This document shows, in pieces, positions 1 to 64,000 of a DNA stretch of 64,000 nucleotides (position 1 is its first letter; each line of letters begins with the position of its first letter). A program made the translations under genes and the position numbers. Origin of the DNA: Halarcobacter mediterraneus (GTDB lineage: Bacteria > Campylobacterota > Campylobacteria > Campylobacterales > Arcobacteraceae); NCBI RefSeq assembly GCF_004116625.1, contig NZ_NXIE01000003.1, positions 1 to 64,000 on the forward strand. Reading direction: 5' to 3'. The notes below the pieces were generated by a model. That model was given only the letters and a program-made list of their open reading frames with translations. It was not told the DNA's origin and ran no database searches.

Positions 1-52
1 CCATCTCTTCACAACTTTATCAATCACTTTTGATGCCGTTCCTCTGAAATTG

Positions 53-88
53 GATGGGAATTATAATAGATTTTTCTCCCCTTGTCAA
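53..88 (-). promoter_or_regulatory. Consensus sigma-70 promoter, leftward
   Basis: On the minus strand a perfect -35 box TTGACA (83-88) and a perfect -10 box TATAAT (60-65) are separated by exactly 17 bases. This is the best promoter match seen in the window. It fires out of the left edge. The remaining leader (about 53 to 1) contains no start codon with a ribosome site. Promoters this close to consensus usually drive stable RNA or very highly expressed operons, so an rRNA or tRNA operon beyond the edge is the natural inference, but the target is not visible. Confidence 0.8.
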
Positions 89-150
89 GAGTTATTTATT
101 AATCCTGGCTTAAATTTTGAAATTCTTCCGGTTTTTCTTCTTCTCTCTTC

Positions 151-771
151 TTATCTTATATAAGAATAACCTGTTTTTGCCTCTACTATCAATATCTTAT
201 ATCTCCCTATTTTATCTGTGAATTTTATTTCACATCTATTTATTAATTCATATTTATCAAATTCATTTTCATTTGTACTTAATTTTGTATATACCTTACC
301 ATTTGACCCAAATGATATTTGTCCAATTGTTGATGTACTATTACAATTCATATTTATTTCTTTTATATTAAATTCTTTTGTTAATAATACATATTTACTC
401 CTATTTTCATGATAGTTACAATTATTAGTAGTATAAACTCTTTTTTTTGTTAAAGGATCAATTAATGATTCATTTTGATTAGGATGACCTGTTTTATTTG
501 TATCGCTATATATCACATAATATAAACCACCTACTTCTTCTTTACAATTGAAAAATTTAAGGGTCCATCTTTTTTTATGCCATAAAGAATCATTTAAGTT
601 ATTTTTATTATCAATTAAACTTTGATATCTTGTCTGTTTTATATATAGTTCTAATCTTTTTAATGCATTTGTCAATTTATCTTCTTTAATTTTAGTAAAA
701 GTCATACTTGATATTAAAAGAATTAAAAATATTACAACTATAGTTTCAATGAGAGAAAAACTATTTTTCAT
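151..771 (-). CDS. Pseudopilin-like protein with prepilin N-terminus
   Basis: This 206-residue protein starts with a short basic leader followed by SFSLIE and a hydrophobic helix (about residues 5-25). That is the class III (type IV prepilin/pseudopilin) signal: processing would fall between Ser4 and Phe5, leaving Glu at mature position 5. The residue before the cut is Ser instead of the usual Gly. The rest is polar, with four cysteines spread through it that could form disulfides. It is the last gene of a three-gene minus-strand unit and overlaps the upstream membrane gene by 11 bases. No other pilus or type II secretion genes are in view, so its machinery must be encoded elsewhere. The N-terminal assignment is firm; the exact role is unknown. 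Confidence 0.65.
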   Translation of the reverse strand: MKNSFSLIETIVVIFLILLISSMTFTKIKEDKLTNALKRLELYIKQTRYQSLIDNKNNLNDSLWHKKRWTLKFFNCKEEVGGLYYVIYSDTNKTGHPNQNESLIDPLTKKRVYTTNNCNYHENRSKYVLLTKEFNIKEINMNCNSTSTIGQISFGSNGKVYTKLSTNENEFDKYELINRCEIKFTDKIGRYKILIVEAKTGYSYIR

Positions 772-1966
772 TTTCTTTTATAAGATAAGTAGTAAAAAGA
801 ACTTTATTTAAATAATCGATTTCTATTTTTAAATCATAAAAATATTGTTCTTTTGTAGTAAGATAATATTTATTACCTTCTTCTATTCCATAGAATTTTA
901 ATCTTAATAGTAATTTTTCATCCTCACTATTAATATAATTAATTTTTTTTTCTTTTAATTTTTGAGCTAATTCTTTTACAAAATTATATTTATAAGCAAA
1001 ATGTTTTTTTGGTTCTTCCATAAATAAGTATAAAGGTTTGTAATATAAAGTTAATAATACATTTATACTTAATATGAATAAAGTAATTGATGTTAATAAA
1101 TAATGCCTTCTTCTAAACTGTTTTAATCTAACTCTTAAACTATGGAAGAATAGTTTTATCATATAAGGTAAAAAGATTATAACAAAAGGTGCATAATCTT
1201 CTATATATATTCTTTGCCTAAAAGAGAATAATAAAGAAAAAAATAAAGATGTAGTTGAGATATACCAAATTAAAGTTCTTTCCTCTTTAAAACCTGTTCT
1301 ATATATTGAGTAAAAAAAGAAGATAAATAATAAAGGAGAAAATATTGAAGCATAAATTGCAAAAGTATCAACTAAAAAACCTTTTGGTTTTCCTTGTGTA
1401 TCAAAACCATAAATTCCCATAGAAATTCCAAAAAGAATTAAAGATGATATTAATAATGTATTATCTCTTTCTTTAAGAGAATAAAAGAATAAAGCTAAAA
1501 AGAAAATTGCAAAAGAGTTATCTATAAATAAAAAGAAAATTAATAATAAGTAGCAATGCTTTTTAGTTAATTTATATACATATAAATACAGTAAAATAAA
1601 AAAAGTTGTAATAATTGCACTATTAACAAGTAATGAAGCACTAAGTAGTCCTGGTAAAACACAGAAAACTGCTAAATTAACATATCTATCTATCTCTTTT
1701 TTAAAAAAGTTTTCTGTTAATTTATACATTAATCCCATTGATAATATATATAACAATAAAAAAGGTAGTCTTAAAGCCAAATCATTTTGACCAAATAATG
1801 AGGTAGAAAAATTTGTGATTATACTTAAAAGAGAGTTATTTATAAAAAAATTTACTGCCTCTTTATAAGAAATACTAAGTGAATTTGCATTGTAAACTAG
1901 TGCACAAACAACAAGAAAGTAAAAAAATAAAAATATATATTTGTATGCACTAGATTTTATTATCAT
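761..1966 (-). CDS. GT39-like integral membrane glycosyltransferase
   Basis: This 401-residue protein has roughly nine or ten membrane helices and a short soluble C-terminal tail. After the first loop it carries ALRLPFLL followed by a helix, the pattern seen in the PMT_2/GT39 group (ArnT- and dolichyl-phosphate-mannose-transferase-like proteins), and an acidic residue sits in the first extracytoplasmic loop. By analogy it would move a sugar from a lipid-linked donor to an acceptor on the periplasmic side. It overlaps the amidotransferase stop by 4 bases upstream and the pilin-like gene by 11 bases downstream, so the three are translated together. A role in modifying the adjacent pilin-like protein is speculation. 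Confidence 0.55.
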   Translation of the reverse strand: MIIKSSAYKYIFLFFYFLVVCALVYNANSLSISYKEAVNFFINNSLLSIITNFSTSLFGQNDLALRLPFLLLYILSMGLMYKLTENFFKKEIDRYVNLAVFCVLPGLLSASLLVNSAIITTFFILLYLYVYKLTKKHCYLLLIFFLFIDNSFAIFFLALFFYSLKERDNTLLISSLILFGISMGIYGFDTQGKPKGFLVDTFAIYASIFSPLLFIFFFYSIYRTGFKEERTLIWYISTTSLFFSLLFSFRQRIYIEDYAPFVIIFLPYMIKLFFHSLRVRLKQFRRRHYLLTSITLFILSINVLLTLYYKPLYLFMEEPKKHFAYKYNFVKELAQKLKEKKINYINSEDEKLLLRLKFYGIEEGNKYYLTTKEQYFYDLKIEIDYLNKVLFTTYLIKENEK

Positions 1967-2532
1967 AATTTTAAGAAATTGTCTAAAATTTTATGACCAT
2001 ATTCACTCATTATAGATTCAGGATGAAATTGTACTCCATAAATATCTTTATCTTTAATTTCTAAAGACATAATTTCATTATCATCAGTACTATAAGAAGT
2101 AGGAATTATAATTTCAGGTAAATTATTCTTTTCTACAATTAAAGAATGGTATCTTGTCTGAATAAACTCATTAGGTAATGTACTAAAAATCTTTGTATTA
2201 TTTTTAACTTTTATTGTTGAAGTTTTTCCATGCATCATATTTTGAGCACAAATAACTTTTCCACCAAATACTTGGGCAATACTTTGATGTCCTAAGCAAA
2301 TACCTAAGATTGGTTTTTTATCAGCAAAATATTTTATAACATCTAAACAAATACCTGCTTCATCTGGTGTTGATGGACCTGGAGATATTATTATCTTTTC
2401 AGGGTTTAGTTTTTCTATTTCTTCTACACTTAATTCATCATTTCTTATCACTTTTAAATCTGCACCTAATTCTAAACAATATTGAACTATATTATATGTA
2501 AATGAATCATAATTATCAATCATTAAAATCAT
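1963..2532 (-). CDS. pabA: Class I glutamine amidotransferase, PabA/TrpG family
   Basis: The 189-residue protein is a complete type 1 glutamine amidotransferase: DNYDSFTYN at residues 6-14, the nucleophile Cys79 in GICLGHQ, and the His170/Glu172 pair in HPES. It releases ammonia from glutamine for a chorismate-using partner, making aminodeoxychorismate (folate) or anthranilate (tryptophan). Length and motifs fit PabA or TrpG equally well. No trp genes or pabB lie nearby, so PabA, or an enzyme serving both, is the better guess. The first ATG is used here; a second ATG three codons in is also possible. It heads the minus-strand unit ending at 151. Confidence 0.85.
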   Translation of the reverse strand: MILMIDNYDSFTYNIVQYCLELGADLKVIRNDELSVEEIEKLNPEKIIISPGPSTPDEAGICLDVIKYFADKKPILGICLGHQSIAQVFGGKVICAQNMMHGKTSTIKVKNNTKIFSTLPNEFIQTRYHSLIVEKNNLPEIIIPTSYSTDDNEIMSLEIKDKDIYGVQFHPESIMSEYGHKILDNFLKL

Positions 2533-2626
2533 TAAAAATACTCCTGTTTTTAGAAGATTTATTATAGCAATAATATGATTAAATATTTATGGATTATATT
2601 TTATCTTTTTTTGATATAATTTTTCA

Positions 2627-4903
2627 ATGTATTATTTTAAAATAATTTTTATATCATTTTTTATATTTTTTTATAATTTAAATGCGAAAGAAAACGATAA
2701 AGTCTTTATACAATTAGATTGGTTACATCAATTTCAATTTGCAGGATATTATATGGCAAAAGAAAAAGGTTTTTTTGCAGAAGAAAACCTTGATGTAGAA
2801 ATAAATGAATTTTCAGATAATAGTAATATTGTAGAAAAAGTTTTGAATACAAAGAATACTTATGCTGTAGGAAAATCATCATTAGTAATTGATAGACTTG
2901 AAGGTAAAAAAATTTTACTATTAGCTGCTATTTATCAAACTTCTCCAATGGTACTTATTTCATTAAAATCAAATATTAACAAAATAAAAGATTTAAAAAA
3001 CAAGAGTGTAATGTTAACAGACGATGCTAAAACTGCCGCAGCAATAAACTCAATGATAATATCACAAGGAATTAATTTAAATAATATAAATTTTCAAGAG
3101 CACTCGTTCAATATTGATGACTTAATTAATAAAAAAATTCATGCTATGGGCTGTTATCTATCAAATGAACCTTATTATTTAAAACAAAAAAACATAGATT
3201 TCAGAATTTATAACCCTAGTGAATATGGTTTTAATTTTTATGGAGGAATTTTTTTTACTTCCCAAAAAGAATTAGAAGAAAACCCTTTAAGGGTAAAAAA
3301 AATATATAAATCTATTTTAAAAGGTTGGCAATATGCATTTAATAATATAGAAGAAACTGCAAAAATTATTTATGAAAAATATAATACACAACAGAAAAAT
3401 TTAAATGCACTTATCTATGAAGGAAAAGTCTTAAAAAAACTAGCGAAGTTTGAAGAAGGAGAACTAGGTAATATAACTTTAGATAAAATTGAAGAAATAA
3501 AAAGACTTTATTTATTATTAGGATTAACAAATAGTACAATAAATTACAAATTGAATGATTTAATTTATAAACCAAATAAACTTAGTTTGAACTCTAAAGA
3601 AATTAATTATTTAAAAAACAATACAATAACTTTAATTTCTAACTCAAATTTTCCACCTTTTACAATTAATAAACATGGTAAAATATCAGGTTTAGAAATT
3701 GATTACTGGCAATTAATAAACAAGAAAATTAATAGTATTAATTCTATAAAGATAATAAATAATAATAAAAAAGCAAATGAAGTTATAAAAAGAAATTTCT
3801 CTTCTGCAAAGTTTGCTTTTGGAAAAATTGATTATGATAATGAAGAAACTTCAATAAGCTACAGTATTGATAGAATTAAAATTGCAATGGCTACATTAAT
3901 TGATAAACCTTATGTTTCCTCTGTAAAAGAGTTGAAAAATAAACAAATTGCCATAATTAAAGGCGCTATATATGCAGAAGAGTTTAAAAACAAACATCCT
4001 TTTCTTGAATATACTGAAGTTAAAGATATAAATGAGGGCTTCGAACTTTTACAAAAAAATAAAGTTTATGGTTTTATAAGTAAATTGCCTGCACTTTCAT
4101 ATAATATTACAAAAAATATTATCCCTAATGCAAAAATTACAGGAATTTTTGAGGATTCCTATGATTTAAGACTACAAATTAATAAAGAGAATAAAATATT
4201 ATATAATATATTAAACAAAGCAGTTTCTACTATTAGTGAACAAGAAAGAAAAAAAATAAGGGATAAGTATAACTCCATAATTTATGAGCCACAAAAAGAT
4301 TATTCTTGGATTTATAAAGTGATTTTCTTCTTGTTGATAGTTATTATTGTAATAATTTTAAATAATAGAAAGTTAAATAAAGAAATAAAAAAAAGGAAAC
4401 TAGCAGAAAAAGAACTCTTTAAAATTGCAAATTTTGATGGCCTTACTAATATTTATAATAGAAGAAAGATTGAATCAATTCTTAATTTAGAGTTAAATAG
4501 AGCCAAAAGATACAAAAGAGCCTTATCTTTAATCTTTTTTGATATAGATAATTTTAAATTAATAAATGATGAATTGGGTCATTCATTAGAAGATGAAGTT
4601 TTAGAAAAAATATCTATTTTAGTAAAGGACACCGTGAGAAAAACTGATTTTTTTGGAAGATGGGGAGGAGAAGAATTTATAATTATTCTACCTGAAACAA
4701 AAAAAGAACAAGCAAAAGTAGTAGCTTATTTATTAAAAGAAAAAATTGCAAACTTTGATTTTGAAATAGATAGAAAAGTTACTTGTAGTTTTGGAGTATC
4801 TCAATTTGAAGAATCAGATTGTGCAGACTCTTTATTAACAAGAGCTGACAATGCGATGTATGATGTAAAAAGAAATGGAAAGAATGAAGTTAAAGTAGTC
4901 TAA
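2627..4903 (+). CDS. Periplasmic-binding-domain diguanylate cyclase
   Basis: This 758-residue sensor has an N-terminal signal segment and an NMT1/THI5-like substrate-binding domain (about 25-320; LDWLHQFQFAGYY near the start). A second bacterial extracellular solute-binding (family 3-like) domain (about 325-555), one membrane helix (about 565-583) and a C-terminal GGDEF domain follow. The active-site loop is GGEEF at 680-684, and RKTD at 671-674 sits five residues before it, which is the canonical product-inhibition I-site. It should make cyclic di-GMP in response to a ligand bound in the periplasm. The NMT1 domain suggests a pyrimidine- or thiamine-precursor-like or sulfonate-like ligand, but that cannot be decided. 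It is a single gene with its own upstream region and a shared terminator at its end. Confidence 0.85.
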   Translation: MYYFKIIFISFFIFFYNLNAKENDKVFIQLDWLHQFQFAGYYMAKEKGFFAEENLDVEINEFSDNSNIVEKVLNTKNTYAVGKSSLVIDRLEGKKILLLAAIYQTSPMVLISLKSNINKIKDLKNKSVMLTDDAKTAAAINSMIISQGINLNNINFQEHSFNIDDLINKKIHAMGCYLSNEPYYLKQKNIDFRIYNPSEYGFNFYGGIFFTSQKELEENPLRVKKIYKSILKGWQYAFNNIEETAKIIYEKYNTQQKNLNALIYEGKVLKKLAKFEEGELGNITLDKIEEIKRLYLLLGLTNSTINYKLNDLIYKPNKLSLNSKEINYLKNNTITLISNSNFPPFTINKHGKISGLEIDYWQLINKKINSINSIKIINNNKKANEVIKRNFSSAKFAFGKIDYDNEETSISYSIDRIKIAMATLIDKPYVSSVKELKNKQIAIIKGAIYAEEFKNKHPFLEYTEVKDINEGFELLQKNKVYGFISKLPALSYNITKNIIPNAKITGIFEDSYDLRLQINKENKILYNILNKAVSTISEQERKKIRDKYNSIIYEPQKDYSWIYKVIFFLLIVIIVIILNNRKLNKEIKKRKLAEKELFKIANFDGLTNIYNRRKIESILNLELNRAKRYKRALSLIFFDIDNFKLINDELGHSLEDEVLEKISILVKDTVRKTDFFGRWGGEEFIIILPETKKEQAKVVAYLLKEKIANFDFEIDRKVTCSFGVSQFEESDCADSLLTRADNAMYDVKRNGKNEVKVV

Positions 4904-4919
4904 CTACTTTAACTTTTTA
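4887..4919. terminator. Bidirectional terminator between convergent genes
   Basis: A 12-base perfect stem (4888-4899 with 4903-4914) and a 3-base loop are followed by a T run on the plus strand, with an A-rich flank on the other side. It overlaps the end of the GGDEF gene and sits just before the stop of the UbiD gene. Confidence 0.75.
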
Positions 4920-6731
4920 TAATTGATATTTTTTAATAAACTCATCTGAAATATCTAAAATACCTCTTTGTTTTAGACTATCAAGAACTTCTCTTGAACA
5001 ATCAACATCATCAGGCCATCTTCTTTTAAAATTATCAAATTCGTTTTTATTTGTACCATCTAGACAAATAGTACTATTTTCAATATATAAATCTCTATTT
5101 GAATCAATATTATTTACAACTCTCCATAATAACATATATGGATTATTTACGTCATTTTGATTTTTTGCATCTACTATTATAAGAATTTTAATATTTTCAT
5201 AAAGAGGTTTTAAACTTTCAAAAACTTCTTTTTGATTTCTTTTTTTATCAACTGTAATAACTGTCAATGGATTTTTTGTATTGGTAAAATACTGTTTTAA
5301 ATCCTTTACCTCATCAGTTATTTCTTGCATTTTTGCTAACAATTCATCATCTTTTAACAATGTAATTCCAAGCTCTGATACTTCTTCACCTGTACAATCA
5401 AGTCCTAGTTTCCCACCTACTGCAAATTTTGGACTTGAGTGGTCAAGTGCATCAACTACACCTCTTGATACTAATAATTCATCAATATCTATTCTATTTA
5501 ATATATATTCTGCAATTGCTTCGTGTTCTGTTAACTCTGGAGCATCTTCATTTACAAAAATAGCATGTTTTACAAAACTCATCTGCCCTACTCCCCAAAA
5601 TGCGTGCATCATTTGAGAAGCATGTCCTGGATATAGTGTTTTTATTTTTGCAATAATTAGATTATGGAATACTCCATTTTCAGGCATATAATAATCAATT
5701 AAATCAGGAGCAGTTGTTTTAAGTAATGGTAAGAAAATTCTCTCCGTTGCATGCCCCATATATTTATCTTCAAGTGGTGGTTTCCCAACTACTGTTGCTA
5801 AATATGTTGGTTCTTTTTTATGAGTAATAGCAGTTACTTCCATAAAAGGATACTCTTCTTCTAATGTATAATATCCTGTATGGTCTCCAAATGGTCCTTC
5901 TATTCTTAGTTTACTTGTATCAACAAAACCTTCTATTATAAAGTCATTATCCCTTGGAACATATATATCATTTGTAATTGATTTTACAAGTTGTGCATTT
6001 TTATTTTTTACAAAACCATAAAGCATAAGTTCAAAAATACCAATTGGAAGTGGCGCTTGTCCACACCATATATACATAGGATCACCTCCTACTCCGATTG
6101 AAACTGGCATCTTCTTCCCAGCTTTTTTATACTCATGGAAAAAGTGATTTGAGTCTTTATGAATTTGCCAGTGCATCCCTAAGGTATTATCATCATATAC
6201 TTGAAGTCTATACATACCTAAGTTTTTCATTTCACCATTTAATGATGTAGTATAAACTTGTCCCATAGTAATAAAAGGACCACCATCTTGTTCCCAAGTA
6301 GTTAATACAGGTAAATCTGAAAGCTTAGCTTCCTTTCCAAGTTTAATTACTTCCTGACACTCACCTTTTCCTTTATTCTTTTTAGGAATAGTATTTTTAA
6401 GAGCAAATAACTTTCCAAATCTTGAAAGTTTTTCACTTAAGGTTGTAGGTGGCTTCATTTTTAATAAAGACTCTATCTCACTTCCAATTTTATCTCCATC
6501 ACCAATAAAAAGTTTTACTGCTTTTTCATTACAAAATACATTCATTAAAACTGGAATATCAAACTTTTTATTGTTTTTTCTATCTACTACATTTGTAAAT
6601 AATAATGCCTTTGAGTCTTCTTTTTTTACTTCTACATATGCAATGTGAGGTATTTCTAAGTAAATATCCAACTCATCGTCTATGATTCTTAATAAATCAT
6701 TCTTTTTTAAAATTTCAATAGCTTCTTTCAT
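4917..6731 (-). CDS. UbiD-family decarboxylase (menaquinone-type)
   Basis: At 604 residues this matches the long UbiD/MenD-like decarboxylase family that uses prenylated FMN. Recognisable stretches include the PPTTLSEKLSRFG region near residue 95, the GPFGDHTGYY segment and the PLEDKYMGHATERIFLP segment. In Campylobacterota this subfamily is linked to the futalosine route to menaquinone, removing the carboxyl group from a naphthoate intermediate. That fits an organism using quinone-linked fumarate reductase and complex I, both encoded further along this window. It stands alone on the minus strand and is divergent from the aminotransferase gene. The decarboxylase family is certain; the exact substrate is inferred. 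Confidence 0.85.
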   Translation of the reverse strand: MKEAIEILKKNDLLRIIDDELDIYLEIPHIAYVEVKKEDSKALLFTNVVDRKNNKKFDIPVLMNVFCNEKAVKLFIGDGDKIGSEIESLLKMKPPTTLSEKLSRFGKLFALKNTIPKKNKGKGECQEVIKLGKEAKLSDLPVLTTWEQDGGPFITMGQVYTTSLNGEMKNLGMYRLQVYDDNTLGMHWQIHKDSNHFFHEYKKAGKKMPVSIGVGGDPMYIWCGQAPLPIGIFELMLYGFVKNKNAQLVKSITNDIYVPRDNDFIIEGFVDTSKLRIEGPFGDHTGYYTLEEEYPFMEVTAITHKKEPTYLATVVGKPPLEDKYMGHATERIFLPLLKTTAPDLIDYYMPENGVFHNLIIAKIKTLYPGHASQMMHAFWGVGQMSFVKHAIFVNEDAPELTEHEAIAEYILNRIDIDELLVSRGVVDALDHSSPKFAVGGKLGLDCTGEEVSELGITLLKDDELLAKMQEITDEVKDLKQYFTNTKNPLTVITVDKKRNQKEVFESLKPLYENIKILIIVDAKNQNDVNNPYMLLWRVVNNIDSNRDLYIENSTICLDGTNKNEFDNFKRRWPDDVDCSREVLDSLKQRGILDISDEFIKKYQL

Positions 6732-6815
6732 TTTTCCCTCATAGTAAACTAGTTATTAGTATAAGTTTTATATCATTTTATCATTAAAAAATAGTTTATA
6801 ATAGAGGTAATATAT

Positions 6816-7964
6816 ATGTTTGATGAAATAGTAAATAGAAAAGGAACATCTTGTGCAAAATATGATGCCCTTGAAACATACTTTGGATATTCTGATTTAC
6901 AACCACTTTGGGTAGCTGATATGGATTTTAAAACTCCTGATATTATAAATGATGCAATCATAAAAAGAGCTCAACATGGTATATATGGATACGCAAAACC
7001 TACTGCTAAAACATACAATCTTGTTAAAGAGTGGATGAAAAAAAGACACTCTTGGGAAATTGACACTTCATGGATATCTTTTTGTAATGGAGTTGTACCT
7101 GCTTATAGTGCTGCAATTGAAGCTTTTACTGAAGAAGGGGATGAGATCATTGTTCAAACACCAGTTTATTTTCCTCTATTTAACTCTATAAAAAACAATA
7201 ATAGAAAAGTAGTTAGAAATTCTCTAAAAGAAGATAATGGTTACTATACTATGGACATAGAAGATTTAAAAAATAAAATTACTTCTAAATCTAAAATCTT
7301 AGTTTTATGTTCTCCTCATAATCCAGTTGGAAGAGTTTGGAGTAAAGAAGAACTTGAAGAACTAGGAAAAATCTGTATTCAAAATAATCTTTTAATAATA
7401 AGTGATGAAATCCATGCTGATTTAGTATTTAAAAAATTTACACCTATGGCATCATTATCAAAAGAAATTTCAAATATTACTTTAACTTTAAATTCTCCTG
7501 GAAAAACTTTCAATATTGCTGGATTAAATTGCTCATATGCAATTTGCGAAAACAAAGATATAAAAGAAAAATTTGACAAAGAGATTACAAAAAGAGAATT
7601 AGGCTCTGTAAATGTATTTGGATTTACAGCATTAGAAGCTGCATATGAATTTGGTGAAAAATGGTTAGAAGACTTAAAAAAATATCTTAAAAGTAATATT
7701 ACTTTCACAAAAGATTTTTTAATAAAAAGTAACTCAAAAGTACAATTTTTAGAGCCTGAAGCAACATATCTATTATGGTTAAACTTTAAAATGACAGGCT
7801 TATCACATAAAGAAATAAAAAATAAATTATTGGAAGAAGCTAAAATTGCTCTTAATGATGGAAGAAGCTTTGGAGTGGAGGGAGACTCGTATTTTAGGCT
7901 AAACTGTGCTCTCCCAAAGATAGAGTTGGAAAGATCATTGAGTAAAATAGTTACAGTTTTTTAG
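6816..7964 (+). CDS. patB: PatB/MalY-type PLP aminotransferase or C-S lyase
   Basis: This 382-residue fold-type I PLP enzyme has HNPVGR (Asn169-Pro170), SDEIHADL (Asp197, His200) and the Schiff-base Lys230 in SPGKTFNIAG. The SDEIHAD plus PGKTFN(I/L)AG pattern is that of the MalY/PatB group, whose members act as cystathionine or cysteine-S-conjugate beta-lyases and sometimes as aminotransferases. It is complete and of normal length. The ATG start sits just after an aggtaat ribosome-site-like stretch. The gene is divergent from the UbiD gene and lies 131 bases before nuoA; no link with either is evident. Confidence 0.8.
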   Translation: MFDEIVNRKGTSCAKYDALETYFGYSDLQPLWVADMDFKTPDIINDAIIKRAQHGIYGYAKPTAKTYNLVKEWMKKRHSWEIDTSWISFCNGVVPAYSAAIEAFTEEGDEIIVQTPVYFPLFNSIKNNNRKVVRNSLKEDNGYYTMDIEDLKNKITSKSKILVLCSPHNPVGRVWSKEELEELGKICIQNNLLIISDEIHADLVFKKFTPMASLSKEISNITLTLNSPGKTFNIAGLNCSYAICENKDIKEKFDKEITKRELGSVNVFGFTALEAAYEFGEKWLEDLKKYLKSNITFTKDFLIKSNSKVQFLEPEATYLLWLNFKMTGLSHKEIKNKLLEEAKIALNDGRSFGVEGDSYFRLNCALPKIELERSLSKIVTVF

Positions 7965-8095
7965 TACTATTTTACTATTAGTATTACAAATCTTCTCACT
8001 AAATTCTAATATTTTAAGAATTTTTAACATATGCCCAAATAGTAACTCAAAATATAGTACAATCTATAAAACATTCTAAACAAATGGGATAGATT

Positions 8096-8458
8096 ATGTC
8101 GACACATTTAATTCTTTCATCTGTTATTTTTGTTTCTATTGCTTTTATTTTAGTAGGAGTTTTTCTACTAACAAAGTACTTAGGACCAAACAATACACAA
8201 GATAAATTAAAAAACACAGTTTACGAAAGTGGTGTTTCCAACCCTGTTGGAACTACAAATATTAGGTTTTCTATTAAGTTTTACTTAGTAGCTATTGGAT
8301 TCTTATTATTTGATGTAGAAATAATATTTATGTTTCCTTGGGCTGTTAATATAGTTGACCTTGGCTATGCAGGTTTAGTAAAAATGTTTATTTTTATTGG
8401 ACTACTTTTTGCTGGTCTTATTTATATGTATAAGAAAAAGGCGTTATCATGGGATTAG
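8096..8458 (+). CDS. nuoA: NADH-quinone oxidoreductase subunit A
   Basis: This 120-residue membrane protein has three helices, and the conserved NuoA region YESGV is followed by RFSIKFYLVAIGFLLFDVEI with its essential acidic residues. It forms part of the membrane-arm junction of complex I near the quinone site. It is the first gene of the nuo operon (8096-22584) and overlaps nuoB by 10 bases. Confidence 0.95.
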   Translation: MSTHLILSSVIFVSIAFILVGVFLLTKYLGPNNTQDKLKNTVYESGVSNPVGTTNIRFSIKFYLVAIGFLLFDVEIIFMFPWAVNIVDLGYAGLVKMFIFIGLLFAGLIYMYKKKALSWD

Positions 8459-8964
8459 GAGCTGAAGCTAATTTAGGTGATTCTATAATCACAACTAAAC
8501 TTGATGAAGCAGTTAACTGGGCTAGATCATACTCAATGTGGCCAATGGCATTTGGTACTGCATGTTGTGGGATTGAATTTATGTCTGTTGCTGCTTCTAA
8601 ATATGATGTATCAAGATTTGGTGCGGAAGTTGTAAGATTTTCGCCAAGACAAGCAGACTTATTGATTGTTGCAGGAACTATTTCATACAAGCAAGCTCCT
8701 GTATTAAAGAAAATTTGGGATCAAATGTGTGAACCTAAGTGGGTTATCTCTATGGGAGCATGTGCATGTTCTGGTGGATTTTATGATAACTATACTACTT
8801 TACAAGGAATTGATGAAATTATTCCTGTACATGAATATATTTCAGGTTGTCCTCCAAGACCTGAAGCTGTTTTAGATGCAATTATGAATATTCAGAAAAA
8901 ATCTTATGATGAATCTATTATCAAAGAAAGAGACCAAAACTTCAAAGGGATTTTAGATGCTTAA
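8449..8964 (+). CDS. nuoB: NADH-quinone oxidoreductase subunit B
   Basis: This 171-residue subunit carries the terminal N2 [4Fe-4S] cluster next to the quinone pocket. The adjacent cysteines Cys39-Cys40 in GTACCGIEF, the GACACSGG motif and the later SGCPPRPE motif supply the four ligands. The paired cysteines are typical of the family. Its start lies inside the end of nuoA and its end overlaps nuoCD, so translation is probably coupled. Confidence 0.95.
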   Translation: MGLGAEANLGDSIITTKLDEAVNWARSYSMWPMAFGTACCGIEFMSVAASKYDVSRFGAEVVRFSPRQADLLIVAGTISYKQAPVLKKIWDQMCEPKWVISMGACACSGGFYDNYTTLQGIDEIIPVHEYISGCPPRPEAVLDAIMNIQKKSYDESIIKERDQNFKGILDA

Positions 8965-10591
8965 AACAGATATGCTCATTGATGCAAAAGATATAAAATC
9001 AACGATTACTAGACTTAAAAATGAAGAAGATTATACATTATTATTAGATGTAACTGCAGTTGATTATTTACAATATCCAGATGTTACTCCATCTAGATTT
9101 GCAGTTATCTATATTTTAAGAACTAGTGATTTTAAAAAACAAATTTCTATTAAATCATATGTTGATGATAATACTTTAGAAGTAGATTCTATTTCTGATC
9201 TTTATTATTCTGCTGATTGGGCAGAGAGAGAAACTTTTGATCAGTATGGAATTAAATTCAAGGGTCATCATAATTTAAAAAGAGTATTAAACCACCATCA
9301 ATTTGTTGGTCACCCTCTAAGAAAAGATTATGAAATCACTAAAGGCCAAGTTTGTACTGAAACTGAAGACTTGATGGATGAAATGCTTCCTTTACTAAAA
9401 AGAAAAGGCTACAGTGAAGATGATATGGAAGAGCTAATGATGTTAAATGTTGGACCTTCTCACCCCGCTTCTCACGGTACAATTAGAAACTTCGTTGCAA
9501 TGGAAGGGGAAACTATTTCTGCTTGTGTAACTGAAATAGGTTATTTACACAGAGGTTTTGAAAAATCTTGTGAAACTCATAACTACTCTCAAATTATTCC
9601 ATATACAGATAGACTTAACTATTGTTCTGCCATTTTAAATAATATTGGTTATTCAAAAGCAGTTGAAGAGATGTTAGGTATTGATATTACTCCAAGAGCA
9701 AAAATGATTAGAGTAATAATAGGTGAGCTTTCAAGAATTATTGACCACCTTGTTTGTAATGCTGCAAATATGGTTGATTTAGGGGGACTTACTAGTTTAT
9801 GGTATTTATTTGCTCCAAGAGATAAAGCCTATGATTTATTTTCAAAATTAACAGGGGCTAGACTTACAAACTCATATACAAGAATTGGTGGTTTAGAATA
9901 TGATTTATATGATGGCTTTGAGCAAGACCTTTCTCAAGTGTTAAAAGATACTGAAAAAGCTATTGAAGATGCCTTATCTTTAATTTTACATAATAGAATT
10001 TACCATGATAGAACACAAGATGTAGGTGTAATTGATGCAGAATTTGCTATTAGTGCTGGTATTACTGGTCCTAACTTAAGAGCTGCTGGTGTTGCATATG
10101 ACATGAGAAAAGATAATCCATATTATGGATATGAAAACTTTGACTTTGATGTTGTTGTTGGTTCACATGGTGATGTTTATGACAGAATGATGTGTAGATT
10201 TGAAGAGATGAAACAATCAATTAGAATCATAAGACAAGCAATGAAAGAGCTTCCAGATGGACCACTAAATGTTGACCATCAAGGTATTATTCTTCCTGAT
10301 AAAAAAGATGTTTATGGAAATATCGAAGGTTTAATGAATCAATTCAAACTAACATTTGAAGGTATCAAAGTTCCTAAGGGTGAATATTATTCAGCAACTG
10401 AAGCTGGAAATGGTGAACTTGGATTCTACATCGTAAGTGATGGTTCAGGTATTCCATATAAAGTTAAATGTAGACCACCTTGCTTTTACTCTTTAGGTGC
10501 TTATTCAAGAATTGTAGAAGGTGATATGTTAGCTGATGCTATTGTAACAATGGCTAGTATGAACTTTATTGCAGGGGAGTTTGATAGATAA
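8957..10591 (+). CDS. nuoCD: NuoC-NuoD fusion, complex I 30/49-kDa subunits
   Basis: One 544-residue reading frame contains a NuoC domain (about 1-135; WAERETFDQYGI and HPLRKDYE) joined to NuoD (about 155-544; NVGPSHPASHGT, then the DLGGLTS and RIGGLEYD regions). NuoD residues line the quinone cavity with NuoB. Fused NuoCD is known from enterobacteria, whereas several Campylobacterota keep the two separate. The NuoC part is short. The ATG follows an AAGGG ribosome site and overlaps the nuoB stop; the next gene starts on the stop codon. Confidence 0.93.
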   Translation: MLKTDMLIDAKDIKSTITRLKNEEDYTLLLDVTAVDYLQYPDVTPSRFAVIYILRTSDFKKQISIKSYVDDNTLEVDSISDLYYSADWAERETFDQYGIKFKGHHNLKRVLNHHQFVGHPLRKDYEITKGQVCTETEDLMDEMLPLLKRKGYSEDDMEELMMLNVGPSHPASHGTIRNFVAMEGETISACVTEIGYLHRGFEKSCETHNYSQIIPYTDRLNYCSAILNNIGYSKAVEEMLGIDITPRAKMIRVIIGELSRIIDHLVCNAANMVDLGGLTSLWYLFAPRDKAYDLFSKLTGARLTNSYTRIGGLEYDLYDGFEQDLSQVLKDTEKAIEDALSLILHNRIYHDRTQDVGVIDAEFAISAGITGPNLRAAGVAYDMRKDNPYYGYENFDFDVVVGSHGDVYDRMMCRFEEMKQSIRIIRQAMKELPDGPLNVDHQGIILPDKKDVYGNIEGLMNQFKLTFEGIKVPKGEYYSATEAGNGELGFYIVSDGSGIPYKVKCRPPCFYSLGAYSRIVEGDMLADAIVTMASMNFIAGEFDR

Positions 10592-11067
10592 TGAGTAAAT
10601 TTAAATATACAGAAGAAAATGAAAAAGAGTTTGCAAGAATTGCTAAAAAATACCCAAAAATTGATGCAATGATGTTACCTGCATTATGGCTTGTTCAAGA
10701 ACAAGAAGGATGGGTAAGTCCAGATGCAATGGTTTTTGTAGCTGATAAATTAGGTAAAACTCCAATTGAAGTTTACGAATTTGCAACATTTTATACAATG
10801 TTTAATCTAAAACCAATTGGGACATATCATATAGAATTATGTAAAACACTTTCTTGTATGGTAATGGGTGCACCTGAACTTAAAAAATTTGTAAAAGATA
10901 CTTTAGGTATTGGTCCAGGAGAAACTAGTGAAGATGGAAAATTCCACTTCTCTGAAGTTGAGTGTCAAGGAGCTTGTGGTGGTGCACCAATGATTGCATT
11001 AAATAATCAGTACCATGAAAACATGTCTGTTGATAAACTTAAAAAGATTATTGAGGAGTGTAAGTAA
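10591..11067 (+). CDS. nuoE: NADH-quinone oxidoreductase subunit E
   Basis: This 158-residue thioredoxin-fold subunit has four cysteines for the N1a [2Fe-2S] cluster, in CKTLSC and CQGACGGAP. It belongs to the NADH-oxidising module with NuoF. Campylobacter and Helicobacter lack true NuoE and NuoF, so the presence of both here separates this organism from those genera and suggests that its complex I really can use NADH. It overlaps nuoCD and nuoF by one base each. Confidence 0.94.
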   Translation: MSKFKYTEENEKEFARIAKKYPKIDAMMLPALWLVQEQEGWVSPDAMVFVADKLGKTPIEVYEFATFYTMFNLKPIGTYHIELCKTLSCMVMGAPELKKFVKDTLGIGPGETSEDGKFHFSEVECQGACGGAPMIALNNQYHENMSVDKLKKIIEECK

Positions 11068-12326
11068 TGGCAGTTGAATTAGTAAAAATTGTTAGTAAGA
11101 ACTTTGACATTCCAGATTCTCATAAACTTGAAGTAGCTTTAAAAAATGGAAGATATGAATCTATTGATAAAGCATTTTCTATGCAACCAGATGAAATTAC
11201 AGAAGAAGTTTGTAAATCAGGTTTAAGGGGTAAAGGTGGTGGTGGTGCTGCCTGTGGACCAAAATGGAAATTAATGCCACCAGTTGATGAAAGACCAAGA
11301 TATTTAATTGTAAATGGTGATGAATCAGAACCTGGAACATTCAAAGATAGGCAAATTTTCCAATATGATCCACATTTACTGATTGAAGGAATAATTTGTT
11401 CTTCATATGCAATCGGTGCCCATGATGCATATATTTATATCAGAGGTGAATATAAATGGTTTATTGATAGATTAAATGAAGCAATAGAAGAAGCATATGA
11501 AGCTGGAATCATTGGTGAAAAAGTAATGAATAAATATGATTATAGAATTGACATTACTGTTCATAGAGGTGGTGGAGCTTATATTTGTGGTGAAAAATCT
11601 GCTTTAATTGAATCAATAGAAGGTAAAAGAGGTCACCCAAGACTTAAACCACATGGCAAAGAATGTGAATGGTTTTATGGAATGCCTGCAACAGTTAACA
11701 ATGTTGAAACAATTTCATCTGTTCCTAATATTGTATTAAATGGATATGAGTCATATACAAAATGGGGAACTGAAAAAGCACCTGGTACTATGCTATTTGC
11801 TATGAGTGGTCCAGTTAAAAACCCAGGAGTTTATGAACTTCAATATGGTGAAAAAATGATTGATGTTATTAATGACATCGGTGGTGGAATGAAAAATGGA
11901 ATGAAATTAAAAGCTTTAATTCCAGGTGGTGCTTCATGTCCTATTCTTACAGCCGAAGAAGTAGAAAAAGCATATTTAGATTATGAATCTATGTGGGACA
12001 TTGGTTCAACACTTGGTACTGGTGGGATGATGATTATCCCTGAAGGTACTTCAATGGTGGATGTGGCTAAAAATTTAATTGAATTTTATCATCATGAATC
12101 TTGTGGTCAATGTACTCCTTGTAGAGAAGGAACAGGATGGATAGATAAAACTATCAAAAAAATTCTTGATGGAAATGGTTCAGAAAAAGATCTTGATACT
12201 ATCATAGATGTATGTGGAACAATGAATGGAAAAACTATTTGTGTGTTTGCACCAGCAGTTAAAGATATTATCCAAAGTATCGTTGAAAAATATAGACATG
12301 AATTTGAAGAACATTTTAAAAGCTAA
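11067..12326 (+). CDS. nuoF: NADH-quinone oxidoreductase subunit F
   Basis: This 419-residue flavoprotein of the NADH-binding module has a glycine-rich GLRGKGGGGA loop near residue 55 (NADH/FMN site), NGDESEPGTFKDR, and the N3 [4Fe-4S] ligands in SCGQCTPCREG plus a later CVFAPA cysteine. It takes hydride from NADH to FMN and feeds the iron-sulfur chain. It ends 22 bases before gltA, which interrupts the usual nuoF-nuoG junction. Confidence 0.95.
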   Translation: MAVELVKIVSKNFDIPDSHKLEVALKNGRYESIDKAFSMQPDEITEEVCKSGLRGKGGGGAACGPKWKLMPPVDERPRYLIVNGDESEPGTFKDRQIFQYDPHLLIEGIICSSYAIGAHDAYIYIRGEYKWFIDRLNEAIEEAYEAGIIGEKVMNKYDYRIDITVHRGGGAYICGEKSALIESIEGKRGHPRLKPHGKECEWFYGMPATVNNVETISSVPNIVLNGYESYTKWGTEKAPGTMLFAMSGPVKNPGVYELQYGEKMIDVINDIGGGMKNGMKLKALIPGGASCPILTAEEVEKAYLDYESMWDIGSTLGTGGMMIIPEGTSMVDVAKNLIEFYHHESCGQCTPCREGTGWIDKTIKKILDGNGSEKDLDTIIDVCGTMNGKTICVFAPAVKDIIQSIVEKYRHEFEEHFKS

Positions 12327-12348
12327 AATATAAGGAGAAAAAATAAAG

Positions 12349-13635
12349 ATGGCAAAAAATACTTTTACACTAACAGATAACAGAAATGGTAAATCTTATG
12401 AATATGATGTTTTAAGTGGGACAAGAGGTCCTGATGTATTAGATATTAGAACATTCTATAAAGATTCAGGAATGTTTACTTATGATCCAGGATATACTTC
12501 AACAGCATCTTGTGAATCTAAAATTACATTTATTGATGGGGAGAACTCTGAACTAAGATATAGAGGATATGATATTAGAGATTTAGCTGGTAAAAAATCT
12601 TATTTAGATGTTTGTCACCTTTTAATGATGGGAAGACTACCTAGCGAAGAAGAGTCAAAAGATTTTGACCTAGAGATTAGACATAGATCTTTCCTAAATG
12701 AAGGAATAATTAGACTATTTGATGCCTTACCTGATGGTGCTCACCCAATGGCAACTATGGGTGCTGCAACAATGGCATTATCTGCATTTTATAAAGATCA
12801 CCTACATTTAGAAGATGAAGAACAATTTAAAACAATGAGAAGAAGAATTCTTGCAAAAATGCCTACTATTGCAGCTATGGCTTATAGAAACTCAATTGGT
12901 ACTCCATTAATTTATCCTAATGTAAATAAATACTTTACTGAAAACTTCTTATATATGTTAAGAGCTTATCCAGGTGGAACAATGAAATACTTAGGTGATG
13001 GTAAAAATGAAGAAATAAGACAAGTTGAAGTTGATGCATTAGATGCAATCTTAACTTTACATGCAGATCATGAACAAAATGCATCTACTACAACAGTTAG
13101 AAACGTTGGTTCGACTGAAGCTCACCCTTATGTTGCAATTGCTTCTGGTATTTCTGCACTATGGGGTTCTGCTCATGGTGGTGCTAATGAAAAAGTAATG
13201 GATCAATTAAGATTAATTGGTGATGTTAAAAATGTACCAACTTATATTGCAAAAGCAAAAGATAGAAATGATCCATTCAGATTAATGGGATTTGGGCATA
13301 GAGTATATAAAAACAGAGACCCTAGAGCAGAAACTCTTAAAAAACTACAAGATAAATTAAGAAAAGAATTAAATTTAGATTCAAGATTATTAGATGTTGC
13401 AGCAGCAGTTGAAGAAGCAGCATTAAGTGATGACTATTTTAAAGATAGAGGATTATATCCAAACATTGATTTCTATTCAGGTGTTATTTTAACAGCACTT
13501 AAAATTCCTGTAGAAATGTTTACACCAATTTTTGTTATTGGAAGAATTCCAGGATGGATTTCACAATGGTCTGAGTTAAAACAAGATCCTACAGCTAAAA
13601 TTGCAAGACCAAGACAATTGTATACAGGTAAATAA
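12349..13635 (+). CDS. gltA: Citrate synthase inside the nuo operon
   Basis: This is a full-length 428-residue type II citrate synthase. It has the N-terminal beta-rich domain, the GSAHGGANE and FGHRVYKNRDPRA active-site regions, and a conserved C-terminus. It condenses acetyl-CoA and oxaloacetate, the entry step of the TCA cycle. It has its own AAGGAG site and sits on the same strand between nuoF (22-base gap) and nuoG (28-base gap), with no terminator on either side, so it should be co-transcribed with complex I. Its base composition is like that of its neighbours, so there is no sign of recent transfer. Confidence 0.95.
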   Translation: MAKNTFTLTDNRNGKSYEYDVLSGTRGPDVLDIRTFYKDSGMFTYDPGYTSTASCESKITFIDGENSELRYRGYDIRDLAGKKSYLDVCHLLMMGRLPSEEESKDFDLEIRHRSFLNEGIIRLFDALPDGAHPMATMGAATMALSAFYKDHLHLEDEEQFKTMRRRILAKMPTIAAMAYRNSIGTPLIYPNVNKYFTENFLYMLRAYPGGTMKYLGDGKNEEIRQVEVDALDAILTLHADHEQNASTTTVRNVGSTEAHPYVAIASGISALWGSAHGGANEKVMDQLRLIGDVKNVPTYIAKAKDRNDPFRLMGFGHRVYKNRDPRAETLKKLQDKLRKELNLDSRLLDVAAAVEEAALSDDYFKDRGLYPNIDFYSGVILTALKIPVEMFTPIFVIGRIPGWISQWSELKQDPTAKIARPRQLYTGK

Positions 13636-13663
13636 CAAGTGTCAAAAAAGGAGATGACGCACC

Positions 13664-15100
13664 ATGAGTGACTTAGTTAAATTTTCAGTAAATGGGGAAG
13701 AACACGAGGCCAAAAAGGGTAGTCTTTTAATAGACACTCTTTTAGACCGAGATATTCATATCCCTCATTTTTGCTACCATCAAGCCTTAGGTAAAGATGG
13801 TAATTGTAGAATGTGTATGGTAGAGATTGAAGGTCAAAAAAGACCTCAAATCGCGTGTGATACTCCAGTTAAAGAAGGTATGATTGTAAGAACAAAAGGT
13901 GAAAATATCGAAAAAGTTAGAAGAGATATTTTAGAACTTGAACTTATTAATCACCCTATTGACTGCCCTACATGTGACCAAGCAGGAGAGTGTAAATTAC
14001 AAGATTATTACATGAAATCTGGATTTTATGAATCAAGAATAAATGTAAATCAAAAAGTAACTGCACGAAAAAGAGTTGATTTAGGTTCTAATGTAATGTT
14101 AGACCAAGAAAGATGTGTTCTTTGTACAAGATGTGTAAGATTCTGTTCTGACATTACAGGAACAAATGAACTAGGAGTAATTAGTAGAGCAGACCATTCA
14201 GTAATTGGTACATTCCCAGGGAGACCTCTTAGTAATCCATATGCAATGAATGTAGTTGATCTTTGCCCAGTGGGAGCATTAACTTCAAAAGATTTTAGAT
14301 TTAAACAAAGAGTGTGGTTTATGGAATCTTTTAATGCAATTTGTAATGGTTGTTCAAGAGGGTGCAATATTTATGTAGACCATAGAAAAGAAAAATACAA
14401 AGATGATCAAATCTTTAGATTTAGACCAAGAGTTAATAAAGAAGTAAATGGTTGGTTCATCTGTGATGAAGGTAGACTTTCATATAAAAATGAAGAAGAA
14501 AATAGATTTACAACACCTTTAATAAACTCAGCTGAAACTGTATTTAGTAATACCATCACTGAAGTATATAAAACTTTAACAGAAGAAAAAGATATCCTTT
14601 TTGTTTTAGATCCATCTTTATCTTTAGAAGAAATGCAAAATACATGTAAGTTAGCCGAAGTTGTAAAAGCAGAAGTTACAGGTTATTCTCCTCAATATAT
14701 TGATGAGAGTTTTGGAGATGATTATTTAAAGAAAAATGATAAAAGTCCAAATAGAGCTTCATTTAAAGAGTTAAATATTAATGAATCAGAAGAAGATTTT
14801 AAAAATAAAATTGCAAAAGCTAAAACTGTAATTATATTAAATAATAACTACTTCGACCAAAACCTAGAGATTTTAGAGGGTAAAATTGTTATTTCTTGTT
14901 TCTCACATAACTGTTTAACAATTTCGAAATCTGATGTAGCTATTCCTATTTCATCATTCTATGAAAAAAATGGTACATACATAAATTTTGAAGGAACTAA
15001 GCAAAAAGTTATTTCAAAAATAAAAAAAGATAATCCAATGGAATCAATATCTTCAATTATTGAACATATTAAATCTATGATTGAAAAAGGTAGCCTATGA
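13664..15100 (+). CDS. nuoG: NADH-quinone oxidoreductase subunit G, short form
   Basis: The N-terminal half is a normal NuoG: [2Fe-2S] cysteines in CYHQALGKDGNCRMC and a later Cys, the His-plus-Cys ligand set in HPIDCPTCDQAGEC, a ferredoxin-like CVLCTRCVRFC with CPVGAL, and then CNGCSRGC. After about residue 280 only a weak remnant of the molybdopterin-oxidoreductase-like domain remains. At 478 residues it is far shorter than the roughly 800-900 residues of typical NuoG. The reading frame is clean and overlaps nuoH by 4 bases, so this is a compact form and not a broken gene. Confidence 0.9.
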   Translation: MSDLVKFSVNGEEHEAKKGSLLIDTLLDRDIHIPHFCYHQALGKDGNCRMCMVEIEGQKRPQIACDTPVKEGMIVRTKGENIEKVRRDILELELINHPIDCPTCDQAGECKLQDYYMKSGFYESRINVNQKVTARKRVDLGSNVMLDQERCVLCTRCVRFCSDITGTNELGVISRADHSVIGTFPGRPLSNPYAMNVVDLCPVGALTSKDFRFKQRVWFMESFNAICNGCSRGCNIYVDHRKEKYKDDQIFRFRPRVNKEVNGWFICDEGRLSYKNEEENRFTTPLINSAETVFSNTITEVYKTLTEEKDILFVLDPSLSLEEMQNTCKLAEVVKAEVTGYSPQYIDESFGDDYLKKNDKSPNRASFKELNINESEEDFKNKIAKAKTVIILNNNYFDQNLEILEGKIVISCFSHNCLTISKSDVAIPISSFYEKNGTYINFEGTKQKVISKIKKDNPMESISSIIEHIKSMIEKGSL

Positions 15101-16380
15101 GTACAGCTGCAATAGTAATTATTATAGTAAACATTCTTCTTGCTAAGATTCTTTCAGTTGGTACTACACCAATTATGGTTTGGTGGGAAAGAAGAGTTGC
15201 TGGTTTTATTCAAGATAGAACAGGACCAAATAGATGTGATATCGGTGGAATTAGACTTGGTGGTTTAATTCAAGCAATTGCAGATATGTTAAAGCTTGTA
15301 TTTAAAGAAGATTTTACTCCTTCACATATAAAAGAAAAATTTCTTTATACAATTGCACCAGCTTTAGTATTTATCTGTTCATTTTTAACAATGGCAGTTA
15401 TTCCTTTTGCTGATAATTTAGTTATTGATGGTGAAAGTTTTATGATGCAAGCAATTCCAACTCAACTTGGAATTATGTGGTTCTTAGCATTTGCTGGTTT
15501 ATCTGTATTTGGTATTATCTTAGGTGGATATTCATCTCAAAATAAATATGGTTTATTAGGTGGTATTAGAGCTTCTGCACAAGTTATCTCTTATGAAGCA
15601 GCAATGGGCTTATCTATTATCTCTGTTTTACTAACATATGGTTCAATTAACTTAAATGATATGGTACAAGCTCAAGGTGGAACATTCTTTGGTATTATTC
15701 CATCGTGGGGTATCTTTATGCAACCACTTGCAGCTTTAATCTTTATTGTTACTGCATTTGCTGAAACAAATAGAACACCTTTTGATATTGCTGAAGGTGA
15801 GTCTGAGATTGTTGCTGGTTATCATACTGAATATTCTGCAATGAGATTTGGTCTTTTCCAAGTTGGTGAATATGCTGCAATGAGTGCATCATCTGCTATT
15901 ATTGTAACTCTATTCTTAGGTGGATATCATATTCCATGGATGGATACAGCAACTATTCAAAATAACATCAACTATGTAATTTTAGCTATTGTTATTTTAT
16001 TACCAATTAAAGCATACCTTTTTGCTAAATGGATGAGTAAAAACTATGATTGGTTAGATCCTAAAGATAAAAGAAATAAAGAGAAAAATATTTTAATTAG
16101 AGGATTCTGGTTAATTGCAATTATTATCTCTGCTGTTTTAATTATGTTCTTAGTTACAGGACTTGGTGAAAATGGCGTAAATATTGCAACAGCAGTTATC
16201 CAAATTGGTACATTTGTAGTTAAATTCTTACTTATGAACTTAGTATTCATCTGGATTAGATGGACTCTATTAAGATTTAGATATGACCAATTGCAAATGT
16301 TAGGATGGAAAGTTCTTATTCCATTATCAATATTAAATATTGTAATAACAGCAACATTCATTGTTGTAACAGGAAGTTAA
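15097..16380 (+). CDS. nuoH: NADH-quinone oxidoreductase subunit H
   Basis: A 427-residue membrane subunit with about eight or more helices that connects the peripheral arm to the proton-pumping arm and forms part of the quinone tunnel. WWERRVAGFIQDRTGPNR near residue 28 and the EGESEIVAGYHTEYSA loop, with its essential acidic residues, are diagnostic. It is somewhat long for the family, with extra sequence in the C-terminal half. It overlaps nuoG and is followed one base later by nuoI. Confidence 0.95.
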   Translation: MSTAAIVIIIVNILLAKILSVGTTPIMVWWERRVAGFIQDRTGPNRCDIGGIRLGGLIQAIADMLKLVFKEDFTPSHIKEKFLYTIAPALVFICSFLTMAVIPFADNLVIDGESFMMQAIPTQLGIMWFLAFAGLSVFGIILGGYSSQNKYGLLGGIRASAQVISYEAAMGLSIISVLLTYGSINLNDMVQAQGGTFFGIIPSWGIFMQPLAALIFIVTAFAETNRTPFDIAEGESEIVAGYHTEYSAMRFGLFQVGEYAAMSASSAIIVTLFLGGYHIPWMDTATIQNNINYVILAIVILLPIKAYLFAKWMSKNYDWLDPKDKRNKEKNILIRGFWLIAIIISAVLIMFLVTGLGENGVNIATAVIQIGTFVVKFLLMNLVFIWIRWTLLRFRYDQLQMLGWKVLIPLSILNIVITATFIVVTGS

Positions 16381-16381
16381 T

Positions 16382-16888
16382 ATGGGAATTAAAATTGTAG
16401 AAAGACATGGAAAGTCTCTAAAAGATAGATTATACATTCCTGCCATTATGGGTGGGATGAAGACTACTTTTACACACTTTAAAGAAAATTTGAGCGATGT
16501 CTCAAATCTTAAAACAATGCAGTACCCTGAAGTTCAACCCGATGATATCACAGATAGATATAGAGGTGTACACAGACTTACTAAATGGGAAGATGAAAGT
16601 GAGAAATGTGTTGCTTGTTATATGTGTGCTACTGCTTGTCCTGCTCAATGTATTTTTATTGATGCAGAAGAAAGATTTGATGATAAAGCAGAAAAAAGAC
16701 CAAAAGAGTTCAAAATAGACCTTTTAGAATGTGTATACTGTGGTTATTGCGTAGAAGCTTGCCCTTGTGATGCAATTAGAATGGATACAGGTATTTTTAG
16801 TTTTACTGGAGATAAAAGAGAAGACTTTGTAGTAGATAAAAAATACCTAATGTCTAATGAACGTTCAAAGGATTTTGATGATGAGTGA
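16382..16888 (+). CDS. nuoI: NADH-quinone oxidoreductase subunit I
   Basis: This 168-residue ferredoxin-like subunit has two [4Fe-4S] motifs, CVACYMCATACP and CVYCGYCVEACP. They carry electrons (clusters N6a/N6b) from NuoG towards NuoB. The N-terminal arm packs on the membrane arm. Its last codons overlap the nuoJ start (ATGATGAGTGA). Confidence 0.95.
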   Translation: MGIKIVERHGKSLKDRLYIPAIMGGMKTTFTHFKENLSDVSNLKTMQYPEVQPDDITDRYRGVHRLTKWEDESEKCVACYMCATACPAQCIFIDAEERFDDKAEKRPKEFKIDLLECVYCGYCVEACPCDAIRMDTGIFSFTGDKREDFVVDKKYLMSNERSKDFDDE

Positions 16889-17399
16889 TTTTATTTTTAT
16901 AGCACTTAGTGGCTTGTCAATTTTAGGTGCAATTATGATGCTAGTATATAAAAACCCAATGTATTCAGCACTTGGATTACTTATTTCAATTTTGGCTGTT
17001 GCTGGACTATTTGCATTATTAAATGCAACTTTCCTTTTTATGGTTCAAATTATAGTTTACGCAGGGGCAATTATGACACTAATTTTATTTTTACTTATGT
17101 TTCTTAATATTAAAGAAGAACATCTTCCAAAAGAACCTAAGAAATATTTATTAATAACAATTGGTGCAATAATAATGATTCCTTTTAATATGGTTATTTT
17201 AAAAGCTGTTGCAAATCTTCCAGAAGCTGATATGAATATTGTTGCAAATAGTACTTTTGGAGATATTAAGCCTATTGGAAAACTTTTATATAATGATTGG
17301 ATTTTAGCTTTTGAGTTAATTTCTATTTTATTATTAGTTGCACTTGTAGGTTCAATTGTTTTAGCTAAAAGAAAAAAAGCTAAGAAGGAGAATGCATGA
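16878..17399 (+). CDS. nuoJ: NADH-quinone oxidoreductase subunit J
   Basis: A five-helix membrane subunit of the proton-pumping arm, with the YAGAIMTLILFLLMFLNI segment (third helix) typical of NuoJ. The longest frame opens at 16857, but the paired ATGs at 16878 and 16881 sit at a good distance from AAAGG (16867-16871) and give the usual N-terminus, so the later start is preferred. It overlaps nuoI and then nuoK by 4 bases. Confidence 0.92.
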   Translation: MMSDFIFIALSGLSILGAIMMLVYKNPMYSALGLLISILAVAGLFALLNATFLFMVQIIVYAGAIMTLILFLLMFLNIKEEHLPKEPKKYLLITIGAIIMIPFNMVILKAVANLPEADMNIVANSTFGDIKPIGKLLYNDWILAFELISILLLVALVGSIVLAKRKKAKKENA

Positions 17400-17710
17400 T
17401 TAGTTTAACATCATATGCTTTTGTTTCTATGATTCTTTTTTCAATAGGAGTTATAGGTGTAATTGCTAGAAGAAATATTTTTGTTATCTATATGTCAATT
17501 GAACTTATGTTAAATGGAATTGCACTTTTCCTTATAACATTTGCAAGATACCATTTTAATATGGATCCTCAAATTATTACAGTTATGGTTATCTCAATTG
17601 CAGCTGCAGAAGCAGCAATTTTCTTATCTGTAATTATTTTATTATTCAGAACTAAAAAATCTCTTGATACAGATATCTTTACAACACTTACACAAGGAGA
17701 AAAATCATGA
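17396..17710 (+). CDS. nuoK: NADH-quinone oxidoreductase subunit K
   Basis: At 104 residues and three helices this is a standard NuoK (MrpC-like) subunit. The MSIELMLNGIAL segment contains the conserved membrane glutamate, and a second one lies in AAAEAAIFL. Both matter for proton transfer. It overlaps nuoJ and nuoL by 4 bases each. Confidence 0.95.
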   Translation: MISLTSYAFVSMILFSIGVIGVIARRNIFVIYMSIELMLNGIALFLITFARYHFNMDPQIITVMVISIAAAEAAIFLSVIILLFRTKKSLDTDIFTTLTQGEKS

Positions 17711-19596
17711 TTGATACTTCTATGTTAGTGTGGATTATTCTTGTGCCATTATTTGGTGCAATATTAAATGGTGGATTATATTTTTATCATATAAAAAGAA
17801 AACCTGTTTCAGAATTAGCTTTCTCTATTATTGGTACATTTACACCATTAATTGCATTTTTAATAACATTAAGTCTATTTTTAAATATGTACGAAGAAGG
17901 AATAACTTATAAACAAGATTTATTTACTTGGGTAAATATTGGTGATTTAAATATTACTATGGCATTCTTAGGTGATAATCTCGCTATTTTTATGGCAATG
18001 TTTGTAACTTTTGTTGGATGGCTAATTCATATTTATGCAATTGGATATATGACAGGAGATAAAGGTTTTGGTAAGTTCTTTGCTTACTTTAACTTATTCT
18101 TAGCTTCAATGTTAATTTTAGTACTAGCAGATAATCCAATTATCTTATTCATTGGTTGGGAAGGTGTTGGTCTTTGTTCTTATCTTTTAATTGCATTTTA
18201 TTATGGTGATAAAGAAAATGTTATCGCAGGAAATAAAGCATTTATTGCAAATAGAGTTGGAGACTTTGGTTTCTTATTAGGAATTGTTACTTTATTCTTT
18301 GCACTTGGGCAAGTTGATTTAAGTTTTTCTTCTCTTGAAGCAAATATCTCTAATGCATCAACAGGATTACTAGCATTATCTGGTTTTTTACTATTTGTTG
18401 GTGCTATGGGTAAATCAGCACAAATTCCTTTATATGTTTGGCTTCCAGATGCAATGGCAGGACCAACTCCAATTTCAGCACTTATTCACGCAGCTACAAT
18501 GGTAACAGCTGGGGTTTATATGGTTGCTAGATTTCATTTTTTATATTCAGGAATTGAAGATATTGGGATTTTTATTGCGTATATTGGTGCATTTTCAGCT
18601 TTATTTGCAGCTATTATTGCAACAAGACAACAAGATATTAAAAAAATCCTTGCTTACTCGACTATGTCACAATTAGGATATATGTTTATTGCTGTAGGAC
18701 TTGGGTTTTATAGTTCAGGTTTATTTCACGTATTTACACATGCATTCTTTAAAGCAATGTTATTCATGGGTGCTGGTGGTATAATTATTGCATTACACCA
18801 TGAGCAAAATATCTTTAAAATTGCGCAACATAGAGCACATCTTCCAATTATTAAATTTACGTTCTTAATTGGTGTTATTGCAATTTCTGGTATTCCACCA
18901 TTTTCAGGTTTCTTCTCTAAAGATGCTATTTTAGCATCAGCTTTCCAAGAGGGTGAATATTTAATCTGGGGAATTGGAATATTTACAGCATTCTTAACGG
19001 CATTCTATATGTTTAGACTTTATTTTATTGTATTCGTTGCACCAAATAAAGAGACTGTGCCATATGTTTATACATCAAAAACAATTACTTTCCCACTTAT
19101 GATTTTAGCAATTGGAGCGGTATTTGCTGGGTTCTTAAACTTTCCAGCTATTTTTGGTGGTTCAAATTTAGTTGATAATTGGTTAGCTCAAACTAACTCT
19201 ATAAAAATTCATATGTCTCATACAACTGAGTACATATTAATGGCTGCATCTATTTTAGTGGCAGCAGCAGGTATTTTTGTTGCATACAAAAAATACGCAA
19301 ACTTTGATGTGTACAAACCTGAAGATGAAAAAGGTATTATTGCTAATAAATTCTACGTAGATGAATTCTATGACGTAGTATTTGTTCAGTTTTCTAAAAA
19401 AATATCATCTTTCATAGATAAAATCTTAGATTCTAAAATCATTGATGGATTTATCATGACAACTTGTGAACAATTTGTTGAGTTTGGTAAAAAAGTTGCA
19501 ACTATTCAAAATGCTAATGTAAGATTTTATGCTGCATTTATGCTTGTAGGTATGAGTGCTGTGTTTATCTATTTATATATTTCTTTAGGATTGTAA
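17707..19596 (+). CDS. nuoL: NADH-quinone oxidoreductase subunit L
   Basis: This 629-residue antiporter-like subunit is at the far end of the membrane arm. WEGVGLCSYLLIAFYY with its conserved Glu, LPDAMAGPTPISALIHAATMV and the HAFFKAMLFMGAG helix are diagnostic. The C-terminal part (after about residue 500) forms the long lateral helix that clamps NuoM and NuoN. Normal length. One base separates it from nuoM. Confidence 0.96.
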   Translation: MIDTSMLVWIILVPLFGAILNGGLYFYHIKRKPVSELAFSIIGTFTPLIAFLITLSLFLNMYEEGITYKQDLFTWVNIGDLNITMAFLGDNLAIFMAMFVTFVGWLIHIYAIGYMTGDKGFGKFFAYFNLFLASMLILVLADNPIILFIGWEGVGLCSYLLIAFYYGDKENVIAGNKAFIANRVGDFGFLLGIVTLFFALGQVDLSFSSLEANISNASTGLLALSGFLLFVGAMGKSAQIPLYVWLPDAMAGPTPISALIHAATMVTAGVYMVARFHFLYSGIEDIGIFIAYIGAFSALFAAIIATRQQDIKKILAYSTMSQLGYMFIAVGLGFYSSGLFHVFTHAFFKAMLFMGAGGIIIALHHEQNIFKIAQHRAHLPIIKFTFLIGVIAISGIPPFSGFFSKDAILASAFQEGEYLIWGIGIFTAFLTAFYMFRLYFIVFVAPNKETVPYVYTSKTITFPLMILAIGAVFAGFLNFPAIFGGSNLVDNWLAQTNSIKIHMSHTTEYILMAASILVAAAGIFVAYKKYANFDVYKPEDEKGIIANKFYVDEFYDVVFVQFSKKISSFIDKILDSKIIDGFIMTTCEQFVEFGKKVATIQNANVRFYAAFMLVGMSAVFIYLYISLGL

Positions 19597-19597
19597 T

Positions 19598-21079
19598 ATG
19601 AGTGCAGATATTTTATCGTTTATTATATTTTTACCAGCAGTAGTAGCATTTGGGTTAATGATTACTACTAAGCATGTAGAAACAGTTAGAAACATTGCAT
19701 TTTTAACAACAACAGTTATCTTAGCACTTGTATTAAAACTTTATATTGAGTTTGAACCAAGTGCAGGTATGCAGTTCGTTACAAATGTTCCATGGATTTC
19801 TTCTTATGGTATTAACTACTACATTGGTGTTGATGGTTTTTCTTTAACTATTTTAATGATGATTGCTATTTTAATTCCTACAGCATATCTTTTATTATGG
19901 GAAGGTAGAACTAAAGGTTACTGGATTAATATGCTATTAGTACAAGCTGGTGTAACTGGTTCATTATTAGCATTAGATGTGATTTTATTCTACTTCTTCT
20001 GGGAAGTTATGCTATTACCAGTATTCTTAATGATTGGTATTTATGGATTTGGAGACAAAGTATTTACAACCATTAAAGTAACAGTATATACCATGCTTGG
20101 TTCACTTTTAATGTTTGTTGCAATGCTTTACTTAGGAGTTACATATCACGCAGAATTTGGTACTTGGTCATTTCAATATGATAGCCTAACTCAAATTACA
20201 TCATTATCATATAACGAAAAGATTTGGTTATTTTTAGCATTCCTTTCAGCTTTTGCTATTAAAATTCCTATTTTCCCATTACATACATGGATTATGGAAA
20301 CATATAAAAATGCTCCAACTGGTGCAGTATTTTTATTATCATCAATCATGGCAAAACTAGGTGTTTATGCAATTGTTAGATTTTTAATTCCTATTTTTCC
20401 AGAGATTTATGTAGAATTTTCATCATGGTTTGTATTTATTGGATTGTTTGGTCTTATTTATTTTGGTATTGCTGCACTTATGCAAGATGATATTAAAAGA
20501 ATGTTTGCATATTCTTCAGCATCACACTTAAGCTTTATTGCTGCGGGAATTTTTTCACTGAATGTTTTTGGTATTAATGGTGCTTTATATTTAATTATTG
20601 CTCACGCAATTGCAACAGGTGCGTTATTCTTACTTGTTGGTATTATCCATGATGAAACTGGTTACAAAACAATTAAAGATTTAGGTGGATTAGCAAAACA
20701 ATCTCCAATCTTTACTACTATTTTTGCAATTATGCTATTTGCAAATGTAGGACTTCCAGGAACTAATGGTTTTGTATCAGAGTTATTAATCATTTTTGGT
20801 ATTTATGAATTTAATCATACATTAGGTTATATTTCTGCACTTACAGTTATTATTGGAGCTTCATATATGCTATGGATGTTTCAAAGAGCAATCTTACAAG
20901 ATAGAGAAGGTGAAGCTTTAAAATTCAGAGATTTAAAAATCAAAGAAATTGTAGGTTTAGCTCCTTGGGTTATTCTTGTATTTCTAATGGGTATTTATCC
21001 AGATATTTTTATTGATAAATTTGAACCAACAGTAACACACTACTTAAATGATATTTTACAAATTGGAGCAGCAAAATGA
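19598..21079 (+). CDS. nuoM: NADH-quinone oxidoreductase subunit M
   Basis: A 493-residue antiporter-like proton-pumping subunit with about 14 helices. [15 protein letters not shown] carries the conserved glutamate, [21 protein letters not shown] a conserved loop, and [13 protein letters not shown] the central lysine/histidine channel region. It overlaps nuoN by 4 bases. Confidence 0.96.
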
Positions 21080-22584
21080 ATGAATTAATACATATATTAC
21101 CAGTATCATTGATTTTAATATCAGCTGTTGGATTAATGTTTATGAGTATGTACGAAAATAAATTTAGTACAAAACAATATATTACTGTTTCATCTGTTGT
21201 ATTAATTGTTGCCTTAGTTTTCACATTTATTCCATTAGGTGAACTGTATGCAGTAAGACCATATAATAATATTTTCAATGATGTTTTAATCTTTGATTCA
21301 TTTTCAAATTTTTTCAATATTTTACTTATTCTAGGAACATTATTAACATTATTAATTGGTGAAAACTATTTTAGATCAAATAAATATTTTAAGGGTGAGT
21401 TTTTCTCAATTTTATTATTTGCTCTATTTGGAATGATGTTATTAGCAAATGCAAATGAACTTGTAACTGCTTTTATTGCTTTAGAAATTGCTTCTTTTGC
21501 AGTATATGTTATGGTTGGATATGATAGTCAAGACAGTAAAAGAGTTGAAGCAATATTTAAATATTTAGTTTTAGGTTCATTTATTGGAGCATTTTATTTA
21601 TTAGGTGTTGTTTTAGTTTATGGAGCAACTGCTACTACAAATTTAACAGAAATTGCAACATATATTTCAACACACTCAAATAGTGAATTAACATTAGTTT
21701 ATATTGGATTAACTTTAATTTTATTTACATTCCTATTTAAAATATCTGCATTTCCATTCCAACAATGGGTATTAGATGTTTATAGGGGTGCACCTATGAT
21801 TATTACTGCATATATGGCGTCAACATTTAAAATTGCCATATTCTCTTTCTTCTTAAGAGCAGTATTACAAGATATAGAACCTTTAATTGATTTTTGGGAT
21901 TCAATTATATATATAATTATAATTTTAACTTTAGTATTTGGTACTTGGTTGGCAATTACACAAAAAATTGTTAAAAGAATGTTAGCAGCATCATCTATAG
22001 TTCATACTGGTTACTTATTATTAGCTTTTATCGCTTTAGGTCAAAACATTGATGCAGCATATGCTACAGTATTTTATTTAATTGCTTATTTATTATCTGC
22101 ACTTGGTTCATTTGGAATTATTTCTCATATTATTTCTGAAACAAAAGTAAGAGTAACATATGATGATTTTAAAGGTCTAGCAAAAGAAAGACCATATTTA
22201 GCTGCAATGATGACTATATTCTTATTCTCACTTGCTGGTATTCCTTCAACAATTGGTTTCATTGGTAAATTTTACGTATTTACTGAAGCTATTAATGCAG
22301 GATATATTTTATTAGCAGTTTTAGCTATTGTTGCTACATTTGTATCAGTATATTATTATTTTAAATTAATTGCAATGATGTACTTCTACCCTACAAAAGA
22401 AGAGTGTTTAGATAATGACTTCAATGATAAAAGAGTTTCAACTTACGCTATTGCATTTTTAGCAATTATCACTGTAGTTGGAGGTATTGGTTCAGCAATT
22501 GTATTCTTTATACCAGCCTTAAATATTGATACATTAATCAATATGACTCAAATAGCAATTCAGTCATTATTTATAAAATCTTAA
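21076..22584 (+). CDS. nuoN: NADH-quinone oxidoreductase subunit N
   Basis: A 502-residue antiporter-like subunit, the last of the nuo operon. [21 protein letters not shown] carries the membrane glutamate region, and [15 protein letters not shown] and [15 protein letters not shown] match conserved NuoN segments. Normal length. Two terminators follow within 90 bases. Confidence 0.95.
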
Positions 22585-22608
22585 TGTGTTAAAATGTAAC
22601 ACATTTTT
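22585..22608 (+). terminator. Terminator after nuoN
   Basis: The 7-base stem TGTGTTA/TAACACA with a 5-base loop and five Ts begins on the base after the nuoN stop codon. Confidence 0.7.
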
Positions 22609-22646
22609 AGTATTTTTTTTAATTATGATTATATTTTAAACAAAAC

Positions 22647-22672
22647 AAAAAGCCCCTATTAAGGGGCTTTTT
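22647..22672. terminator. Strong bidirectional terminator between nuo and frd
   Basis: The GC-rich stem AGCCCCT/AGGGGCT with loop ATTA is flanked by A and T runs that extend the pairing by four bases. It separates the complex I operon from frdCAB. Confidence 0.88.
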
Positions 22673-22693
22673 ACATTTCTATTATATATTTAC

Positions 22694-22710
22694 TGCACAA
22701 TAATTGTACA
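22694..22710. promoter_or_regulatory. Palindromic operator candidate upstream of frdC
   Basis: TGCACAAT-A-ATTGTACA is a near-perfect 17-base palindrome (one mismatch between arms), 94 bases before the frdC start. Its placement fits an operator or activator site of the fumarate reductase promoter. The binding protein is unknown. Confidence 0.4.
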
Positions 22711-22803
22711 AAGTTAATTCATAGGCTAAAAACCCTTATAAGGACATTTTTGCTATTATTATGCTATTAATATAAAAATTAAATTAACAGGAAAGGATGT
22801 CAA

Positions 22804-23595
22804 ATGAGTGACCTAATAGAAGGTTATTTAGGGAAGACTGTAGAGAGAAAAAAGAGTAGAGTTCCAGCAAAACTTGATTATATTCAAAGTGCTACTGGAT
22901 TATTTCTAGGTCTTTTTATGTGGGGACATATGTTTATGGTGTCTTCAATTCTAATAAGTAAAGACTTTATGTATGCTGTTACAAAATTCTTTGAAGCTAG
23001 TTTTATTTTTGATGGAGGGAATCCATTATTAGTTTCAATTGTTGCACTTGTTGTATTTATAATATTCATTACACACGCTGCTTTAGGTATGAGAAAATTA
23101 CCAGGAAATTTCAAACAATACCAAGTAATGAAAGCACATGCAGACAATATGGGACATGAAGATACAAAACTTTGGTTTATCCAAGCCTTTACTGGTTTTG
23201 CTATGTTCTTCTTAGGTTCAGTTCATATTTATATCATTATGACACACTCAGCAGATATCGGTCCTTATGCTTCAGCAGATAGAGTATGGTCTGAATGGAT
23301 GTGGCCTTTATATATTCTTTTACTATTAGCTGTTGAATTCCATGGAACAATTGGATTATATAGATTAGCTGTTAAATGGGGATGGTTTGATGGTAATGAT
23401 CCTAAAACTACAAGAAAAAGATTAAAAACATGGAAAAGAGTTTTAACTTGGTTTTTCTTAATTTTAGGATTCGCTACACTTGCAGCATATATGAAAATTG
23501 GTTATGAAAATGCCCAAGCTGGAAAAGTTGGAGAAAGATATACACCAACTGCAAAAGTTATGCAATTAGATAATACTACAGGGAGGCTAGGATAA
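22804..23595 (+). CDS. frdC: Fumarate reductase dihaem cytochrome b subunit
   Basis: A 263-residue membrane anchor with five helices. His42, His91, His141 and His180 fall at the spacing of the four haem ligands of Wolinella succinogenes FrdC (44, 93, 143, 182). Glu64 and Glu178 match its Glu66 and Glu180, which take part in quinol oxidation and compensating proton transfer. It therefore looks like a complete dihaem quinol:fumarate reductase anchor. It is first in frdCAB, with frdA starting two bases after its stop. Confidence 0.95.
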
Positions 23596-23596
23596 T

Positions 23597-25582
23597 ATGA
23601 AAATTAATTACTGTGATTCATTGGTTATTGGTGGAGGATTAGCTGGTCTTAGAGCTGCTGTTGCTGCACAAAAAAAAGGATTAAGTACAATAGTTTTATC
23701 ATTAGTTCCTGTTAAAAGATCACATAGTGCTGCTGCTCAAGGGGGTATGCAAGCTTCTTTAGGTAACTCAAAAATGTCTGATGGGGATAATGAAGATTTA
23801 CACTTTGCTGATACAGTAAAAGGTTCAGACTGGGGATGCGATCAAGAAGTTGCTAGAATGTTTGTACATACTGCACCAAAAGCAATTAGAGAACTTGCTG
23901 GTTGGGGTGTACCTTGGTCAAGAGTTAAAGCTGGAGAAAGAGAAGCAGTTATTAATGCAAAGAAAACTACAATTGTTGAAGAAGAAGATAGACATGGATT
24001 AATTACATCAAGAGACTTTGGTGGAACTAAAAAATGGAGAACATGTTATACAGCTGATGCAACTGGACATACAATGCTATTCGGTGTTGCAAATGAAGCT
24101 TTAAAACATGATGTAGATATTAGAGATAGAAAAGAAGCATTATCTTTAATCCATGAAGATGGAAGATGTTATGGTGCAATTGTTAGAGATTTAATTACTG
24201 GGGAATTAGAAGCTTATGTTGCTAAAGGGACTTGTATTGCAACTGGTGGATATGGAAGAGTATTTAAACAAACTACAAACGCTGTAATCTGTGAAGGTAC
24301 AGGTGCTGCTATTGCACTTGAAACTGGTATTGCAACATTATCAAATATGGAAGCTGTACAATTTCACCCAACTCCAATTGTTCCATCTGGTATTTTATTA
24401 ACAGAAGGTTGTAGAGGTGATGGTGGTATCTTAAGAGATGTTGATGGTCATAGATTTATGCCTGATTACGAGCCAGAGAAGAAAGAGCTTGCATCAAGAG
24501 ATGTTGTTTCAAGAAGAATGATTGAGCATATCAGAAATGGTAAAGGTGTTCCTTCTCCATATGGTTTCCACGTATGGTTAGATATTTCTATTCTAGGTAG
24601 AGAACATATTGAAAAAAACTTAAGAGATGTTCAAGAAATTTGTCAAATTTTTAATGGTATTGATCCTGCTGATGAAGGTCCAAAAGGTTGGGCTCCAGTA
24701 CTTCCAATGCAACACTACTCAATGGGTGGAATTAGAACAAAACCAACAGGAGAATCAACTAGATTATCTGGTTTATTTGCTTGTGGTGAAGCTTCTTGTT
24801 GGGATATGCACGGATTTAATAGACTTGGAGGAAACTCAGTTTCTGAAACAGTTGTTGCGGGTATGATTATTGGTAACTATTTTGCAGACTTTTGTTTAGA
24901 AAATGATGTAACAATTCCAACATCAACAGTTCAAAGATTCCTTGATGAACAAGATGCTTATTTAGATGAAATTTTATCTTACAATGGAAATGAAGATATC
25001 TTCAAAATCAAAAATAGAATGCAAAACTTAATGGATGAAAAAGTTGGTATCTTTAGAGATGGTCCACACTTAAAAGAAGCTGTAGAAGAATTAAAAGATT
25101 TATTAGTTAAAACTAAACAAATTAATGTTAAATCTAAAGAAAGAGCTGGTAACCCAGAACTTGAAGAAGCATATAGGGTTCCTAAAATGTTAAAAGTTGC
25201 ATTATGTGTTGCAAAAGGAGCTAGAGATAGAACAGAATCTAGAGGTGCACACTATAGAGAAGACTATCTAAAAAGAGATGATGCAAACTGGTTAAATAGA
25301 ACACTTTGTACTTGGCCAAACAAAGATGATATTGAACCTACAATTGAGTATGCAGACTTAGATATTATGAAAATGGAAATGCCTCCAGCATTTAGAGGTT
25401 ATGGGGCAAAAGGAATGATTATTGAAAATGAACTATCTATTAAAAGACAAGATGAAGTTGATTCTTTAAGAGAAAAAATGGAAGCTGAAGGAAAAGATAG
25501 ACATGAAATTCAAGATGCATTAATGCCATTTGATTTACCTATGAACTATAAAGAGAAAAATGAAAGAGCAGGAGACAAGTAA
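23597..25582 (+). CDS. frdA: Fumarate reductase flavoprotein subunit
   Basis: A 661-residue flavoprotein. It has a Rossmann [10 protein letters not shown] motif at 13-22, and His43 in [10 protein letters not shown] lies at the position of the covalent FAD ligand of the Wolinella enzyme. The catalytic region includes [11 protein letters not shown], the QHYSMGGI stretch and [11 protein letters not shown]. It reduces fumarate to succinate at the cytoplasmic face using electrons passed from FrdB; it may also run as succinate dehydrogenase. Length matches the Wolinella protein (656). It shares its stop with the frdB start. Confidence 0.96.
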
Positions 25583-26313
25583 TGAGCGTAGAAAAAGGTA
25601 GAGAAATAACGATATCAGTACTTAAGTTTAATCCAAGAAGTAAGGTTTCAAAACCTCATTATGTAGATTATAAATTAGAAGAGACTCCAGGGATGACTCT
25701 TTTTATTGCGTTAATGAAAATTAGAGAGACAATTGATCCTGATTTATCATTTGACTTCGTATGTAGAGCAGGAATTTGTGGTTCTTGTGGTATGGTAGTA
25801 AATGGTAAACCTAGTCTTGCTTGTAGAACTTTAATTGCTAATTATCCTGAAGGGAAATTAACACTTTTACCTATGCCTGCATTTGAACTTATCAAAGATT
25901 TATCAGTTAATACTGGTAAATGGATGGATAATATGTCAAAAAGAGTTGAATCATGGATTCATACTAATCAAGAACCAGATATTGCAAAAATGGAAGAAAG
26001 AGTTGATCCAGATGTTGCAAATGAAACATTCGAATTAGACAGATGTATTGAATGTGGTATTTGTGTTGCTTCTTGTGGAACTATGTTAATGAGACCTAAC
26101 TTTGTTGGTCCAGTTGGATTAAACAGGGTTGCAAGATTTGAAGTTGATCCACATGATAATAGAACGGCTGAAGACTATTATGAGCTAATTGGTGATGATG
26201 ATGGTATTTTTGGTTGTATGTCATTAATGGCTTGTGAAGACCATTGTCCTAAACATTTACCATTACAAAATAAAATTGCTTATTTAAGAAGAAAGCTAGT
26301 ATCACTAAGATAA
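25582..26313 (+). CDS. frdB: Fumarate reductase iron-sulfur subunit
   Basis: A 243-residue subunit with three clusters: [2Fe-2S] ligands in CRAGICGSC and a following Cys, [4Fe-4S] in [11 protein letters not shown], and [3Fe-4S] in [12 protein letters not shown]. It wires the FrdC haems to the FrdA flavin. The order C-A-B and the lengths match Wolinella and Campylobacter frd operons. A terminator hairpin begins directly after the stop. Confidence 0.96.
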
Positions 26314-26315
26314 AT

Positions 26316-26339
26316 AAAAAGAGGATTTATCCTCTTTTT
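26316..26339. terminator. Terminator after frdB
   Basis: A perfect 10-base stem (26316-26325 with 26330-26339), loop TTTA and a T run start three bases after the frdB stop. Confidence 0.85.
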
Positions 26340-26353
26340 AAAGTTTTAAATAT

Positions 26354-26389
26354 AAAAAGTTAATTATTCTTTGGAGTAATTAACTTTTT
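26354..26389. terminator. Second hairpin before the dynamin operon
   Basis: A perfect 13-base A/T-rich stem (26354-26366 with 26377-26389), a 10-base loop and a terminal T run. It lies only seven bases before the AGGAG ribosome site of the dynamin-like gene, so it may be a second terminator or an element controlling that gene. Confidence 0.6.
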
Positions 26390-26403
26390 ATATTTTAGGA
26401 GAT

Positions 26404-28743
26404 ATGGCAATGGGATTAGCAAATGATTACTTCTTACTTTTTCATGGGAAACATATAGAACAAACAACTACATATGGGACCATTGATAATAAGAATCAAG
26501 ATGACTTTTTTGATATTTCAGCATTAATTTTATGCGCATCAAGAAAGAATTATGAAAAATTTATCTCCTTGAGAAGTTTCAATGACCTAGTATCAAAAGT
26601 TACAAACAAAGAAGTAAAAACTTTAGATGATATTTATCAACTTCAACACTGCTTATTAGATTCATTAAAAGTTGATACAAAAAACATACATTTAGAAAAA
26701 CTACACCATGCATTTACTTATTTATTAGAAGAAAATATTATTGACAACTCTTCTCATAAAATATTAATTTCTTTATTTGATCCTGAGGAATTAACTGCAA
26801 ATGATGAAATTGATAATGAAGAAACAATATCTGAAGAAAAAATCTCATTTAAAGAAGCCAAGTCTACATTAGAAAATACAATAAATGATTTAAAAGAAAT
26901 TTTTAAAACAGATGATTTTATAGATGAATTAGAAAGTACAAAAAATTATTTAGGAAATCAAAAGTTCTCTATAGGAATTACTGGTGTTATGAATGCTGGT
27001 AAGTCTACGATGCTAAATGCTCTAATGGGAGAAGAAATTCTTGGAAGTGCAGTTGTTCCAGAAACAGCAAACTTAACTATTGTAAAACATGGTGAACCTT
27101 CTGCAAGTGTTTTTTATTGGAATAAAAATGAATGGGATAGAATTGAATCATCAGCCAAGCAAATAGAGTCAATTGCAGATTTTGTAAAAGAGACAAAATC
27201 TATTTTTAAAGATCAATTAGATGAGCTAATAAAAGAAGAATCCATAAGTGAAGAAGTTGACATTAAAAACCTTGCAAAATTTACATCAGCAGAAGCTAGT
27301 GGTAAAAAGTGCAATCTTGTAAAATATGTAGAGTTAAAATCTGATTTAGATTTTTTAAAAGATGGAATTGAAATTGTTGATACCCCTGGATTAGATGACC
27401 CTGTTATTCAAAGGGAAGAAATTACAAAAGAGTATTTATCTCAATGTGATTTAATGCTACACCTAATGAATGTATCTCAAAGTGCAACTTTAAAAGATGT
27501 TGAGTTTATAATTGATGCCCTGCTATATCAAAATATTACAAAACTATTAATTGTTATTACAAGAGCTGATACTGTTTCAAAAGAGCAATTAAATGAAGTT
27601 ATTAACTATACAAAAACTTCAATTGAGAATCAACTAAAAGCACAAAATAAAGATAGTAAATTAGATTATATACTAAAAAATATAAAATTTATTCCAATTT
27701 CAGGGAAAATGGCATTACTACATAGAACAGGAAGATCTCAAAAAGCCATTGAAGCAGGATATCCTATTGAAAATACAGGTATTTTGGAAATTGAAGAATA
27801 TCTACAAGAAACTTTATTTGGTACAAATTCTAATAAATCTGAACTTATTATAAAAGGTGCAAAAGCACAAATAAAAAAAACAATAGAAAAAGAGATAAAA
27901 TCTTTTAATTATGAACTTATTCTTCTTTCAAAATCAAAAGAAGAACTTGAAGCTGACTTAGAAGAGTTTAATAAAAAGAAAGATACTAATAAAAGAATAT
28001 TTACAAGTTTGAAAGAGGATATTAATTTATATAAAAATGATGCAAAAGAATACTTAAATACATTAGAAACATTCTTAAATACAGAACTTGTGGAACTTCA
28101 GAACATTATTAGACAAAGAGTTTACAATGATGTTAAATACTCTTTTGAAAAAACAAAAAAAAGACCTCCTAGCTCAAGAGTAAAAACAATTATAGAAACA
28201 GCAATAAAAGATGGTATTATTGACATAATTAGAGATTATAGATATAAATTTATTAAAAAATCTCAAAGTATTGGTGAAGTTTGTGAACAAAAATACCAAG
28301 ATTTAGGTTTTGTAATTGGTCATAAAAATGATAACTTTGATGCAAGAGGTTTTTTTCAAGATGATTTTAAAGCAGGTTTTTTAACATCTTCAAATGAAGT
28401 TTTAGTTTCTAAAATTACAAATGAAGTTTCAAAAACAAAAGCTTCAAAATTAGCTGAATTAAATAGAAGTTTAGAAAGTTTTATTAAAGATGAATTTTCT
28501 TCAATAGAAACAAATATTTTACAAAAAGCGAAATCTGTATCAGGAAATTTAATAGAAAGCTTTTTTAATCAAATAGAAGAACCTTTAAAAACTTTTGAAC
28601 ATAAGTTAAAAAAAGATGAAAAGTCTTTACAAGAAAGAATTGCAAACTTTGAGCAAAATGAAGTAAATAAAGATGAAATTACAATAAGTACGCATAAAAA
28701 AATTAAAAAATTAAAAAATATAAATAAAGGACTTAAATCATGA
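26404..28743 (+). CDS. Dynamin-like GTPase, first of pair (DLP1-type)
   Basis: This 779-residue large GTPase has an N-terminal helical region of about 185 residues. The G1 loop GVMNAGKS is at 194-201 and a VDTPGLDDP G3 motif follows; ITRAD is the likely G4. Long helical, coiled-coil-rich sequence fills the rest to a lysine-rich tail. It belongs to the bacterial dynamin family that remodels or tethers membranes; the side-by-side arrangement matches Campylobacter DLP1/DLP2. It starts at an ATG after AGGAG and overlaps the second gene by 4 bases, so the pair is made together. Confidence 0.85.
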   Translation: MAMGLANDYFLLFHGKHIEQTTTYGTIDNKNQDDFFDISALILCASRKNYEKFISLRSFNDLVSKVTNKEVKTLDDIYQLQHCLLDSLKVDTKNIHLEKLHHAFTYLLEENIIDNSSHKILISLFDPEELTANDEIDNEETISEEKISFKEAKSTLENTINDLKEIFKTDDFIDELESTKNYLGNQKFSIGITGVMNAGKSTMLNALMGEEILGSAVVPETANLTIVKHGEPSASVFYWNKNEWDRIESSAKQIESIADFVKETKSIFKDQLDELIKEESISEEVDIKNLAKFTSAEASGKKCNLVKYVELKSDLDFLKDGIEIVDTPGLDDPVIQREEITKEYLSQCDLMLHLMNVSQSATLKDVEFIIDALLYQNITKLLIVITRADTVSKEQLNEVINYTKTSIENQLKAQNKDSKLDYILKNIKFIPISGKMALLHRTGRSQKAIEAGYPIENTGILEIEEYLQETLFGTNSNKSELIIKGAKAQIKKTIEKEIKSFNYELILLSKSKEELEADLEEFNKKKDTNKRIFTSLKEDINLYKNDAKEYLNTLETFLNTELVELQNIIRQRVYNDVKYSFEKTKKRPPSSRVKTIIETAIKDGIIDIIRDYRYKFIKKSQSIGEVCEQKYQDLGFVIGHKNDNFDARGFFQDDFKAGFLTSSNEVLVSKITNEVSKTKASKLAELNRSLESFIKDEFSSIETNILQKAKSVSGNLIESFFNQIEEPLKTFEHKLKKDEKSLQERIANFEQNEVNKDEITISTHKKIKKLKNINKGLKS

Positions 28744-30758
28744 GTATTCTAAGTAACTTTGTAAAAGAATATAATGAAATATACAATAAGTCAATTGAAA
28801 TAGAATATGAAAAAAGTTTAAGTGGGGATATAAAAAGAGTAAAAGATAAACTTTTAGATGAAAAGTTTCATCCCTCAATACAGTTAAAAAGTATTTTAGA
28901 TAAACAAATTAGAAGAGCAAGATACCCCATGGAAGTTGCAATTACTGGACAATTTTCATCGGGAAAATCAACTTTTTTAAATGCAATACTTTCAAGAAAT
29001 ATTCTACCTACAGGTATTACTCCTGTTACTTCTAAAGTTAATTTTATCAATTATGGAGATGAGTATAAATTAAAGATTACATACTACTCAGGAGCTCATG
29101 AGTACGCACCTATTGAATCAATTGCAGATTTTACAGACCAAAGACAACATGAGATGGCTGATATCAAATATCTAACACTTTATGCACCAATGGATATTTT
29201 AAAAGATATCTCTTTTGTTGATACTCCAGGGCTTAACTCTCAATCTCAAAGTGATACAGATACTACAAGAAGAGTCTTAAGAGATGTTGGTGGAATTATT
29301 TGGCTTACTCTAATTGATAATGCAGGGAAAATGTCAGAAGCAGAAGTACTTGAAGAATATATGGAACACTTTAAAAACAAATCTCTTTGTGTATTAAATC
29401 AAAAAGATAAATTCACAAAAGAACAAATTGAAACTACAACTAATTATATTAAAGATAAATTCTCTAAATATTTTGCTCAAGTTACCCCTATCTCTGCAAA
29501 AATGGCATTAGAATCTAGAGCAGCACATAGTGATATTTTAATACATGATGAATATGAAAAGTTTGTTAACAAATTCAAAGAAGACTTGAAGCTAAATGAT
29601 GTAATTTCATTAAACTTTTTTGAAGAGGATTTCAAAAAGTACAAACAAAAAGTAACAGAAATACAAGACTTAGATTCTTCAGGAAATACTAAATTACTAG
29701 AAGAATCAAATATTCAAGAAGTCTTAGACTTTATTGAAAATACAATTAGACCACAAGCAGCAGAAGCAAAAGAGTATGCTATAAAAAAAGACTTAAGAAG
29801 AATTTGTGATATTCTAGTAAAAGAGTATGAAACAATTATTGGAGTTTATGACTCATTATGTGAAATTTTAGAAGACAGCCAAGAGGAAATCTTAGAAAAC
29901 TTTGATGAAATACATAAAACTTATTCTAAGCAATTATTTACAATTTATAATTCTTTAGAATCAATCATGGAGAAAATGGCTCACGAAACTCATAAAAATA
30001 TAAAAAAACAAAAAGCATATAGATATGAAGAAAAAAGTGGTTTTTTAAGTAAAGACACTTTTGAAAAAATAGAATATGAAACTTATTGGATTGATAGTGA
30101 CAATGTTTACAAAAATCTATTCTATGATGACCAAACTATTGATAAAATGTTTAAAAGAGCTATTAAACAATTAAAAGAAGTGGAGCTTGCAAGTGATGAA
30201 TCATTTAGAAATGTATATAGAGATATCAAACAAAGAATTCATAGATGGCAAGAGCCTTATGAACTTATAAAAAAACATAGAGAAATTGCTTCAGATTTAG
30301 AATTCTCTACTACTAGGCACTTTGCAGCTAAAGTATATGAAAATGTTTTAAGATCTTTTCACCGTGCCATTTTGGAAAACATATCAGCTTTAAGAAAAAA
30401 ATTTGCATATTTTAATGGTGCATTATCTTATTCTTATATACAAACTACTCAAGCTACAATTGCACATTTTGAGCAACAAATCGCGGAATCTGTTGTTTTA
30501 TATGAAAAAGAACCTGCAAAATTCAATATCTATTACCCAAGAGAAGATGAAATTCTGACTAAGCTTAAAGCAAATTTTGGATTTGAAAAAATTGAAGATT
30601 TTTTAACGTCAAAAAGAAACTATCTTTATAAAATTATTCAATATTCTAAAAATCAATATTTAGAAATAAATAAAGATAGAATTACCTTTGTTAGCTCAAA
30701 AAAAGAGAATTACTTAAATAAAATAACTGACCTTAAAAACATTAAAGAAGAGATTTAA
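28740..30758 (+). CDS. Dynamin-like GTPase, second of pair (DLP2-type)
   Basis: A 672-residue dynamin-family GTPase with the G domain near the N-terminus: GQFSSGKS at 70-77, then a TGITPVTS switch I region, VDTPGLNS (G3) and LNQKDK (G4-like). The stalk region is mostly helical. It differs from its partner in having a short N-terminal extension, which in the Campylobacter pair corresponds to the partner that forms the other half of a hetero-oligomer. Translation is coupled to the upstream gene by ATGA overlap. Confidence 0.85.
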   Translation: MSILSNFVKEYNEIYNKSIEIEYEKSLSGDIKRVKDKLLDEKFHPSIQLKSILDKQIRRARYPMEVAITGQFSSGKSTFLNAILSRNILPTGITPVTSKVNFINYGDEYKLKITYYSGAHEYAPIESIADFTDQRQHEMADIKYLTLYAPMDILKDISFVDTPGLNSQSQSDTDTTRRVLRDVGGIIWLTLIDNAGKMSEAEVLEEYMEHFKNKSLCVLNQKDKFTKEQIETTTNYIKDKFSKYFAQVTPISAKMALESRAAHSDILIHDEYEKFVNKFKEDLKLNDVISLNFFEEDFKKYKQKVTEIQDLDSSGNTKLLEESNIQEVLDFIENTIRPQAAEAKEYAIKKDLRRICDILVKEYETIIGVYDSLCEILEDSQEEILENFDEIHKTYSKQLFTIYNSLESIMEKMAHETHKNIKKQKAYRYEEKSGFLSKDTFEKIEYETYWIDSDNVYKNLFYDDQTIDKMFKRAIKQLKEVELASDESFRNVYRDIKQRIHRWQEPYELIKKHREIASDLEFSTTRHFAAKVYENVLRSFHRAILENISALRKKFAYFNGALSYSYIQTTQATIAHFEQQIAESVVLYEKEPAKFNIYYPREDEILTKLKANFGFEKIEDFLTSKRNYLYKIIQYSKNQYLEINKDRITFVSSKKENYLNKITDLKNIKEEI

Positions 30759-30852
30759 AACTCTTCTTTTGTGTAATATTCATATATAGAATTATATTAT
30801 CCTTTTAATATCTTTCTTTAAACTTATTATAATAATAGAGAACCTACTGTGT

Positions 30853-30862
30853 CGAATATTCG
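30853..30862. promoter_or_regulatory. Palindrome in leader of the TPP enzyme gene
   Basis: CGAATATTCG is a perfect 10-base palindrome, more G/C-rich than the surrounding intergenic sequence, 114 bases before the acetolactate-synthase-like start. It could be a regulator site; nothing else in the 217-base gap was recognised. Confidence 0.3.
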
Positions 30863-30975
30863 CACTTAGTTAAAAAAAATCAAAACCTCAAGAAATAATT
30901 AGATTACTTAACAACTATTTAAAACAAATTGTGTGAAACTTTTACAAATATTAATTAAAATAAAATGGAGATAAG

Positions 30976-32631
30976 ATGAACGCATCAGATTTATTTATTA
31001 AAGCGTTAGAAAATGAAGGTGTTGAATATATATTTGGTATTCCTGGAGAAGAAAATTTAGACTTACTAGAAGCACTTAGAAAATCAAAGAAAATCAAGTT
31101 AATCTTAACTAGACATGAACAAGGTGCAGGCTTTATGGCTGCTACTTATGGTAGGTTAACAGGAAAAGTTGGTGTATGTATCTCAACTTTAGGGCCTGGA
31201 GCTACTAACTTTGCTACTGCTGCTGCATATGCACAATTAGGTGCTATGCCAATACTTATGATTACTGGTCAAAAACCAATTAAAAAATCTAAGCAAGGTA
31301 GATTCCAAATCATTGATATCGTTAGAATGATGAGACCAATGACAAAATATGCTAAACAAATTGTAAATGGTAACAATGTTCCTTCTATAGTAAGAGAAGC
31401 ATTTAAGATTGCTACAACTGAAAGACCAGGTGCAGTTCACATTGAGTTCCCTGAAGATATTTCGGCTGAAGAAGATGTAGATGATAATATCTATCCAGTT
31501 CAAGCATTTCAATATCCACAAGCTCATAAAAAAGCTATTGCCGATGCAGTTAAAATGATTGAAAAGGCAGAAAGACCATTGTTATGTATTGGTAATGCTG
31601 CAAATAGAGATAATATCTCTACTGCATTAACTGATTTCGTTAATGAAACTGGTATTCCTTTCTTCTCAACTCAAATGGGTAAAGGTGTTGTTGATGAAAA
31701 CCATAAATTATGTTTATCAACTGCTGCACTTTCAAAAGATGACTTTATCCACTGCGCAATTGATAAAGCTGACTTAATTATTAATGTTGGTCATGATGTA
31801 ATTGAAAAGCCACCATTCTTTATGGAAAATGAAGAAGGAGCTACAAAAGTATTACACATAAACTTCTTTCCATCAGAAGTTGATGATACTTATTTCCCAC
31901 AACTTGATGTAGTAGGTGATATCTCTTCAAGTATAGAAAGAATCACAAATAATATTTCTAAACAAGAACACTGGGACTTTGATTACTATGTAAGATTAGC
32001 AGATGAGATTAGAAATAGACTTTCTAAATACTTTGGTGATACAAGATTCCCTATCTTACCACAAAGAGCAGTTAGAACTATTAGACAAACTTTAACAAGT
32101 GATGATGATATTGTAACACTTGATAATGGTGTTTATAAAATCTGGTTTGCAAGAAACTATAGATGTGCTAAGCCTAACACACTATTATTAGATAATGCTC
32201 TTGCTACAATGGGTGCTGGACTTCCATCTGGTATGGCAGCTAAAATGGTAAACCCTGATTCTAAAGTTGTTGCAGTTTGTGGTGATGGTGGATTCATGAT
32301 GAATGACCAAGAAATGGAAACTGCTGTAAGATTAGGTCTAGATTTAACAGTAATTATTCTAAATGACAACGCATATGGAATGATTAAATGGAAACAAACA
32401 GGTATGGGATTCGATACTTTCGGATTAGATTTAGATAATCCTGATTTTGTTAAATTTGCAGAGTCTTTTGGTGCGAAAGGTTATAGACCAGAATCTTGTG
32501 AAGAGTTTGAAGAAACATTAGAAAAATGTGTAAATTCAAAAGGTGTTCACCTAATTGACTTAGCAGTAGATTATTCACTAAATCATTCTATTTTAAATGA
32601 TTTATTAGCAAATAAAACTTGTATGATATAA
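30976..32631 (+). CDS. Acetolactate synthase family TPP enzyme
   Basis: A 551-residue thiamine diphosphate enzyme. The activating Glu48 is in TRHEQGAGFMAA, the central domain is intact, and the TPP/Mg site is GDGGFMMNDQE followed by LNDNAYGM near residue 470. It resembles the catabolic-type acetolactate synthase large subunit (AlsS/IlvB group), and no small regulatory subunit is adjacent. It sits 29 bases before the first ALDH copy on the same strand, so the two look like one unit and the TPP enzyme may make or use an aldehyde-linked intermediate. It does not look like sulfoacetaldehyde acetyltransferase. The family is clear; the substrate is not. Confidence 0.8.
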   Translation: MNASDLFIKALENEGVEYIFGIPGEENLDLLEALRKSKKIKLILTRHEQGAGFMAATYGRLTGKVGVCISTLGPGATNFATAAAYAQLGAMPILMITGQKPIKKSKQGRFQIIDIVRMMRPMTKYAKQIVNGNNVPSIVREAFKIATTERPGAVHIEFPEDISAEEDVDDNIYPVQAFQYPQAHKKAIADAVKMIEKAERPLLCIGNAANRDNISTALTDFVNETGIPFFSTQMGKGVVDENHKLCLSTAALSKDDFIHCAIDKADLIINVGHDVIEKPPFFMENEEGATKVLHINFFPSEVDDTYFPQLDVVGDISSSIERITNNISKQEHWDFDYYVRLADEIRNRLSKYFGDTRFPILPQRAVRTIRQTLTSDDDIVTLDNGVYKIWFARNYRCAKPNTLLLDNALATMGAGLPSGMAAKMVNPDSKVVAVCGDGGFMMNDQEMETAVRLGLDLTVIILNDNAYGMIKWKQTGMGFDTFGLDLDNPDFVKFAESFGAKGYRPESCEEFEETLEKCVNSKGVHLIDLAVDYSLNHSILNDLLANKTCMI

Positions 32632-32651
32632 TAATAAAAAAACCAAAGTAA

Positions 32652-34061
32652 AGGAAAAGAATGAAAACAATAGAAGTAAAATCACCATATGATGATAGTG
32701 TAGTTGGAGAAGTTCCATTTACAAGTATTGAAGGTGTTGAAAAAGCAATTGATATTGCACATGAAAGATTTTTAGATGTTGATAACTGGATTCCTAAGTT
32801 TAAAAGAGTTGAAATCTTAGAAAAGCTTATGGAAATTATGTCTTCTCAAGTTGAAGAACTTACTATTCTTTGTGCTAGTGAAGGTGGTAAACCTTACATT
32901 GATTCTAAAGTTGAAGTTCAAAGAGCTATCAATGGTGTTAAGATTGCTATTGAGCAAATTGGTTTACAAGAAGGTCATGAAATTGCTATGGGTCATACTG
33001 CTTCATCTGCAAACAGAATGGCTTATACTATGAAAGAACCTATTGGGGTTGTTGCTGCTATCTCTGCATTTAACCATCCTTTTAACTTAGCTATTCACCA
33101 AGTGATCCCTGCTCTTGCTGTTGGTTGTCCTGTTATTATTAGACCTGCTACTCAAACTCCTATGTCTGCTGTTAGACTTATCGAGTTACTTAAAGAAGCT
33201 GGTCTTCCTGATGGTTGGGCTCAAGCTGTTGTTTGTGATAGACAAGGTGGAGAGTTATTAGTTACATCTCCTAAGACTGCTTTCTTTACTTTTATTGGTT
33301 CTGGTCCTGTTGGTTGGTATCTTAATTCTAAATCATCTCCTGGTACTAGATCTGCTTTAGAGCATGGTGGAGTTGCTCCTGTTATTGTTGAGCCTGATGC
33401 TGACATTGATGCTATGATCCCTGATTTAGGTAAAGGTGGTTTTTATCATGCTGGGCAAGTTTGTGTTTCTGTTCAGAGAGTTTATGTTCATGAATCTATT
33501 GTTGATGATGTTGCTTCTAGATTAACTGACTATGCTTCTAAGCTTGTTGTTGGTAACCAATTAGATCCTAAAACTGAAGTTGGTCCACTTATTAACAATG
33601 CTGAAGTTGACAGAGTTGAAGAGTGGGTTAATGAGGCTGTTACTAAAGGTGGTAAAATTTTAACTGGTGGTAAGAGAATCTCTAATTCTTGTTATGAGCC
33701 TACTGTTATTTTAAATCCTTCTGATGACGCTATTGTTTCTCAGAAAGAGGTATTTGGTCCTGTTGTTATTATTTATTCATACAAAGACATTAATGAGGCT
33801 ATTTCTAGAGCTAATTCTTTAGATGTTTCTTTCCAAGCTGCTGTATTCACTAAGAACATTGACACTGCTTTAAAATCTGTTAAGAAATTAAATGGTACTA
33901 CTATTATGGTTAATGATCATACTGCATTTAGAGTTGACTGGATGCCGTTTGGTGGTGCTAAAACTTCTGGTTTAGGTTTAGGTGGTATCCCTGATTCTAT
34001 GAATGAAATGCAAAATCAAAAAATGATGGTTATTAAATCTCCTGAGTTATAATCCTCTTTT
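32652..34061 (+). repeat. Direct repeat A (ALDH unit, copy 1)
   Basis: A 1,410-base segment running from the ribosome site to nine bases past the stop codon. It recurs at 43766-45175 in the same orientation, and by eye there is a single base difference (T at 32699, C at 43813, synonymous). Identity stops abruptly on both sides. Confidence 0.95.
32661..34052 (+). CDS. Aldehyde dehydrogenase, copy 1
   Basis: A 463-residue NAD(P)-dependent aldehyde dehydrogenase. Asn138 (AFNHP), Glu234 (LEHGG) and the nucleophile Cys268 (GQVCVSVQR) are in place. The usual lysine of the cofactor-binding KPA motif is replaced by arginine (RPATQTP, Arg161), and LEHGG replaces the common LELGG, as in lactaldehyde/semialdehyde-type relatives. 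It would oxidise a small aldehyde or semialdehyde to the acid. From about codon 60 it favours T-ending codons (GCT, CCT, GTT, TCT) much more than its neighbours. It follows the TPP enzyme gene and ends in a strong terminator. The protein encoded at 43775-45166 is identical. Confidence 0.88.
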   Translation: MKTIEVKSPYDDSVVGEVPFTSIEGVEKAIDIAHERFLDVDNWIPKFKRVEILEKLMEIMSSQVEELTILCASEGGKPYIDSKVEVQRAINGVKIAIEQIGLQEGHEIAMGHTASSANRMAYTMKEPIGVVAAISAFNHPFNLAIHQVIPALAVGCPVIIRPATQTPMSAVRLIELLKEAGLPDGWAQAVVCDRQGGELLVTSPKTAFFTFIGSGPVGWYLNSKSSPGTRSALEHGGVAPVIVEPDADIDAMIPDLGKGGFYHAGQVCVSVQRVYVHESIVDDVASRLTDYASKLVVGNQLDPKTEVGPLINNAEVDRVEEWVNEAVTKGGKILTGGKRISNSCYEPTVILNPSDDAIVSQKEVFGPVVIIYSYKDINEAISRANSLDVSFQAAVFTKNIDTALKSVKKLNGTTIMVNDHTAFRVDWMPFGGAKTSGLGLGGIPDSMNEMQNQKMMVIKSPEL

Positions 34062-34069
34062 TTTATCTT

Positions 34070-34093
34070 AGGAGGGGTCACCCCTCCTTTTCT
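34070..34093 (+). terminator. Strong terminator after ALDH copy 1
   Basis: A GC-rich perfect stem AGGAGGGG/CCCCTCCT with loop TCA and a T run directly follow the repeat unit. It lies outside the duplicated segment; copy 2 has a different downstream sequence. Confidence 0.88.
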
Positions 34094-34117
34094 TTACTCT
34101 TTTTTTAGCATTAGAGA

Positions 34118-34849
34118 TTAAGACTCATGCATATATCCCATACCATAAATATTTTTTATATGTAAATCTGGTGCTTTTTTTCGTAAACGATAAATAAGAC
34201 TTTTTAAATGTGTTATATCTGCATTTAAATCAAATTCTTCAAACCAAATAATATCTATAAGTTCATCTACTGTACATATTTTCCCATTATTTTCCAATAT
34301 TGTTTCTACAAATCTAATTTCATTTTTTGTTAAGTTTATTGCTTTATTATCTTTAATTAATTTTTTCTTTTTCTTATCCCAAAATAAAGATTCATTTATT
34401 CTTATAATATCTTCATTTTTATTTAAGTTGTTATGATAAATTTGACTACATAATTTAAATATATCTTCTAAAAAAGTTGAATAATCAATAGGTTTTGTAA
34501 AAAACTGATGAATACCTAAATTAACTAATGGTAATAAATAGTTAAATTCATTTCTAGCAGATAAAATTATAACTAATTGATCTTCTTTGATTTTATATAA
34601 AGATTCAACTAATTCCACTCCATCATAATTTGGCATTTTTATATCTGAAATAACTAAATCATAATAGCTATTTGTCTTATTATAATATTCTTTATATTTA
34701 TTAAGAGCATCTAGCCCATCAATAGCTGTTGAGACTTTTGGAAAAATATCTTTGAGTAATTCAGAAAACTCTTTTCTAAAATCTACATCATCTTCTACAA
34801 AAAGTACATTAAGATTTTTAGTATATTTTTTTAATAAGTCATAATCCAT
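34118..34849 (-). CDS. OmpR-type response regulator
   Basis: A 243-residue regulator with a receiver domain (about 12-135) whose acidic pocket is Glu19-Asp20-Asp21, phospho-acceptor Asp69 (ISDIKMP) and Lys in FFTKPID. A winged-helix DNA-binding domain follows (about 155-243; TKNEIRFVE and YGMGYM). It is divergent from the REC-kinase gene with a 180-base shared control region, so the kinases at 35030 and 36248 are its likely partners. Target genes are presumably nearby, such as the TRAP/aminotransferase operon; that is inference. Confidence 0.85.
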   Translation of the reverse strand: MDYDLLKKYTKNLNVLFVEDDVDFRKEFSELLKDIFPKVSTAIDGLDALNKYKEYYNKTNSYYDLVISDIKMPNYDGVELVESLYKIKEDQLVIILSARNEFNYLLPLVNLGIHQFFTKPIDYSTFLEDIFKLCSQIYHNNLNKNEDIIRINESLFWDKKKKKLIKDNKAINLTKNEIRFVETILENNGKICTVDELIDIIWFEEFDLNADITHLKSLIYRLRKKAPDLHIKNIYGMGYMHES

Positions 34850-34870
34850 TAAATCCCTTCAAAATATAGT

Positions 34871-34957
34871 ATTATGAAATATATTAGCATTTTATTTCTT
34901 ATATTTATACATAAATTTGACATTTGAAATAGTTTCATAATATATAACTATTATGAA
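34871..34957. promoter_or_regulatory. ATTATGAA half-sites between regulator and kinase
   Basis: ATTATGAA occurs at 34871-34878 and 34950-34957, and its complement TTCATAAT at 34934-34941. The last two form an inverted repeat with an 8-base centre. A further ACTAC-N6-GTAGT inverted repeat lies at 34985-35000 near the kinase start. These are candidate sites for the divergent response regulator. Confidence 0.35.
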
Positions 34958-35029
34958 TTATATGATACATTTGAATATTATTTGACTACTATTTGGTAGT
35001 ATACTTATAAAAAAGCAAAAAGAGATATC

Positions 35030-36223
35030 ATGTTAGAAAATGAAATTTTAAAAAATATTACTGTTCTTTATGCTGAAGATGAATCTATAATTCAAGAAGG
35101 AATAACTGAAACTTTAAATCTTTTTGAAATAAATGTACTTTGTGCTAAAAATGGACAAGAAGGTTTATCTATTTTTAAAAACTTTTCTGAGAAAATAGAC
35201 TTAATTTTAACAGATATAAAAATGCCTAAACTTGATGGCTTAGGGATGATTGAAGAAATTAGAAAAATAGATAAAAATATCCCTATAATTATTACAACTG
35301 CACACCAAGAAACAAATTTTTTAATGCAGTCTATTGAGTCAAATATTAGTGCTTATGTATTAAAACCCATTGATATTTATAAATTAAAAGAAAGTCTTAT
35401 TAAAGCAATTGAGTCAAAAATATTAAAAGAAGAATTAATAGAAAAAAATAAAAAATTAGAAATAGAAATTCAGAAAAATAAAGAAAATCAGCAAATTATT
35501 GAAACACAATCAAGATTTGCAGCAATGGGAGAGATGATAAATATGATTGCCCACCAATGGAGACAACCTTTAGCATCTATAGGAACTGCTTCATTTAACT
35601 TAAAATATAAACTACTTTCAAATAAATTTAATTTAGAAACTGCCAAAGGGAGAGAAGAACAAACTCTTTTTTTTACACAGAAACTTGATGAAATAGAGTT
35701 TTATGTACAAAATCTCACTACAACAATTGATGATTTTAGAAATTTTTATAAAAGTGACAAAAAACTTATAAATACTAATATTGAAACTCCTATAAAAAAT
35801 GCTTTAAAAATTATTGAAAAAGATTTAGAAGCTAATAACATAAAAGTAGAACTTGATTTAGAAAGTAAAAAAGAAATCCATATTTATGAAAATGAACTTA
35901 TGCATGTCTTTATGAATATGTTAAAAAATGCTCAAGATAAATTTTTAGAAAAAAATATAGACAAGGCAAAAATTCAAATTAAAACTTTTGATACTAAAGA
36001 TAGTGTAGAAATAGAAATTTGTGATAATGGAGGGGAAATAGAAGAAAAAAATCTGAATATTATTTTTGAACCTTATTTTTCAACAAAAAAAGAGAAGAAT
36101 GGAACAGGTATCGGTTTATATATGTCTAAAATTATAATTGAAAATAATCATAAAGGAAATCTTAATGTTTGTAATAAGCAAGGTAATGTTTGCTTTTCAA
36201 TAATATTACATTCTATGATATAA
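35030..36223 (+). CDS. Receiver-histidine kinase hybrid
   Basis: A 397-residue soluble protein with an N-terminal receiver domain (1-125; Asp62 in LTDIKMP, Lys in LKPID), a coiled linker (about 128-160), a HisKA-like H-box with His175 in IAHQWRQPL, and a HATPase domain (N-box near MNMLKNAQD, G-box GTGIGLYMS). There is no membrane segment, so it senses inside the cell or is driven by phosphotransfer to its own receiver. The reverse order (receiver first, kinase last) is common in Campylobacterota. It lies 24 bases upstream of the dual-sensor kinase and probably works with it. Confidence 0.85.
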   Translation: MLENEILKNITVLYAEDESIIQEGITETLNLFEINVLCAKNGQEGLSIFKNFSEKIDLILTDIKMPKLDGLGMIEEIRKIDKNIPIIITTAHQETNFLMQSIESNISAYVLKPIDIYKLKESLIKAIESKILKEELIEKNKKLEIEIQKNKENQQIIETQSRFAAMGEMINMIAHQWRQPLASIGTASFNLKYKLLSNKFNLETAKGREEQTLFFTQKLDEIEFYVQNLTTTIDDFRNFYKSDKKLINTNIETPIKNALKIIEKDLEANNIKVELDLESKKEIHIYENELMHVFMNMLKNAQDKFLEKNIDKAKIQIKTFDTKDSVEIEICDNGGEIEEKNLNIIFEPYFSTKKEKNGTGIGLYMSKIIIENNHKGNLNVCNKQGNVCFSIILHSMI

Positions 36224-36247
36224 TTACAAAAACGCTGGAGCTTTTGA

Positions 36248-38728
36248 TTGAAATTTATTGTTATTATCTCTTTATTTTTTGCAAGCATTTTATTTGCAGA
36301 TTCATCATCCTTAACTGAAGAAGAAAAACAATGGATAAAAAACAATGAAGTACGAATAGGTTTATCTGAACTTTACCCTTTAACTTATATCAATAAAGAT
36401 ACACAAATGGATGGTTTTGTTAGTGATATACTAAAACTAATAATTAAAAAATATAATATTAATACTAAAATAACAAAAGTGAAACAAGCCGCAATTCCAC
36501 TTGCTATTAAAGAAAATAGAATTGATATTGCACCTATAATAAATAATGAAAAGATAGAAAATACTCTAGGTGTCTATTCTTCAGAAATTTTACAAATTAA
36601 AAGAGTTTTATTTGTAAAAAAAGAAGATAAAAGTATAAAATCTTTTAATGATTTAAAAGGTAAGAAAATTGCAGTTGTTAATCAACTAGGAACAATACCT
36701 CACATAAAGAAAAAATATATAAATATAAAAGTAGAAAGAACTAATAATATAAAAGAATCTGTACAAAAACTTTTAGCTGGTGAAGTTAATGCTCTTGTTG
36801 CTTCTCCAATTATTATACAAGAATATTTAGAAGAAAACTTGATTATTGATTTAAAAGCAATGCCCTTAATAACTTTTGAACCATCAAAATTATATTTTTT
36901 TACAAGTAAAGATAAAACATACTTACAATCAATTCTAGAAAAAGGATTAAATTCTATTTCAATAAAAGAAGAAAAAGAACTTTTTGATAAATGGTTTTTA
37001 AAAGATTTAGCTAATTTACCAATAATCTTTACAAAGGAAGAAATTAATTATTTAGATAAAAGAACTAATATTAAATTATGTGTTGACCCAGACTGGATGC
37101 CTTATGAAAAAATAGAAAATCATAAACACATTGGAATTGTTGCAGACTATATGAAAAACTTTGAAAAAAAAATTGGAGTTCCACTAAAACTTATAGAAAC
37201 AAAAGATTGGACACAAGCCCTTGATTTTATGAAAACTAGAAGATGTGATGTTTTGTCTTTTGTAATGGATATAGAATCTAGACGTGGATATATGAACTTT
37301 ACAAAGCCATATGTTACAGCACCTTTAGTTTTAGTTACAAAAAGAAATGTTAGTTTTATTAGTGATTTAAAAGATTTAACCAATAAAAGAATTGGTATTC
37401 AAAAGAATTTTGCTTATAATGAAATAATAAGAAACAAATATCCAGACCTTGAAATAGTAGATGTTGAACATTTAAGAGCTGGATTAAAAAAAGTTGAGAG
37501 AGGAGAAATATTTGGACAAGTTACTACCCATCTAAATGTTGCATATGCTTTTCAAGAAGAGTTTTATGGTAGTTTACAAATATCAGGTAAATTTGATGAG
37601 AGATGGCAACTATCAGTTGGAATAAGAAACGATGACCCCATACTCTTAAATATCTTTGAAAAAGTAGTTAACTCAATAAGTGAAGAAACTAGACAAAAAA
37701 TTATTAGCAAATGGGTAACAGTTAAATATGAAAAAAGTATTGACTATAAACTCTTTTGGAGTATTATAGGATTTTTATCATTTATTCTTTTATTAATATT
37801 ATATACTTATCTTGTTCAACACAGATATATAAAAAAACTGAAAAAAGCAAAAGAAGAAATAGAAGTATTAAATAGTACATTAGAAGATAAAGTGCAACTT
37901 AGAACTCGAGAATTAGAACTTTCTAATAAAAAACTTAAACTTAAAACTTCAGAACTTGAGAATTTAAATAATAACTTAGATACAAAAATAAAAGAAGAAA
38001 TAAATAATAGAAAAAAACAAGAGCAACTTTTAATACAACAATCAAAACTTGCAGAAATGGGAGAAATGATAAGTATGATTGCACATCAATGGAGACAACC
38101 TTTAAGTGCATTAAGTACTATAATTCAAAATATTCATTTACGTCACTCTCTTAACAAACTAGATAAAGAGTACTTAGATAAACAAAGAGTTTTAAGTAAT
38201 GCTCTTACAGAGAAAATGTCAATTACAATTGATGATTTTAGAAACTTTTTTAAGCCAAACAAAGAAAAACACACTTTTTCTATAAAAGATGCTATTCATC
38301 AAACAATATTTCTTATTGATGATAGTTTTAAAAGTCATAATATTAAAATTGAAAGTGAGATTTCTGATGATATAACAATTTATGGTTTTAAAAATGAACT
38401 TTCTCAAGTTTTATTAAATATTCTTACTAATTCAAAGGATGCATTTTTAGAAAAGAACATAGAAAGTCCATATATAAAAATAAAAACTAAACACCTTCAA
38501 ACCCATATTAAAATATTGATTTCTGATAATGCTGGTGGAATTAATGAATCAATAATAAATAAAATTTTTGAACCTTATTTTACAACTAAAGACAGCTATA
38601 ATGGAACAGGTCTTGGTTTATATATGAGTAAAATGATTATAGAACAAAATATGCAAGGACAGCTAAGTGCTAAAAATATTCAAGACGGTGTTCAATTTTC
38701 TATTTATATTCCTATTAACTTAAAATAA
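36248..38728 (+). CDS. Histidine kinase with two periplasmic binding domains
   Basis: An 826-residue sensor kinase: signal sequence, two consecutive family 3 solute-binding-type domains (about 25-255 and 265-490), a membrane helix (about 500-522), a coiled coil (about 530-595), H-box His613 in IAHQWRQPL, and a HATPase domain ending in GTGLGLYMSK. The start is TTG at 36248, with GGAG seven bases upstream and a clean signal peptide behind it. The two binding domains suggest sensing of amino acids or organic acids. It has no receiver of its own, so it should signal through the receiver-kinase upstream or the response regulator at 34118. Confidence 0.87.
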   Translation: MKFIVIISLFFASILFADSSSLTEEEKQWIKNNEVRIGLSELYPLTYINKDTQMDGFVSDILKLIIKKYNINTKITKVKQAAIPLAIKENRIDIAPIINNEKIENTLGVYSSEILQIKRVLFVKKEDKSIKSFNDLKGKKIAVVNQLGTIPHIKKKYINIKVERTNNIKESVQKLLAGEVNALVASPIIIQEYLEENLIIDLKAMPLITFEPSKLYFFTSKDKTYLQSILEKGLNSISIKEEKELFDKWFLKDLANLPIIFTKEEINYLDKRTNIKLCVDPDWMPYEKIENHKHIGIVADYMKNFEKKIGVPLKLIETKDWTQALDFMKTRRCDVLSFVMDIESRRGYMNFTKPYVTAPLVLVTKRNVSFISDLKDLTNKRIGIQKNFAYNEIIRNKYPDLEIVDVEHLRAGLKKVERGEIFGQVTTHLNVAYAFQEEFYGSLQISGKFDERWQLSVGIRNDDPILLNIFEKVVNSISEETRQKIISKWVTVKYEKSIDYKLFWSIIGFLSFILLLILYTYLVQHRYIKKLKKAKEEIEVLNSTLEDKVQLRTRELELSNKKLKLKTSELENLNNNLDTKIKEEINNRKKQEQLLIQQSKLAEMGEMISMIAHQWRQPLSALSTIIQNIHLRHSLNKLDKEYLDKQRVLSNALTEKMSITIDDFRNFFKPNKEKHTFSIKDAIHQTIFLIDDSFKSHNIKIESEISDDITIYGFKNELSQVLLNILTNSKDAFLEKNIESPYIKIKTKHLQTHIKILISDNAGGINESIINKIFEPYFTTKDSYNGTGLGLYMSKMIIEQNMQGQLSAKNIQDGVQFSIYIPINLK

Positions 38729-39003
38729 AATTTTCTTAAAAAAGATACTTTTGTTTATTTTTTAAACTATACTTTTTATATATAGTATATTTTTTTATCA
38801 TATCTAAACAAATAGATAAACCCTTACTTATTTATCATATTAAAAAGAGATTATATGGTTACTTTTTCACTACTTTTTTCAGTAATAATTAAATATCTAG
38901 AATATTAGTATGGTTAAATTATTAAGACTTTATAGGAAAGTAGTTTAGATTAAATATTTTAGAGAAAAACAAAAAAATATTTAAATAAAGAAGAAGGCTT
39001 GAA
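38729..39003. other. 275-base intergenic region upstream of gabT
   Basis: Very A/T-rich, with no gene that can be supported. A short ATG frame of 17 codons (from about 38854) has no convincing ribosome site. No GG-N10-GC sigma-54 element was found. Presumably it holds the promoter of the gabT-TRAP operon. Confidence 0.5.
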
Positions 39004-40284
39004 ATGAATAACAAAGATTTACAAGAAAGAAAAAACAAAGTTTTCGCAAGAGGTCAAGGAAATGCTTATCCAGTATATGTAAAGGAAGCAAAGAATTCTG
39101 AAATATGGGATGTTGAAGGAAATAGATTTATTGATTTTGGTACAGGTATTGCTGTTTGTAACACAGGACATAGTCATCCAAAGATTATTGAAGCAGTAAA
39201 AAATCAAATTGAAAAATTTAGTCATACTTGTGTAATGGTAAATCCATACGAAGTAGCAGTTGAATTAGCAGAAAAATTAACAAAATTAGCTCCAGGAGAA
39301 ACTGAAAAAAAAGCAATTTTTGTTACAACTGGAGCAGAAGCTGTTGAAAACTGTGTAAAAATTGCAAGAGCACATACAGGAAGAAGAGGAGTTATCGCAT
39401 TTAATGGTGGTTTTCATGGTAGAACAAATCTTACAATGGCACTAACTGGAAAAACAATGCCATATAAAAAAGGTTTTGGACCATTCCCTGCTGAAATTTA
39501 TCACTTACCATATCCAACAGAGTTTAATAATACATCTGTAAAAGATACATTAGTAGCACTTAAAAATCTTTTTAAAGCTGATATTCTACCTGAAGATGTA
39601 GCTGCAATTATAATTGAGCCTATCCAAGGAGAAGGTGGTTTTTATCAAACTCCTGTTGAATTATTAAAAGAACTAAGAGCTATTTGTGATGAGCATGGAA
39701 TTATTTTAATTTTAGATGAAATTCAAACAGGTTTTGCAAGAACTGGAAAAATGTTTTGTACGGAATACTCAGGAATTGAACCTGATTTAATGACTATGGC
39801 AAAAGGTATTGCTGGTGGTTACCCATTATCGGGTGTAGTTGGAAAAGCTGAAATTATGGATACTCCAATACCTGGTGGACTTGGCGGAACTTATGGTGGT
39901 TCACCAGTTGCTTGTGCTGCAGGTTTAGCTGTATTAGATGTAATTGAAGAAGAAAACTTAATTGAGAGAGCAAATGAGGTTGGTGCAATTTTTAGTAAAA
40001 GACTAAATGATTTAAAAGCAAAATTTCCAGACTTAATTACTGATGTAAGAAATAAAGGTGCAATGATTGCACTTGAACTTATGAAAGATGGAGATATTTA
40101 TAATCCAAATGTAGAATTAACTAAAGCAATTACTGCAAATGCAGTTGAGCATGGATTAGTTTTATTATCTTGTGGATTTAATAGTAATGTTATTAGATTT
40201 TTACCAGCACTTACTATTAGTGATGAAACATTAAATGAAGGACTTGATAAATTTGATGAACTTTTTACAAGTTTAGTGAAGTAA
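39004..40284 (+). CDS. gabT: GabT-like 4-aminobutyrate aminotransferase
   Basis: This 426-residue class III aminotransferase is exactly the length of E. coli GabT. The PLP lysine is Lys267 (MAKGIAGGYP) and the cofactor aspartate Asp238 (LDEIQTG). The E. coli GABA-site residues have counterparts: Arg140 in FHGR, Glu210 in QGEGGF and Arg398 near the C-terminus. It should transfer the amino group of GABA or a similar omega-amino acid (beta-alanine or taurine are alternatives) to 2-oxoglutarate, giving a semialdehyde. It heads a plus-strand run with a TRAP transporter and an aldehyde dehydrogenase, which fits import, transamination and oxidation. Confidence 0.82.
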   Translation: MNNKDLQERKNKVFARGQGNAYPVYVKEAKNSEIWDVEGNRFIDFGTGIAVCNTGHSHPKIIEAVKNQIEKFSHTCVMVNPYEVAVELAEKLTKLAPGETEKKAIFVTTGAEAVENCVKIARAHTGRRGVIAFNGGFHGRTNLTMALTGKTMPYKKGFGPFPAEIYHLPYPTEFNNTSVKDTLVALKNLFKADILPEDVAAIIIEPIQGEGGFYQTPVELLKELRAICDEHGIILILDEIQTGFARTGKMFCTEYSGIEPDLMTMAKGIAGGYPLSGVVGKAEIMDTPIPGGLGGTYGGSPVACAAGLAVLDVIEEENLIERANEVGAIFSKRLNDLKAKFPDLITDVRNKGAMIALELMKDGDIYNPNVELTKAITANAVEHGLVLLSCGFNSNVIRFLPALTISDETLNEGLDKFDELFTSLVK

Positions 40285-40298
40285 GTTAACTTATATAT

Positions 40299-40346
40299 AG
40301 GAGGTGTATTCTGAAATATCTATCTATGGAAGCTTTAGAGAAATAA
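40299..40346 (+). promoter_or_regulatory. Orphan Shine-Dalgarno and possible leader peptide
   Basis: AGGAGGTG (40299-40306) is a near-perfect anti-16S match, but no gene with an ATG follows at the right distance. Six bases after GGAGG lies CTG (40311), opening a frame of 11 codons that ends at TAA 40344-40346. An in-frame ATG lies at 40326. It sits in the 110 bases between gabT and the TRAP binding protein gene, which has its own AAGGAG. Confidence 0.3.
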
Positions 40347-40394
40347 GTTTTCATTTATTTTATGAAAAACAAAAACTAAAAAGGAGACGAACTA

Positions 40395-41420
40395 ATGTTA
40401 AAATTATTTTCAAGCATTAAAAGAAATTTAATGACAACATCAATTGTTGCATTATTAGGAATTATGTTTATGGTTGATACTGCAACAGCAGCTCAACATA
40501 ACTGGAGATTTTCAAATCTATATGGTAGAGGTACTGCTTTTGGTGAGCTTTATCAACAATTAGCAAAAGATATTGAAAAAAATACAAATGGTGAAGTAAA
40601 AGTACAAGTACTTTTTTCAGGTGAAGGTGTTGGGGCATCAGGACTATTAGGAGCAACTAAATCTGGTCTGATTACTATGGCTGCACCATTTCAATCAATG
40701 CATGCTGGAGAATTACCTGCAGGTATTGTTGAAATTGGACTTCCAGGGGGAACTGCAGATACTGATGAACTATATAAACTTTTCCATGAAGATGGTTGGG
40801 ATAAAATACTTAAAAAAGCTTACGGATCTCAAGGTTTAACTTGGTTAGAACCATATATTCAACCTCCTGTATATATTATTACAAAAAAACCAATTGAATC
40901 AGTTGAAGACTTCAAAGGTTTAAAAATAAGAGCTCCTGGAGCATATGGTAAGTTTTTAAGAAAACTAGGAGCTTCACCTGTTTCTTTAGCTTGGAGTGAG
41001 ATTTATACTAGTTTGGCTACTGGTGTTATTGATGGTTCAATTGGTTCTAATATGATTGACCATAGAGATGGAAACCACGTTGAAGTTGCTAAATACATGT
41101 ATAAACTACCACTTGCTGGTGCACAAGTTTTACCAATTGTTGTTAATAGAAATGCTTGGAACAAACTTAATGATGCTCAAAAAAAAGGTGTTTATGAAGC
41201 TACTGTAGCTCATGCAAAAGCTCAATTAAAAATGGGTAGAAAATGGGAAAAAGAAGCTGTTGCACAAATGGAAGCAAAAGGTCTTAAATGGTCTCCTGAA
41301 CCATCAAAAGCTGATAAAGAAGCTTGGAAAGAAGCAGGAGCTGGTTTATGGGAAGAGTATTCATCAAAAGACAAATATAGTAAACAATTAATTGATGTTT
41401 TGAAAAAAAATGCTCAATAA
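40395..41420 (+). CDS. dctP: TRAP transporter substrate-binding protein
   Basis: A 341-residue DctP-family protein with a signal peptide cleaved near residue 33 (TATAA-QHNW). The conserved arginine of LKIRAPG, which binds the ligand carboxylate in this family, is at about residue 180, followed by the typical WSEIYTSLATGVIDGS stretch. It captures an organic acid or zwitterion in the periplasm for the DctQM permease encoded next. Together with gabT and ALDH the likely cargo is an amino acid-like or 2-oxo acid compound; the true ligand cannot be read from sequence. Confidence 0.88.
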   Translation: MLKLFSSIKRNLMTTSIVALLGIMFMVDTATAAQHNWRFSNLYGRGTAFGELYQQLAKDIEKNTNGEVKVQVLFSGEGVGASGLLGATKSGLITMAAPFQSMHAGELPAGIVEIGLPGGTADTDELYKLFHEDGWDKILKKAYGSQGLTWLEPYIQPPVYIITKKPIESVEDFKGLKIRAPGAYGKFLRKLGASPVSLAWSEIYTSLATGVIDGSIGSNMIDHRDGNHVEVAKYMYKLPLAGAQVLPIVVNRNAWNKLNDAQKKGVYEATVAHAKAQLKMGRKWEKEAVAQMEAKGLKWSPEPSKADKEAWKEAGAGLWEEYSSKDKYSKQLIDVLKKNAQ

Positions 41421-41437
41421 TTAGTTTAGGCTAAATT

Positions 41438-41983
41438 ATGTTAAAAAAAAGCTTACAAATATTTTGTATAGTAATTGACAAAATTATTATGTGGTTTGGC
41501 AAAGTGGCATCATATCTGATGCCTCTTCTTGCCTTTATAGTTGTATATGAAGTAATTGCAAGATATATTTTTGATGCACCAACAATTTGGGCCTATGATT
41601 TATCTTTGTTCTTATTTGGTTATATTGCAGCTTTAGGAGGAGCTTATGCTCAACAGAAGAGATCTCATATTAATGTAGATATCTTATATTTATCAGTTTC
41701 TCCTAAAGTTAAAAATATTTTCAACATCATATCTTTCTCTCTTGGAGTCTTTTTCTTAATAATCATATTTTATATGGGTGTTACAAAATTTAATGAAGCA
41801 TTAGAATATGGATATAGAAGACAAAGTGAATGGGCACCACCAATGTGGCATTTTTGGCTTATGTTATGTGTTGCAAGTGTTTTGTTTAGTCTACAATTGA
41901 TTAGAGATATTATAACTGAGAGCTATAATTTAATTACTGGTTCTCCATTAGTTGATGAAAAGGAGATAAAAGATGAGTGTTGA
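41438..41983 (+). CDS. dctQ: TRAP transporter small permease subunit
   Basis: A 181-residue protein with four membrane helices, including the YEVIARYIFDAPTIWAYDLS region typical of DctQ subunits. It partners the large permease, which starts inside its last codons (11-base overlap), in a sodium-driven uptake system. Confidence 0.88.
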   Translation: MLKKSLQIFCIVIDKIIMWFGKVASYLMPLLAFIVVYEVIARYIFDAPTIWAYDLSLFLFGYIAALGGAYAQQKRSHINVDILYLSVSPKVKNIFNIISFSLGVFFLIIIFYMGVTKFNEALEYGYRRQSEWAPPMWHFWLMLCVASVLFSLQLIRDIITESYNLITGSPLVDEKEIKDEC

Positions 41984-43298
41984 ATTATTAACTGTTATCT
42001 TATTATTTTGCATTTTAATTTTCTTTGCATTAGGAGCACCAGTAGGATTAGCACTAGGTGGAATAGCAATGCTTGTCGGATACTTCACTTGGGGAGATGG
42101 AATTTTTAATGTTATTCCAACAACTGTTGAAGCAACATTTTTTAGCTTCATTTTATTAGCAATCCCTCTTTATATATATATGGGACAACTTCTAACCCAC
42201 TCCGGAATTGGTGATGCAATGTTTAAAGCAAGTCAAATGATGATTGGAAGAATTAGAGGTTCTCTTGCTATTAGTGTAGTTTTTATTTGTTCTATGATTG
42301 GAGCTATGGTTGGTATTATTGGAGCAGGAATTATGAGTTCTGGTAGTATTGCTTTAAAGCCAATGCTTGATGCAGGATACAATAGAAGATTAGCACTAGG
42401 TACAATTATGGCAGGTGGGGCATTAGGAATTTTAATTCCTCCAAGTATTCCAATGATTATGTTTGCAGCCTCTACACAAAATTCTGTAGGAAGAATGTTT
42501 TTAGGAGCTATGGTTCCTGCACTTGTAACTATTACTTTACTAATTGCTTATATAGTAATAAGTTCAAGATTGAACCCAGAAAATGCACCTTTACTTAGTG
42601 AAAACAATCCTGGTTTACCTGAATTAAAAGGTAAAGAAAAATTAAGAGTATTTAGAGATGGTTTTCTGTCTATAGGTTTGATTTTTGTTGTACTAGGAAG
42701 TATCATAAGTGGTATAGCAACTCCAACTGAATCAGGGGCATTGGGGGTTGCAGGAGCTATACTACTTGCTATATTTTTTAAACGTTTTAAATTAGGAATG
42801 ATAAAAACAGTAGGTTTACAAACAGGTATTCTTGTAAGTGTAGCAATGTGGATCATTTTAGGTGCTTCTGTTTTTAGTAATTTTCATTTATTAATGGGAA
42901 TTCAAGGAATGATTGCTAACTTTACTCATGGACTAGATTTACCTCCAATTATGATTATAATAATGTTTCAATTGATAATGCTATTTTTAGGATTTATTAT
43001 TGATGAATTTATTATTGTATTAATGTGTGCTCCTTTATTCACACCAATTGCAGTATCTCTTGGATATGATCCGATTTGGTTTGGTGTTTTAATGATTATT
43101 AATATTTTAATTGCTGTTCAAACCCCTCCTTACGGCTTTGCACTATTTTATTTAAAAGGTATTGCACCACCTGAGGTTGGAATGGGAGAAATATATAAAT
43201 CAGTTACACCATTTATTTTAGTTAATTTTACAGTCCTAGTTATTTGTATGGTTTTTCCAGAAATTGTTTTATGGTTACCAGACAAAATTATGGGATAA
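41973..43298 (+). CDS. dctM: TRAP transporter large permease subunit
   Basis: This 441-residue DctM subunit with about 12 helices has the re-entrant region ILIPPSIPMIMFA and the matching second-half region VQTPPYGFALFYL. It moves substrate with sodium ions across the inner membrane. It is followed nine bases later by a universal stress protein gene, an arrangement known from other TRAP operons such as the ectoine system with TeaD. Confidence 0.92.
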   Translation: MSVELLTVILLFCILIFFALGAPVGLALGGIAMLVGYFTWGDGIFNVIPTTVEATFFSFILLAIPLYIYMGQLLTHSGIGDAMFKASQMMIGRIRGSLAISVVFICSMIGAMVGIIGAGIMSSGSIALKPMLDAGYNRRLALGTIMAGGALGILIPPSIPMIMFAASTQNSVGRMFLGAMVPALVTITLLIAYIVISSRLNPENAPLLSENNPGLPELKGKEKLRVFRDGFLSIGLIFVVLGSIISGIATPTESGALGVAGAILLAIFFKRFKLGMIKTVGLQTGILVSVAMWIILGASVFSNFHLLMGIQGMIANFTHGLDLPPIMIIIMFQLIMLFLGFIIDEFIIVLMCAPLFTPIAVSLGYDPIWFGVLMIINILIAVQTPPYGFALFYLKGIAPPEVGMGEIYKSVTPFILVNFTVLVICMVFPEIVLWLPDKIMG

Positions 43299-43307
43299 AG
43301 GAAAAAA

Positions 43308-43745
43308 ATGTTCAAAAATATTTTAGTACCATTACATTTAGATTATACAGATAATCATGAAAAACTTTTTGCAGGGGCATTGGAAATTCTAGATAGAGAT
43401 GAAGGTAAACTTTCACTACTTTATGTTAATGAAAATAAAGCCCATGGTTCTGTTTATCCAATTTTTGATGAAGAAAATGAAAAGCACTATAATCATAGTG
43501 CTTTTGTAGAATTAAAAAGAATTGCAAAGAAACACTCTTTACCAGAGGATAAAATATCTTTTAATATTAGAGATGGTTCAGCCCATAGAGAAATACTTGA
43601 AGAAGCAAGAAGAATTAAAAGTGATGCAATTGTAATGATGGCAACAAAACCTGGACTTAGTAGTTATTTTATTAGTAGTACACCTGAACGTGTTGTAAGA
43701 CATGCTGCTTGTTCAGTTTTTGTAATTAGACTTACAGAATATTAA
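43308..43745 (+). CDS. Universal stress protein family (UspA)
   Basis: A 145-residue UspA-fold protein with N-terminal NILVPLHLD, a central alpha/beta fold and a C-terminal segment that is not a perfect match to the ATP-binding G-2x-G-9x-G motif (GLSSYFISSTPERVV), so nucleotide binding is uncertain. Located in the TRAP operon, it probably modulates the transporter, as TeaD does for TeaABC. It is separated by 29 bases from ALDH copy 2. Confidence 0.82.
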   Translation: MFKNILVPLHLDYTDNHEKLFAGALEILDRDEGKLSLLYVNENKAHGSVYPIFDEENEKHYNHSAFVELKRIAKKHSLPEDKISFNIRDGSAHREILEEARRIKSDAIVMMATKPGLSSYFISSTPERVVRHAACSVFVIRLTEY

Positions 43746-43765
43746 AATTTAAATTATAAATTAAG

Positions 43766-45175
43766 AGGAAAAGAATGAAAACAATAGAAGTAAAATCACC
43801 ATATGATGATAGCGTAGTTGGAGAAGTTCCATTTACAAGTATTGAAGGTGTTGAAAAAGCAATTGATATTGCACATGAAAGATTTTTAGATGTTGATAAC
43901 TGGATTCCTAAGTTTAAAAGAGTTGAAATCTTAGAAAAGCTTATGGAAATTATGTCTTCTCAAGTTGAAGAACTTACTATTCTTTGTGCTAGTGAAGGTG
44001 GTAAACCTTACATTGATTCTAAAGTTGAAGTTCAAAGAGCTATCAATGGTGTTAAGATTGCTATTGAGCAAATTGGTTTACAAGAAGGTCATGAAATTGC
44101 TATGGGTCATACTGCTTCATCTGCAAACAGAATGGCTTATACTATGAAAGAACCTATTGGGGTTGTTGCTGCTATCTCTGCATTTAACCATCCTTTTAAC
44201 TTAGCTATTCACCAAGTGATCCCTGCTCTTGCTGTTGGTTGTCCTGTTATTATTAGACCTGCTACTCAAACTCCTATGTCTGCTGTTAGACTTATCGAGT
44301 TACTTAAAGAAGCTGGTCTTCCTGATGGTTGGGCTCAAGCTGTTGTTTGTGATAGACAAGGTGGAGAGTTATTAGTTACATCTCCTAAGACTGCTTTCTT
44401 TACTTTTATTGGTTCTGGTCCTGTTGGTTGGTATCTTAATTCTAAATCATCTCCTGGTACTAGATCTGCTTTAGAGCATGGTGGAGTTGCTCCTGTTATT
44501 GTTGAGCCTGATGCTGACATTGATGCTATGATCCCTGATTTAGGTAAAGGTGGTTTTTATCATGCTGGGCAAGTTTGTGTTTCTGTTCAGAGAGTTTATG
44601 TTCATGAATCTATTGTTGATGATGTTGCTTCTAGATTAACTGACTATGCTTCTAAGCTTGTTGTTGGTAACCAATTAGATCCTAAAACTGAAGTTGGTCC
44701 ACTTATTAACAATGCTGAAGTTGACAGAGTTGAAGAGTGGGTTAATGAGGCTGTTACTAAAGGTGGTAAAATTTTAACTGGTGGTAAGAGAATCTCTAAT
44801 TCTTGTTATGAGCCTACTGTTATTTTAAATCCTTCTGATGACGCTATTGTTTCTCAGAAAGAGGTATTTGGTCCTGTTGTTATTATTTATTCATACAAAG
44901 ACATTAATGAGGCTATTTCTAGAGCTAATTCTTTAGATGTTTCTTTCCAAGCTGCTGTATTCACTAAGAACATTGACACTGCTTTAAAATCTGTTAAGAA
45001 ATTAAATGGTACTACTATTATGGTTAATGATCATACTGCATTTAGAGTTGACTGGATGCCGTTTGGTGGTGCTAAAACTTCTGGTTTAGGTTTAGGTGGT
45101 ATCCCTGATTCTATGAATGAAATGCAAAATCAAAAAATGATGGTTATTAAATCTCCTGAGTTATAATCCTCTTTT
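43766..45175 (+). repeat. Direct repeat A (ALDH unit, copy 2)
   Basis: The second copy of the 1,410-base unit at 32652-34061, same orientation, offset 11,114 bases. The only mismatch noticed is C at 43813 against T at 32699. Homologous recombination between the copies could delete or amplify the segment that lies between. Confidence 0.95.
43775..45166 (+). CDS. Aldehyde dehydrogenase, copy 2
   Basis: The protein is identical over all 463 residues to the one at 32661-34052, with the same catalytic Cys268, Glu234 and Asn138, and the Arg161 substitution for the cofactor-site lysine. In this position it ends the gabT-dctPQM-usp run, so it is the obvious enzyme for oxidising the semialdehyde made by GabT. 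The first copy serves the TPP-enzyme unit. Its upstream sequence differs from copy 1 beyond the shared AGGAAAAGA ribosome site, so the two copies are under separate control. Confidence 0.88.
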   Translation: MKTIEVKSPYDDSVVGEVPFTSIEGVEKAIDIAHERFLDVDNWIPKFKRVEILEKLMEIMSSQVEELTILCASEGGKPYIDSKVEVQRAINGVKIAIEQIGLQEGHEIAMGHTASSANRMAYTMKEPIGVVAAISAFNHPFNLAIHQVIPALAVGCPVIIRPATQTPMSAVRLIELLKEAGLPDGWAQAVVCDRQGGELLVTSPKTAFFTFIGSGPVGWYLNSKSSPGTRSALEHGGVAPVIVEPDADIDAMIPDLGKGGFYHAGQVCVSVQRVYVHESIVDDVASRLTDYASKLVVGNQLDPKTEVGPLINNAEVDRVEEWVNEAVTKGGKILTGGKRISNSCYEPTVILNPSDDAIVSQKEVFGPVVIIYSYKDINEAISRANSLDVSFQAAVFTKNIDTALKSVKKLNGTTIMVNDHTAFRVDWMPFGGAKTSGLGLGGIPDSMNEMQNQKMMVIKSPEL

Positions 45176-45193
45176 ACTTATTTTTACTCTATT

Positions 45194-45225
45194 GAGAAGA
45201 GGAACTCTTTTTTCTCCCTCTTCTC
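45194..45225 (+). terminator. Possible terminator after ALDH copy 2
   Basis: GAGAAGAGG (45194-45202) pairs with CCTCTTCTC (45217-45225); an alternative shorter hairpin is followed by a T run at 45208-45213. Weaker than the terminator of copy 1. Confidence 0.4.
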
Positions 45226-45253
45226 TCTTACCTTACTTTTTTAGGATTAAAAA

Positions 45254-46219
45254 TTGAATCAAATCAAAACATTTTTTAAAAAATATGAAAATAGTCCCAC
45301 TTATTTACTTATAATTGGACTTATTGCTGCACTTTTTTTCTCTGCTACCTTTCTAATAAATAGAGCAATATCTCTTGATGGTGGGCATTGGTATTGGTCT
45401 GCATCCTTACGTTTTTTATTTACTATAATTTTTATATCAATTGGATTTATTTTTTTTAAAGGTTTCTCATATTTTAAATTAGTAATGAATGAATATATAA
45501 AAAACTTTAAATTCTGGAGTATAGCAGGAAGCATAGGGTTTGGTTTCTTCTATTCTTTAATTTGTTATGCTTCATATTATTCTCCAGCTTGGATTATTGC
45601 TACTACATTTCAATTTACAATTCTAGCCTCATTGTTTGTTCTTTCATTTTTTGGTAAAAAACTATCAAAGAAAATTTGGGCAATAACATTAATGATTTTT
45701 ATCGGTGTAACCCTTGTAAATATAAGTCATTTTAATATTAATAATCTTGAGCTTTTACTCCTTGGTTTTTTACCAGTTTTAATTGCTGCATTTTCATTTC
45801 CTATTGGAAATCAAATGGTTTGGGAAGAGAAAGAAAGAAGAAAAAATAATAATGAAGATATTTCAATAATAAAAAATAGTTTTGTAAAAATCTTTTTACT
45901 TACACTAGGAAGTTTACCTTTATGGATAGTTTTATTCTTTATTACTGATTCACAAATACCTAGTAAAGAACAATATATAAATGTTGCTTTAATTACAATA
46001 TTTTCTGGAATTATTGCAACTTCACTTTTTTTATATGCCCGCTCTTTATGTAATACACCCCACAAGTTAGTACTTGTAGACTCTACTCAATCAGGAGATG
46101 TTTTCTTTTCTTTATTAGGAGAATTAATATTATTAAATGTTGCACTTCCTAATACAATAGGAATATTTGGAATAATAATAACCGTTGTAGGTCTATTATT
46201 TTTAATAAGACTAAAATAA
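45254..46219 (+). CDS. DMT-superfamily exporter, multidrug-type
   Basis: A 321-residue integral membrane protein with about ten helices and two EamA/EmrE-like halves, matching the family named multidrug resistance efflux transporter. The start is TTG at 45254 after AGGAT, and the first helix follows at a normal distance. It would export small molecules by proton exchange; the substrate is unknown. It is convergent with the nuclease gene and shares its terminator. It is not obviously part of the upstream catabolic run. Confidence 0.7.
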   Translation: MNQIKTFFKKYENSPTYLLIIGLIAALFFSATFLINRAISLDGGHWYWSASLRFLFTIIFISIGFIFFKGFSYFKLVMNEYIKNFKFWSIAGSIGFGFFYSLICYASYYSPAWIIATTFQFTILASLFVLSFFGKKLSKKIWAITLMIFIGVTLVNISHFNINNLELLLLGFLPVLIAAFSFPIGNQMVWEEKERRKNNNEDISIIKNSFVKIFLLTLGSLPLWIVLFFITDSQIPSKEQYINVALITIFSGIIATSLFLYARSLCNTPHKLVLVDSTQSGDVFFSLLGELILLNVALPNTIGIFGIIITVVGLLFLIRLK

Positions 46220-46220
46220 A

Positions 46221-46251
46221 ATTTAAAAGAGGGAACTTTCCTCTTTTAAAT
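46221..46251. terminator. Bidirectional terminator between convergent genes
   Basis: A 12-base perfect stem (46221-46232 with 46240-46251) with a 7-base loop, between the exporter stop and the nuclease stop codon, which it overlaps. Confidence 0.75.
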
Positions 46252-47592
46252 ATATATTCTTTCTTTCTTTTTTACAATATGTACTTTACTTTCTAATTCA
46301 TCATTAATTTTTTCTTTAAAAATTTTCAACCTTTGCTCATCTCCATGAATTAAATAGATACAAAATACATCTTTTAAATCTTTCACAAAATTAATTAAAT
46401 CCCCTTGGTCTGCATGGGCTGAAAAACCATTAATAACTTCTATATCTGCTTTTACTTTTATATGGGTATCATCTATTTTTATTGTTTCATTTGCACTATC
46501 TGATATTTTTCTTCCAAGTGTTCCTGGAACTTGAAAGCCTACAAATATTACTTTATTTCTAGGATCTTGTAAATATCTAACTAAATGGTATTTTATTCTA
46601 CCACCTTCACACATACCAGACCCAGCAATAATAATTTTAGGACCTGCTACTTCATTGATACGTATTGATTCTTCTTTTAATAAAGTTACTTTTAATTCTT
46701 TAAAAGAAAAGGGGTCATTCCCTTCTTCAAAGACTGTTTTTATTTCATCATTCATTAAATAAGGAAACTTCTTAAATACTTTTGTAACATTAGTAGCTAA
46801 AGGAGCATCTAAATAAACTGGGATATTTGACAATAAACCTTCTTCACTCATTTGTTTTAATAAATACAATAATTCTTGAGTTCTTTCTAAAGCAAAAGAA
46901 GGTAATAAAACAACGCCGCCATTATTTATAGTTTTTAAAATATTCTCTTTAAAACTATTAATTGAAATATTTAAGTCATCATGTAGCCTATCACCATACG
47001 TAGACTCTAGAAAAATATAATTACCCTTTTCCCAAGCTTGAACAGAAGAAGTAATAATTCTTGAATCTTGACCTAAATCTCCAGAAAAAATAGCACTTTT
47101 ATCCATACCATCTTCTTTATATTCAATTTTTAAACTCGCCGAACCTAAAATATGTCCTGCATTTTTAAATGAGATTTTTATGTCTTCTGATAATTGCATA
47201 CTTTCATTATATTCTAAAAAAGTTCCAAAACATCGTAAAGTTGGTTCCACATCATTTTCATTATAAATTGGGTTTTTACTCTCTTGAATAATTCCAGCTG
47301 CATTTGCCAACATTAATTTTGCTATTTCATAAGTAGCTCTTGTAGAGATGATTTTTTTATTAAAGCCTTCTTTAACTAATAAAGGTAATCTTCCAATATG
47401 ATCTAAATGAGCATGAGTGATAATAACATAATCAATTTCACTAGGGTCAAACTCAAACTCTTCAATATTTAACTCTTCATCTCTTCCTTGAAAGAGACCA
47501 CAATCAACTAAAATCTTTAAATAACCTACTTCAAGAAGATGACAAGAACCTGTTACTCCTTGAGCTGCACCATAAGACGAATAATAAGCCAT
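46246..47592 (-). CDS. Beta-CASP metallo-beta-lactamase-fold nuclease
   Basis: A 448-residue metallo-hydrolase with HAHLDH at 60-65 (zinc ligands), FSGDLG, and the beta-CASP insert and closing motifs (GSGMCEGGRI, GFSAHADQGDL, LIHGDE). Proteins of this kind (CPSF73/RNase J relatives) cut or trim RNA, and some act as general nucleases. It is a complete protein with an ordinary N-terminus. A single gene, divergent from sucC. Confidence 0.85.
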   Translation of the reverse strand: MAYYSSYGAAQGVTGSCHLLEVGYLKILVDCGLFQGRDEELNIEEFEFDPSEIDYVIITHAHLDHIGRLPLLVKEGFNKKIISTRATYEIAKLMLANAAGIIQESKNPIYNENDVEPTLRCFGTFLEYNESMQLSEDIKISFKNAGHILGSASLKIEYKEDGMDKSAIFSGDLGQDSRIITSSVQAWEKGNYIFLESTYGDRLHDDLNISINSFKENILKTINNGGVVLLPSFALERTQELLYLLKQMSEEGLLSNIPVYLDAPLATNVTKVFKKFPYLMNDEIKTVFEEGNDPFSFKELKVTLLKEESIRINEVAGPKIIIAGSGMCEGGRIKYHLVRYLQDPRNKVIFVGFQVPGTLGRKISDSANETIKIDDTHIKVKADIEVINGFSAHADQGDLINFVKDLKDVFCIYLIHGDEQRLKIFKEKINDELESKVHIVKKKERIYI

Positions 47593-47715
47593 AATTTTCC
47601 TTTATATTTATAAGGAATGATACAATCTTTTCAATTGATTTATGATTAGATATTTTTTAAGTTTTTTTAATATCATATTAAGCTTAAGGACTATTACAAG
47701 ATAGTTTTGATATAA

Positions 47716-47790
47716 GTTCCTATTTGAAAACATTTTATAAGATAATATAATAGGTTCCTATGAAAAGTGGAGCCACTTTGAAAGGAACTT
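47716..47790 (+). promoter_or_regulatory. GTTCCTAT repeats and hairpin at the sucC start
   Basis: GTTCCTAT occurs at 47716-47723 and 47754-47761, flanking the promoter, and the complement AGGAAC at 47783-47788 is the sucC ribosome site itself. Between the last two lies a perfect AAAGTG/CACTTT hairpin (47764-47769 with 47774-47779). The elements could be operator repeats in DNA or, if transcription starts upstream of 47754, a nested stem hiding the ribosome site. Confidence 0.45.
47724..47751 (+). promoter_or_regulatory. Promoter of sucCD
   Basis: TTGAAA (47724-47729) and TATAAT (47746-47751) are separated by 16 bases, placing the transcription start near 47758, about 35 bases before the canonical sucC ATG. 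Confidence 0.6.
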
Positions 47791-47792
47791 TT

Positions 47793-48962
47793 ATGAATCT
47801 TCATGAATATCAAGCAAAAAATTTATATAGAAAATATGATATTCCTACAACTAAAGGTAAGCTACTTACTCACCCTTCTCAATTAGATGATATTCTAAGA
47901 AAAATTGGTACTAACAAATGGGTTATAAAGGCTCAAGTACATGCAGGAGGAAGGGGAAAAGCTGGAGGAGTTGTTTTAGTAGACTCAAAAGCTCAAGCAA
48001 ATGAAGAAGTAAGAAGACTTTTAGGAAGTAGATTAGTAACAAAACAAACTACAAAAGAAGGTCAACCTATAAACTCTATTTATATTGAAGAACCTTGTGA
48101 TGTTGTTCAACAAATTTATTTAGCATTTATTGTAGATAGAACTACTCAAAGAGTTATGATTATCACATCAAGTGAAGGTGGTGTAGAAATTGAGGAAGTT
48201 GCAGATAAAACTCCTGAAAAAATTTTAAGAAACCCTATTAACCCTGTTGTAGGTATTATGCCTGCACAGTGTAGGCAAATTTGTGATGATTTAGGTTTAG
48301 ATAAAACTTTAAGTGCTCAAATGATTGATATTCTACAAAAAATGTATAAAATGTTCATAAAAAATGATTTATCTTTAGTAGAGGTAAATCCCCTTGTTGT
48401 AACAAAGCAAGGTTATTTAATGTGTCTTGATGGAAAAATCCAAGTAGATAATTCAGCTCTTTATAGACAAGCCAAAATAAATGAAATAAGAGATGAATCA
48501 CAAGAAGATGCAAGGGAATTGAAAGCAGAAAAATTAGACTTAAATTATGTAAGTTTAGATGGAAATATAGGTTGTATGGTAAATGGGGCAGGTCTTGCCA
48601 TGGCTACCATGGATTTAATTAAAACGCATGGAGCAAATCCTGCAAACTTCTTAGATGTTGGTGGAAGTGTAAATGAAAAAAGAGTTATTGAAGCTTTTGA
48701 AATAATCCTTTCAGATGAAAAAGTAAATGGAATTTTAGTAAATATTTTTGGTGGTATTGTAAGATGTGATATTATTGCTTCAGGTATTATTTCAGCCGTT
48801 GAGAAAATGAATATTAATATACCAATTGTAGTGCGACTTGAAGGAACAAATGCTAAAGAAGGTTTAGAATTAATTAAAAATTCAAATGTAACAGTTTATG
48901 AAGAAGCAAACCTAGACAAAGCAGCAGAAAAAATTATTGAATTAACACAAGGGAAAAAGTAA
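47793..48962 (+). CDS. sucC: Succinyl-CoA synthetase beta subunit
   Basis: An ADP-forming succinate-CoA ligase beta chain of 389 residues from the ATG at 47793, which begins [11 protein letters not shown] as in other SucC proteins and follows AAGGA at 47782-47786. The ATP-grasp domain ([12 protein letters not shown]) and the C-terminal CoA-ligase domain ([11 protein letters not shown]) are complete. An in-frame ATG at 47760 would add 11 residues, but that stretch has no homology look and lies in a hairpin. It makes ATP and succinate from succinyl-CoA, linking the TCA cycle with the frd genes. The sucD start touches its stop. Confidence 0.94.
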
Positions 48963-49831
48963 TGGCAATTTTAATTGATAAAAATACAAAAGTGCTAGTT
49001 CAAGGTTTAACAGGAGCACAAGCAAGCTTCCATACACAAAGAGCTATAGAATATGGAACAACTGTTGTAAGTGGTGTAGTTCCAGGTAAGCGAGGTCAAA
49101 AACACTTAGACTTACCAATTTATAATACAGTAGAATGTGCTAAAAGATTAACTGGAGCAAATGCTTCAATCATTTATGTTCCAGCTCCATTTTGTAAAGA
49201 TGCAATTATTGAAGCTAGTGAAAATGGTATTGAAACAATTGTATGTATCACAGAAGGTATTCCAACAATTGATATGTTAGATGTTAAAGCAGCTATTGAT
49301 TTAAATGGTTCTACGCTTATTGGACCAAACTGCCCAGGAATAATAACACCAGGTCAATGTAAAATGGGAATTATGCCAGAATCTATTCATATGTCAGGAA
49401 GTGTTGGTATTATCTCAAGATCAGGAACACTAACTTATGAAGCAGTAAATCAATCAACTTTAGCTGGTTTTGGACAAAGTACTTGTGTAGGAATAGGTGG
49501 AGATGCTGTTCCAGGAAGTGACTTTATTGATATCTTACAAAGATTTGAGAATGATCCAGATACAAAAGCTATTGTAATGATTGGTGAAATTGGTGGGGCA
49601 AAAGAAGAAGCTGCTGCTGAATTTATTAAATCAAATATTACAAAACCTGTGGTTTCTTATATTGCAGGAGTAACTGCACCAAAAGGTAAAAGAATGGGAC
49701 ATGCAGGAGCAATTATTGATGGAAGCAAAGGAACTGCTGATGAAAAATATGCAGCACTTCAAAGAGCTGGTGTGACTACAGTTAAAACTATAACTGCTAT
49801 AGGTGAAGCCCTAAAGGCTGTTCACCCATAA
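48962..49831 (+). CDS. sucD: Succinyl-CoA synthetase alpha subunit
   Basis: A 289-residue alpha chain with the N-terminal CoA-binding Rossmann domain ([13 protein letters not shown]), the [13 protein letters not shown] loop, and the phosphohistidine site in MGHAGAII near residue 245. It forms the active enzyme with SucC. The gene overlaps sucC by one base and converges with the DsrE-like gene, with only three bases between the stops. Confidence 0.95.
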
Positions 49832-49834
49832 GTA

Positions 49835-50263
49835 TTAATAACTTAAAGTTGTAAAATCACTATTTAAAAGTTGTTCTGCAACTTTTGCTGGTTTTGCAAC
49901 ATTAATTCCTTCTAATAATACTGATTTGTCTTTATTTGCATTTGGTAAATATAAAGGACAAACCTCTACTTTTGCTCCATTTTTCATAATAGCTTGTAAC
50001 ATCATTTTAGGACTTTTACCTTTAGGTTTTAGTTTTTCACTTTTCATTCCTTTTACAGCTAAATCCCCTGCTTTTGAACAAAGTGTCATATTTACTTGTT
50101 TACCTTGCTTTAAAGTCATTAAAGACAATACCATTGCCATTTGCTGAGTTTGTGCATCTGCTGCTGTTAAAACTACATTTAATCCCTTTTTAGCTTCTGC
50201 TGCAAATGAGCTTGAAGCCAATAAAGAAAAACATAAAGCTGATAGAAATACTACTTTTTTCAT
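49835..50263 (-). CDS. Periplasmic DsrE-like protein
   Basis: A 142-residue protein with a clear signal peptide (cut near residue 21, SSFAAEA). The mature part looks like a DsrE/DsrF-like fold: LNVVLTAADAQTQQMAMVLS, a conserved Cys in NMTLCSKAG and another in KVEVCPLYL. Relatives in sulfur-oxidising bacteria carry or relay persulfide sulfur, and some sit in the periplasm. It is a single gene with its own promoter region. The fold is likely; a role in sulfur handling is inference. Confidence 0.6.
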   Translation of the reverse strand: MKKVVFLSALCFSLLASSSFAAEAKKGLNVVLTAADAQTQQMAMVLSLMTLKQGKQVNMTLCSKAGDLAVKGMKSEKLKPKGKSPKMMLQAIMKNGAKVEVCPLYLPNANKDKSVLLEGINVAKPAKVAEQLLNSDFTTLSY

Positions 50264-50411
50264 CTTTTCTCCTAATAATAGTCATTCTCATAAATGAGTG
50301 CTTACAGTATATTTATTTTAATCTTATATTATAATAAATATTTATAAATATATTATTAGTTTTACTTATATTATAATTTTCTAATTGATATATAACCTAA
50401 TAAAAATAGAT

Positions 50412-50432
50412 TTTTTTGTATAATACAAAAAA
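50412..50432. promoter_or_regulatory. Palindrome over the -10 of the dioxygenase gene
   Basis: A perfect inverted repeat with 10-base arms is centred on TATAAT (50419-50424), the probable -10 box, 27 bases before the ATG at 50451. It could be an operator, although runs of A and T make chance symmetry more likely. Confidence 0.4.
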
Positions 50433-50450
50433 TTTACATGAAAGTAAAAA

Positions 50451-51185
50451 ATGAAATTAACGCAAGAACAACTACAACAATTCCAAAAGGATGGTTTTTT
50501 AATTCTTAAAAATTTTGCTAATCCTAAACTATGTGATGAAATATTAGAAAAAGCAAAAAAACATCTAATAAAAAAACAAGCTCCAATAGAAACAGAACAA
50601 GAATATATGAGTCTAAATGAAGATAAAATTACAGTTAGAAGATTAAGACAAGTATATGATAGAGAAGAAATTTTCCAAGAGTGGATGACAGATAAGGAAA
50701 TAAGACCAATTTTAAAACAAATCTTAAATGATACTCCTGTTTTAACTTTAGCACATCACAACTCAATAATGACTAAACTTCCCCATGAAAGTACAAGAAC
50801 TTATTGGCATCAAGATAGAAGATATTGGCATTTTGAAAATGATGATTTAGTATCAGTTTGGTTAGCTTTAGGAGATGAATATTTAGAAAATGGTCTTTTA
50901 GAATTTATTCCTGAAACACATAAAATAAACTTTACAAAAGCCTGTTTTGATGATGCTGATAATTTTTTAGATGAAAATGAAGAAAATAAAAAAATCATAG
51001 AAAAAAGAACTCACCAAAATCTAGAAAAAGGTGACATTGTATTATTTCACTGTAAAACACTTCACCATGCAAGTAAAAATACTACAGATGAAGCAAAAAT
51101 ATCTTTTGTATATACTGTACGTGCAAAAAGTAATAAACCACTTAAAAATACAAGAAGTGATTTTAAGGAAATAGTTCTTGACTAA
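50451..51185 (+). CDS. Phytanoyl-CoA dioxygenase (PhyH) family protein
   Basis: A 244-residue Fe(II)/2-oxoglutarate oxygenase with the facial triad visible as His120 and Asp122 in YWHQDRRYWH and a distal His at 205 or 206 (TLHHASKN). Arg224 lies at the usual place for binding the 2-oxoglutarate carboxylate. It would hydroxylate a small molecule; the substrate is unknown. The gene overlaps the start of tex by 8 bases, so the two are co-translated, an odd pairing of a small-molecule oxygenase with an RNA-binding factor. Confidence 0.78.
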   Translation: MKLTQEQLQQFQKDGFLILKNFANPKLCDEILEKAKKHLIKKQAPIETEQEYMSLNEDKITVRRLRQVYDREEIFQEWMTDKEIRPILKQILNDTPVLTLAHHNSIMTKLPHESTRTYWHQDRRYWHFENDDLVSVWLALGDEYLENGLLEFIPETHKINFTKACFDDADNFLDENEENKKIIEKRTHQNLEKGDIVLFHCKTLHHASKNTTDEAKISFVYTVRAKSNKPLKNTRSDFKEIVLD

Positions 51186-53301
51186 AGATTTGTTAGAGTT
51201 ACTTAAAGAGAAAACACAACTACCAACTTCTGTTATAAAAAATATAATCAACCTTCTAAATGAAGGCTGTACTATTCCATTTATTGCTAGATATAGAAAA
51301 GACTTAACAAACAATGCAAGTGATGAAGCATTAAGAGCTTTTGAGGAAGTTTATTCTTACTCTCAAAAATTACTTTCACGTAAAGAAGAGATAATCTCTA
51401 TTTTAAAAGAGAAAAACTTTTTAAATGACAAAGTCTTATCACAATTAAGTGAAGTAACAACTTTACAAGCAGTAGAAGATATCTACACTCCTTTTAAAGA
51501 TAAAAAATCTTCAAGAACAAGTAAGGCTATAGAGAATGGTTTAGAGCCTTTAGCAAATATTATTCAAAGTTTAAAATACACTAAAGAAGAAGTTTCACAA
51601 AAAGCAAAACAATTTTTAAATAAAGAAGTTACATCTACTGAAGATGCTATAACTGGTGCAAAAGATATTATAGCTCAAAGATATGCCGATGATTTTAAAT
51701 CAAAAGAGATAATAAGAAAGCTAATCTCAAACTGGGGAACTATAGAGATAAAAGAAGGGAAAGAGTTTCAAAAAGATGGTCTTTACTCAAACTTTCTGGA
51801 AAAAGAAGAAAAAATAAAATATATTAAATCCCATAGAGCATTAGCAATTTTAAGAGCAGTAAATGAAAAACAATTAACTATTAAAATAAATATTGATGAA
51901 AAGCATATTTTAGAAAATATTAAAAAATACAAAATCCCTTCTTGGGCAAACTCTTCAAAAGAGATTGTATTTGATGCCTATAAAGATGGACTAAAAAGAC
52001 TTTTGCTTCCTAGTTTAAAAAGAGAAGCTCTTACAACTTTAAAAGAAAAAGCAAGTAGCGAAGCTATTGAACTTTTTGGTAAAAACTTAAAAGAGTTACT
52101 CCAAACAGCACCATTAGTAAATCAAGTTATTTTAGGGCTTGACCCAGGATATAAAACTGGTTGTAAATTAGCAGTTATAGATGAAGATGGTTTATATCTT
52201 GATTCTACTGTAATTTATCCTACAAAACCTAAAGAAGATTTTACAAACTCTTCTAAAATAGTTTGCTCTTTAATTGAAAAATATAATATCACAGCAATAG
52301 CAATTGGAAATGGAACTGCTTCAAGGGAAAGTGCTGATTTTATAGCAAGATTAATCAAAGAAAAAAACCTTGATGTAGACTATAATATAAATTATGCAAT
52401 TGTTAGTGAAATAGGTGCAAGTGTTTATTCTGCTTCTAAAATTGCACAAAAAGAGTATCCTAATCTTGATGTAACTATTAGAGGAGCTATTTCAATTGCG
52501 GCTAGACTTCGTGACCCAATGGCAGCTTTAGTAAAAATAGATCCAAAATCACTAGGTATTGGTCAATATCAACACGATGTAAATCAAAAAGAGTTAGCAC
52601 TAAAATTAGAAAATACAACAATTGACTTAGTAAATAAAGTAGGTGTTGATATAAACTCTGCTTCATATAAACTACTATCTTTTGTTTCTGGTATTACTGA
52701 AAAACTAGCACAAAATATTGTAGAACACAGAGAAAAGATAGGAAAGTTTACTTCAAAAGAAGAACTTCTAAAAGTAAAAGGGATTGGAGCAAAAGCTTAT
52801 GAACAAGCAGTTGGTTTCTTACGAATCAAAGATGGTAAATCAATTTTAGATAACACTGCTATTCACCCAGAAGATTATGAAGTAACAAAAAACTTGCAAA
52901 AAAATTATAAAATAGAAGATATTAAAGAGTCACAAATACAAAGTATATCCAAGGAGCTAGGTTCTTCTTTACTTAAACTAAAAGATATAATTGAAGAACT
53001 AAAAAAGCCTGGTTTTGATATCAGAGAAAACTTCAATCAAGTAAAATTTGCTAGCGATGTAACTTCAATAGAGGATTTAAAAGAAGGTTTTATTTTATCT
53101 GGAATAGTTAGAAACATAACTGACTTTGGAGCTTTTATTGATGTGGGATTAAAAAATGACGCCCTACTTCATATCTCACAAATATCAAATAAAAGAATCT
53201 CTCACCCAAGTGAGGTTTTAAGTATCAATCAAAATTTAGAAAAAGTAAAAGTTTTAAGTGTTGATGTAGAGAAGCAAAGAGTAAGTTTGAGTTTAAAATA
53301 A
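51178..53301 (+). CDS. tex: Tex family S1 RNA-binding protein
   Basis: A 707-residue Tex protein with an N-terminal helical region, a YqgF/RuvC-like domain (LGLDPGYKTG near residue 322), helix-hairpin-helix repeats (KVKGIGAKAYEQAVG near 536), and a C-terminal S1 domain (GIVRNITDFGAFIDVG near 643). It associates with transcription and nucleic acids. The frame starts at TTG (51178), overlapping the upstream stop, and the protein begins at the place expected for the family. Full length. Confidence 0.92.
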   Translation: MTKDLLELLKEKTQLPTSVIKNIINLLNEGCTIPFIARYRKDLTNNASDEALRAFEEVYSYSQKLLSRKEEIISILKEKNFLNDKVLSQLSEVTTLQAVEDIYTPFKDKKSSRTSKAIENGLEPLANIIQSLKYTKEEVSQKAKQFLNKEVTSTEDAITGAKDIIAQRYADDFKSKEIIRKLISNWGTIEIKEGKEFQKDGLYSNFLEKEEKIKYIKSHRALAILRAVNEKQLTIKINIDEKHILENIKKYKIPSWANSSKEIVFDAYKDGLKRLLLPSLKREALTTLKEKASSEAIELFGKNLKELLQTAPLVNQVILGLDPGYKTGCKLAVIDEDGLYLDSTVIYPTKPKEDFTNSSKIVCSLIEKYNITAIAIGNGTASRESADFIARLIKEKNLDVDYNINYAIVSEIGASVYSASKIAQKEYPNLDVTIRGAISIAARLRDPMAALVKIDPKSLGIGQYQHDVNQKELALKLENTTIDLVNKVGVDINSASYKLLSFVSGITEKLAQNIVEHREKIGKFTSKEELLKVKGIGAKAYEQAVGFLRIKDGKSILDNTAIHPEDYEVTKNLQKNYKIEDIKESQIQSISKELGSSLLKLKDIIEELKKPGFDIRENFNQVKFASDVTSIEDLKEGFILSGIVRNITDFGAFIDVGLKNDALLHISQISNKRISHPSEVLSINQNLEKVKVLSVDVEKQRVSLSLK

Positions 53302-53327
53302 ACAAAAAATAAAATTATTTTTTGTTT
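53300..53327. terminator. Bidirectional A/T-rich terminator
   Basis: A 13-base inverted repeat (53300-53312 with 53315-53327) between tex and the convergent gene at 53347; T-rich on both outgoing strands. Confidence 0.6.
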
Positions 53328-53346
53328 ATTTATACCTACAAATTGT

Positions 53347-54420
53347 TTAAACAACCACATCAATAGAATTTACTACTCCCAAACCTGAGCCATCTTCTTT
53401 TATAAAAATACCATTACTTTTTTGAATAGCATCCGTACTTTCTATACTTTGTTTATATGCATATCCACTTTGTACATCGCCTAAATAAATAGCTCCAACA
53501 TTTGCATCTAATAATGAAATTAAAGAATTATTACCAGAACTATCAATACTCCAAATTTTTAATTTATCAAAGATTGAATCATTTTCATCAATAAAACTAT
53601 TATTATCTTCATCATACATAGCAAGTTCTTTAAAGCCATAATTTGTTTGAGGTCCAAAAAGCTCTTTACCATTGTCAATTTTTCCATTCTCATTTTTATC
53701 AAGAGCTAAGAAACCTGCTCCATGCTTCAAATAAGGAATCATTTCAGTCTCTCCATCACTATCTAAATCAAAGGCAAACCTGAAAGGACTGATATTATCA
53801 AAAGGGTTTATATCTTCATCAAAATTAACAACTAAAGGATCAACAAAACGTTCATCTCCAATTATCATACGACTACTTTTTGATTCATATAATTCTTGTG
53901 AAAAGGATAAGTCTATACTCATTTCATAACTTTTATTAGGAGTTTGAAATTTAATTGAAGCAGAAAACTCTACACTTTGTTTGTGATAGTATGATTCTTT
54001 TGTATCAAAAGTCATTGCTTTTAGTTCTCGTGTAGGAAGCTGTTCAGCTTTTTCATAAGGGTTTGAAGGAAGAGTTGACTTAAACATATCTTCTTTTAGA
54101 CTAACAGGGGATTTTTTATTTGGATATAAAGAAATCTCATCTTCATTATAAAGTCGTTCAAGTAGTTTCTCAATAATAGCTTTTTTTATCCTGTCTTCTA
54201 AGCTTAGATTATCTTCATAATTATAAACTACCCTTTCATACTGAATACTTGAAGTATATGAATATTGAAAATCTAAAGAAAATGCCTCATTTCTGTTAGT
54301 TTGGGATTCCTCATTTTGATTTTCATATCCATAATGTAACTGTACATTTGTACTTGACTTATGTTCAAAAGTGAATTTTGACTCTGAATAAAGACCTACT
54401 TGTGAATTTTCTACAATCAT
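53347..54420 (-). CDS. Acidic protein with EF-hand-like calcium loops
   Basis: A 357-residue protein without a signal peptide. The first 200 residues are polar with no recognised domain. The C-terminal part has calcium-loop-like repeats: DLDSDGETE, DKNENGKID followed by GKELFG, and DEDNNSFIDENDSIFDKLKIW. This C-terminal pattern is shared with a group of large hypothetical or hemolysin-type proteins in Gram-negatives. It may bind calcium and be secreted by a non-Sec route. It stands alone on the minus strand. Function unknown. Confidence 0.55.
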   Translation of the reverse strand: MIVENSQVGLYSESKFTFEHKSSTNVQLHYGYENQNEESQTNRNEAFSLDFQYSYTSSIQYERVVYNYEDNLSLEDRIKKAIIEKLLERLYNEDEISLYPNKKSPVSLKEDMFKSTLPSNPYEKAEQLPTRELKAMTFDTKESYYHKQSVEFSASIKFQTPNKSYEMSIDLSFSQELYESKSSRMIIGDERFVDPLVVNFDEDINPFDNISPFRFAFDLDSDGETEMIPYLKHGAGFLALDKNENGKIDNGKELFGPQTNYGFKELAMYDEDNNSFIDENDSIFDKLKIWSIDSSGNNSLISLLDANVGAIYLGDVQSGYAYKQSIESTDAIQKSNGIFIKEDGSGLGVVNSIDVVV

Positions 54421-54544
54421 AATTTATCCTTTTTAAACTAATAATAAGAATTGTATCATATAATTTAAAAATTATCAAAATTATTTATTTAAAAAGAAAT
54501 AATGAAAGTAAAATATTGAATATTATATAAAAATATAAAAATAT

Positions 54545-54571
54545 AAAAACTAGAAGAAACTTCTAGTTTTT
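54545..54571. terminator. Terminator after ridA
   Basis: A perfect 12-base stem (54545-54556 with 54560-54571), loop of three, with T runs. It overlaps the ridA stop codon and ends the minus-strand run. Confidence 0.8.
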
Positions 54572-54946
54572 ATAAGCTATTGCATCTACCTCAACTAAAA
54601 CATTTTTTGGTAAAGTTTTTACTGCAACAGTTGATCTAGCAGGTGCTGTTTCAGCTTTAAAGTATTCTGAATATACTTCATTAAATGTTGCAAAATTATC
54701 CATATCAGATAAATAACAAGTTGTTTTTAAAACATTTTCATATGAACTTCCTGCTTCTTCTAATACAGCTTTTAAATTTTCCATAACCTGTTTACTTTGT
54801 TCTACTATTCCACCTTCAACTAATTCCATTGTTTCAGGAACTAATGCAATTTGACCAGATGTAAATACTAAATTATCTAAAGATGTACCTTGATTGTATG
54901 GTCCAATTGCACTTGGGGCTTTATTTGTTGATACTATTTTTTTCAT
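54563..54946 (-). CDS. ridA: RidA family enamine/imine deaminase
   Basis: A 127-residue YjgF/RidA protein with IGPYNQG (15-21), Cys77 and Arg104 in PARSTVAV, the residues that mark active RidA. It hydrolyses reactive 2-aminoacrylate and similar imines made by PLP enzymes. The gene lies 36 bases downstream of the Nudix gene. Confidence 0.93.
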   Translation of the reverse strand: MKKIVSTNKAPSAIGPYNQGTSLDNLVFTSGQIALVPETMELVEGGIVEQSKQVMENLKAVLEEAGSSYENVLKTTCYLSDMDNFATFNEVYSEYFKAETAPARSTVAVKTLPKNVLVEVDAIAYKN

Positions 54947-54982
54947 TTATAATCCTTTGTAAAAATTGAGGAGATTATACTT

Positions 54983-55756
54983 TTATTTTTCTAAAGGAAA
55001 GAATAACTCTATATCTTTTTTGATATGAGATAAAGTGTTATTATCTAATTTTAAGCCTTTATATTTCAAAGCTGCATTAACAATAGCCTTAGAATAAGCA
55101 AGAACTTTTTCATCATTTAAATACTTATCAACAGCTACCCATTTAGCATCAATTATTTCATCAGTATCTAGGATATTGATTTTATGGCTTAATGGTTTTG
55201 CTAAACACAGAATATAAAGATTTGATTTATGAAATTGATGAGGATAAAAATGTCCTAAGGAAATTATTGATTCAAACTCTACGTCTATACCTGTTTCTTC
55301 GTAAACTTCTCGTACTACAGCTGTTGAAATTTGCTCAGCATTATCAATATGTCCTCCAGGAAGTTTATATCCAATTGTAGATATTTTTTCTTTTATTACA
55401 AGTAATTCATCTTTTTCATTTATAACTACAGCTCCTACACCTAAAGTATGATTTGCTGCGGTAGGAACAATTGCATTTTCCTTTAGTCTTTTTACCAATA
55501 AAACATAATCTTCATCGCAAGAATGAAAGAAAAAACCATATTTAACACATACTGGAATAAAATCTGATTTTTCTATAGGAACATATATCCAAATAAGGTT
55601 TCTTCTTTTTTCTATTTCTTTTATTAAAAGTTCAAGATTAAATTCAAAACTATCTTTTGCATTTGGTAGTTTATCTTTATTTATAGTAACTCCATTATAA
55701 GGGTCTAATATTAAAGTAAAACTTGCAATAGTTTCTACACCACAATTTTGTAAGAT
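54983..55756 (-). CDS. Nudix hydrolase with pre-Nudix domain, no normal start
   Basis: The Nudix box (GGHIDNAEQ, then REVYEETGI) is intact, so a nucleoside-diphosphate-linked compound is probably hydrolysed. The open frame has a standard-type start only at TTG 55498, but it stays open back to 55795, and the upstream residues (YNGVTINKDKLPNA, WIYVPIEKSDFIPV, YGFFFHSC) match the N-terminal domain of NUDT6-like Nudix proteins. The real protein is therefore about 257 residues. No in-frame ATG, GTG or TTG exists upstream. The best-placed codon is ATC at 55754-55756, seven bases after AAGG; ATT at 55760-55762 is the other choice. The N-terminal region overlaps nothing except the end of the ABC gene. 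Confidence 0.7.
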   Translation of the reverse strand: MLQNCGVETIASFTLILDPYNGVTINKDKLPNAKDSFEFNLELLIKEIEKRRNLIWIYVPIEKSDFIPVCVKYGFFFHSCDEDYVLLVKRLKENAIVPTAANHTLGVGAVVINEKDELLVIKEKISTIGYKLPGGHIDNAEQISTAVVREVYEETGIDVEFESIISLGHFYPHQFHKSNLYILCLAKPLSHKINILDTDEIIDAKWVAVDKYLNDEKVLAYSKAIVNAALKYKGLKLDNNTLSHIKKDIELFFPLEK

Positions 55757-55779
55757 TTTAATTCCTTTATATAAATATT

Positions 55780-56517
55780 TTAATGACTCAAAATTTCATT
55801 TAAAAAGATTTTTGCTCTTTGACTTTTTGGATTTTGAAAAAACTTTTCAGGAGTATTTTCCTCTACTATTTCGCCTTTATCCATAAAAACTACTCTATTT
55901 GATACTTCTTTTGCAAAACCCATTTCATGAGTTACACAAACAATTGTATAATTTTCTTTTGCCAATTGCTTCATAACAGAAAGAACATCACCAATAGTTT
56001 CAGGATCCAAAGCAGAAGTAGGTTCGTCAAAAAGTATAACCTTAGGTTTCATGGCCAAAGTTCTTGCAATAGCTACTCTTTGTTTTTGTCCTCCACTTAA
56101 ATCTGAAGGATAAGATAATATTTTTTCTTCTAATTTTACTTTTCTTAACAATTCTTTTGCAAATTCTTTAGAAATTTCTTTTTTCTCTTTCTTTACAAGC
56201 ATAGGAGCTAAAGTAATATTTTCCAAAATTGTTAAATGAGGAAATAAATTAAAATGTTGAAATACCATTCCAACTTCTTTTCTTATTTTTTGTAAACTAT
56301 TTTTATTTTTATAAATATCAATATTGTCTATAATAATTTGACCCGAGTCTATTTCTTCAAGTCCATTTAGACATCTAATCAAAGTTGATTTTCCAGAACC
56401 TGAAGGTCCACAAACAACAACAATTTCTCCTCTTTTCACAGAAAAATTTATATTTTTCAAGACATGAAAATCATCAAAGTACTTATTAACTTCTTTTATA
56501 GTTATAAAATTACTGAT
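55780..56517 (-). CDS. Amino acid-type ABC transporter ATPase, no normal start
   Basis: A GlnQ/HisP-like ATPase with Walker [11 protein letters not shown]-loop region [12 protein letters not shown], signature LSGGQKQR, Walker [10 protein letters not shown] and H-loop VTHEMGFA. The first standard-type start is TTG 56460, which would remove the opening beta-strands. The frame continues upstream with [20 protein letters not shown], the expected N-terminus, back to a stop at 56536. No in-frame ATG, GTG or TTG is there; ATC at 56515-56517 lies seven bases after AAGG (ATT at 56521-56523 is the alternative), giving about 245 residues, the family norm. No permease or binding protein gene is adjacent, so it is an orphan ATPase behind a BASS transporter gene. 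Confidence 0.8.
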
Positions 56518-56542
56518 ACTAATACCTTTTTTTACTTATTAT

Positions 56543-57448
56543 TTAATCTTTTTTAGACCAATATCCAGCAAGTATTGAACCTGATATATTATGCCAAATA
56601 CTAAAAATAGCTCCAGGTAAAGCACTTAAAGGAGTAAAGTATTTCATTGCTAAAGCAACAGCTAAACCTGAATTTTGCATTCCAACTTCTATAGCAACAG
56701 TTTTACACTCTTTTTTACTATAACCTAATAGTTTTGATATATAAAAACCACCAAATAAACCTAATAAATTATGTAAAATAATTCCTAAAAATAGTGTTAC
56801 AGCTACAGTTCCTATTTTACTTTGATTTAGTCCAACAACTATTCCAACAATAAAAACAATTGAAAGAATAGAAAGAAAAGCAAAAAGATCTTCTCTTTTT
56901 TCAATATGCTTATTGAAAAAATGGTTTATTATAACTCCAATAACAACTGGAATAAAAACAATCTTTAAAATACTTAAAAGCATACTAAAAGCAGGAACTG
57001 GAACAGTCTGTCCCACATATAATAAAGTTAAATAAGGAGTTACAATAATTGATAAAAGAGTAGAAACAACAGTCATTGTAATAGATAAAGCAACATCAGC
57101 TTTTGCTAAGTATGCAATTACATTAGATGCTGTACCACCAGAAACAGCCCCAACTAATATCATTCCAATTAATAACTCAGTGGAAAAATCAAAAATAGTA
57201 GAAATACCAAAAGCAATGAAAGGCATTAATAAAAACTGTAAAAGAACTGTTACTGCAATAATCTTTGGACGCTTTAAAACTCTTTTAAAATCTTCTATTT
57301 TAAGAGTAACCCCCATACAAAACATAATCAAAATTAATAATGGAATTATCCAAGACTTAAAGCCACTCATTAAATCTGGTTGAAAATATGCAAAAACTGA
57401 AACAGCTATCGCCCATAAAGGGAATAATGTGGAAAAAGTTTTTATCAT
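56543..57448 (-). CDS. BASS-family (bile acid:sodium symporter) transporter
   Basis: A 301-residue membrane protein with nine or ten helices and the family's conserved stretches: MFCMGVTLKIEDF, VGAVSGGTASNVIAYLAK (sodium/substrate crossover region) and EVGMQNSGLAVALA. Bacterial members take up organic acids such as pantoate or 2-oxo acids with sodium. It heads the minus-strand run leading to ABC, Nudix and ridA. Confidence 0.88.
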   Translation of the reverse strand: MIKTFSTLFPLWAIAVSVFAYFQPDLMSGFKSWIIPLLILIMFCMGVTLKIEDFKRVLKRPKIIAVTVLLQFLLMPFIAFGISTIFDFSTELLIGMILVGAVSGGTASNVIAYLAKADVALSITMTVVSTLLSIIVTPYLTLLYVGQTVPVPAFSMLLSILKIVFIPVVIGVIINHFFNKHIEKREDLFAFLSILSIVFIVGIVVGLNQSKIGTVAVTLFLGIILHNLLGLFGGFYISKLLGYSKKECKTVAIEVGMQNSGLAVALAMKYFTPLSALPGAIFSIWHNISGSILAGYWSKKD

Positions 57449-57622
57449 TTGTATCCTTCTTTTACTTGTAATTTAGTAAGAATTTTATCACAAATATTTA
57501 TTATCTGTTCTTACTCATTTCTTGTAAGCTTAATTTTATATTCTATAGAAGTTAAAAAAAGTATCTTTTGTTATCTTTAAGGAAATAAGTATTGTAGATG
57601 AAGATATTAAATAAAATAAAAA

Positions 57623-57646
57623 AGAAAAAGGATTAATCCTTTTTCT
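57623..57646. terminator. Terminator after folA
   Basis: An 11-base inverted repeat (57623-57633 with 57636-57646), followed on the minus strand by a T run, overlapping the folA stop. Confidence 0.75.
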
Positions 57647-58136
57647 CATATACTTTAAATTTCCAAGCTGGAGACTTAACTTTATCTCCCTCTTTTATCT
57701 CTTCATATTCTCTTTGCTCAAGTAAATCCCAAGAAGAAAAATCAATTTCTTTTAAGAAAGCATCTGCTTGACCTTCAAAATCAACTTCAGTTAAATACAT
57801 TTTATCAACATAGTCAAACATAGTTTCATAGATATTTGCTCCACCAATTACAAATAATTCTTCTTCTGCATTTGCCCTTGCAAAATCTAAAGCTTTTTGA
57901 ATATCATTAAATGTATAAACACCTTCTTGTTCAAACTCTCCTCTACTTAAGACAAGTGAAGTTCTATTAGGAAGAGGTTTTCCAATTGACTCAAAAGTTT
58001 TTCTTCCCATTAAAATATGGTGACCTGAAGTTATTTGTTTAAAGTTTTTAAAATCTTCACTTATATGCCAAAGCATTTGATTATTTAAACCAATTTCCCA
58101 GTTTTTTCCATAGGCTACTATCATTGATATTTTCAT
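57633..58136 (-). CDS. folA: Dihydrofolate reductase
   Basis: A 167-residue enzyme from the ATG at 58136: MKISMIVAYGKNWEIGLNNQMLWH, with the catalytic acidic residue replaced in position by the ISEDFKNF helix, then HHILMGRKTFESIG and VIGGANIY (NADPH site). It regenerates tetrahydrofolate from the dihydrofolate produced by ThyA. A longer frame from TTG 58196 overlaps thyA and adds 20 unconserved residues, so it is rejected. It lies 13 bases after the thyA stop. Confidence 0.92.
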   Translation of the reverse strand: MKISMIVAYGKNWEIGLNNQMLWHISEDFKNFKQITSGHHILMGRKTFESIGKPLPNRTSLVLSRGEFEQEGVYTFNDIQKALDFARANAEEELFVIGGANIYETMFDYVDKMYLTEVDFEGQADAFLKEIDFSSWDLLEQREYEEIKEGDKVKSPAWKFKVYEKKD

Positions 58137-58149
58137 TTTTTGCCTTTTT

Positions 58150-59013
58150 TTATACAGCCATTTGTGCTTTGATTGGTTCATCACATATATAATCAACTAA
58201 CTCAAAATCTTCCATTTTAAAATCATTTATATCTTTAATATCTGGATTAATTTTCATAGTTGGTTTTTTATGTGGTGTTCTACTAAGTTGTAAATTTACT
58301 TGTTCCATATGGTTTGAATAAATATGAGCATCGCCAAAAGTATGTACAAAATCCCCTACTTCTAAATCACAAACTTGTGCAATCATCATAGTTAATAAAG
58401 CATAAGAAGCGATATTAAAAGGTACTCCTAAAAATACATCTGCACTTCTTTGGTATAGTTGACAAGATAATTTTCCATTTGCCACATAAAACTGGAAAAA
58501 AGTATGACAAGGTGGAAGTGCCATATTATCTATCTCTGCTACATTCCAAGCATTTAAAATGATTCTTCTACTATCTGGATTATTTTTTATTTGTTCAATT
58601 ACAGTTTCAAGCTGATCATGGGCTTTACCATCAGCTCCTATCCAAGATCTCCATTGACTTCCATATACAGGTCCAAGTTCTTTAATAGTATCTGTATTTG
58701 TATAACCTAAATCTTTACCTTGGGCATCTGCATTTGCAGTCCAAACTGTTTTTTTACCAATAATATCTTCTCTACATTGTCCATAGTGTATTTCAGCTAA
58801 TCTTCTTTCATCGGTAGAACCTTCAATAAACCAAAGTAATTCAGAAATAATAGCTTTTAGATGAGTTTTTTTTGTAGTTACCAGAGGGAAACCTTCACTT
58901 AAATCAAATCTCATTTGATAACCAAAAACTGAAGTAGTTCCAGTACCTGTTCTATCCTCTTTTTTAATACCATTATCTAAAATATGTTGCAGTAAGTCTA
59001 AGTATTGTTTCAA
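58150..59013 (-). CDS. thyA: Thymidylate synthase
   Basis: A 287-residue ThyA with [11 protein letters not shown] near the N-terminus, the nucleophilic Cys in [12 protein letters not shown], the [18 protein letters not shown] dUMP-binding stretch and the [12 protein letters not shown] region. It methylates dUMP to dTMP using methylene-tetrahydrofolate. Many Campylobacterota use the unrelated ThyX, so a ThyA/FolA pair is a useful trait here. It forms an operon with folA. Confidence 0.95.
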
Positions 59014-59180
59014 TGATATTCCTTCTTTTTTATAATTTATTATTTTAGCAGATTCATACTTTTTTCTAGTTTTTATCTTGAATCAAATAAAAAACCTCTT
59101 AATAAGTTATTGATATTTATGTAAACTTTTAAATAATATTTTTGTAATATATTTTCAAATATTATATTTAAAGAGTTATT

Positions 59181-60689
59181 ATGGAATTAGTTTATTTGTG
59201 GGTTGAGGATTATAAGAATATAAAGAAACAAGGGTTTAATTTTTCTCCAAATTTTGAGTGTGAGTATGATGAAGATAAAAATGAATTGACTATTGATAAA
59301 AACAAAGACTATGTAAATATTTTTCCTAATAATATAAATATCACTGCAATTGTTGGGGAAAATGGTAGTGGGAAGACTAATTTAGGTAATTTCATTTCTT
59401 ATTTCTATGATAATTATAATATTTATCATTCTATAGATAGTGTAAATTTTGCAAAATTTTTAATATTATATATCTCTAAACAAAATGAGAATTTTATTCT
59501 ATCAAATATAAAAGAAATTTATTGCAAATATAAATTAAATTCTTTTAAATCAAAAAAATATATTTCTAATTTCATAGAAATATCTAAGGAAAATATACAT
59601 AATGAAATTGCCCAAAGTTCATCATCAATAAATAAAAGTTCAATTAAATATATGAGGTTTTCATTAAAAAATTTTAATTATGAAGATAGTTTTTCTAAAT
59701 TATTATATGATATAGGATTAAAATCTTATTTACTTTCAAATGATGAAATAAAGAAAATAAATAAATTATATATAAATCAATATAATAAATTTTTATGTTT
59801 AATTTTACTTGATAATATAAATACCTTTGATTTAGAAAAGATAAAAAATATTAAAAGTATTAAAAAAGAATTAAAAAAGTTAAAGATAGATATTCCATCA
59901 GAGAAAGAATATAAATACTTCACTACAAACGCAATAAAAATTGATTCACTACATACTTTAAAAATAAAGAAATATGTAAATTACTTTAATTTCTTTTTTT
60001 TAAATGAAAAAAAAGTTTCTATTGAAGAATTAAGTAATGGTGAATTTATTAAGTTTTATATAAATTTAAAACTTAATAAATATAAAAATTATAGAAACAA
60101 AGTATTTACATTAATTTTTGATGAAGTCGAAAATTCTTTACATCCTAATTGGCAAAAGTCATATATAAGAGAAACTCTTCAAGCTATAGAAAATTTTGAA
60201 TGTTCTTTTCATTTGATTTTCATTACACACTCTCCATTTATTCTATCAGACTTACCAAAAGAAAATATAATATTTTTAGATAAAGTAGATGAGAATACAA
60301 AAGACAAATATCCTTCAATAAATATTGAAAAACTACAAAAAGGAAATTGTCTAAATGTAAGTAAGTTTATTAATATAAATCCATTTGGAGCAAATATTCA
60401 TACCTTACTTTCTCATGGTTTCTTTATGGAAAATGGTCTTATGGGCGAGTTTGCAAAAAATAAAATAGATAACATAATTAAAGATTTTAAAGATAAAGAT
60501 TTTAATCCAACAAAAGAAGAAAAAATAAAAATCTTAGCCACTATAAAAATGATTGGAGAAGAGTTTTTAAAAACAAAACTTTTAGATATGTATTATAAAA
60601 AATTTGATGATGATTTTATAAAAAAACAAAGAAAAGAAGAACTAGAAAAACTACAAGAAAAAATCTCTAAAGAGTTAAAACAATTATGA
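59181..60689 (+). CDS. AAA ATPase of Septu-like defence pair (PtuA-like)
   Basis: A 502-residue SMC/OLD-type AAA ATPase. Walker A is GENGSGKT at 59-66; after a long helical insert come a signature-like ELSNGEF, Walker B LIFDEVENSLHP, and a THSPFILSDLP switch motif. The C-terminal 120 residues are lysine-rich and helical. It overlaps the HNH gene by 4 bases (ATGA). An ATPase of this type coupled to an HNH nuclease is the layout of the Septu anti-phage system. The gene is visibly more A/T-rich than thyA upstream, as expected for a transferred island. Confidence 0.75.
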   Translation: MELVYLWVEDYKNIKKQGFNFSPNFECEYDEDKNELTIDKNKDYVNIFPNNINITAIVGENGSGKTNLGNFISYFYDNYNIYHSIDSVNFAKFLILYISKQNENFILSNIKEIYCKYKLNSFKSKKYISNFIEISKENIHNEIAQSSSSINKSSIKYMRFSLKNFNYEDSFSKLLYDIGLKSYLLSNDEIKKINKLYINQYNKFLCLILLDNINTFDLEKIKNIKSIKKELKKLKIDIPSEKEYKYFTTNAIKIDSLHTLKIKKYVNYFNFFFLNEKKVSIEELSNGEFIKFYINLKLNKYKNYRNKVFTLIFDEVENSLHPNWQKSYIRETLQAIENFECSFHLIFITHSPFILSDLPKENIIFLDKVDENTKDKYPSINIEKLQKGNCLNVSKFININPFGANIHTLLSHGFFMENGLMGEFAKNKIDNIIKDFKDKDFNPTKEEKIKILATIKMIGEEFLKTKLLDMYYKKFDDDFIKKQRKEELEKLQEKISKELKQL

Positions 60690-61609
60690 TAGGAATATTA
60701 TTTAATAAAGAACTTTTTGATATGCATATAGATAAAACATTGCATAAAATAAAAGAATTATTTGAAAATATAGACGATTCAAATTTAAAACAAATCGATA
60801 AAGAGTGCTTAGAATATATAAAAGATAATTTAAAAGATATTTTAGAAGCTAACAACTCTAAAATGAAAGAATATATAAAATATTTTGAAAATAATTTTCC
60901 TAATAGCATTGGGAAAATAAATACAAAAGAAAAAAATTGGAAAAGAATATATAAAATACTAAGAAAAGATATTTTTGAAAAAGAGTATGACAATTGGAGA
61001 GAAAGAACAACATATGGTGCATATAGGTTTGTTCAAGAATTGGATTTACAATCTTGTCCTTATTGTAATAGAAATTATACTTTTGTAGTAGATGAAAAAA
61101 GTGGAAAGTTAAGACCAGAGATAGACCACTTTTATCCAAAGTCAATTTATCCTTTTTTAGCAATGAGTTTTTATAATCTTATACCAAGTTGTTCTATTTG
61201 TAATCACACAAAAAGTAATAAAATCAAAGAAGATTTGATTAATCCATATGAAATAAAAGAAAATGATTTTAAACTAACTTATACACCAAATGATATTAAT
61301 TTCTTTAACATAGAAAAAGAAAAATACAATTATGATAGTTTTGAAATAGATTTTGTATCGACAAATGAAAATATAGAAATATTTAAACTAAAAGAGTTAT
61401 ATAAACAACATAAAGATATTGTTCTAGAACTTTTGATAAAAAAAGCTTATTATCCAAAAAGTTATATAGAAGAATTAAAAAGTTTTGGCTTTAGTGAAGA
61501 TGAGATTTATAGATATCTACTTGGTAATTATAAAAAAGATGAAGATTTACACAAACGCCCACTTTCAAAACTAATAAAAGATATCAGTGAAGAGTTGGAT
61601 TTATTATAA
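60686..61609 (+). CDS. HNH endonuclease of Septu-like defence pair (PtuB-like)
   Basis: A 307-residue protein with a central HNH domain. The zinc-type pairs are Cys124/Cys127 (CPYC) and Cys169/Cys172 (CSIC), the catalytic EIDHFYPKS contains Asp147-His148, and Asn164 and the CNHTKSNK end (Asn173, Lys176) complete the motif. The 120-residue helical N-terminus and the C-terminal region have no recognised domain. With the ATPase it would cut nucleic acid when triggered. Larger than many PtuB proteins, so a variant Septu or a related unnamed type is possible. Confidence 0.75.
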   Translation: MIGILFNKELFDMHIDKTLHKIKELFENIDDSNLKQIDKECLEYIKDNLKDILEANNSKMKEYIKYFENNFPNSIGKINTKEKNWKRIYKILRKDIFEKEYDNWRERTTYGAYRFVQELDLQSCPYCNRNYTFVVDEKSGKLRPEIDHFYPKSIYPFLAMSFYNLIPSCSICNHTKSNKIKEDLINPYEIKENDFKLTYTPNDINFFNIEKEKYNYDSFEIDFVSTNENIEIFKLKELYKQHKDIVLELLIKKAYYPKSYIEELKSFGFSEDEIYRYLLGNYKKDEDLHKRPLSKLIKDISEELDLL

Positions 61610-61739
61610 TAATCCCTTGAAAATTTATCTCTACTATTTTAACTCTAATACTAACTATGAACTTTGAAGTATCCCCAAAGTAGCAAAATTTCATTATTGA
61701 TATAAGAAGTAAAGTAAAATGTTAAGAATAGTATATAAA

Positions 61740-61940
61740 AAGTTATTCTAATTAAAAGAACTTTACGTTCTTTTAATTAGGCTGATGCTTTTTCGCAAAT
61801 GTCATTATTACTACTATTAAGTAGTTGCGGATAAAGAGTAGTTATAATTAAAATAATCTTTAAGTTAAACTCTTTTGGGGGAAAATGTGACTATTCAGTC
61901 AAATCAATGGACACAAAAAAAGGGACCTGACCAACTAGTC
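61740..61940 (-). ncRNA. Possible small RNA from the regulated promoter
   Basis: Transcription from the promoter at 61947-61975 would start near 61940 and meet the hairpin at 61780-61748, followed by a T-rich stretch (61747-61737). This predicts a roughly 200-base transcript without an obvious reading frame. Reading through it would run antisense into the HNH gene. Prediction only. Confidence 0.3.
61748..61780. terminator. Perfect 14-base-stem hairpin
   Basis: CTAATTAAAAGAAC pairs perfectly with its complement at 61767-61780 around loop TTTAC. The stem is A/T-rich. On the minus strand a T run follows after six bases; on the plus strand Ts come later. It may end transcription from either side. 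Confidence 0.5.
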
Positions 61941-61974
61941 AAAAAAATTATACCAAATTTTGACTATATAGTCA
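61888..61974. promoter_or_regulatory. Three TetR-type operator palindromes
   Basis: TGACTATTCAGTCA (61888-61901), TGACCAACTAGTCA (61928-61941) and TGACTATATAGTCA (61961-61974) share TGACY-N4-AGTCA, and the last is a perfect palindrome. They overlap the leader, start site and -35 of the leftward promoter and lie directly beside the TetR gene. Confidence 0.75.
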
Positions 61975-61975
61975 A
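61947..61975 (-). promoter_or_regulatory. Leftward sigma-70 promoter under TetR-type operators
   Basis: On the minus strand, TTGACT (61970-61975) and TATAAT (61947-61952) are 17 bases apart. The -35 is inside one operator palindrome and the start site inside another, so binding of a repressor would block it. It directs transcription towards 61609, where no gene on that strand follows. Confidence 0.72.
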
Positions 61976-61978
61976 GAG

Positions 61979-62545
61979 TTATTTCTCAATTTTTTTAAAA
62001 AACTCTTCCAACTGTTTTATACATGTTTCAAAATGCTTTCCATCTTGAGATTTTTTAGCAGTTGATAAAGCTCCTTCTATACAAGCAACTACAAAAACAG
62101 CTAAGCCTTTAATATCTGAATATTCAATTTCATTATTATCACTTGCCTTTTGTAAAACTTGTTCTAATACTTTTTCAAAGTGAAAATAAACTTTTTCTAA
62201 GGCTTCTTTAAAATCTTTATCATGGTGTGACAATTCTTGAACTAAAGTATTCAATCTACAACCAAAAGTAAAATTAAAAGTCTCTTTGTTATATAAAACT
62301 TTAAACATCTCATCAATATAGTTCTTATCTGTTTTTAAAATTTCACTATACTTTTTATCAATGTATTCAAAAATATGCGCATCAATTACTGCTAACATTA
62401 ATTCTTTTTTTGATTTAAAGAAGTGATACATACTTCCTTTATTTAATTTGGCTTTTTTTAGGATTTTATCTACTGATGTTGCATAATAACCATTTTCATA
62501 GACTTCATCAAATGTGACTTTTAATAATCTTTCTTTGCTACTCAT
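61979..62545 (-). CDS. TetR/AcrR family transcriptional regulator
   Basis: A 188-residue regulator with an N-terminal TetR HTH (about 5-50; GYYATSVDKILKKAKLNKGSMY) and a variable all-helical ligand domain. It has AAGGA before the ATG and lies 14 bases after the stop of the 329-residue HTH gene, so it is probably in the same transcript. Unusually, the palindromes it should bind are downstream of its stop codon, not upstream of its start. The usual target, such as an efflux operon, is not present next to it. Confidence 0.9.
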   Translation of the reverse strand: MSSKERLLKVTFDEVYENGYYATSVDKILKKAKLNKGSMYHFFKSKKELMLAVIDAHIFEYIDKKYSEILKTDKNYIDEMFKVLYNKETFNFTFGCRLNTLVQELSHHDKDFKEALEKVYFHFEKVLEQVLQKASDNNEIEYSDIKGLAVFVVACIEGALSTAKKSQDGKHFETCIKQLEEFFKKIEK

Positions 62546-62559
62546 TTTAATCCTTAAAC

Positions 62560-63549
62560 TTAATTTCTTCTTTGCCCAGGCTTAGGTTTACTAACTTGAC
62601 TTTGTAAATCAATACTTAGATTATTATAAAATAATTCTCCATAATCTGTAGTTCTATTTATTGTTTCATATGCTTGTAATATACTATTATTATATTTTAT
62701 AGCATCTTGTAAGATTTTAATAATTTTTACTGACTCTAAAAAGTTAACATGACTAGGAGCTTCAACAGGAGAAGAATAATATTTATGCATTCTTTCCACT
62801 AAATTTTTATTCCTAATTTCAATAAATACTGATTCAATTGGAGATTTAAAGAAAAGTATTTTTTGTTTTACATTTATTGAAATATATGTTGTTTCTGTTC
62901 CATATATTTTCCTAGAAAAAGAATCAAATAAAAATAGTTTTTTATTATAATTATTATTAAAAAGTTCATACATCAGTTCTAATATTCTTAACTTCTCTTC
63001 TTTTGTATAAAAGTTTCCAATACTTGCAAAACAAAAAGATAAAACAGATTTTATAGAATACCACTCTGTTGTATCATAATCATACTTAAGCATTTGGTCA
63101 ATTCTTTTTTGTTTTAAATCCTCTATTTCACAACTAGTCTTTGAACGATAAACTCTTTTTACCGCACTGTCTCTATACATTGGACCAGGGAATTGTGCTT
63201 GAATTACAAATCTTCTATTTTTCTCTAAATCAATTATATATTTTAATCTTCCTGTATAATCCTCATCAATAATTCTAACTTCTTTTTGTGGAATTTGAGT
63301 GATTGACTTTATAAATTCATCTCCAGTACAACCATCTTCCCAAATAAAATCTGGATATCTAAAAATATGACATATCTTTTGTTTTACCTCTTCATTTGGT
63401 TCTATATCTGAAATATTGTCTATCCAAGATGTCACTGTTCTTCTATCTTTTTGAATTAAAGAAGCAAATTTTGATATACTTAGATTTGATCTTTTAAATA
63501 TTTCTATAAATTTTTCAATTCCGTTTTTGTACACCATATAAAACTCCAT
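62560..63549 (-). CDS. Unknown protein with N-terminal HTH
   Basis: A 329-residue protein without a recognised family. Residues about 15-65 look like an XRE-type helix-turn-helix (LSISKFASLIQKDRRTVTSW), followed by a short DFIWEDGCTGDEF stretch and a mainly helical rest with no signal or membrane segment. It is divergent from prpD, with a 166-base control region containing repeated ATTGTAC elements, so it may regulate propionate (2-methylcitrate) use. The frame opens at ATG 63549; a second in-frame ATG four codons later (63537) is a possible start. That role is inference from position only. Confidence 0.5.
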   Translation of the reverse strand: MEFYMVYKNGIEKFIEIFKRSNLSISKFASLIQKDRRTVTSWIDNISDIEPNEEVKQKICHIFRYPDFIWEDGCTGDEFIKSITQIPQKEVRIIDEDYTGRLKYIIDLEKNRRFVIQAQFPGPMYRDSAVKRVYRSKTSCEIEDLKQKRIDQMLKYDYDTTEWYSIKSVLSFCFASIGNFYTKEEKLRILELMYELFNNNYNKKLFLFDSFSRKIYGTETTYISINVKQKILFFKSPIESVFIEIRNKNLVERMHKYYSSPVEAPSHVNFLESVKIIKILQDAIKYNNSILQAYETINRTTDYGELFYNNLSIDLQSQVSKPKPGQRRN

Positions 63550-63558
63550 AATAATTTA

Positions 63559-63600
63559 TAGTATTGTACTAATTTATTCCATAAGAACAAATATTGTACA
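63559..63600. promoter_or_regulatory. ATTGTAC repeats between HTH gene and prpD
   Basis: TAGTA-TTG-TACTA (63559-63571) is an inverted repeat, and ATTGTAC recurs at 63563-63569 and 63593-63599, 30 bases apart. They lie just upstream of the HTH gene start in the shared divergent region. Confidence 0.4.
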
Positions 63601-63673
63601 AAAATTCATTTTATTAAAAAAAACTGTAATTATGCTTACAAAAACTATACAATGACTCTATTAAAATTTATTA

Positions 63674-63710
63674 TATAATTTTAATAATTAAAATCAATTT
63701 TATAAAGGAC
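63674..63710 (+). promoter_or_regulatory. prpD -10 box and ribosome site
   Basis: TATAAT at 63674-63679 is the likely -10 box; no good -35 is seen 17 bases upstream. AAAGGA at 63704-63709 is the ribosome site for the ATG at 63716. Confidence 0.5.
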
Positions 63711-63715
63711 TTATT

Positions 63716-64000
63716 ATGAGTAATAATATGGGTATTTTAGACACCAAGAGACCAGAGTTTGACAAACTTATGACTGATATTGCAGAATATGCAGTAAACT
63801 ATGAGATAAATTCCGACTTAGCTTATGATACGGCAAGGTCTTGCTTAATTGATACTATTGCTTGTGGAATTTTAGCACTAGAACATCCAGAATGCACAAA
63901 ATTATTAGGTCCTGTTGTACCTGGAGCAGAATTTAGACCTTTAGGTGCAAAAGTTCCAGGAACATCGTTTCAGTTAGATCCAGAAAGAGCTGCTTTTAAT
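63716..64000 (+). CDS. prpD: 2-methylcitrate dehydratase PrpD (5' part)
   Basis: The window ends 95 codons into this gene. The N-terminal protein (RPEFDKLMTDIAEYAVNY, ARSCLIDTIACGILALEHPEC, and a late PLGAKVPGTSFQLDPERAAFN) matches the start of MmgE/PrpD family proteins. PrpD dehydrates 2-methylcitrate in propionyl-CoA breakdown, whose end products are pyruvate and succinate. The remaining prp genes would lie beyond the right edge. Confidence 0.85.
   Translation, partial: MSNNMGILDTKRPEFDKLMTDIAEYAVNYEINSDLAYDTARSCLIDTIACGILALEHPECTKLLGPVVPGAEFRPLGAKVPGTSFQLDPERAAFN

Follow-up and report, generated by a model that had tools for sequence, protein, structure and literature searches.

Why does a genome keep two almost identical copies of one aldehyde dehydrogenase (ALDH) gene on either side of a catabolic and sensory module, and does their identity reflect youth or continuing exchange between them? 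The question is raised by the window analysed here, a 64,000-nucleotide stretch of Halarcobacter mediterraneus (contig NZ_NXIE01000003.1).

The twin ALDH genes and the module between them

Self-BLAST of the window revealed a pair of direct repeats that align at 99.79% over 1,418 columns (Table 1); the remaining repeats are much shorter. Each repeat contains an ALDH gene of 1,392 bases, and the two genes lie 11,114 bp apart from start to start. Compared base by base, they differ by a single T/C mismatch, which is located at gene position 39 and is synonymous. Identity extends from the ribosome site (−15/−16) to nine bases 3' of the stop codon, and the length of the repeat excludes an origin by chance. 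The locus lacks both marks of an integrase-driven genomic island, an integrase gene and short att repeats: what is repeated here is an entire gene, and a Pfam and NCBIfam scan named no transposase or integrase among the 17 proteins encoded between 26.4 and 50.3 kb. The initial annotation had described a near-perfect direct duplication with one synonymous difference, bounded by these limits and with no insertion sequence nearby, and our data bear this description out.

Table 1 Features of the ALDH locus in window coordinates
Feature	Position	Strand	Evidence
ALS, ThDP enzyme of acetolactate-synthase type; resident partner of ALDH copy 1	30976..32631	+	NF006187, 863.8 bits (cut-off 509)
Left direct repeat, ribosome site to 9 bp past stop	32645..34061	+	BLAST
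ALDH copy 1, 463 aa, resident site	32661..34052	+	PF00171, 417.8 bits
Stretch without counterpart in empty-site relative G004: module, one ALDH and EmrE	about 34055..46220	.	G000/G004 alignment blocks
DNA-binding response regulator, module gene 1	34118..34849	-	PF00072, PF00486
Receiver and histidine kinase, module gene 2	35030..36223	+	PF00072, PF02518
Sensor kinase with two periplasmic SBP_bac_3 stretches, module gene 3	36248..38728	+	PF00497 (two stretches), PF02518
GabT, 4-aminobutyrate aminotransferase type	39004..40284	+	TIGR00700, 578.5 bits (cut-off 506.65)
TRAP transporter DctP, DctQ, DctM	40395..43298	+	PF03480, PF04290, PF06808
Universal stress protein (Usp), last module gene ahead of copy 2	43308..43745	+	PF00582
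Right direct repeat	43758..45175	+	BLAST
ALDH copy 2, 463 aa, closes the GabT-TRAP-Usp gene row	43775..45166	+	1 mismatch to copy 1
EmrE-like transporter, gained or lost together with the module	45254..46219	+	PF13536; missing from G004 empty site

Repeats of this size are difficult for short reads, and a single real ALDH could in principle have been duplicated by the assembler. Indeed, five drafts (G006, G015, G001, G009 and G118) are broken at ALDH as a collapsed repeat would be, and the outer ends of the module contigs in the first four of these lie inside the gene; draft assemblies, it should be cautioned, separate the module from its flanks. However, both window copies are internal to a single 450-kb contig, both copies are present in four single-contig genomes (G002, G010, G007 and G088), the copies differ by at least one base in five of six relevant pairs, and their flanks differ. 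An assembly artefact is thus hardly credible.

Concerted evolution of the ALDH pair

The same ALDH-module-ALDH arrangement was found on one contig in six genomes of three genera (G000, G002, G010, G007, G088 and G090). Gene order between the copies is the same in all six, with extra genes in some, and the flanking copies are directly oriented and 11–14 kb apart. Within each genome, the two ALDH genes differ by 0–5 bases and pair as sister sequences in the tree of ALDH genes (6/6 single-contig module-flanking pairs in both respects), whereas the nearest ALDH in other genomes displays 86.7–96.7% identity (80 rows compared). Across all 15 genome pairs, between 61 and 361 sites fitted concerted change of both copies, and none was ortholog-retained, with each copy preserving a separate ancestry. 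G002 and G010, which have the module order and both flanks in common, account for 61 concerted and 0 retained sites, with within-genome differences of 2 and 5 bases; between them, 51 codons differ synonymously and 5 otherwise, as against 2 and 4 synonymous and 0 and 1 other codons within them.

Near-identity within genomes, divergence between them and borders at the gene ends are concerted evolution. Gene conversion is the standard cause of concerted evolution, and three of the features by which it is recognised are present: likeness within genomes exceeding that between orthologs (6/6 pairs), common synteny of both copies and homogenised synonymous sites. The ALDH pair presumably evolves in concert by this route. 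A recent duplication in this lineage would account for the single mismatch of the window pair, and the window alone demands nothing further; the recurrence of both copies at matching positions in six assembled genomes of three genera, its distance from the nearest ALDH of any other genome compared, and the joint changes in G002 and G010 despite their common arrangement make this reading very improbable. The initial annotation had left the choice between a recent copy and gene conversion to a base-by-base alignment and a comparison with relatives. The comparison supports conversion and gives no support to recency alone, given that the arrangement recurs in several species and that both copies have changed jointly within each genome.

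Two further genomes bear on the reach of homogenisation. In G017, the copies lie 0.9 Mb apart and are not homogenised, being 79 and 90% identical to the window gene and placed in different clades. In G118, where the copies are on separate contigs, 250 of 255 bases match over the 3' end, the only part that can be compared; proximity is thus no strict requirement. For a clustering of residual mismatches near the gene ends, p varies with the choice of sites: 0.0001 for 9 sites, 0.0025 when the central G007 site is added and 0.036 for one site per genome, in a test chosen post hoc. Constraining the second copies to one clade gave dlnL 510 in an AU test; as the four protein-identical pairs were left free, the test in effect covers copy 2 of G010, copy 2 of G007 and the module copy of G017.

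Filled and empty sites

A single ALDH match was found in 68 genomes. Of the single-copy genomes, 28 were mapped with ALDH clear of a contig end, and in every one of these ALS lies directly 5' of ALDH. Among the 104 family genomes, the sensor kinase (module gene 3) is present in 17 at E ≤ 1e-200 and GabT in 13 at E ≤ 1e-130. In mapped relatives that lack the module, ALS is followed by one ALDH. When G029 is aligned with G090, its single ALDH matches either copy, at 94.0% across the left side and 92.8% across the right, and G004 and G012 show the same filled and empty behaviour relative to the window. The block is therefore gained or lost as the module plus one ALDH. An EmrE-like gene is likewise found after the module ALDH of G017 and, on contig C40 of G118, after an ALDH 3' end. 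The earlier suggestion that the pair could recombine to delete the block has indirect support, in that the single-ALDH form expected from such a deletion exists in close relatives; the stretch missing from G004 takes in copy 2 and the EmrE-like gene. The assemblies showed no excised circle, deletion or amplified form. Plasmid carriage was rejected, the sensor kinase having no match in the plasmid collection at E ≤ 1e-100. Outside the family, the two contexts are found separately: ALS-ALDH, and a GabT-TRAP-Usp-ALDH row whose mapped stretch contains no ALS (Sulfurospirillum arcachonense, G292). ALDH thus belongs to two operons.

We consider it likely that ALDH is the meeting point at which a resident ALS-ALDH pair adjoins an accessory sensor-GabT-TRAP-Usp-ALDH module placed directly behind it, with the copies converted, and the module exchanged, by recombination between them. 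A crossover between copies 1 and 2 would remove the module cleanly, and through the same homology a single-ALDH locus would take up either an ALDH-module-ALDH stretch or the module as a circle. The locus offers a natural filled and empty series in which one gene supplies most of the homology, and in which gene conversion can be studied alongside the clean loss and the transfer of a catabolic module.

Genus g1 does not form one clade in the module trees (dlnL 106 for the sensors; dlnL 233 for GabT-DctQ-DctM-Usp), and the module has therefore been transferred across genera. Its presence requires at least 11 changes both on the rpoB tree (30 genomes, with G106 a long branch of only 904 aa and G091 at 718 aa) and on the ALS tree (75). 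Within g1, the module tree agrees partly with rpoB, so some of the patchiness reflects descent and loss. In the ALDH tree, g1 monophyly gave dlnL 524 and a p-AU of only 0.047; the rpoB group of G002, G010, G007, G014 and G011, named after the trees had been seen, gave a clearer result (dlnL 273). ALS was rejected as a species tree, as g1 is not one clade in it (dlnL 126, p 0.00025) and the ALS of G010 conflicts with rpoB. A separate module gain in G000 and G006 (ALS 96%, sensors 78%) was dropped in view of rpoB at 94.9%. Module entry and module loss yield an identical product.

This mobility and the number of presence changes would also suit repeated independent insertion, in which each lineage gained the module at ALDH together with a fresh duplicate and continuing conversion was not needed. 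A foreign module ALDH should, however, give hybrid, unequal copies unless these were converted, and G002 and G010 have filled state, order and flanks in common yet changed in concert. We regard independent insertion as unlikely.

Building on the meeting-point explanation, we tentatively raise the possibility, which we hold doubtful, that ALDH acts as an integrase-free address: modules would come and go by homologous recombination, the host would always retain a working ALDH, and conversion would match the arms to the host. An accessory pathway could then move between genera without an integrase, leaving the host gene whole. The same proposal takes in a one-directional synonymous drift of the paired genes, a possible trace of biased conversion, running from A to T in g1 and toward A in two other genera, with most unpaired orthologs free of it. 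Were the bias tied to pairing, it would be a chance to see directional conversion bias in bacteria.

Many paired ALDH genes display an extreme third-base T or A bias; T occupies 87% of third positions in the window ALDH and 64% in the next ORF. Eight carriers differed from 64 other genomes with p = 0.0006 (Mann-Whitney, kinship ignored; one copy per genome, only carriers with a whole assembled ALDH, both G017 rows excluded), but the carriers are not independent, because G000 and G006 have 43 A-to-T sites in common. For a replication-strand cause, fourfold T/(T+A) in 40 stretches of 20 kb from four genomes was 0.43–0.62 on both strands, the exceptions being a single value of 0.32 and strands without long ORFs; with replichores not resolved, this explanation was dropped. 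Translational selection alone was also set aside, as T stands at 0.58–0.69 in tuf of 15/15 genomes, whereas the paired ALDH genes favour T in most of g1 but A in G088 and G090.

Predicted enzymes and known systems

GabT scored above the cut-off of the GABA transaminase model TIGR00700 and missed the stricter PRK models shown. For ALDH, no NCBIfam substrate model passed (TIGR01780, 311.5 bits with 646.35 needed); a third ALDH of the genome reached 458 bits with an NADP-SSADH model (cut-off 730). The solved chain nearest to the window ALDH is ALDH21 (E 3.1e-88), reported as a succinate-semialdehyde dehydrogenase (SSADH; PMC7823795). Arg139 of a cyanobacterial SSADH binds succinate semialdehyde (PMC7510979); its equivalent, placed by eye, seems to be His in both the window ALDH and ALDH21. 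In a GDG-anchored, ungapped comparison with MaKGD, ALS agrees at K386, A408, M410, D462, Y465, K471 and Y531 and differs at Q254, V382, A384, H385 and L467, Glu50 not being comparable under this anchoring; M410, D462 and K471 are, by eye, also found in 13bb, named acetolactate synthase. The NF006187 cut-off was passed in 2 of 14 control genomes, which is no test of the cyanobacterial comparison. One ALDH probably oxidises succinate semialdehyde in both operons: ALS would produce it by decarboxylation of 2-oxoglutarate, and GabT by transaminating GABA or a similar amino acid after import. The ALDH21 match speaks for this reading; the want of a passing substrate model, the apparent His and the score of the third ALDH speak against it. 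Identical copies may be tolerated or favoured because one dehydrogenase would serve both pathways.

In Acinetobacter ADP1, catIJF and pcaIJF provide one enzyme set for two converging catabolic operons and are kept identical by conversion; no paper among the matches listed in our literature search joins these genes with gene conversion. Both operons are resident there, whereas here one comes and goes. The cyanobacterial 2-oxoglutarate decarboxylase-SSADH bypass combines an ALS-like ThDP enzyme with an SSADH (PMC10418658, PMC4224347), and the window likewise pairs an ALS-type ThDP enzyme, a putative decarboxylase compared at a few positions, with a putative SSADH.

The tufA and tufB genes of Salmonella, near-identical over 1,185 nt, are homogenised by conversion, and their identity ends at the gene borders (PMC5485169). 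The ALDH genes resemble them as two near-identical genes of similar size on one chromosome, with identity stopping at the gene borders. They differ in encoding a catabolic enzyme, in flanking a patchy catabolic module 11–14 kb apart in direct orientation, and in that their conversion is deduced from sequences. Long-lasting, recurrent concerted evolution in prokaryotes has been described for 26 genes including amo, hao and psbD, of which 22 encode members of complexes (PMC6053082); neither 'aldehyde' nor 'dehydrogenase' occurs in its main text. As with those genes, the ALDH paralogs are closer within than between species, the pattern recurs across species and synteny serves as evidence; a point of difference is that ALDH varies in copy number with the module that it flanks.

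An ALDH pair flanking a sensory and transport module

Self-comparison of the window, part of a 2.83 Mb assembly of 29 contigs, returned a sole strong repeat, in direct orientation and 99.79% identical, which contains two ALDH genes. As the initial annotation had described, the copies differ by a single synonymous change (1 mismatch in 1,392 bases), and in their alignment the shared stretch runs from the ribosome site to 9 bases 3' of the stop codon. Between the copies lie a response regulator, two kinases, GabT, a TRAP transporter (DctP, DctQ and DctM) and a Usp gene (together termed the module). Copy 1 is preceded by an acetolactate-synthase-type ThDP enzyme (ALS), and copy 2 is followed by an EmrE-like gene, a beta-CASP nuclease and sucCD.

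The two kinase genes have diverged stretches in common (77-80% at the DNA level), and judged by sequence their kinase parts look as if they were of common origin. Two neighbouring dynamin-family genes (PF00350) are located 5' of ALS; such genes also occur near ALS in several other genomes of the same genus (g1). The beta-CASP nuclease reaches 396 of the 800 bits required by the type VII Cas14 model and 303 of the 580 required by aCPSF1, and its presence beside sucCD varies among close relatives.

Coordinates of features in the window and in loci (L-numbers) of other module-bearing genomes (G-numbers)
Feature	Sequence	Coordinates
Dynamin-family genes	Window	26404-30758
Direct repeat	Window	32645-34061; 43758-45175
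ALDH copy 1	Window	32661-34052
ALDH copy 2	Window	43775-45166
Extra stretch relative to G004	Window	~34055-46220
Kinase stretches, first pair	Window	35439-35572; 37977-38104
Kinase stretches, second pair	Window	36017-36142; 38519-38644
Beta-CASP nuclease	Window	46246-47592
Extra-ORF stretches (G006, G118, G017, G002 set)	L083	4742-6929
	L080	5248-8092
	L085	10434-14774
	L038	13925-15160; 15595-16358
Second DctP-like gene (G002, G010, G007)	L038	8613-9626
	L039	8909-9925
	L042	9292-10305

Concerted evolution of the ALDH copies

ALDH was found at E<=1e-150 in 75 of 104 family genomes, seven of which have two matches (the window genome G000, G002, G007, G010, G017, G088 and G090). The copies flank the module in six of these seven; in G017 a distance of 0.9 Mb separates them, and the module is beside one of the two. 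Comparison of the copies with relatives, as the initial annotation had proposed, gave 0-5 mismatches within the six genomes: over the coding region, 1 in G000, 2 in G002, 5 in G010, 1 in G090 and 0 in G088, and in G007 1 over a shared stretch that begins ~10 bases inside the gene. The nearest ALDH in another genome is 86.7-96.7% identical at the DNA level (80 rows compared). In each of the 15 pairings of the six genomes, 61-361 sites were concerted (both copies changed together) and 0 were ortholog-retained (each copy keeping its own ancestry). G002 and G010, sisters by rpoB (98.5%), have gene order, a doubled DctP and both flanks in common, and despite this common arrangement show 61 concerted to 0 ortholog-retained sites. 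In the ALDH tree of 80 rows, the two copies are sisters in each of the six genomes. An AU test went against a single clade of second copies (dlnL 510); since it left four protein-identical pairs free, it bears only on G010 copy 2, G007 copy 2 and the G017 module copy. Residual differences seem to lean toward the gene ends, with a strength that varies with the sites counted. The six near-identical pairs are an instance of concerted evolution, of which gene conversion is the standard cause.

The window ALDHs carry T at 87% of fourfold third positions, compared with 69% in tuf of this genome; among 34 long ORFs the next-highest value is 64%. T-rich ALDHs (0.72-0.87) in g1 belong to the module carriers G000, G010, G006, G002 and G007 and the non-carrier G014, and G001, also a g1 carrier, has an ordinary ALDH (0.49). 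The paired ALDHs of G088 (0.33) and G090 (0.21) are T-poor and A-rich, as is that of the non-carrier G029 (0.22); that of the non-carrier G023 is T-poor (0.32). Polarised fourfold changes amount to 51 A-to-T versus 0 T-to-A on the line to G000 and 43 versus 2 on the line to G006, with 43 A-to-T sites common to both; in this comparison the A-to-T trend is absent from the adjoining ALS gene. T-richness in the G000 and G002 lineages is probably convergent, because their ALDHs differ at 18% of residues. Neither background strand composition nor tuf-like codon choice explains both directions of the bias.

Distribution and movement of the module

Module-type GabT occurs in 13 of the 104 genomes, including all seven with two ALDHs. 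In the drafts G006, G015, G001 and G009, the outer ends of the module contigs fall inside ALDH; in G118, where module and ALS are on separate contigs, ALDH is likewise cut at contig ends, and G106 is the remaining member. The sensor kinase is found in 17 genomes, namely these 13, G077 (too fragmented an assembly for judging the module) and G030, G113 and G119, where module-type GabT does not adjoin it. Among the 68 genomes with a single ALDH match, 28 were mapped away from contig ends, and in all 28 ALDH lies directly behind ALS. Further ORFs were seen between sensor kinase and GabT in G006, G118 and G017 (569-576 aa), between DctM and Usp in G002 (377 aa) and ahead of copy 2 in G002, G010, G007 and G006 (170-172 aa), and a second DctP-like gene precedes GabT in G002, G010 and G007.

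The empty site of G029 (one ALDH, no module) aligns with the filled site of G090 at 94.0% on the left, through ALS, ALDH and 62 bases beyond the stop, and at 92.8% on the right, starting ~20 bases 5' of ALDH; the single ALDH therefore matches both G090 copies. The window and G004 behave in the same way. This single-ALDH form is expected if the module was lost through recombination of one copy with the other, and equally if it entered through ALDH, the assemblies looking the same either way.

The minimum number of changes in module state is 11 both on an rpoB tree of 30 selected genomes, 14 of them scored as carriers, and on the ALS tree of 75. The g1 modules do not form one clade, either in the sensors (dlnL 106) or in GabT-DctQ-DctM-Usp (dlnL 233; 12 genomes), and G090, of another genus, groups with G001 in the sensors and with G007 in the transporter part. 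Transfer of the module between genera is supported by these sequence trees. In the sensor tree, (G007,(G002,G010)) and the weakly supported (G000,(G006,G015)) are compatible with rpoB, so that module history is vertical in part.

Outside the family, Sulfurospirillum arcachonense, with one ALDH of the window type, and G292 have GabT-DctPQM-Usp-ALDH with ALS absent from the mapped stretch; ALS-ALDH is present in G437, and the module is missing from the part mapped there. Neither ALS nor module was found within the stretch mapped in G355, and the G249 locus is a fragment. As the two arrangements are found separately, ALDH belongs with both gene sets.

Enzyme identities and known gene pairs

The window ALDH passed no NCBIfam model among the best 25 matches listed. 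Its closest solved chain is moss ALDH21, which is reported to be an NADP-dependent succinate-semialdehyde dehydrogenase (PMC7823795). The window GabT is above the TIGR00700 cut-off; in about 50 of 60 loci listed of 80, read by eye and almost all gammaproteobacterial, a GabT relative is preceded by a different ALDH (29-35% identical). The cyanobacterial 2-oxoglutarate decarboxylase is counted as an acetolactate synthase too (PMC4224347, PMC10418658), and the window ALS might be a decarboxylase of this kind: of the reported decarboxylase positions, 7 agree beyond the anchor and 5 disagree, 3 of the 7 being common to the nearest solved chain, itself named acetolactate synthase. If both assignments are true, the routes would meet at succinate semialdehyde.

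Concerted evolution of gene pairs is already known. A literature search with most subscription journals outside its scope found no paper combining 'Arcobacteraceae' and 'gene conversion', and none among the publications listed concerned this ALDH-module locus. What seems new is the link of a presumably converted gene to a module that is gained and lost around it. Across the six pairs, the onset of identity ranges from ~33 bases 5' to ~10 bases 3' of the start codon, and its end from 6 to 68 bases beyond the stop codon. In this the ALDH pairs are like the Salmonella tuf pair, in which identity likewise stops at the gene borders (PMC5485169).
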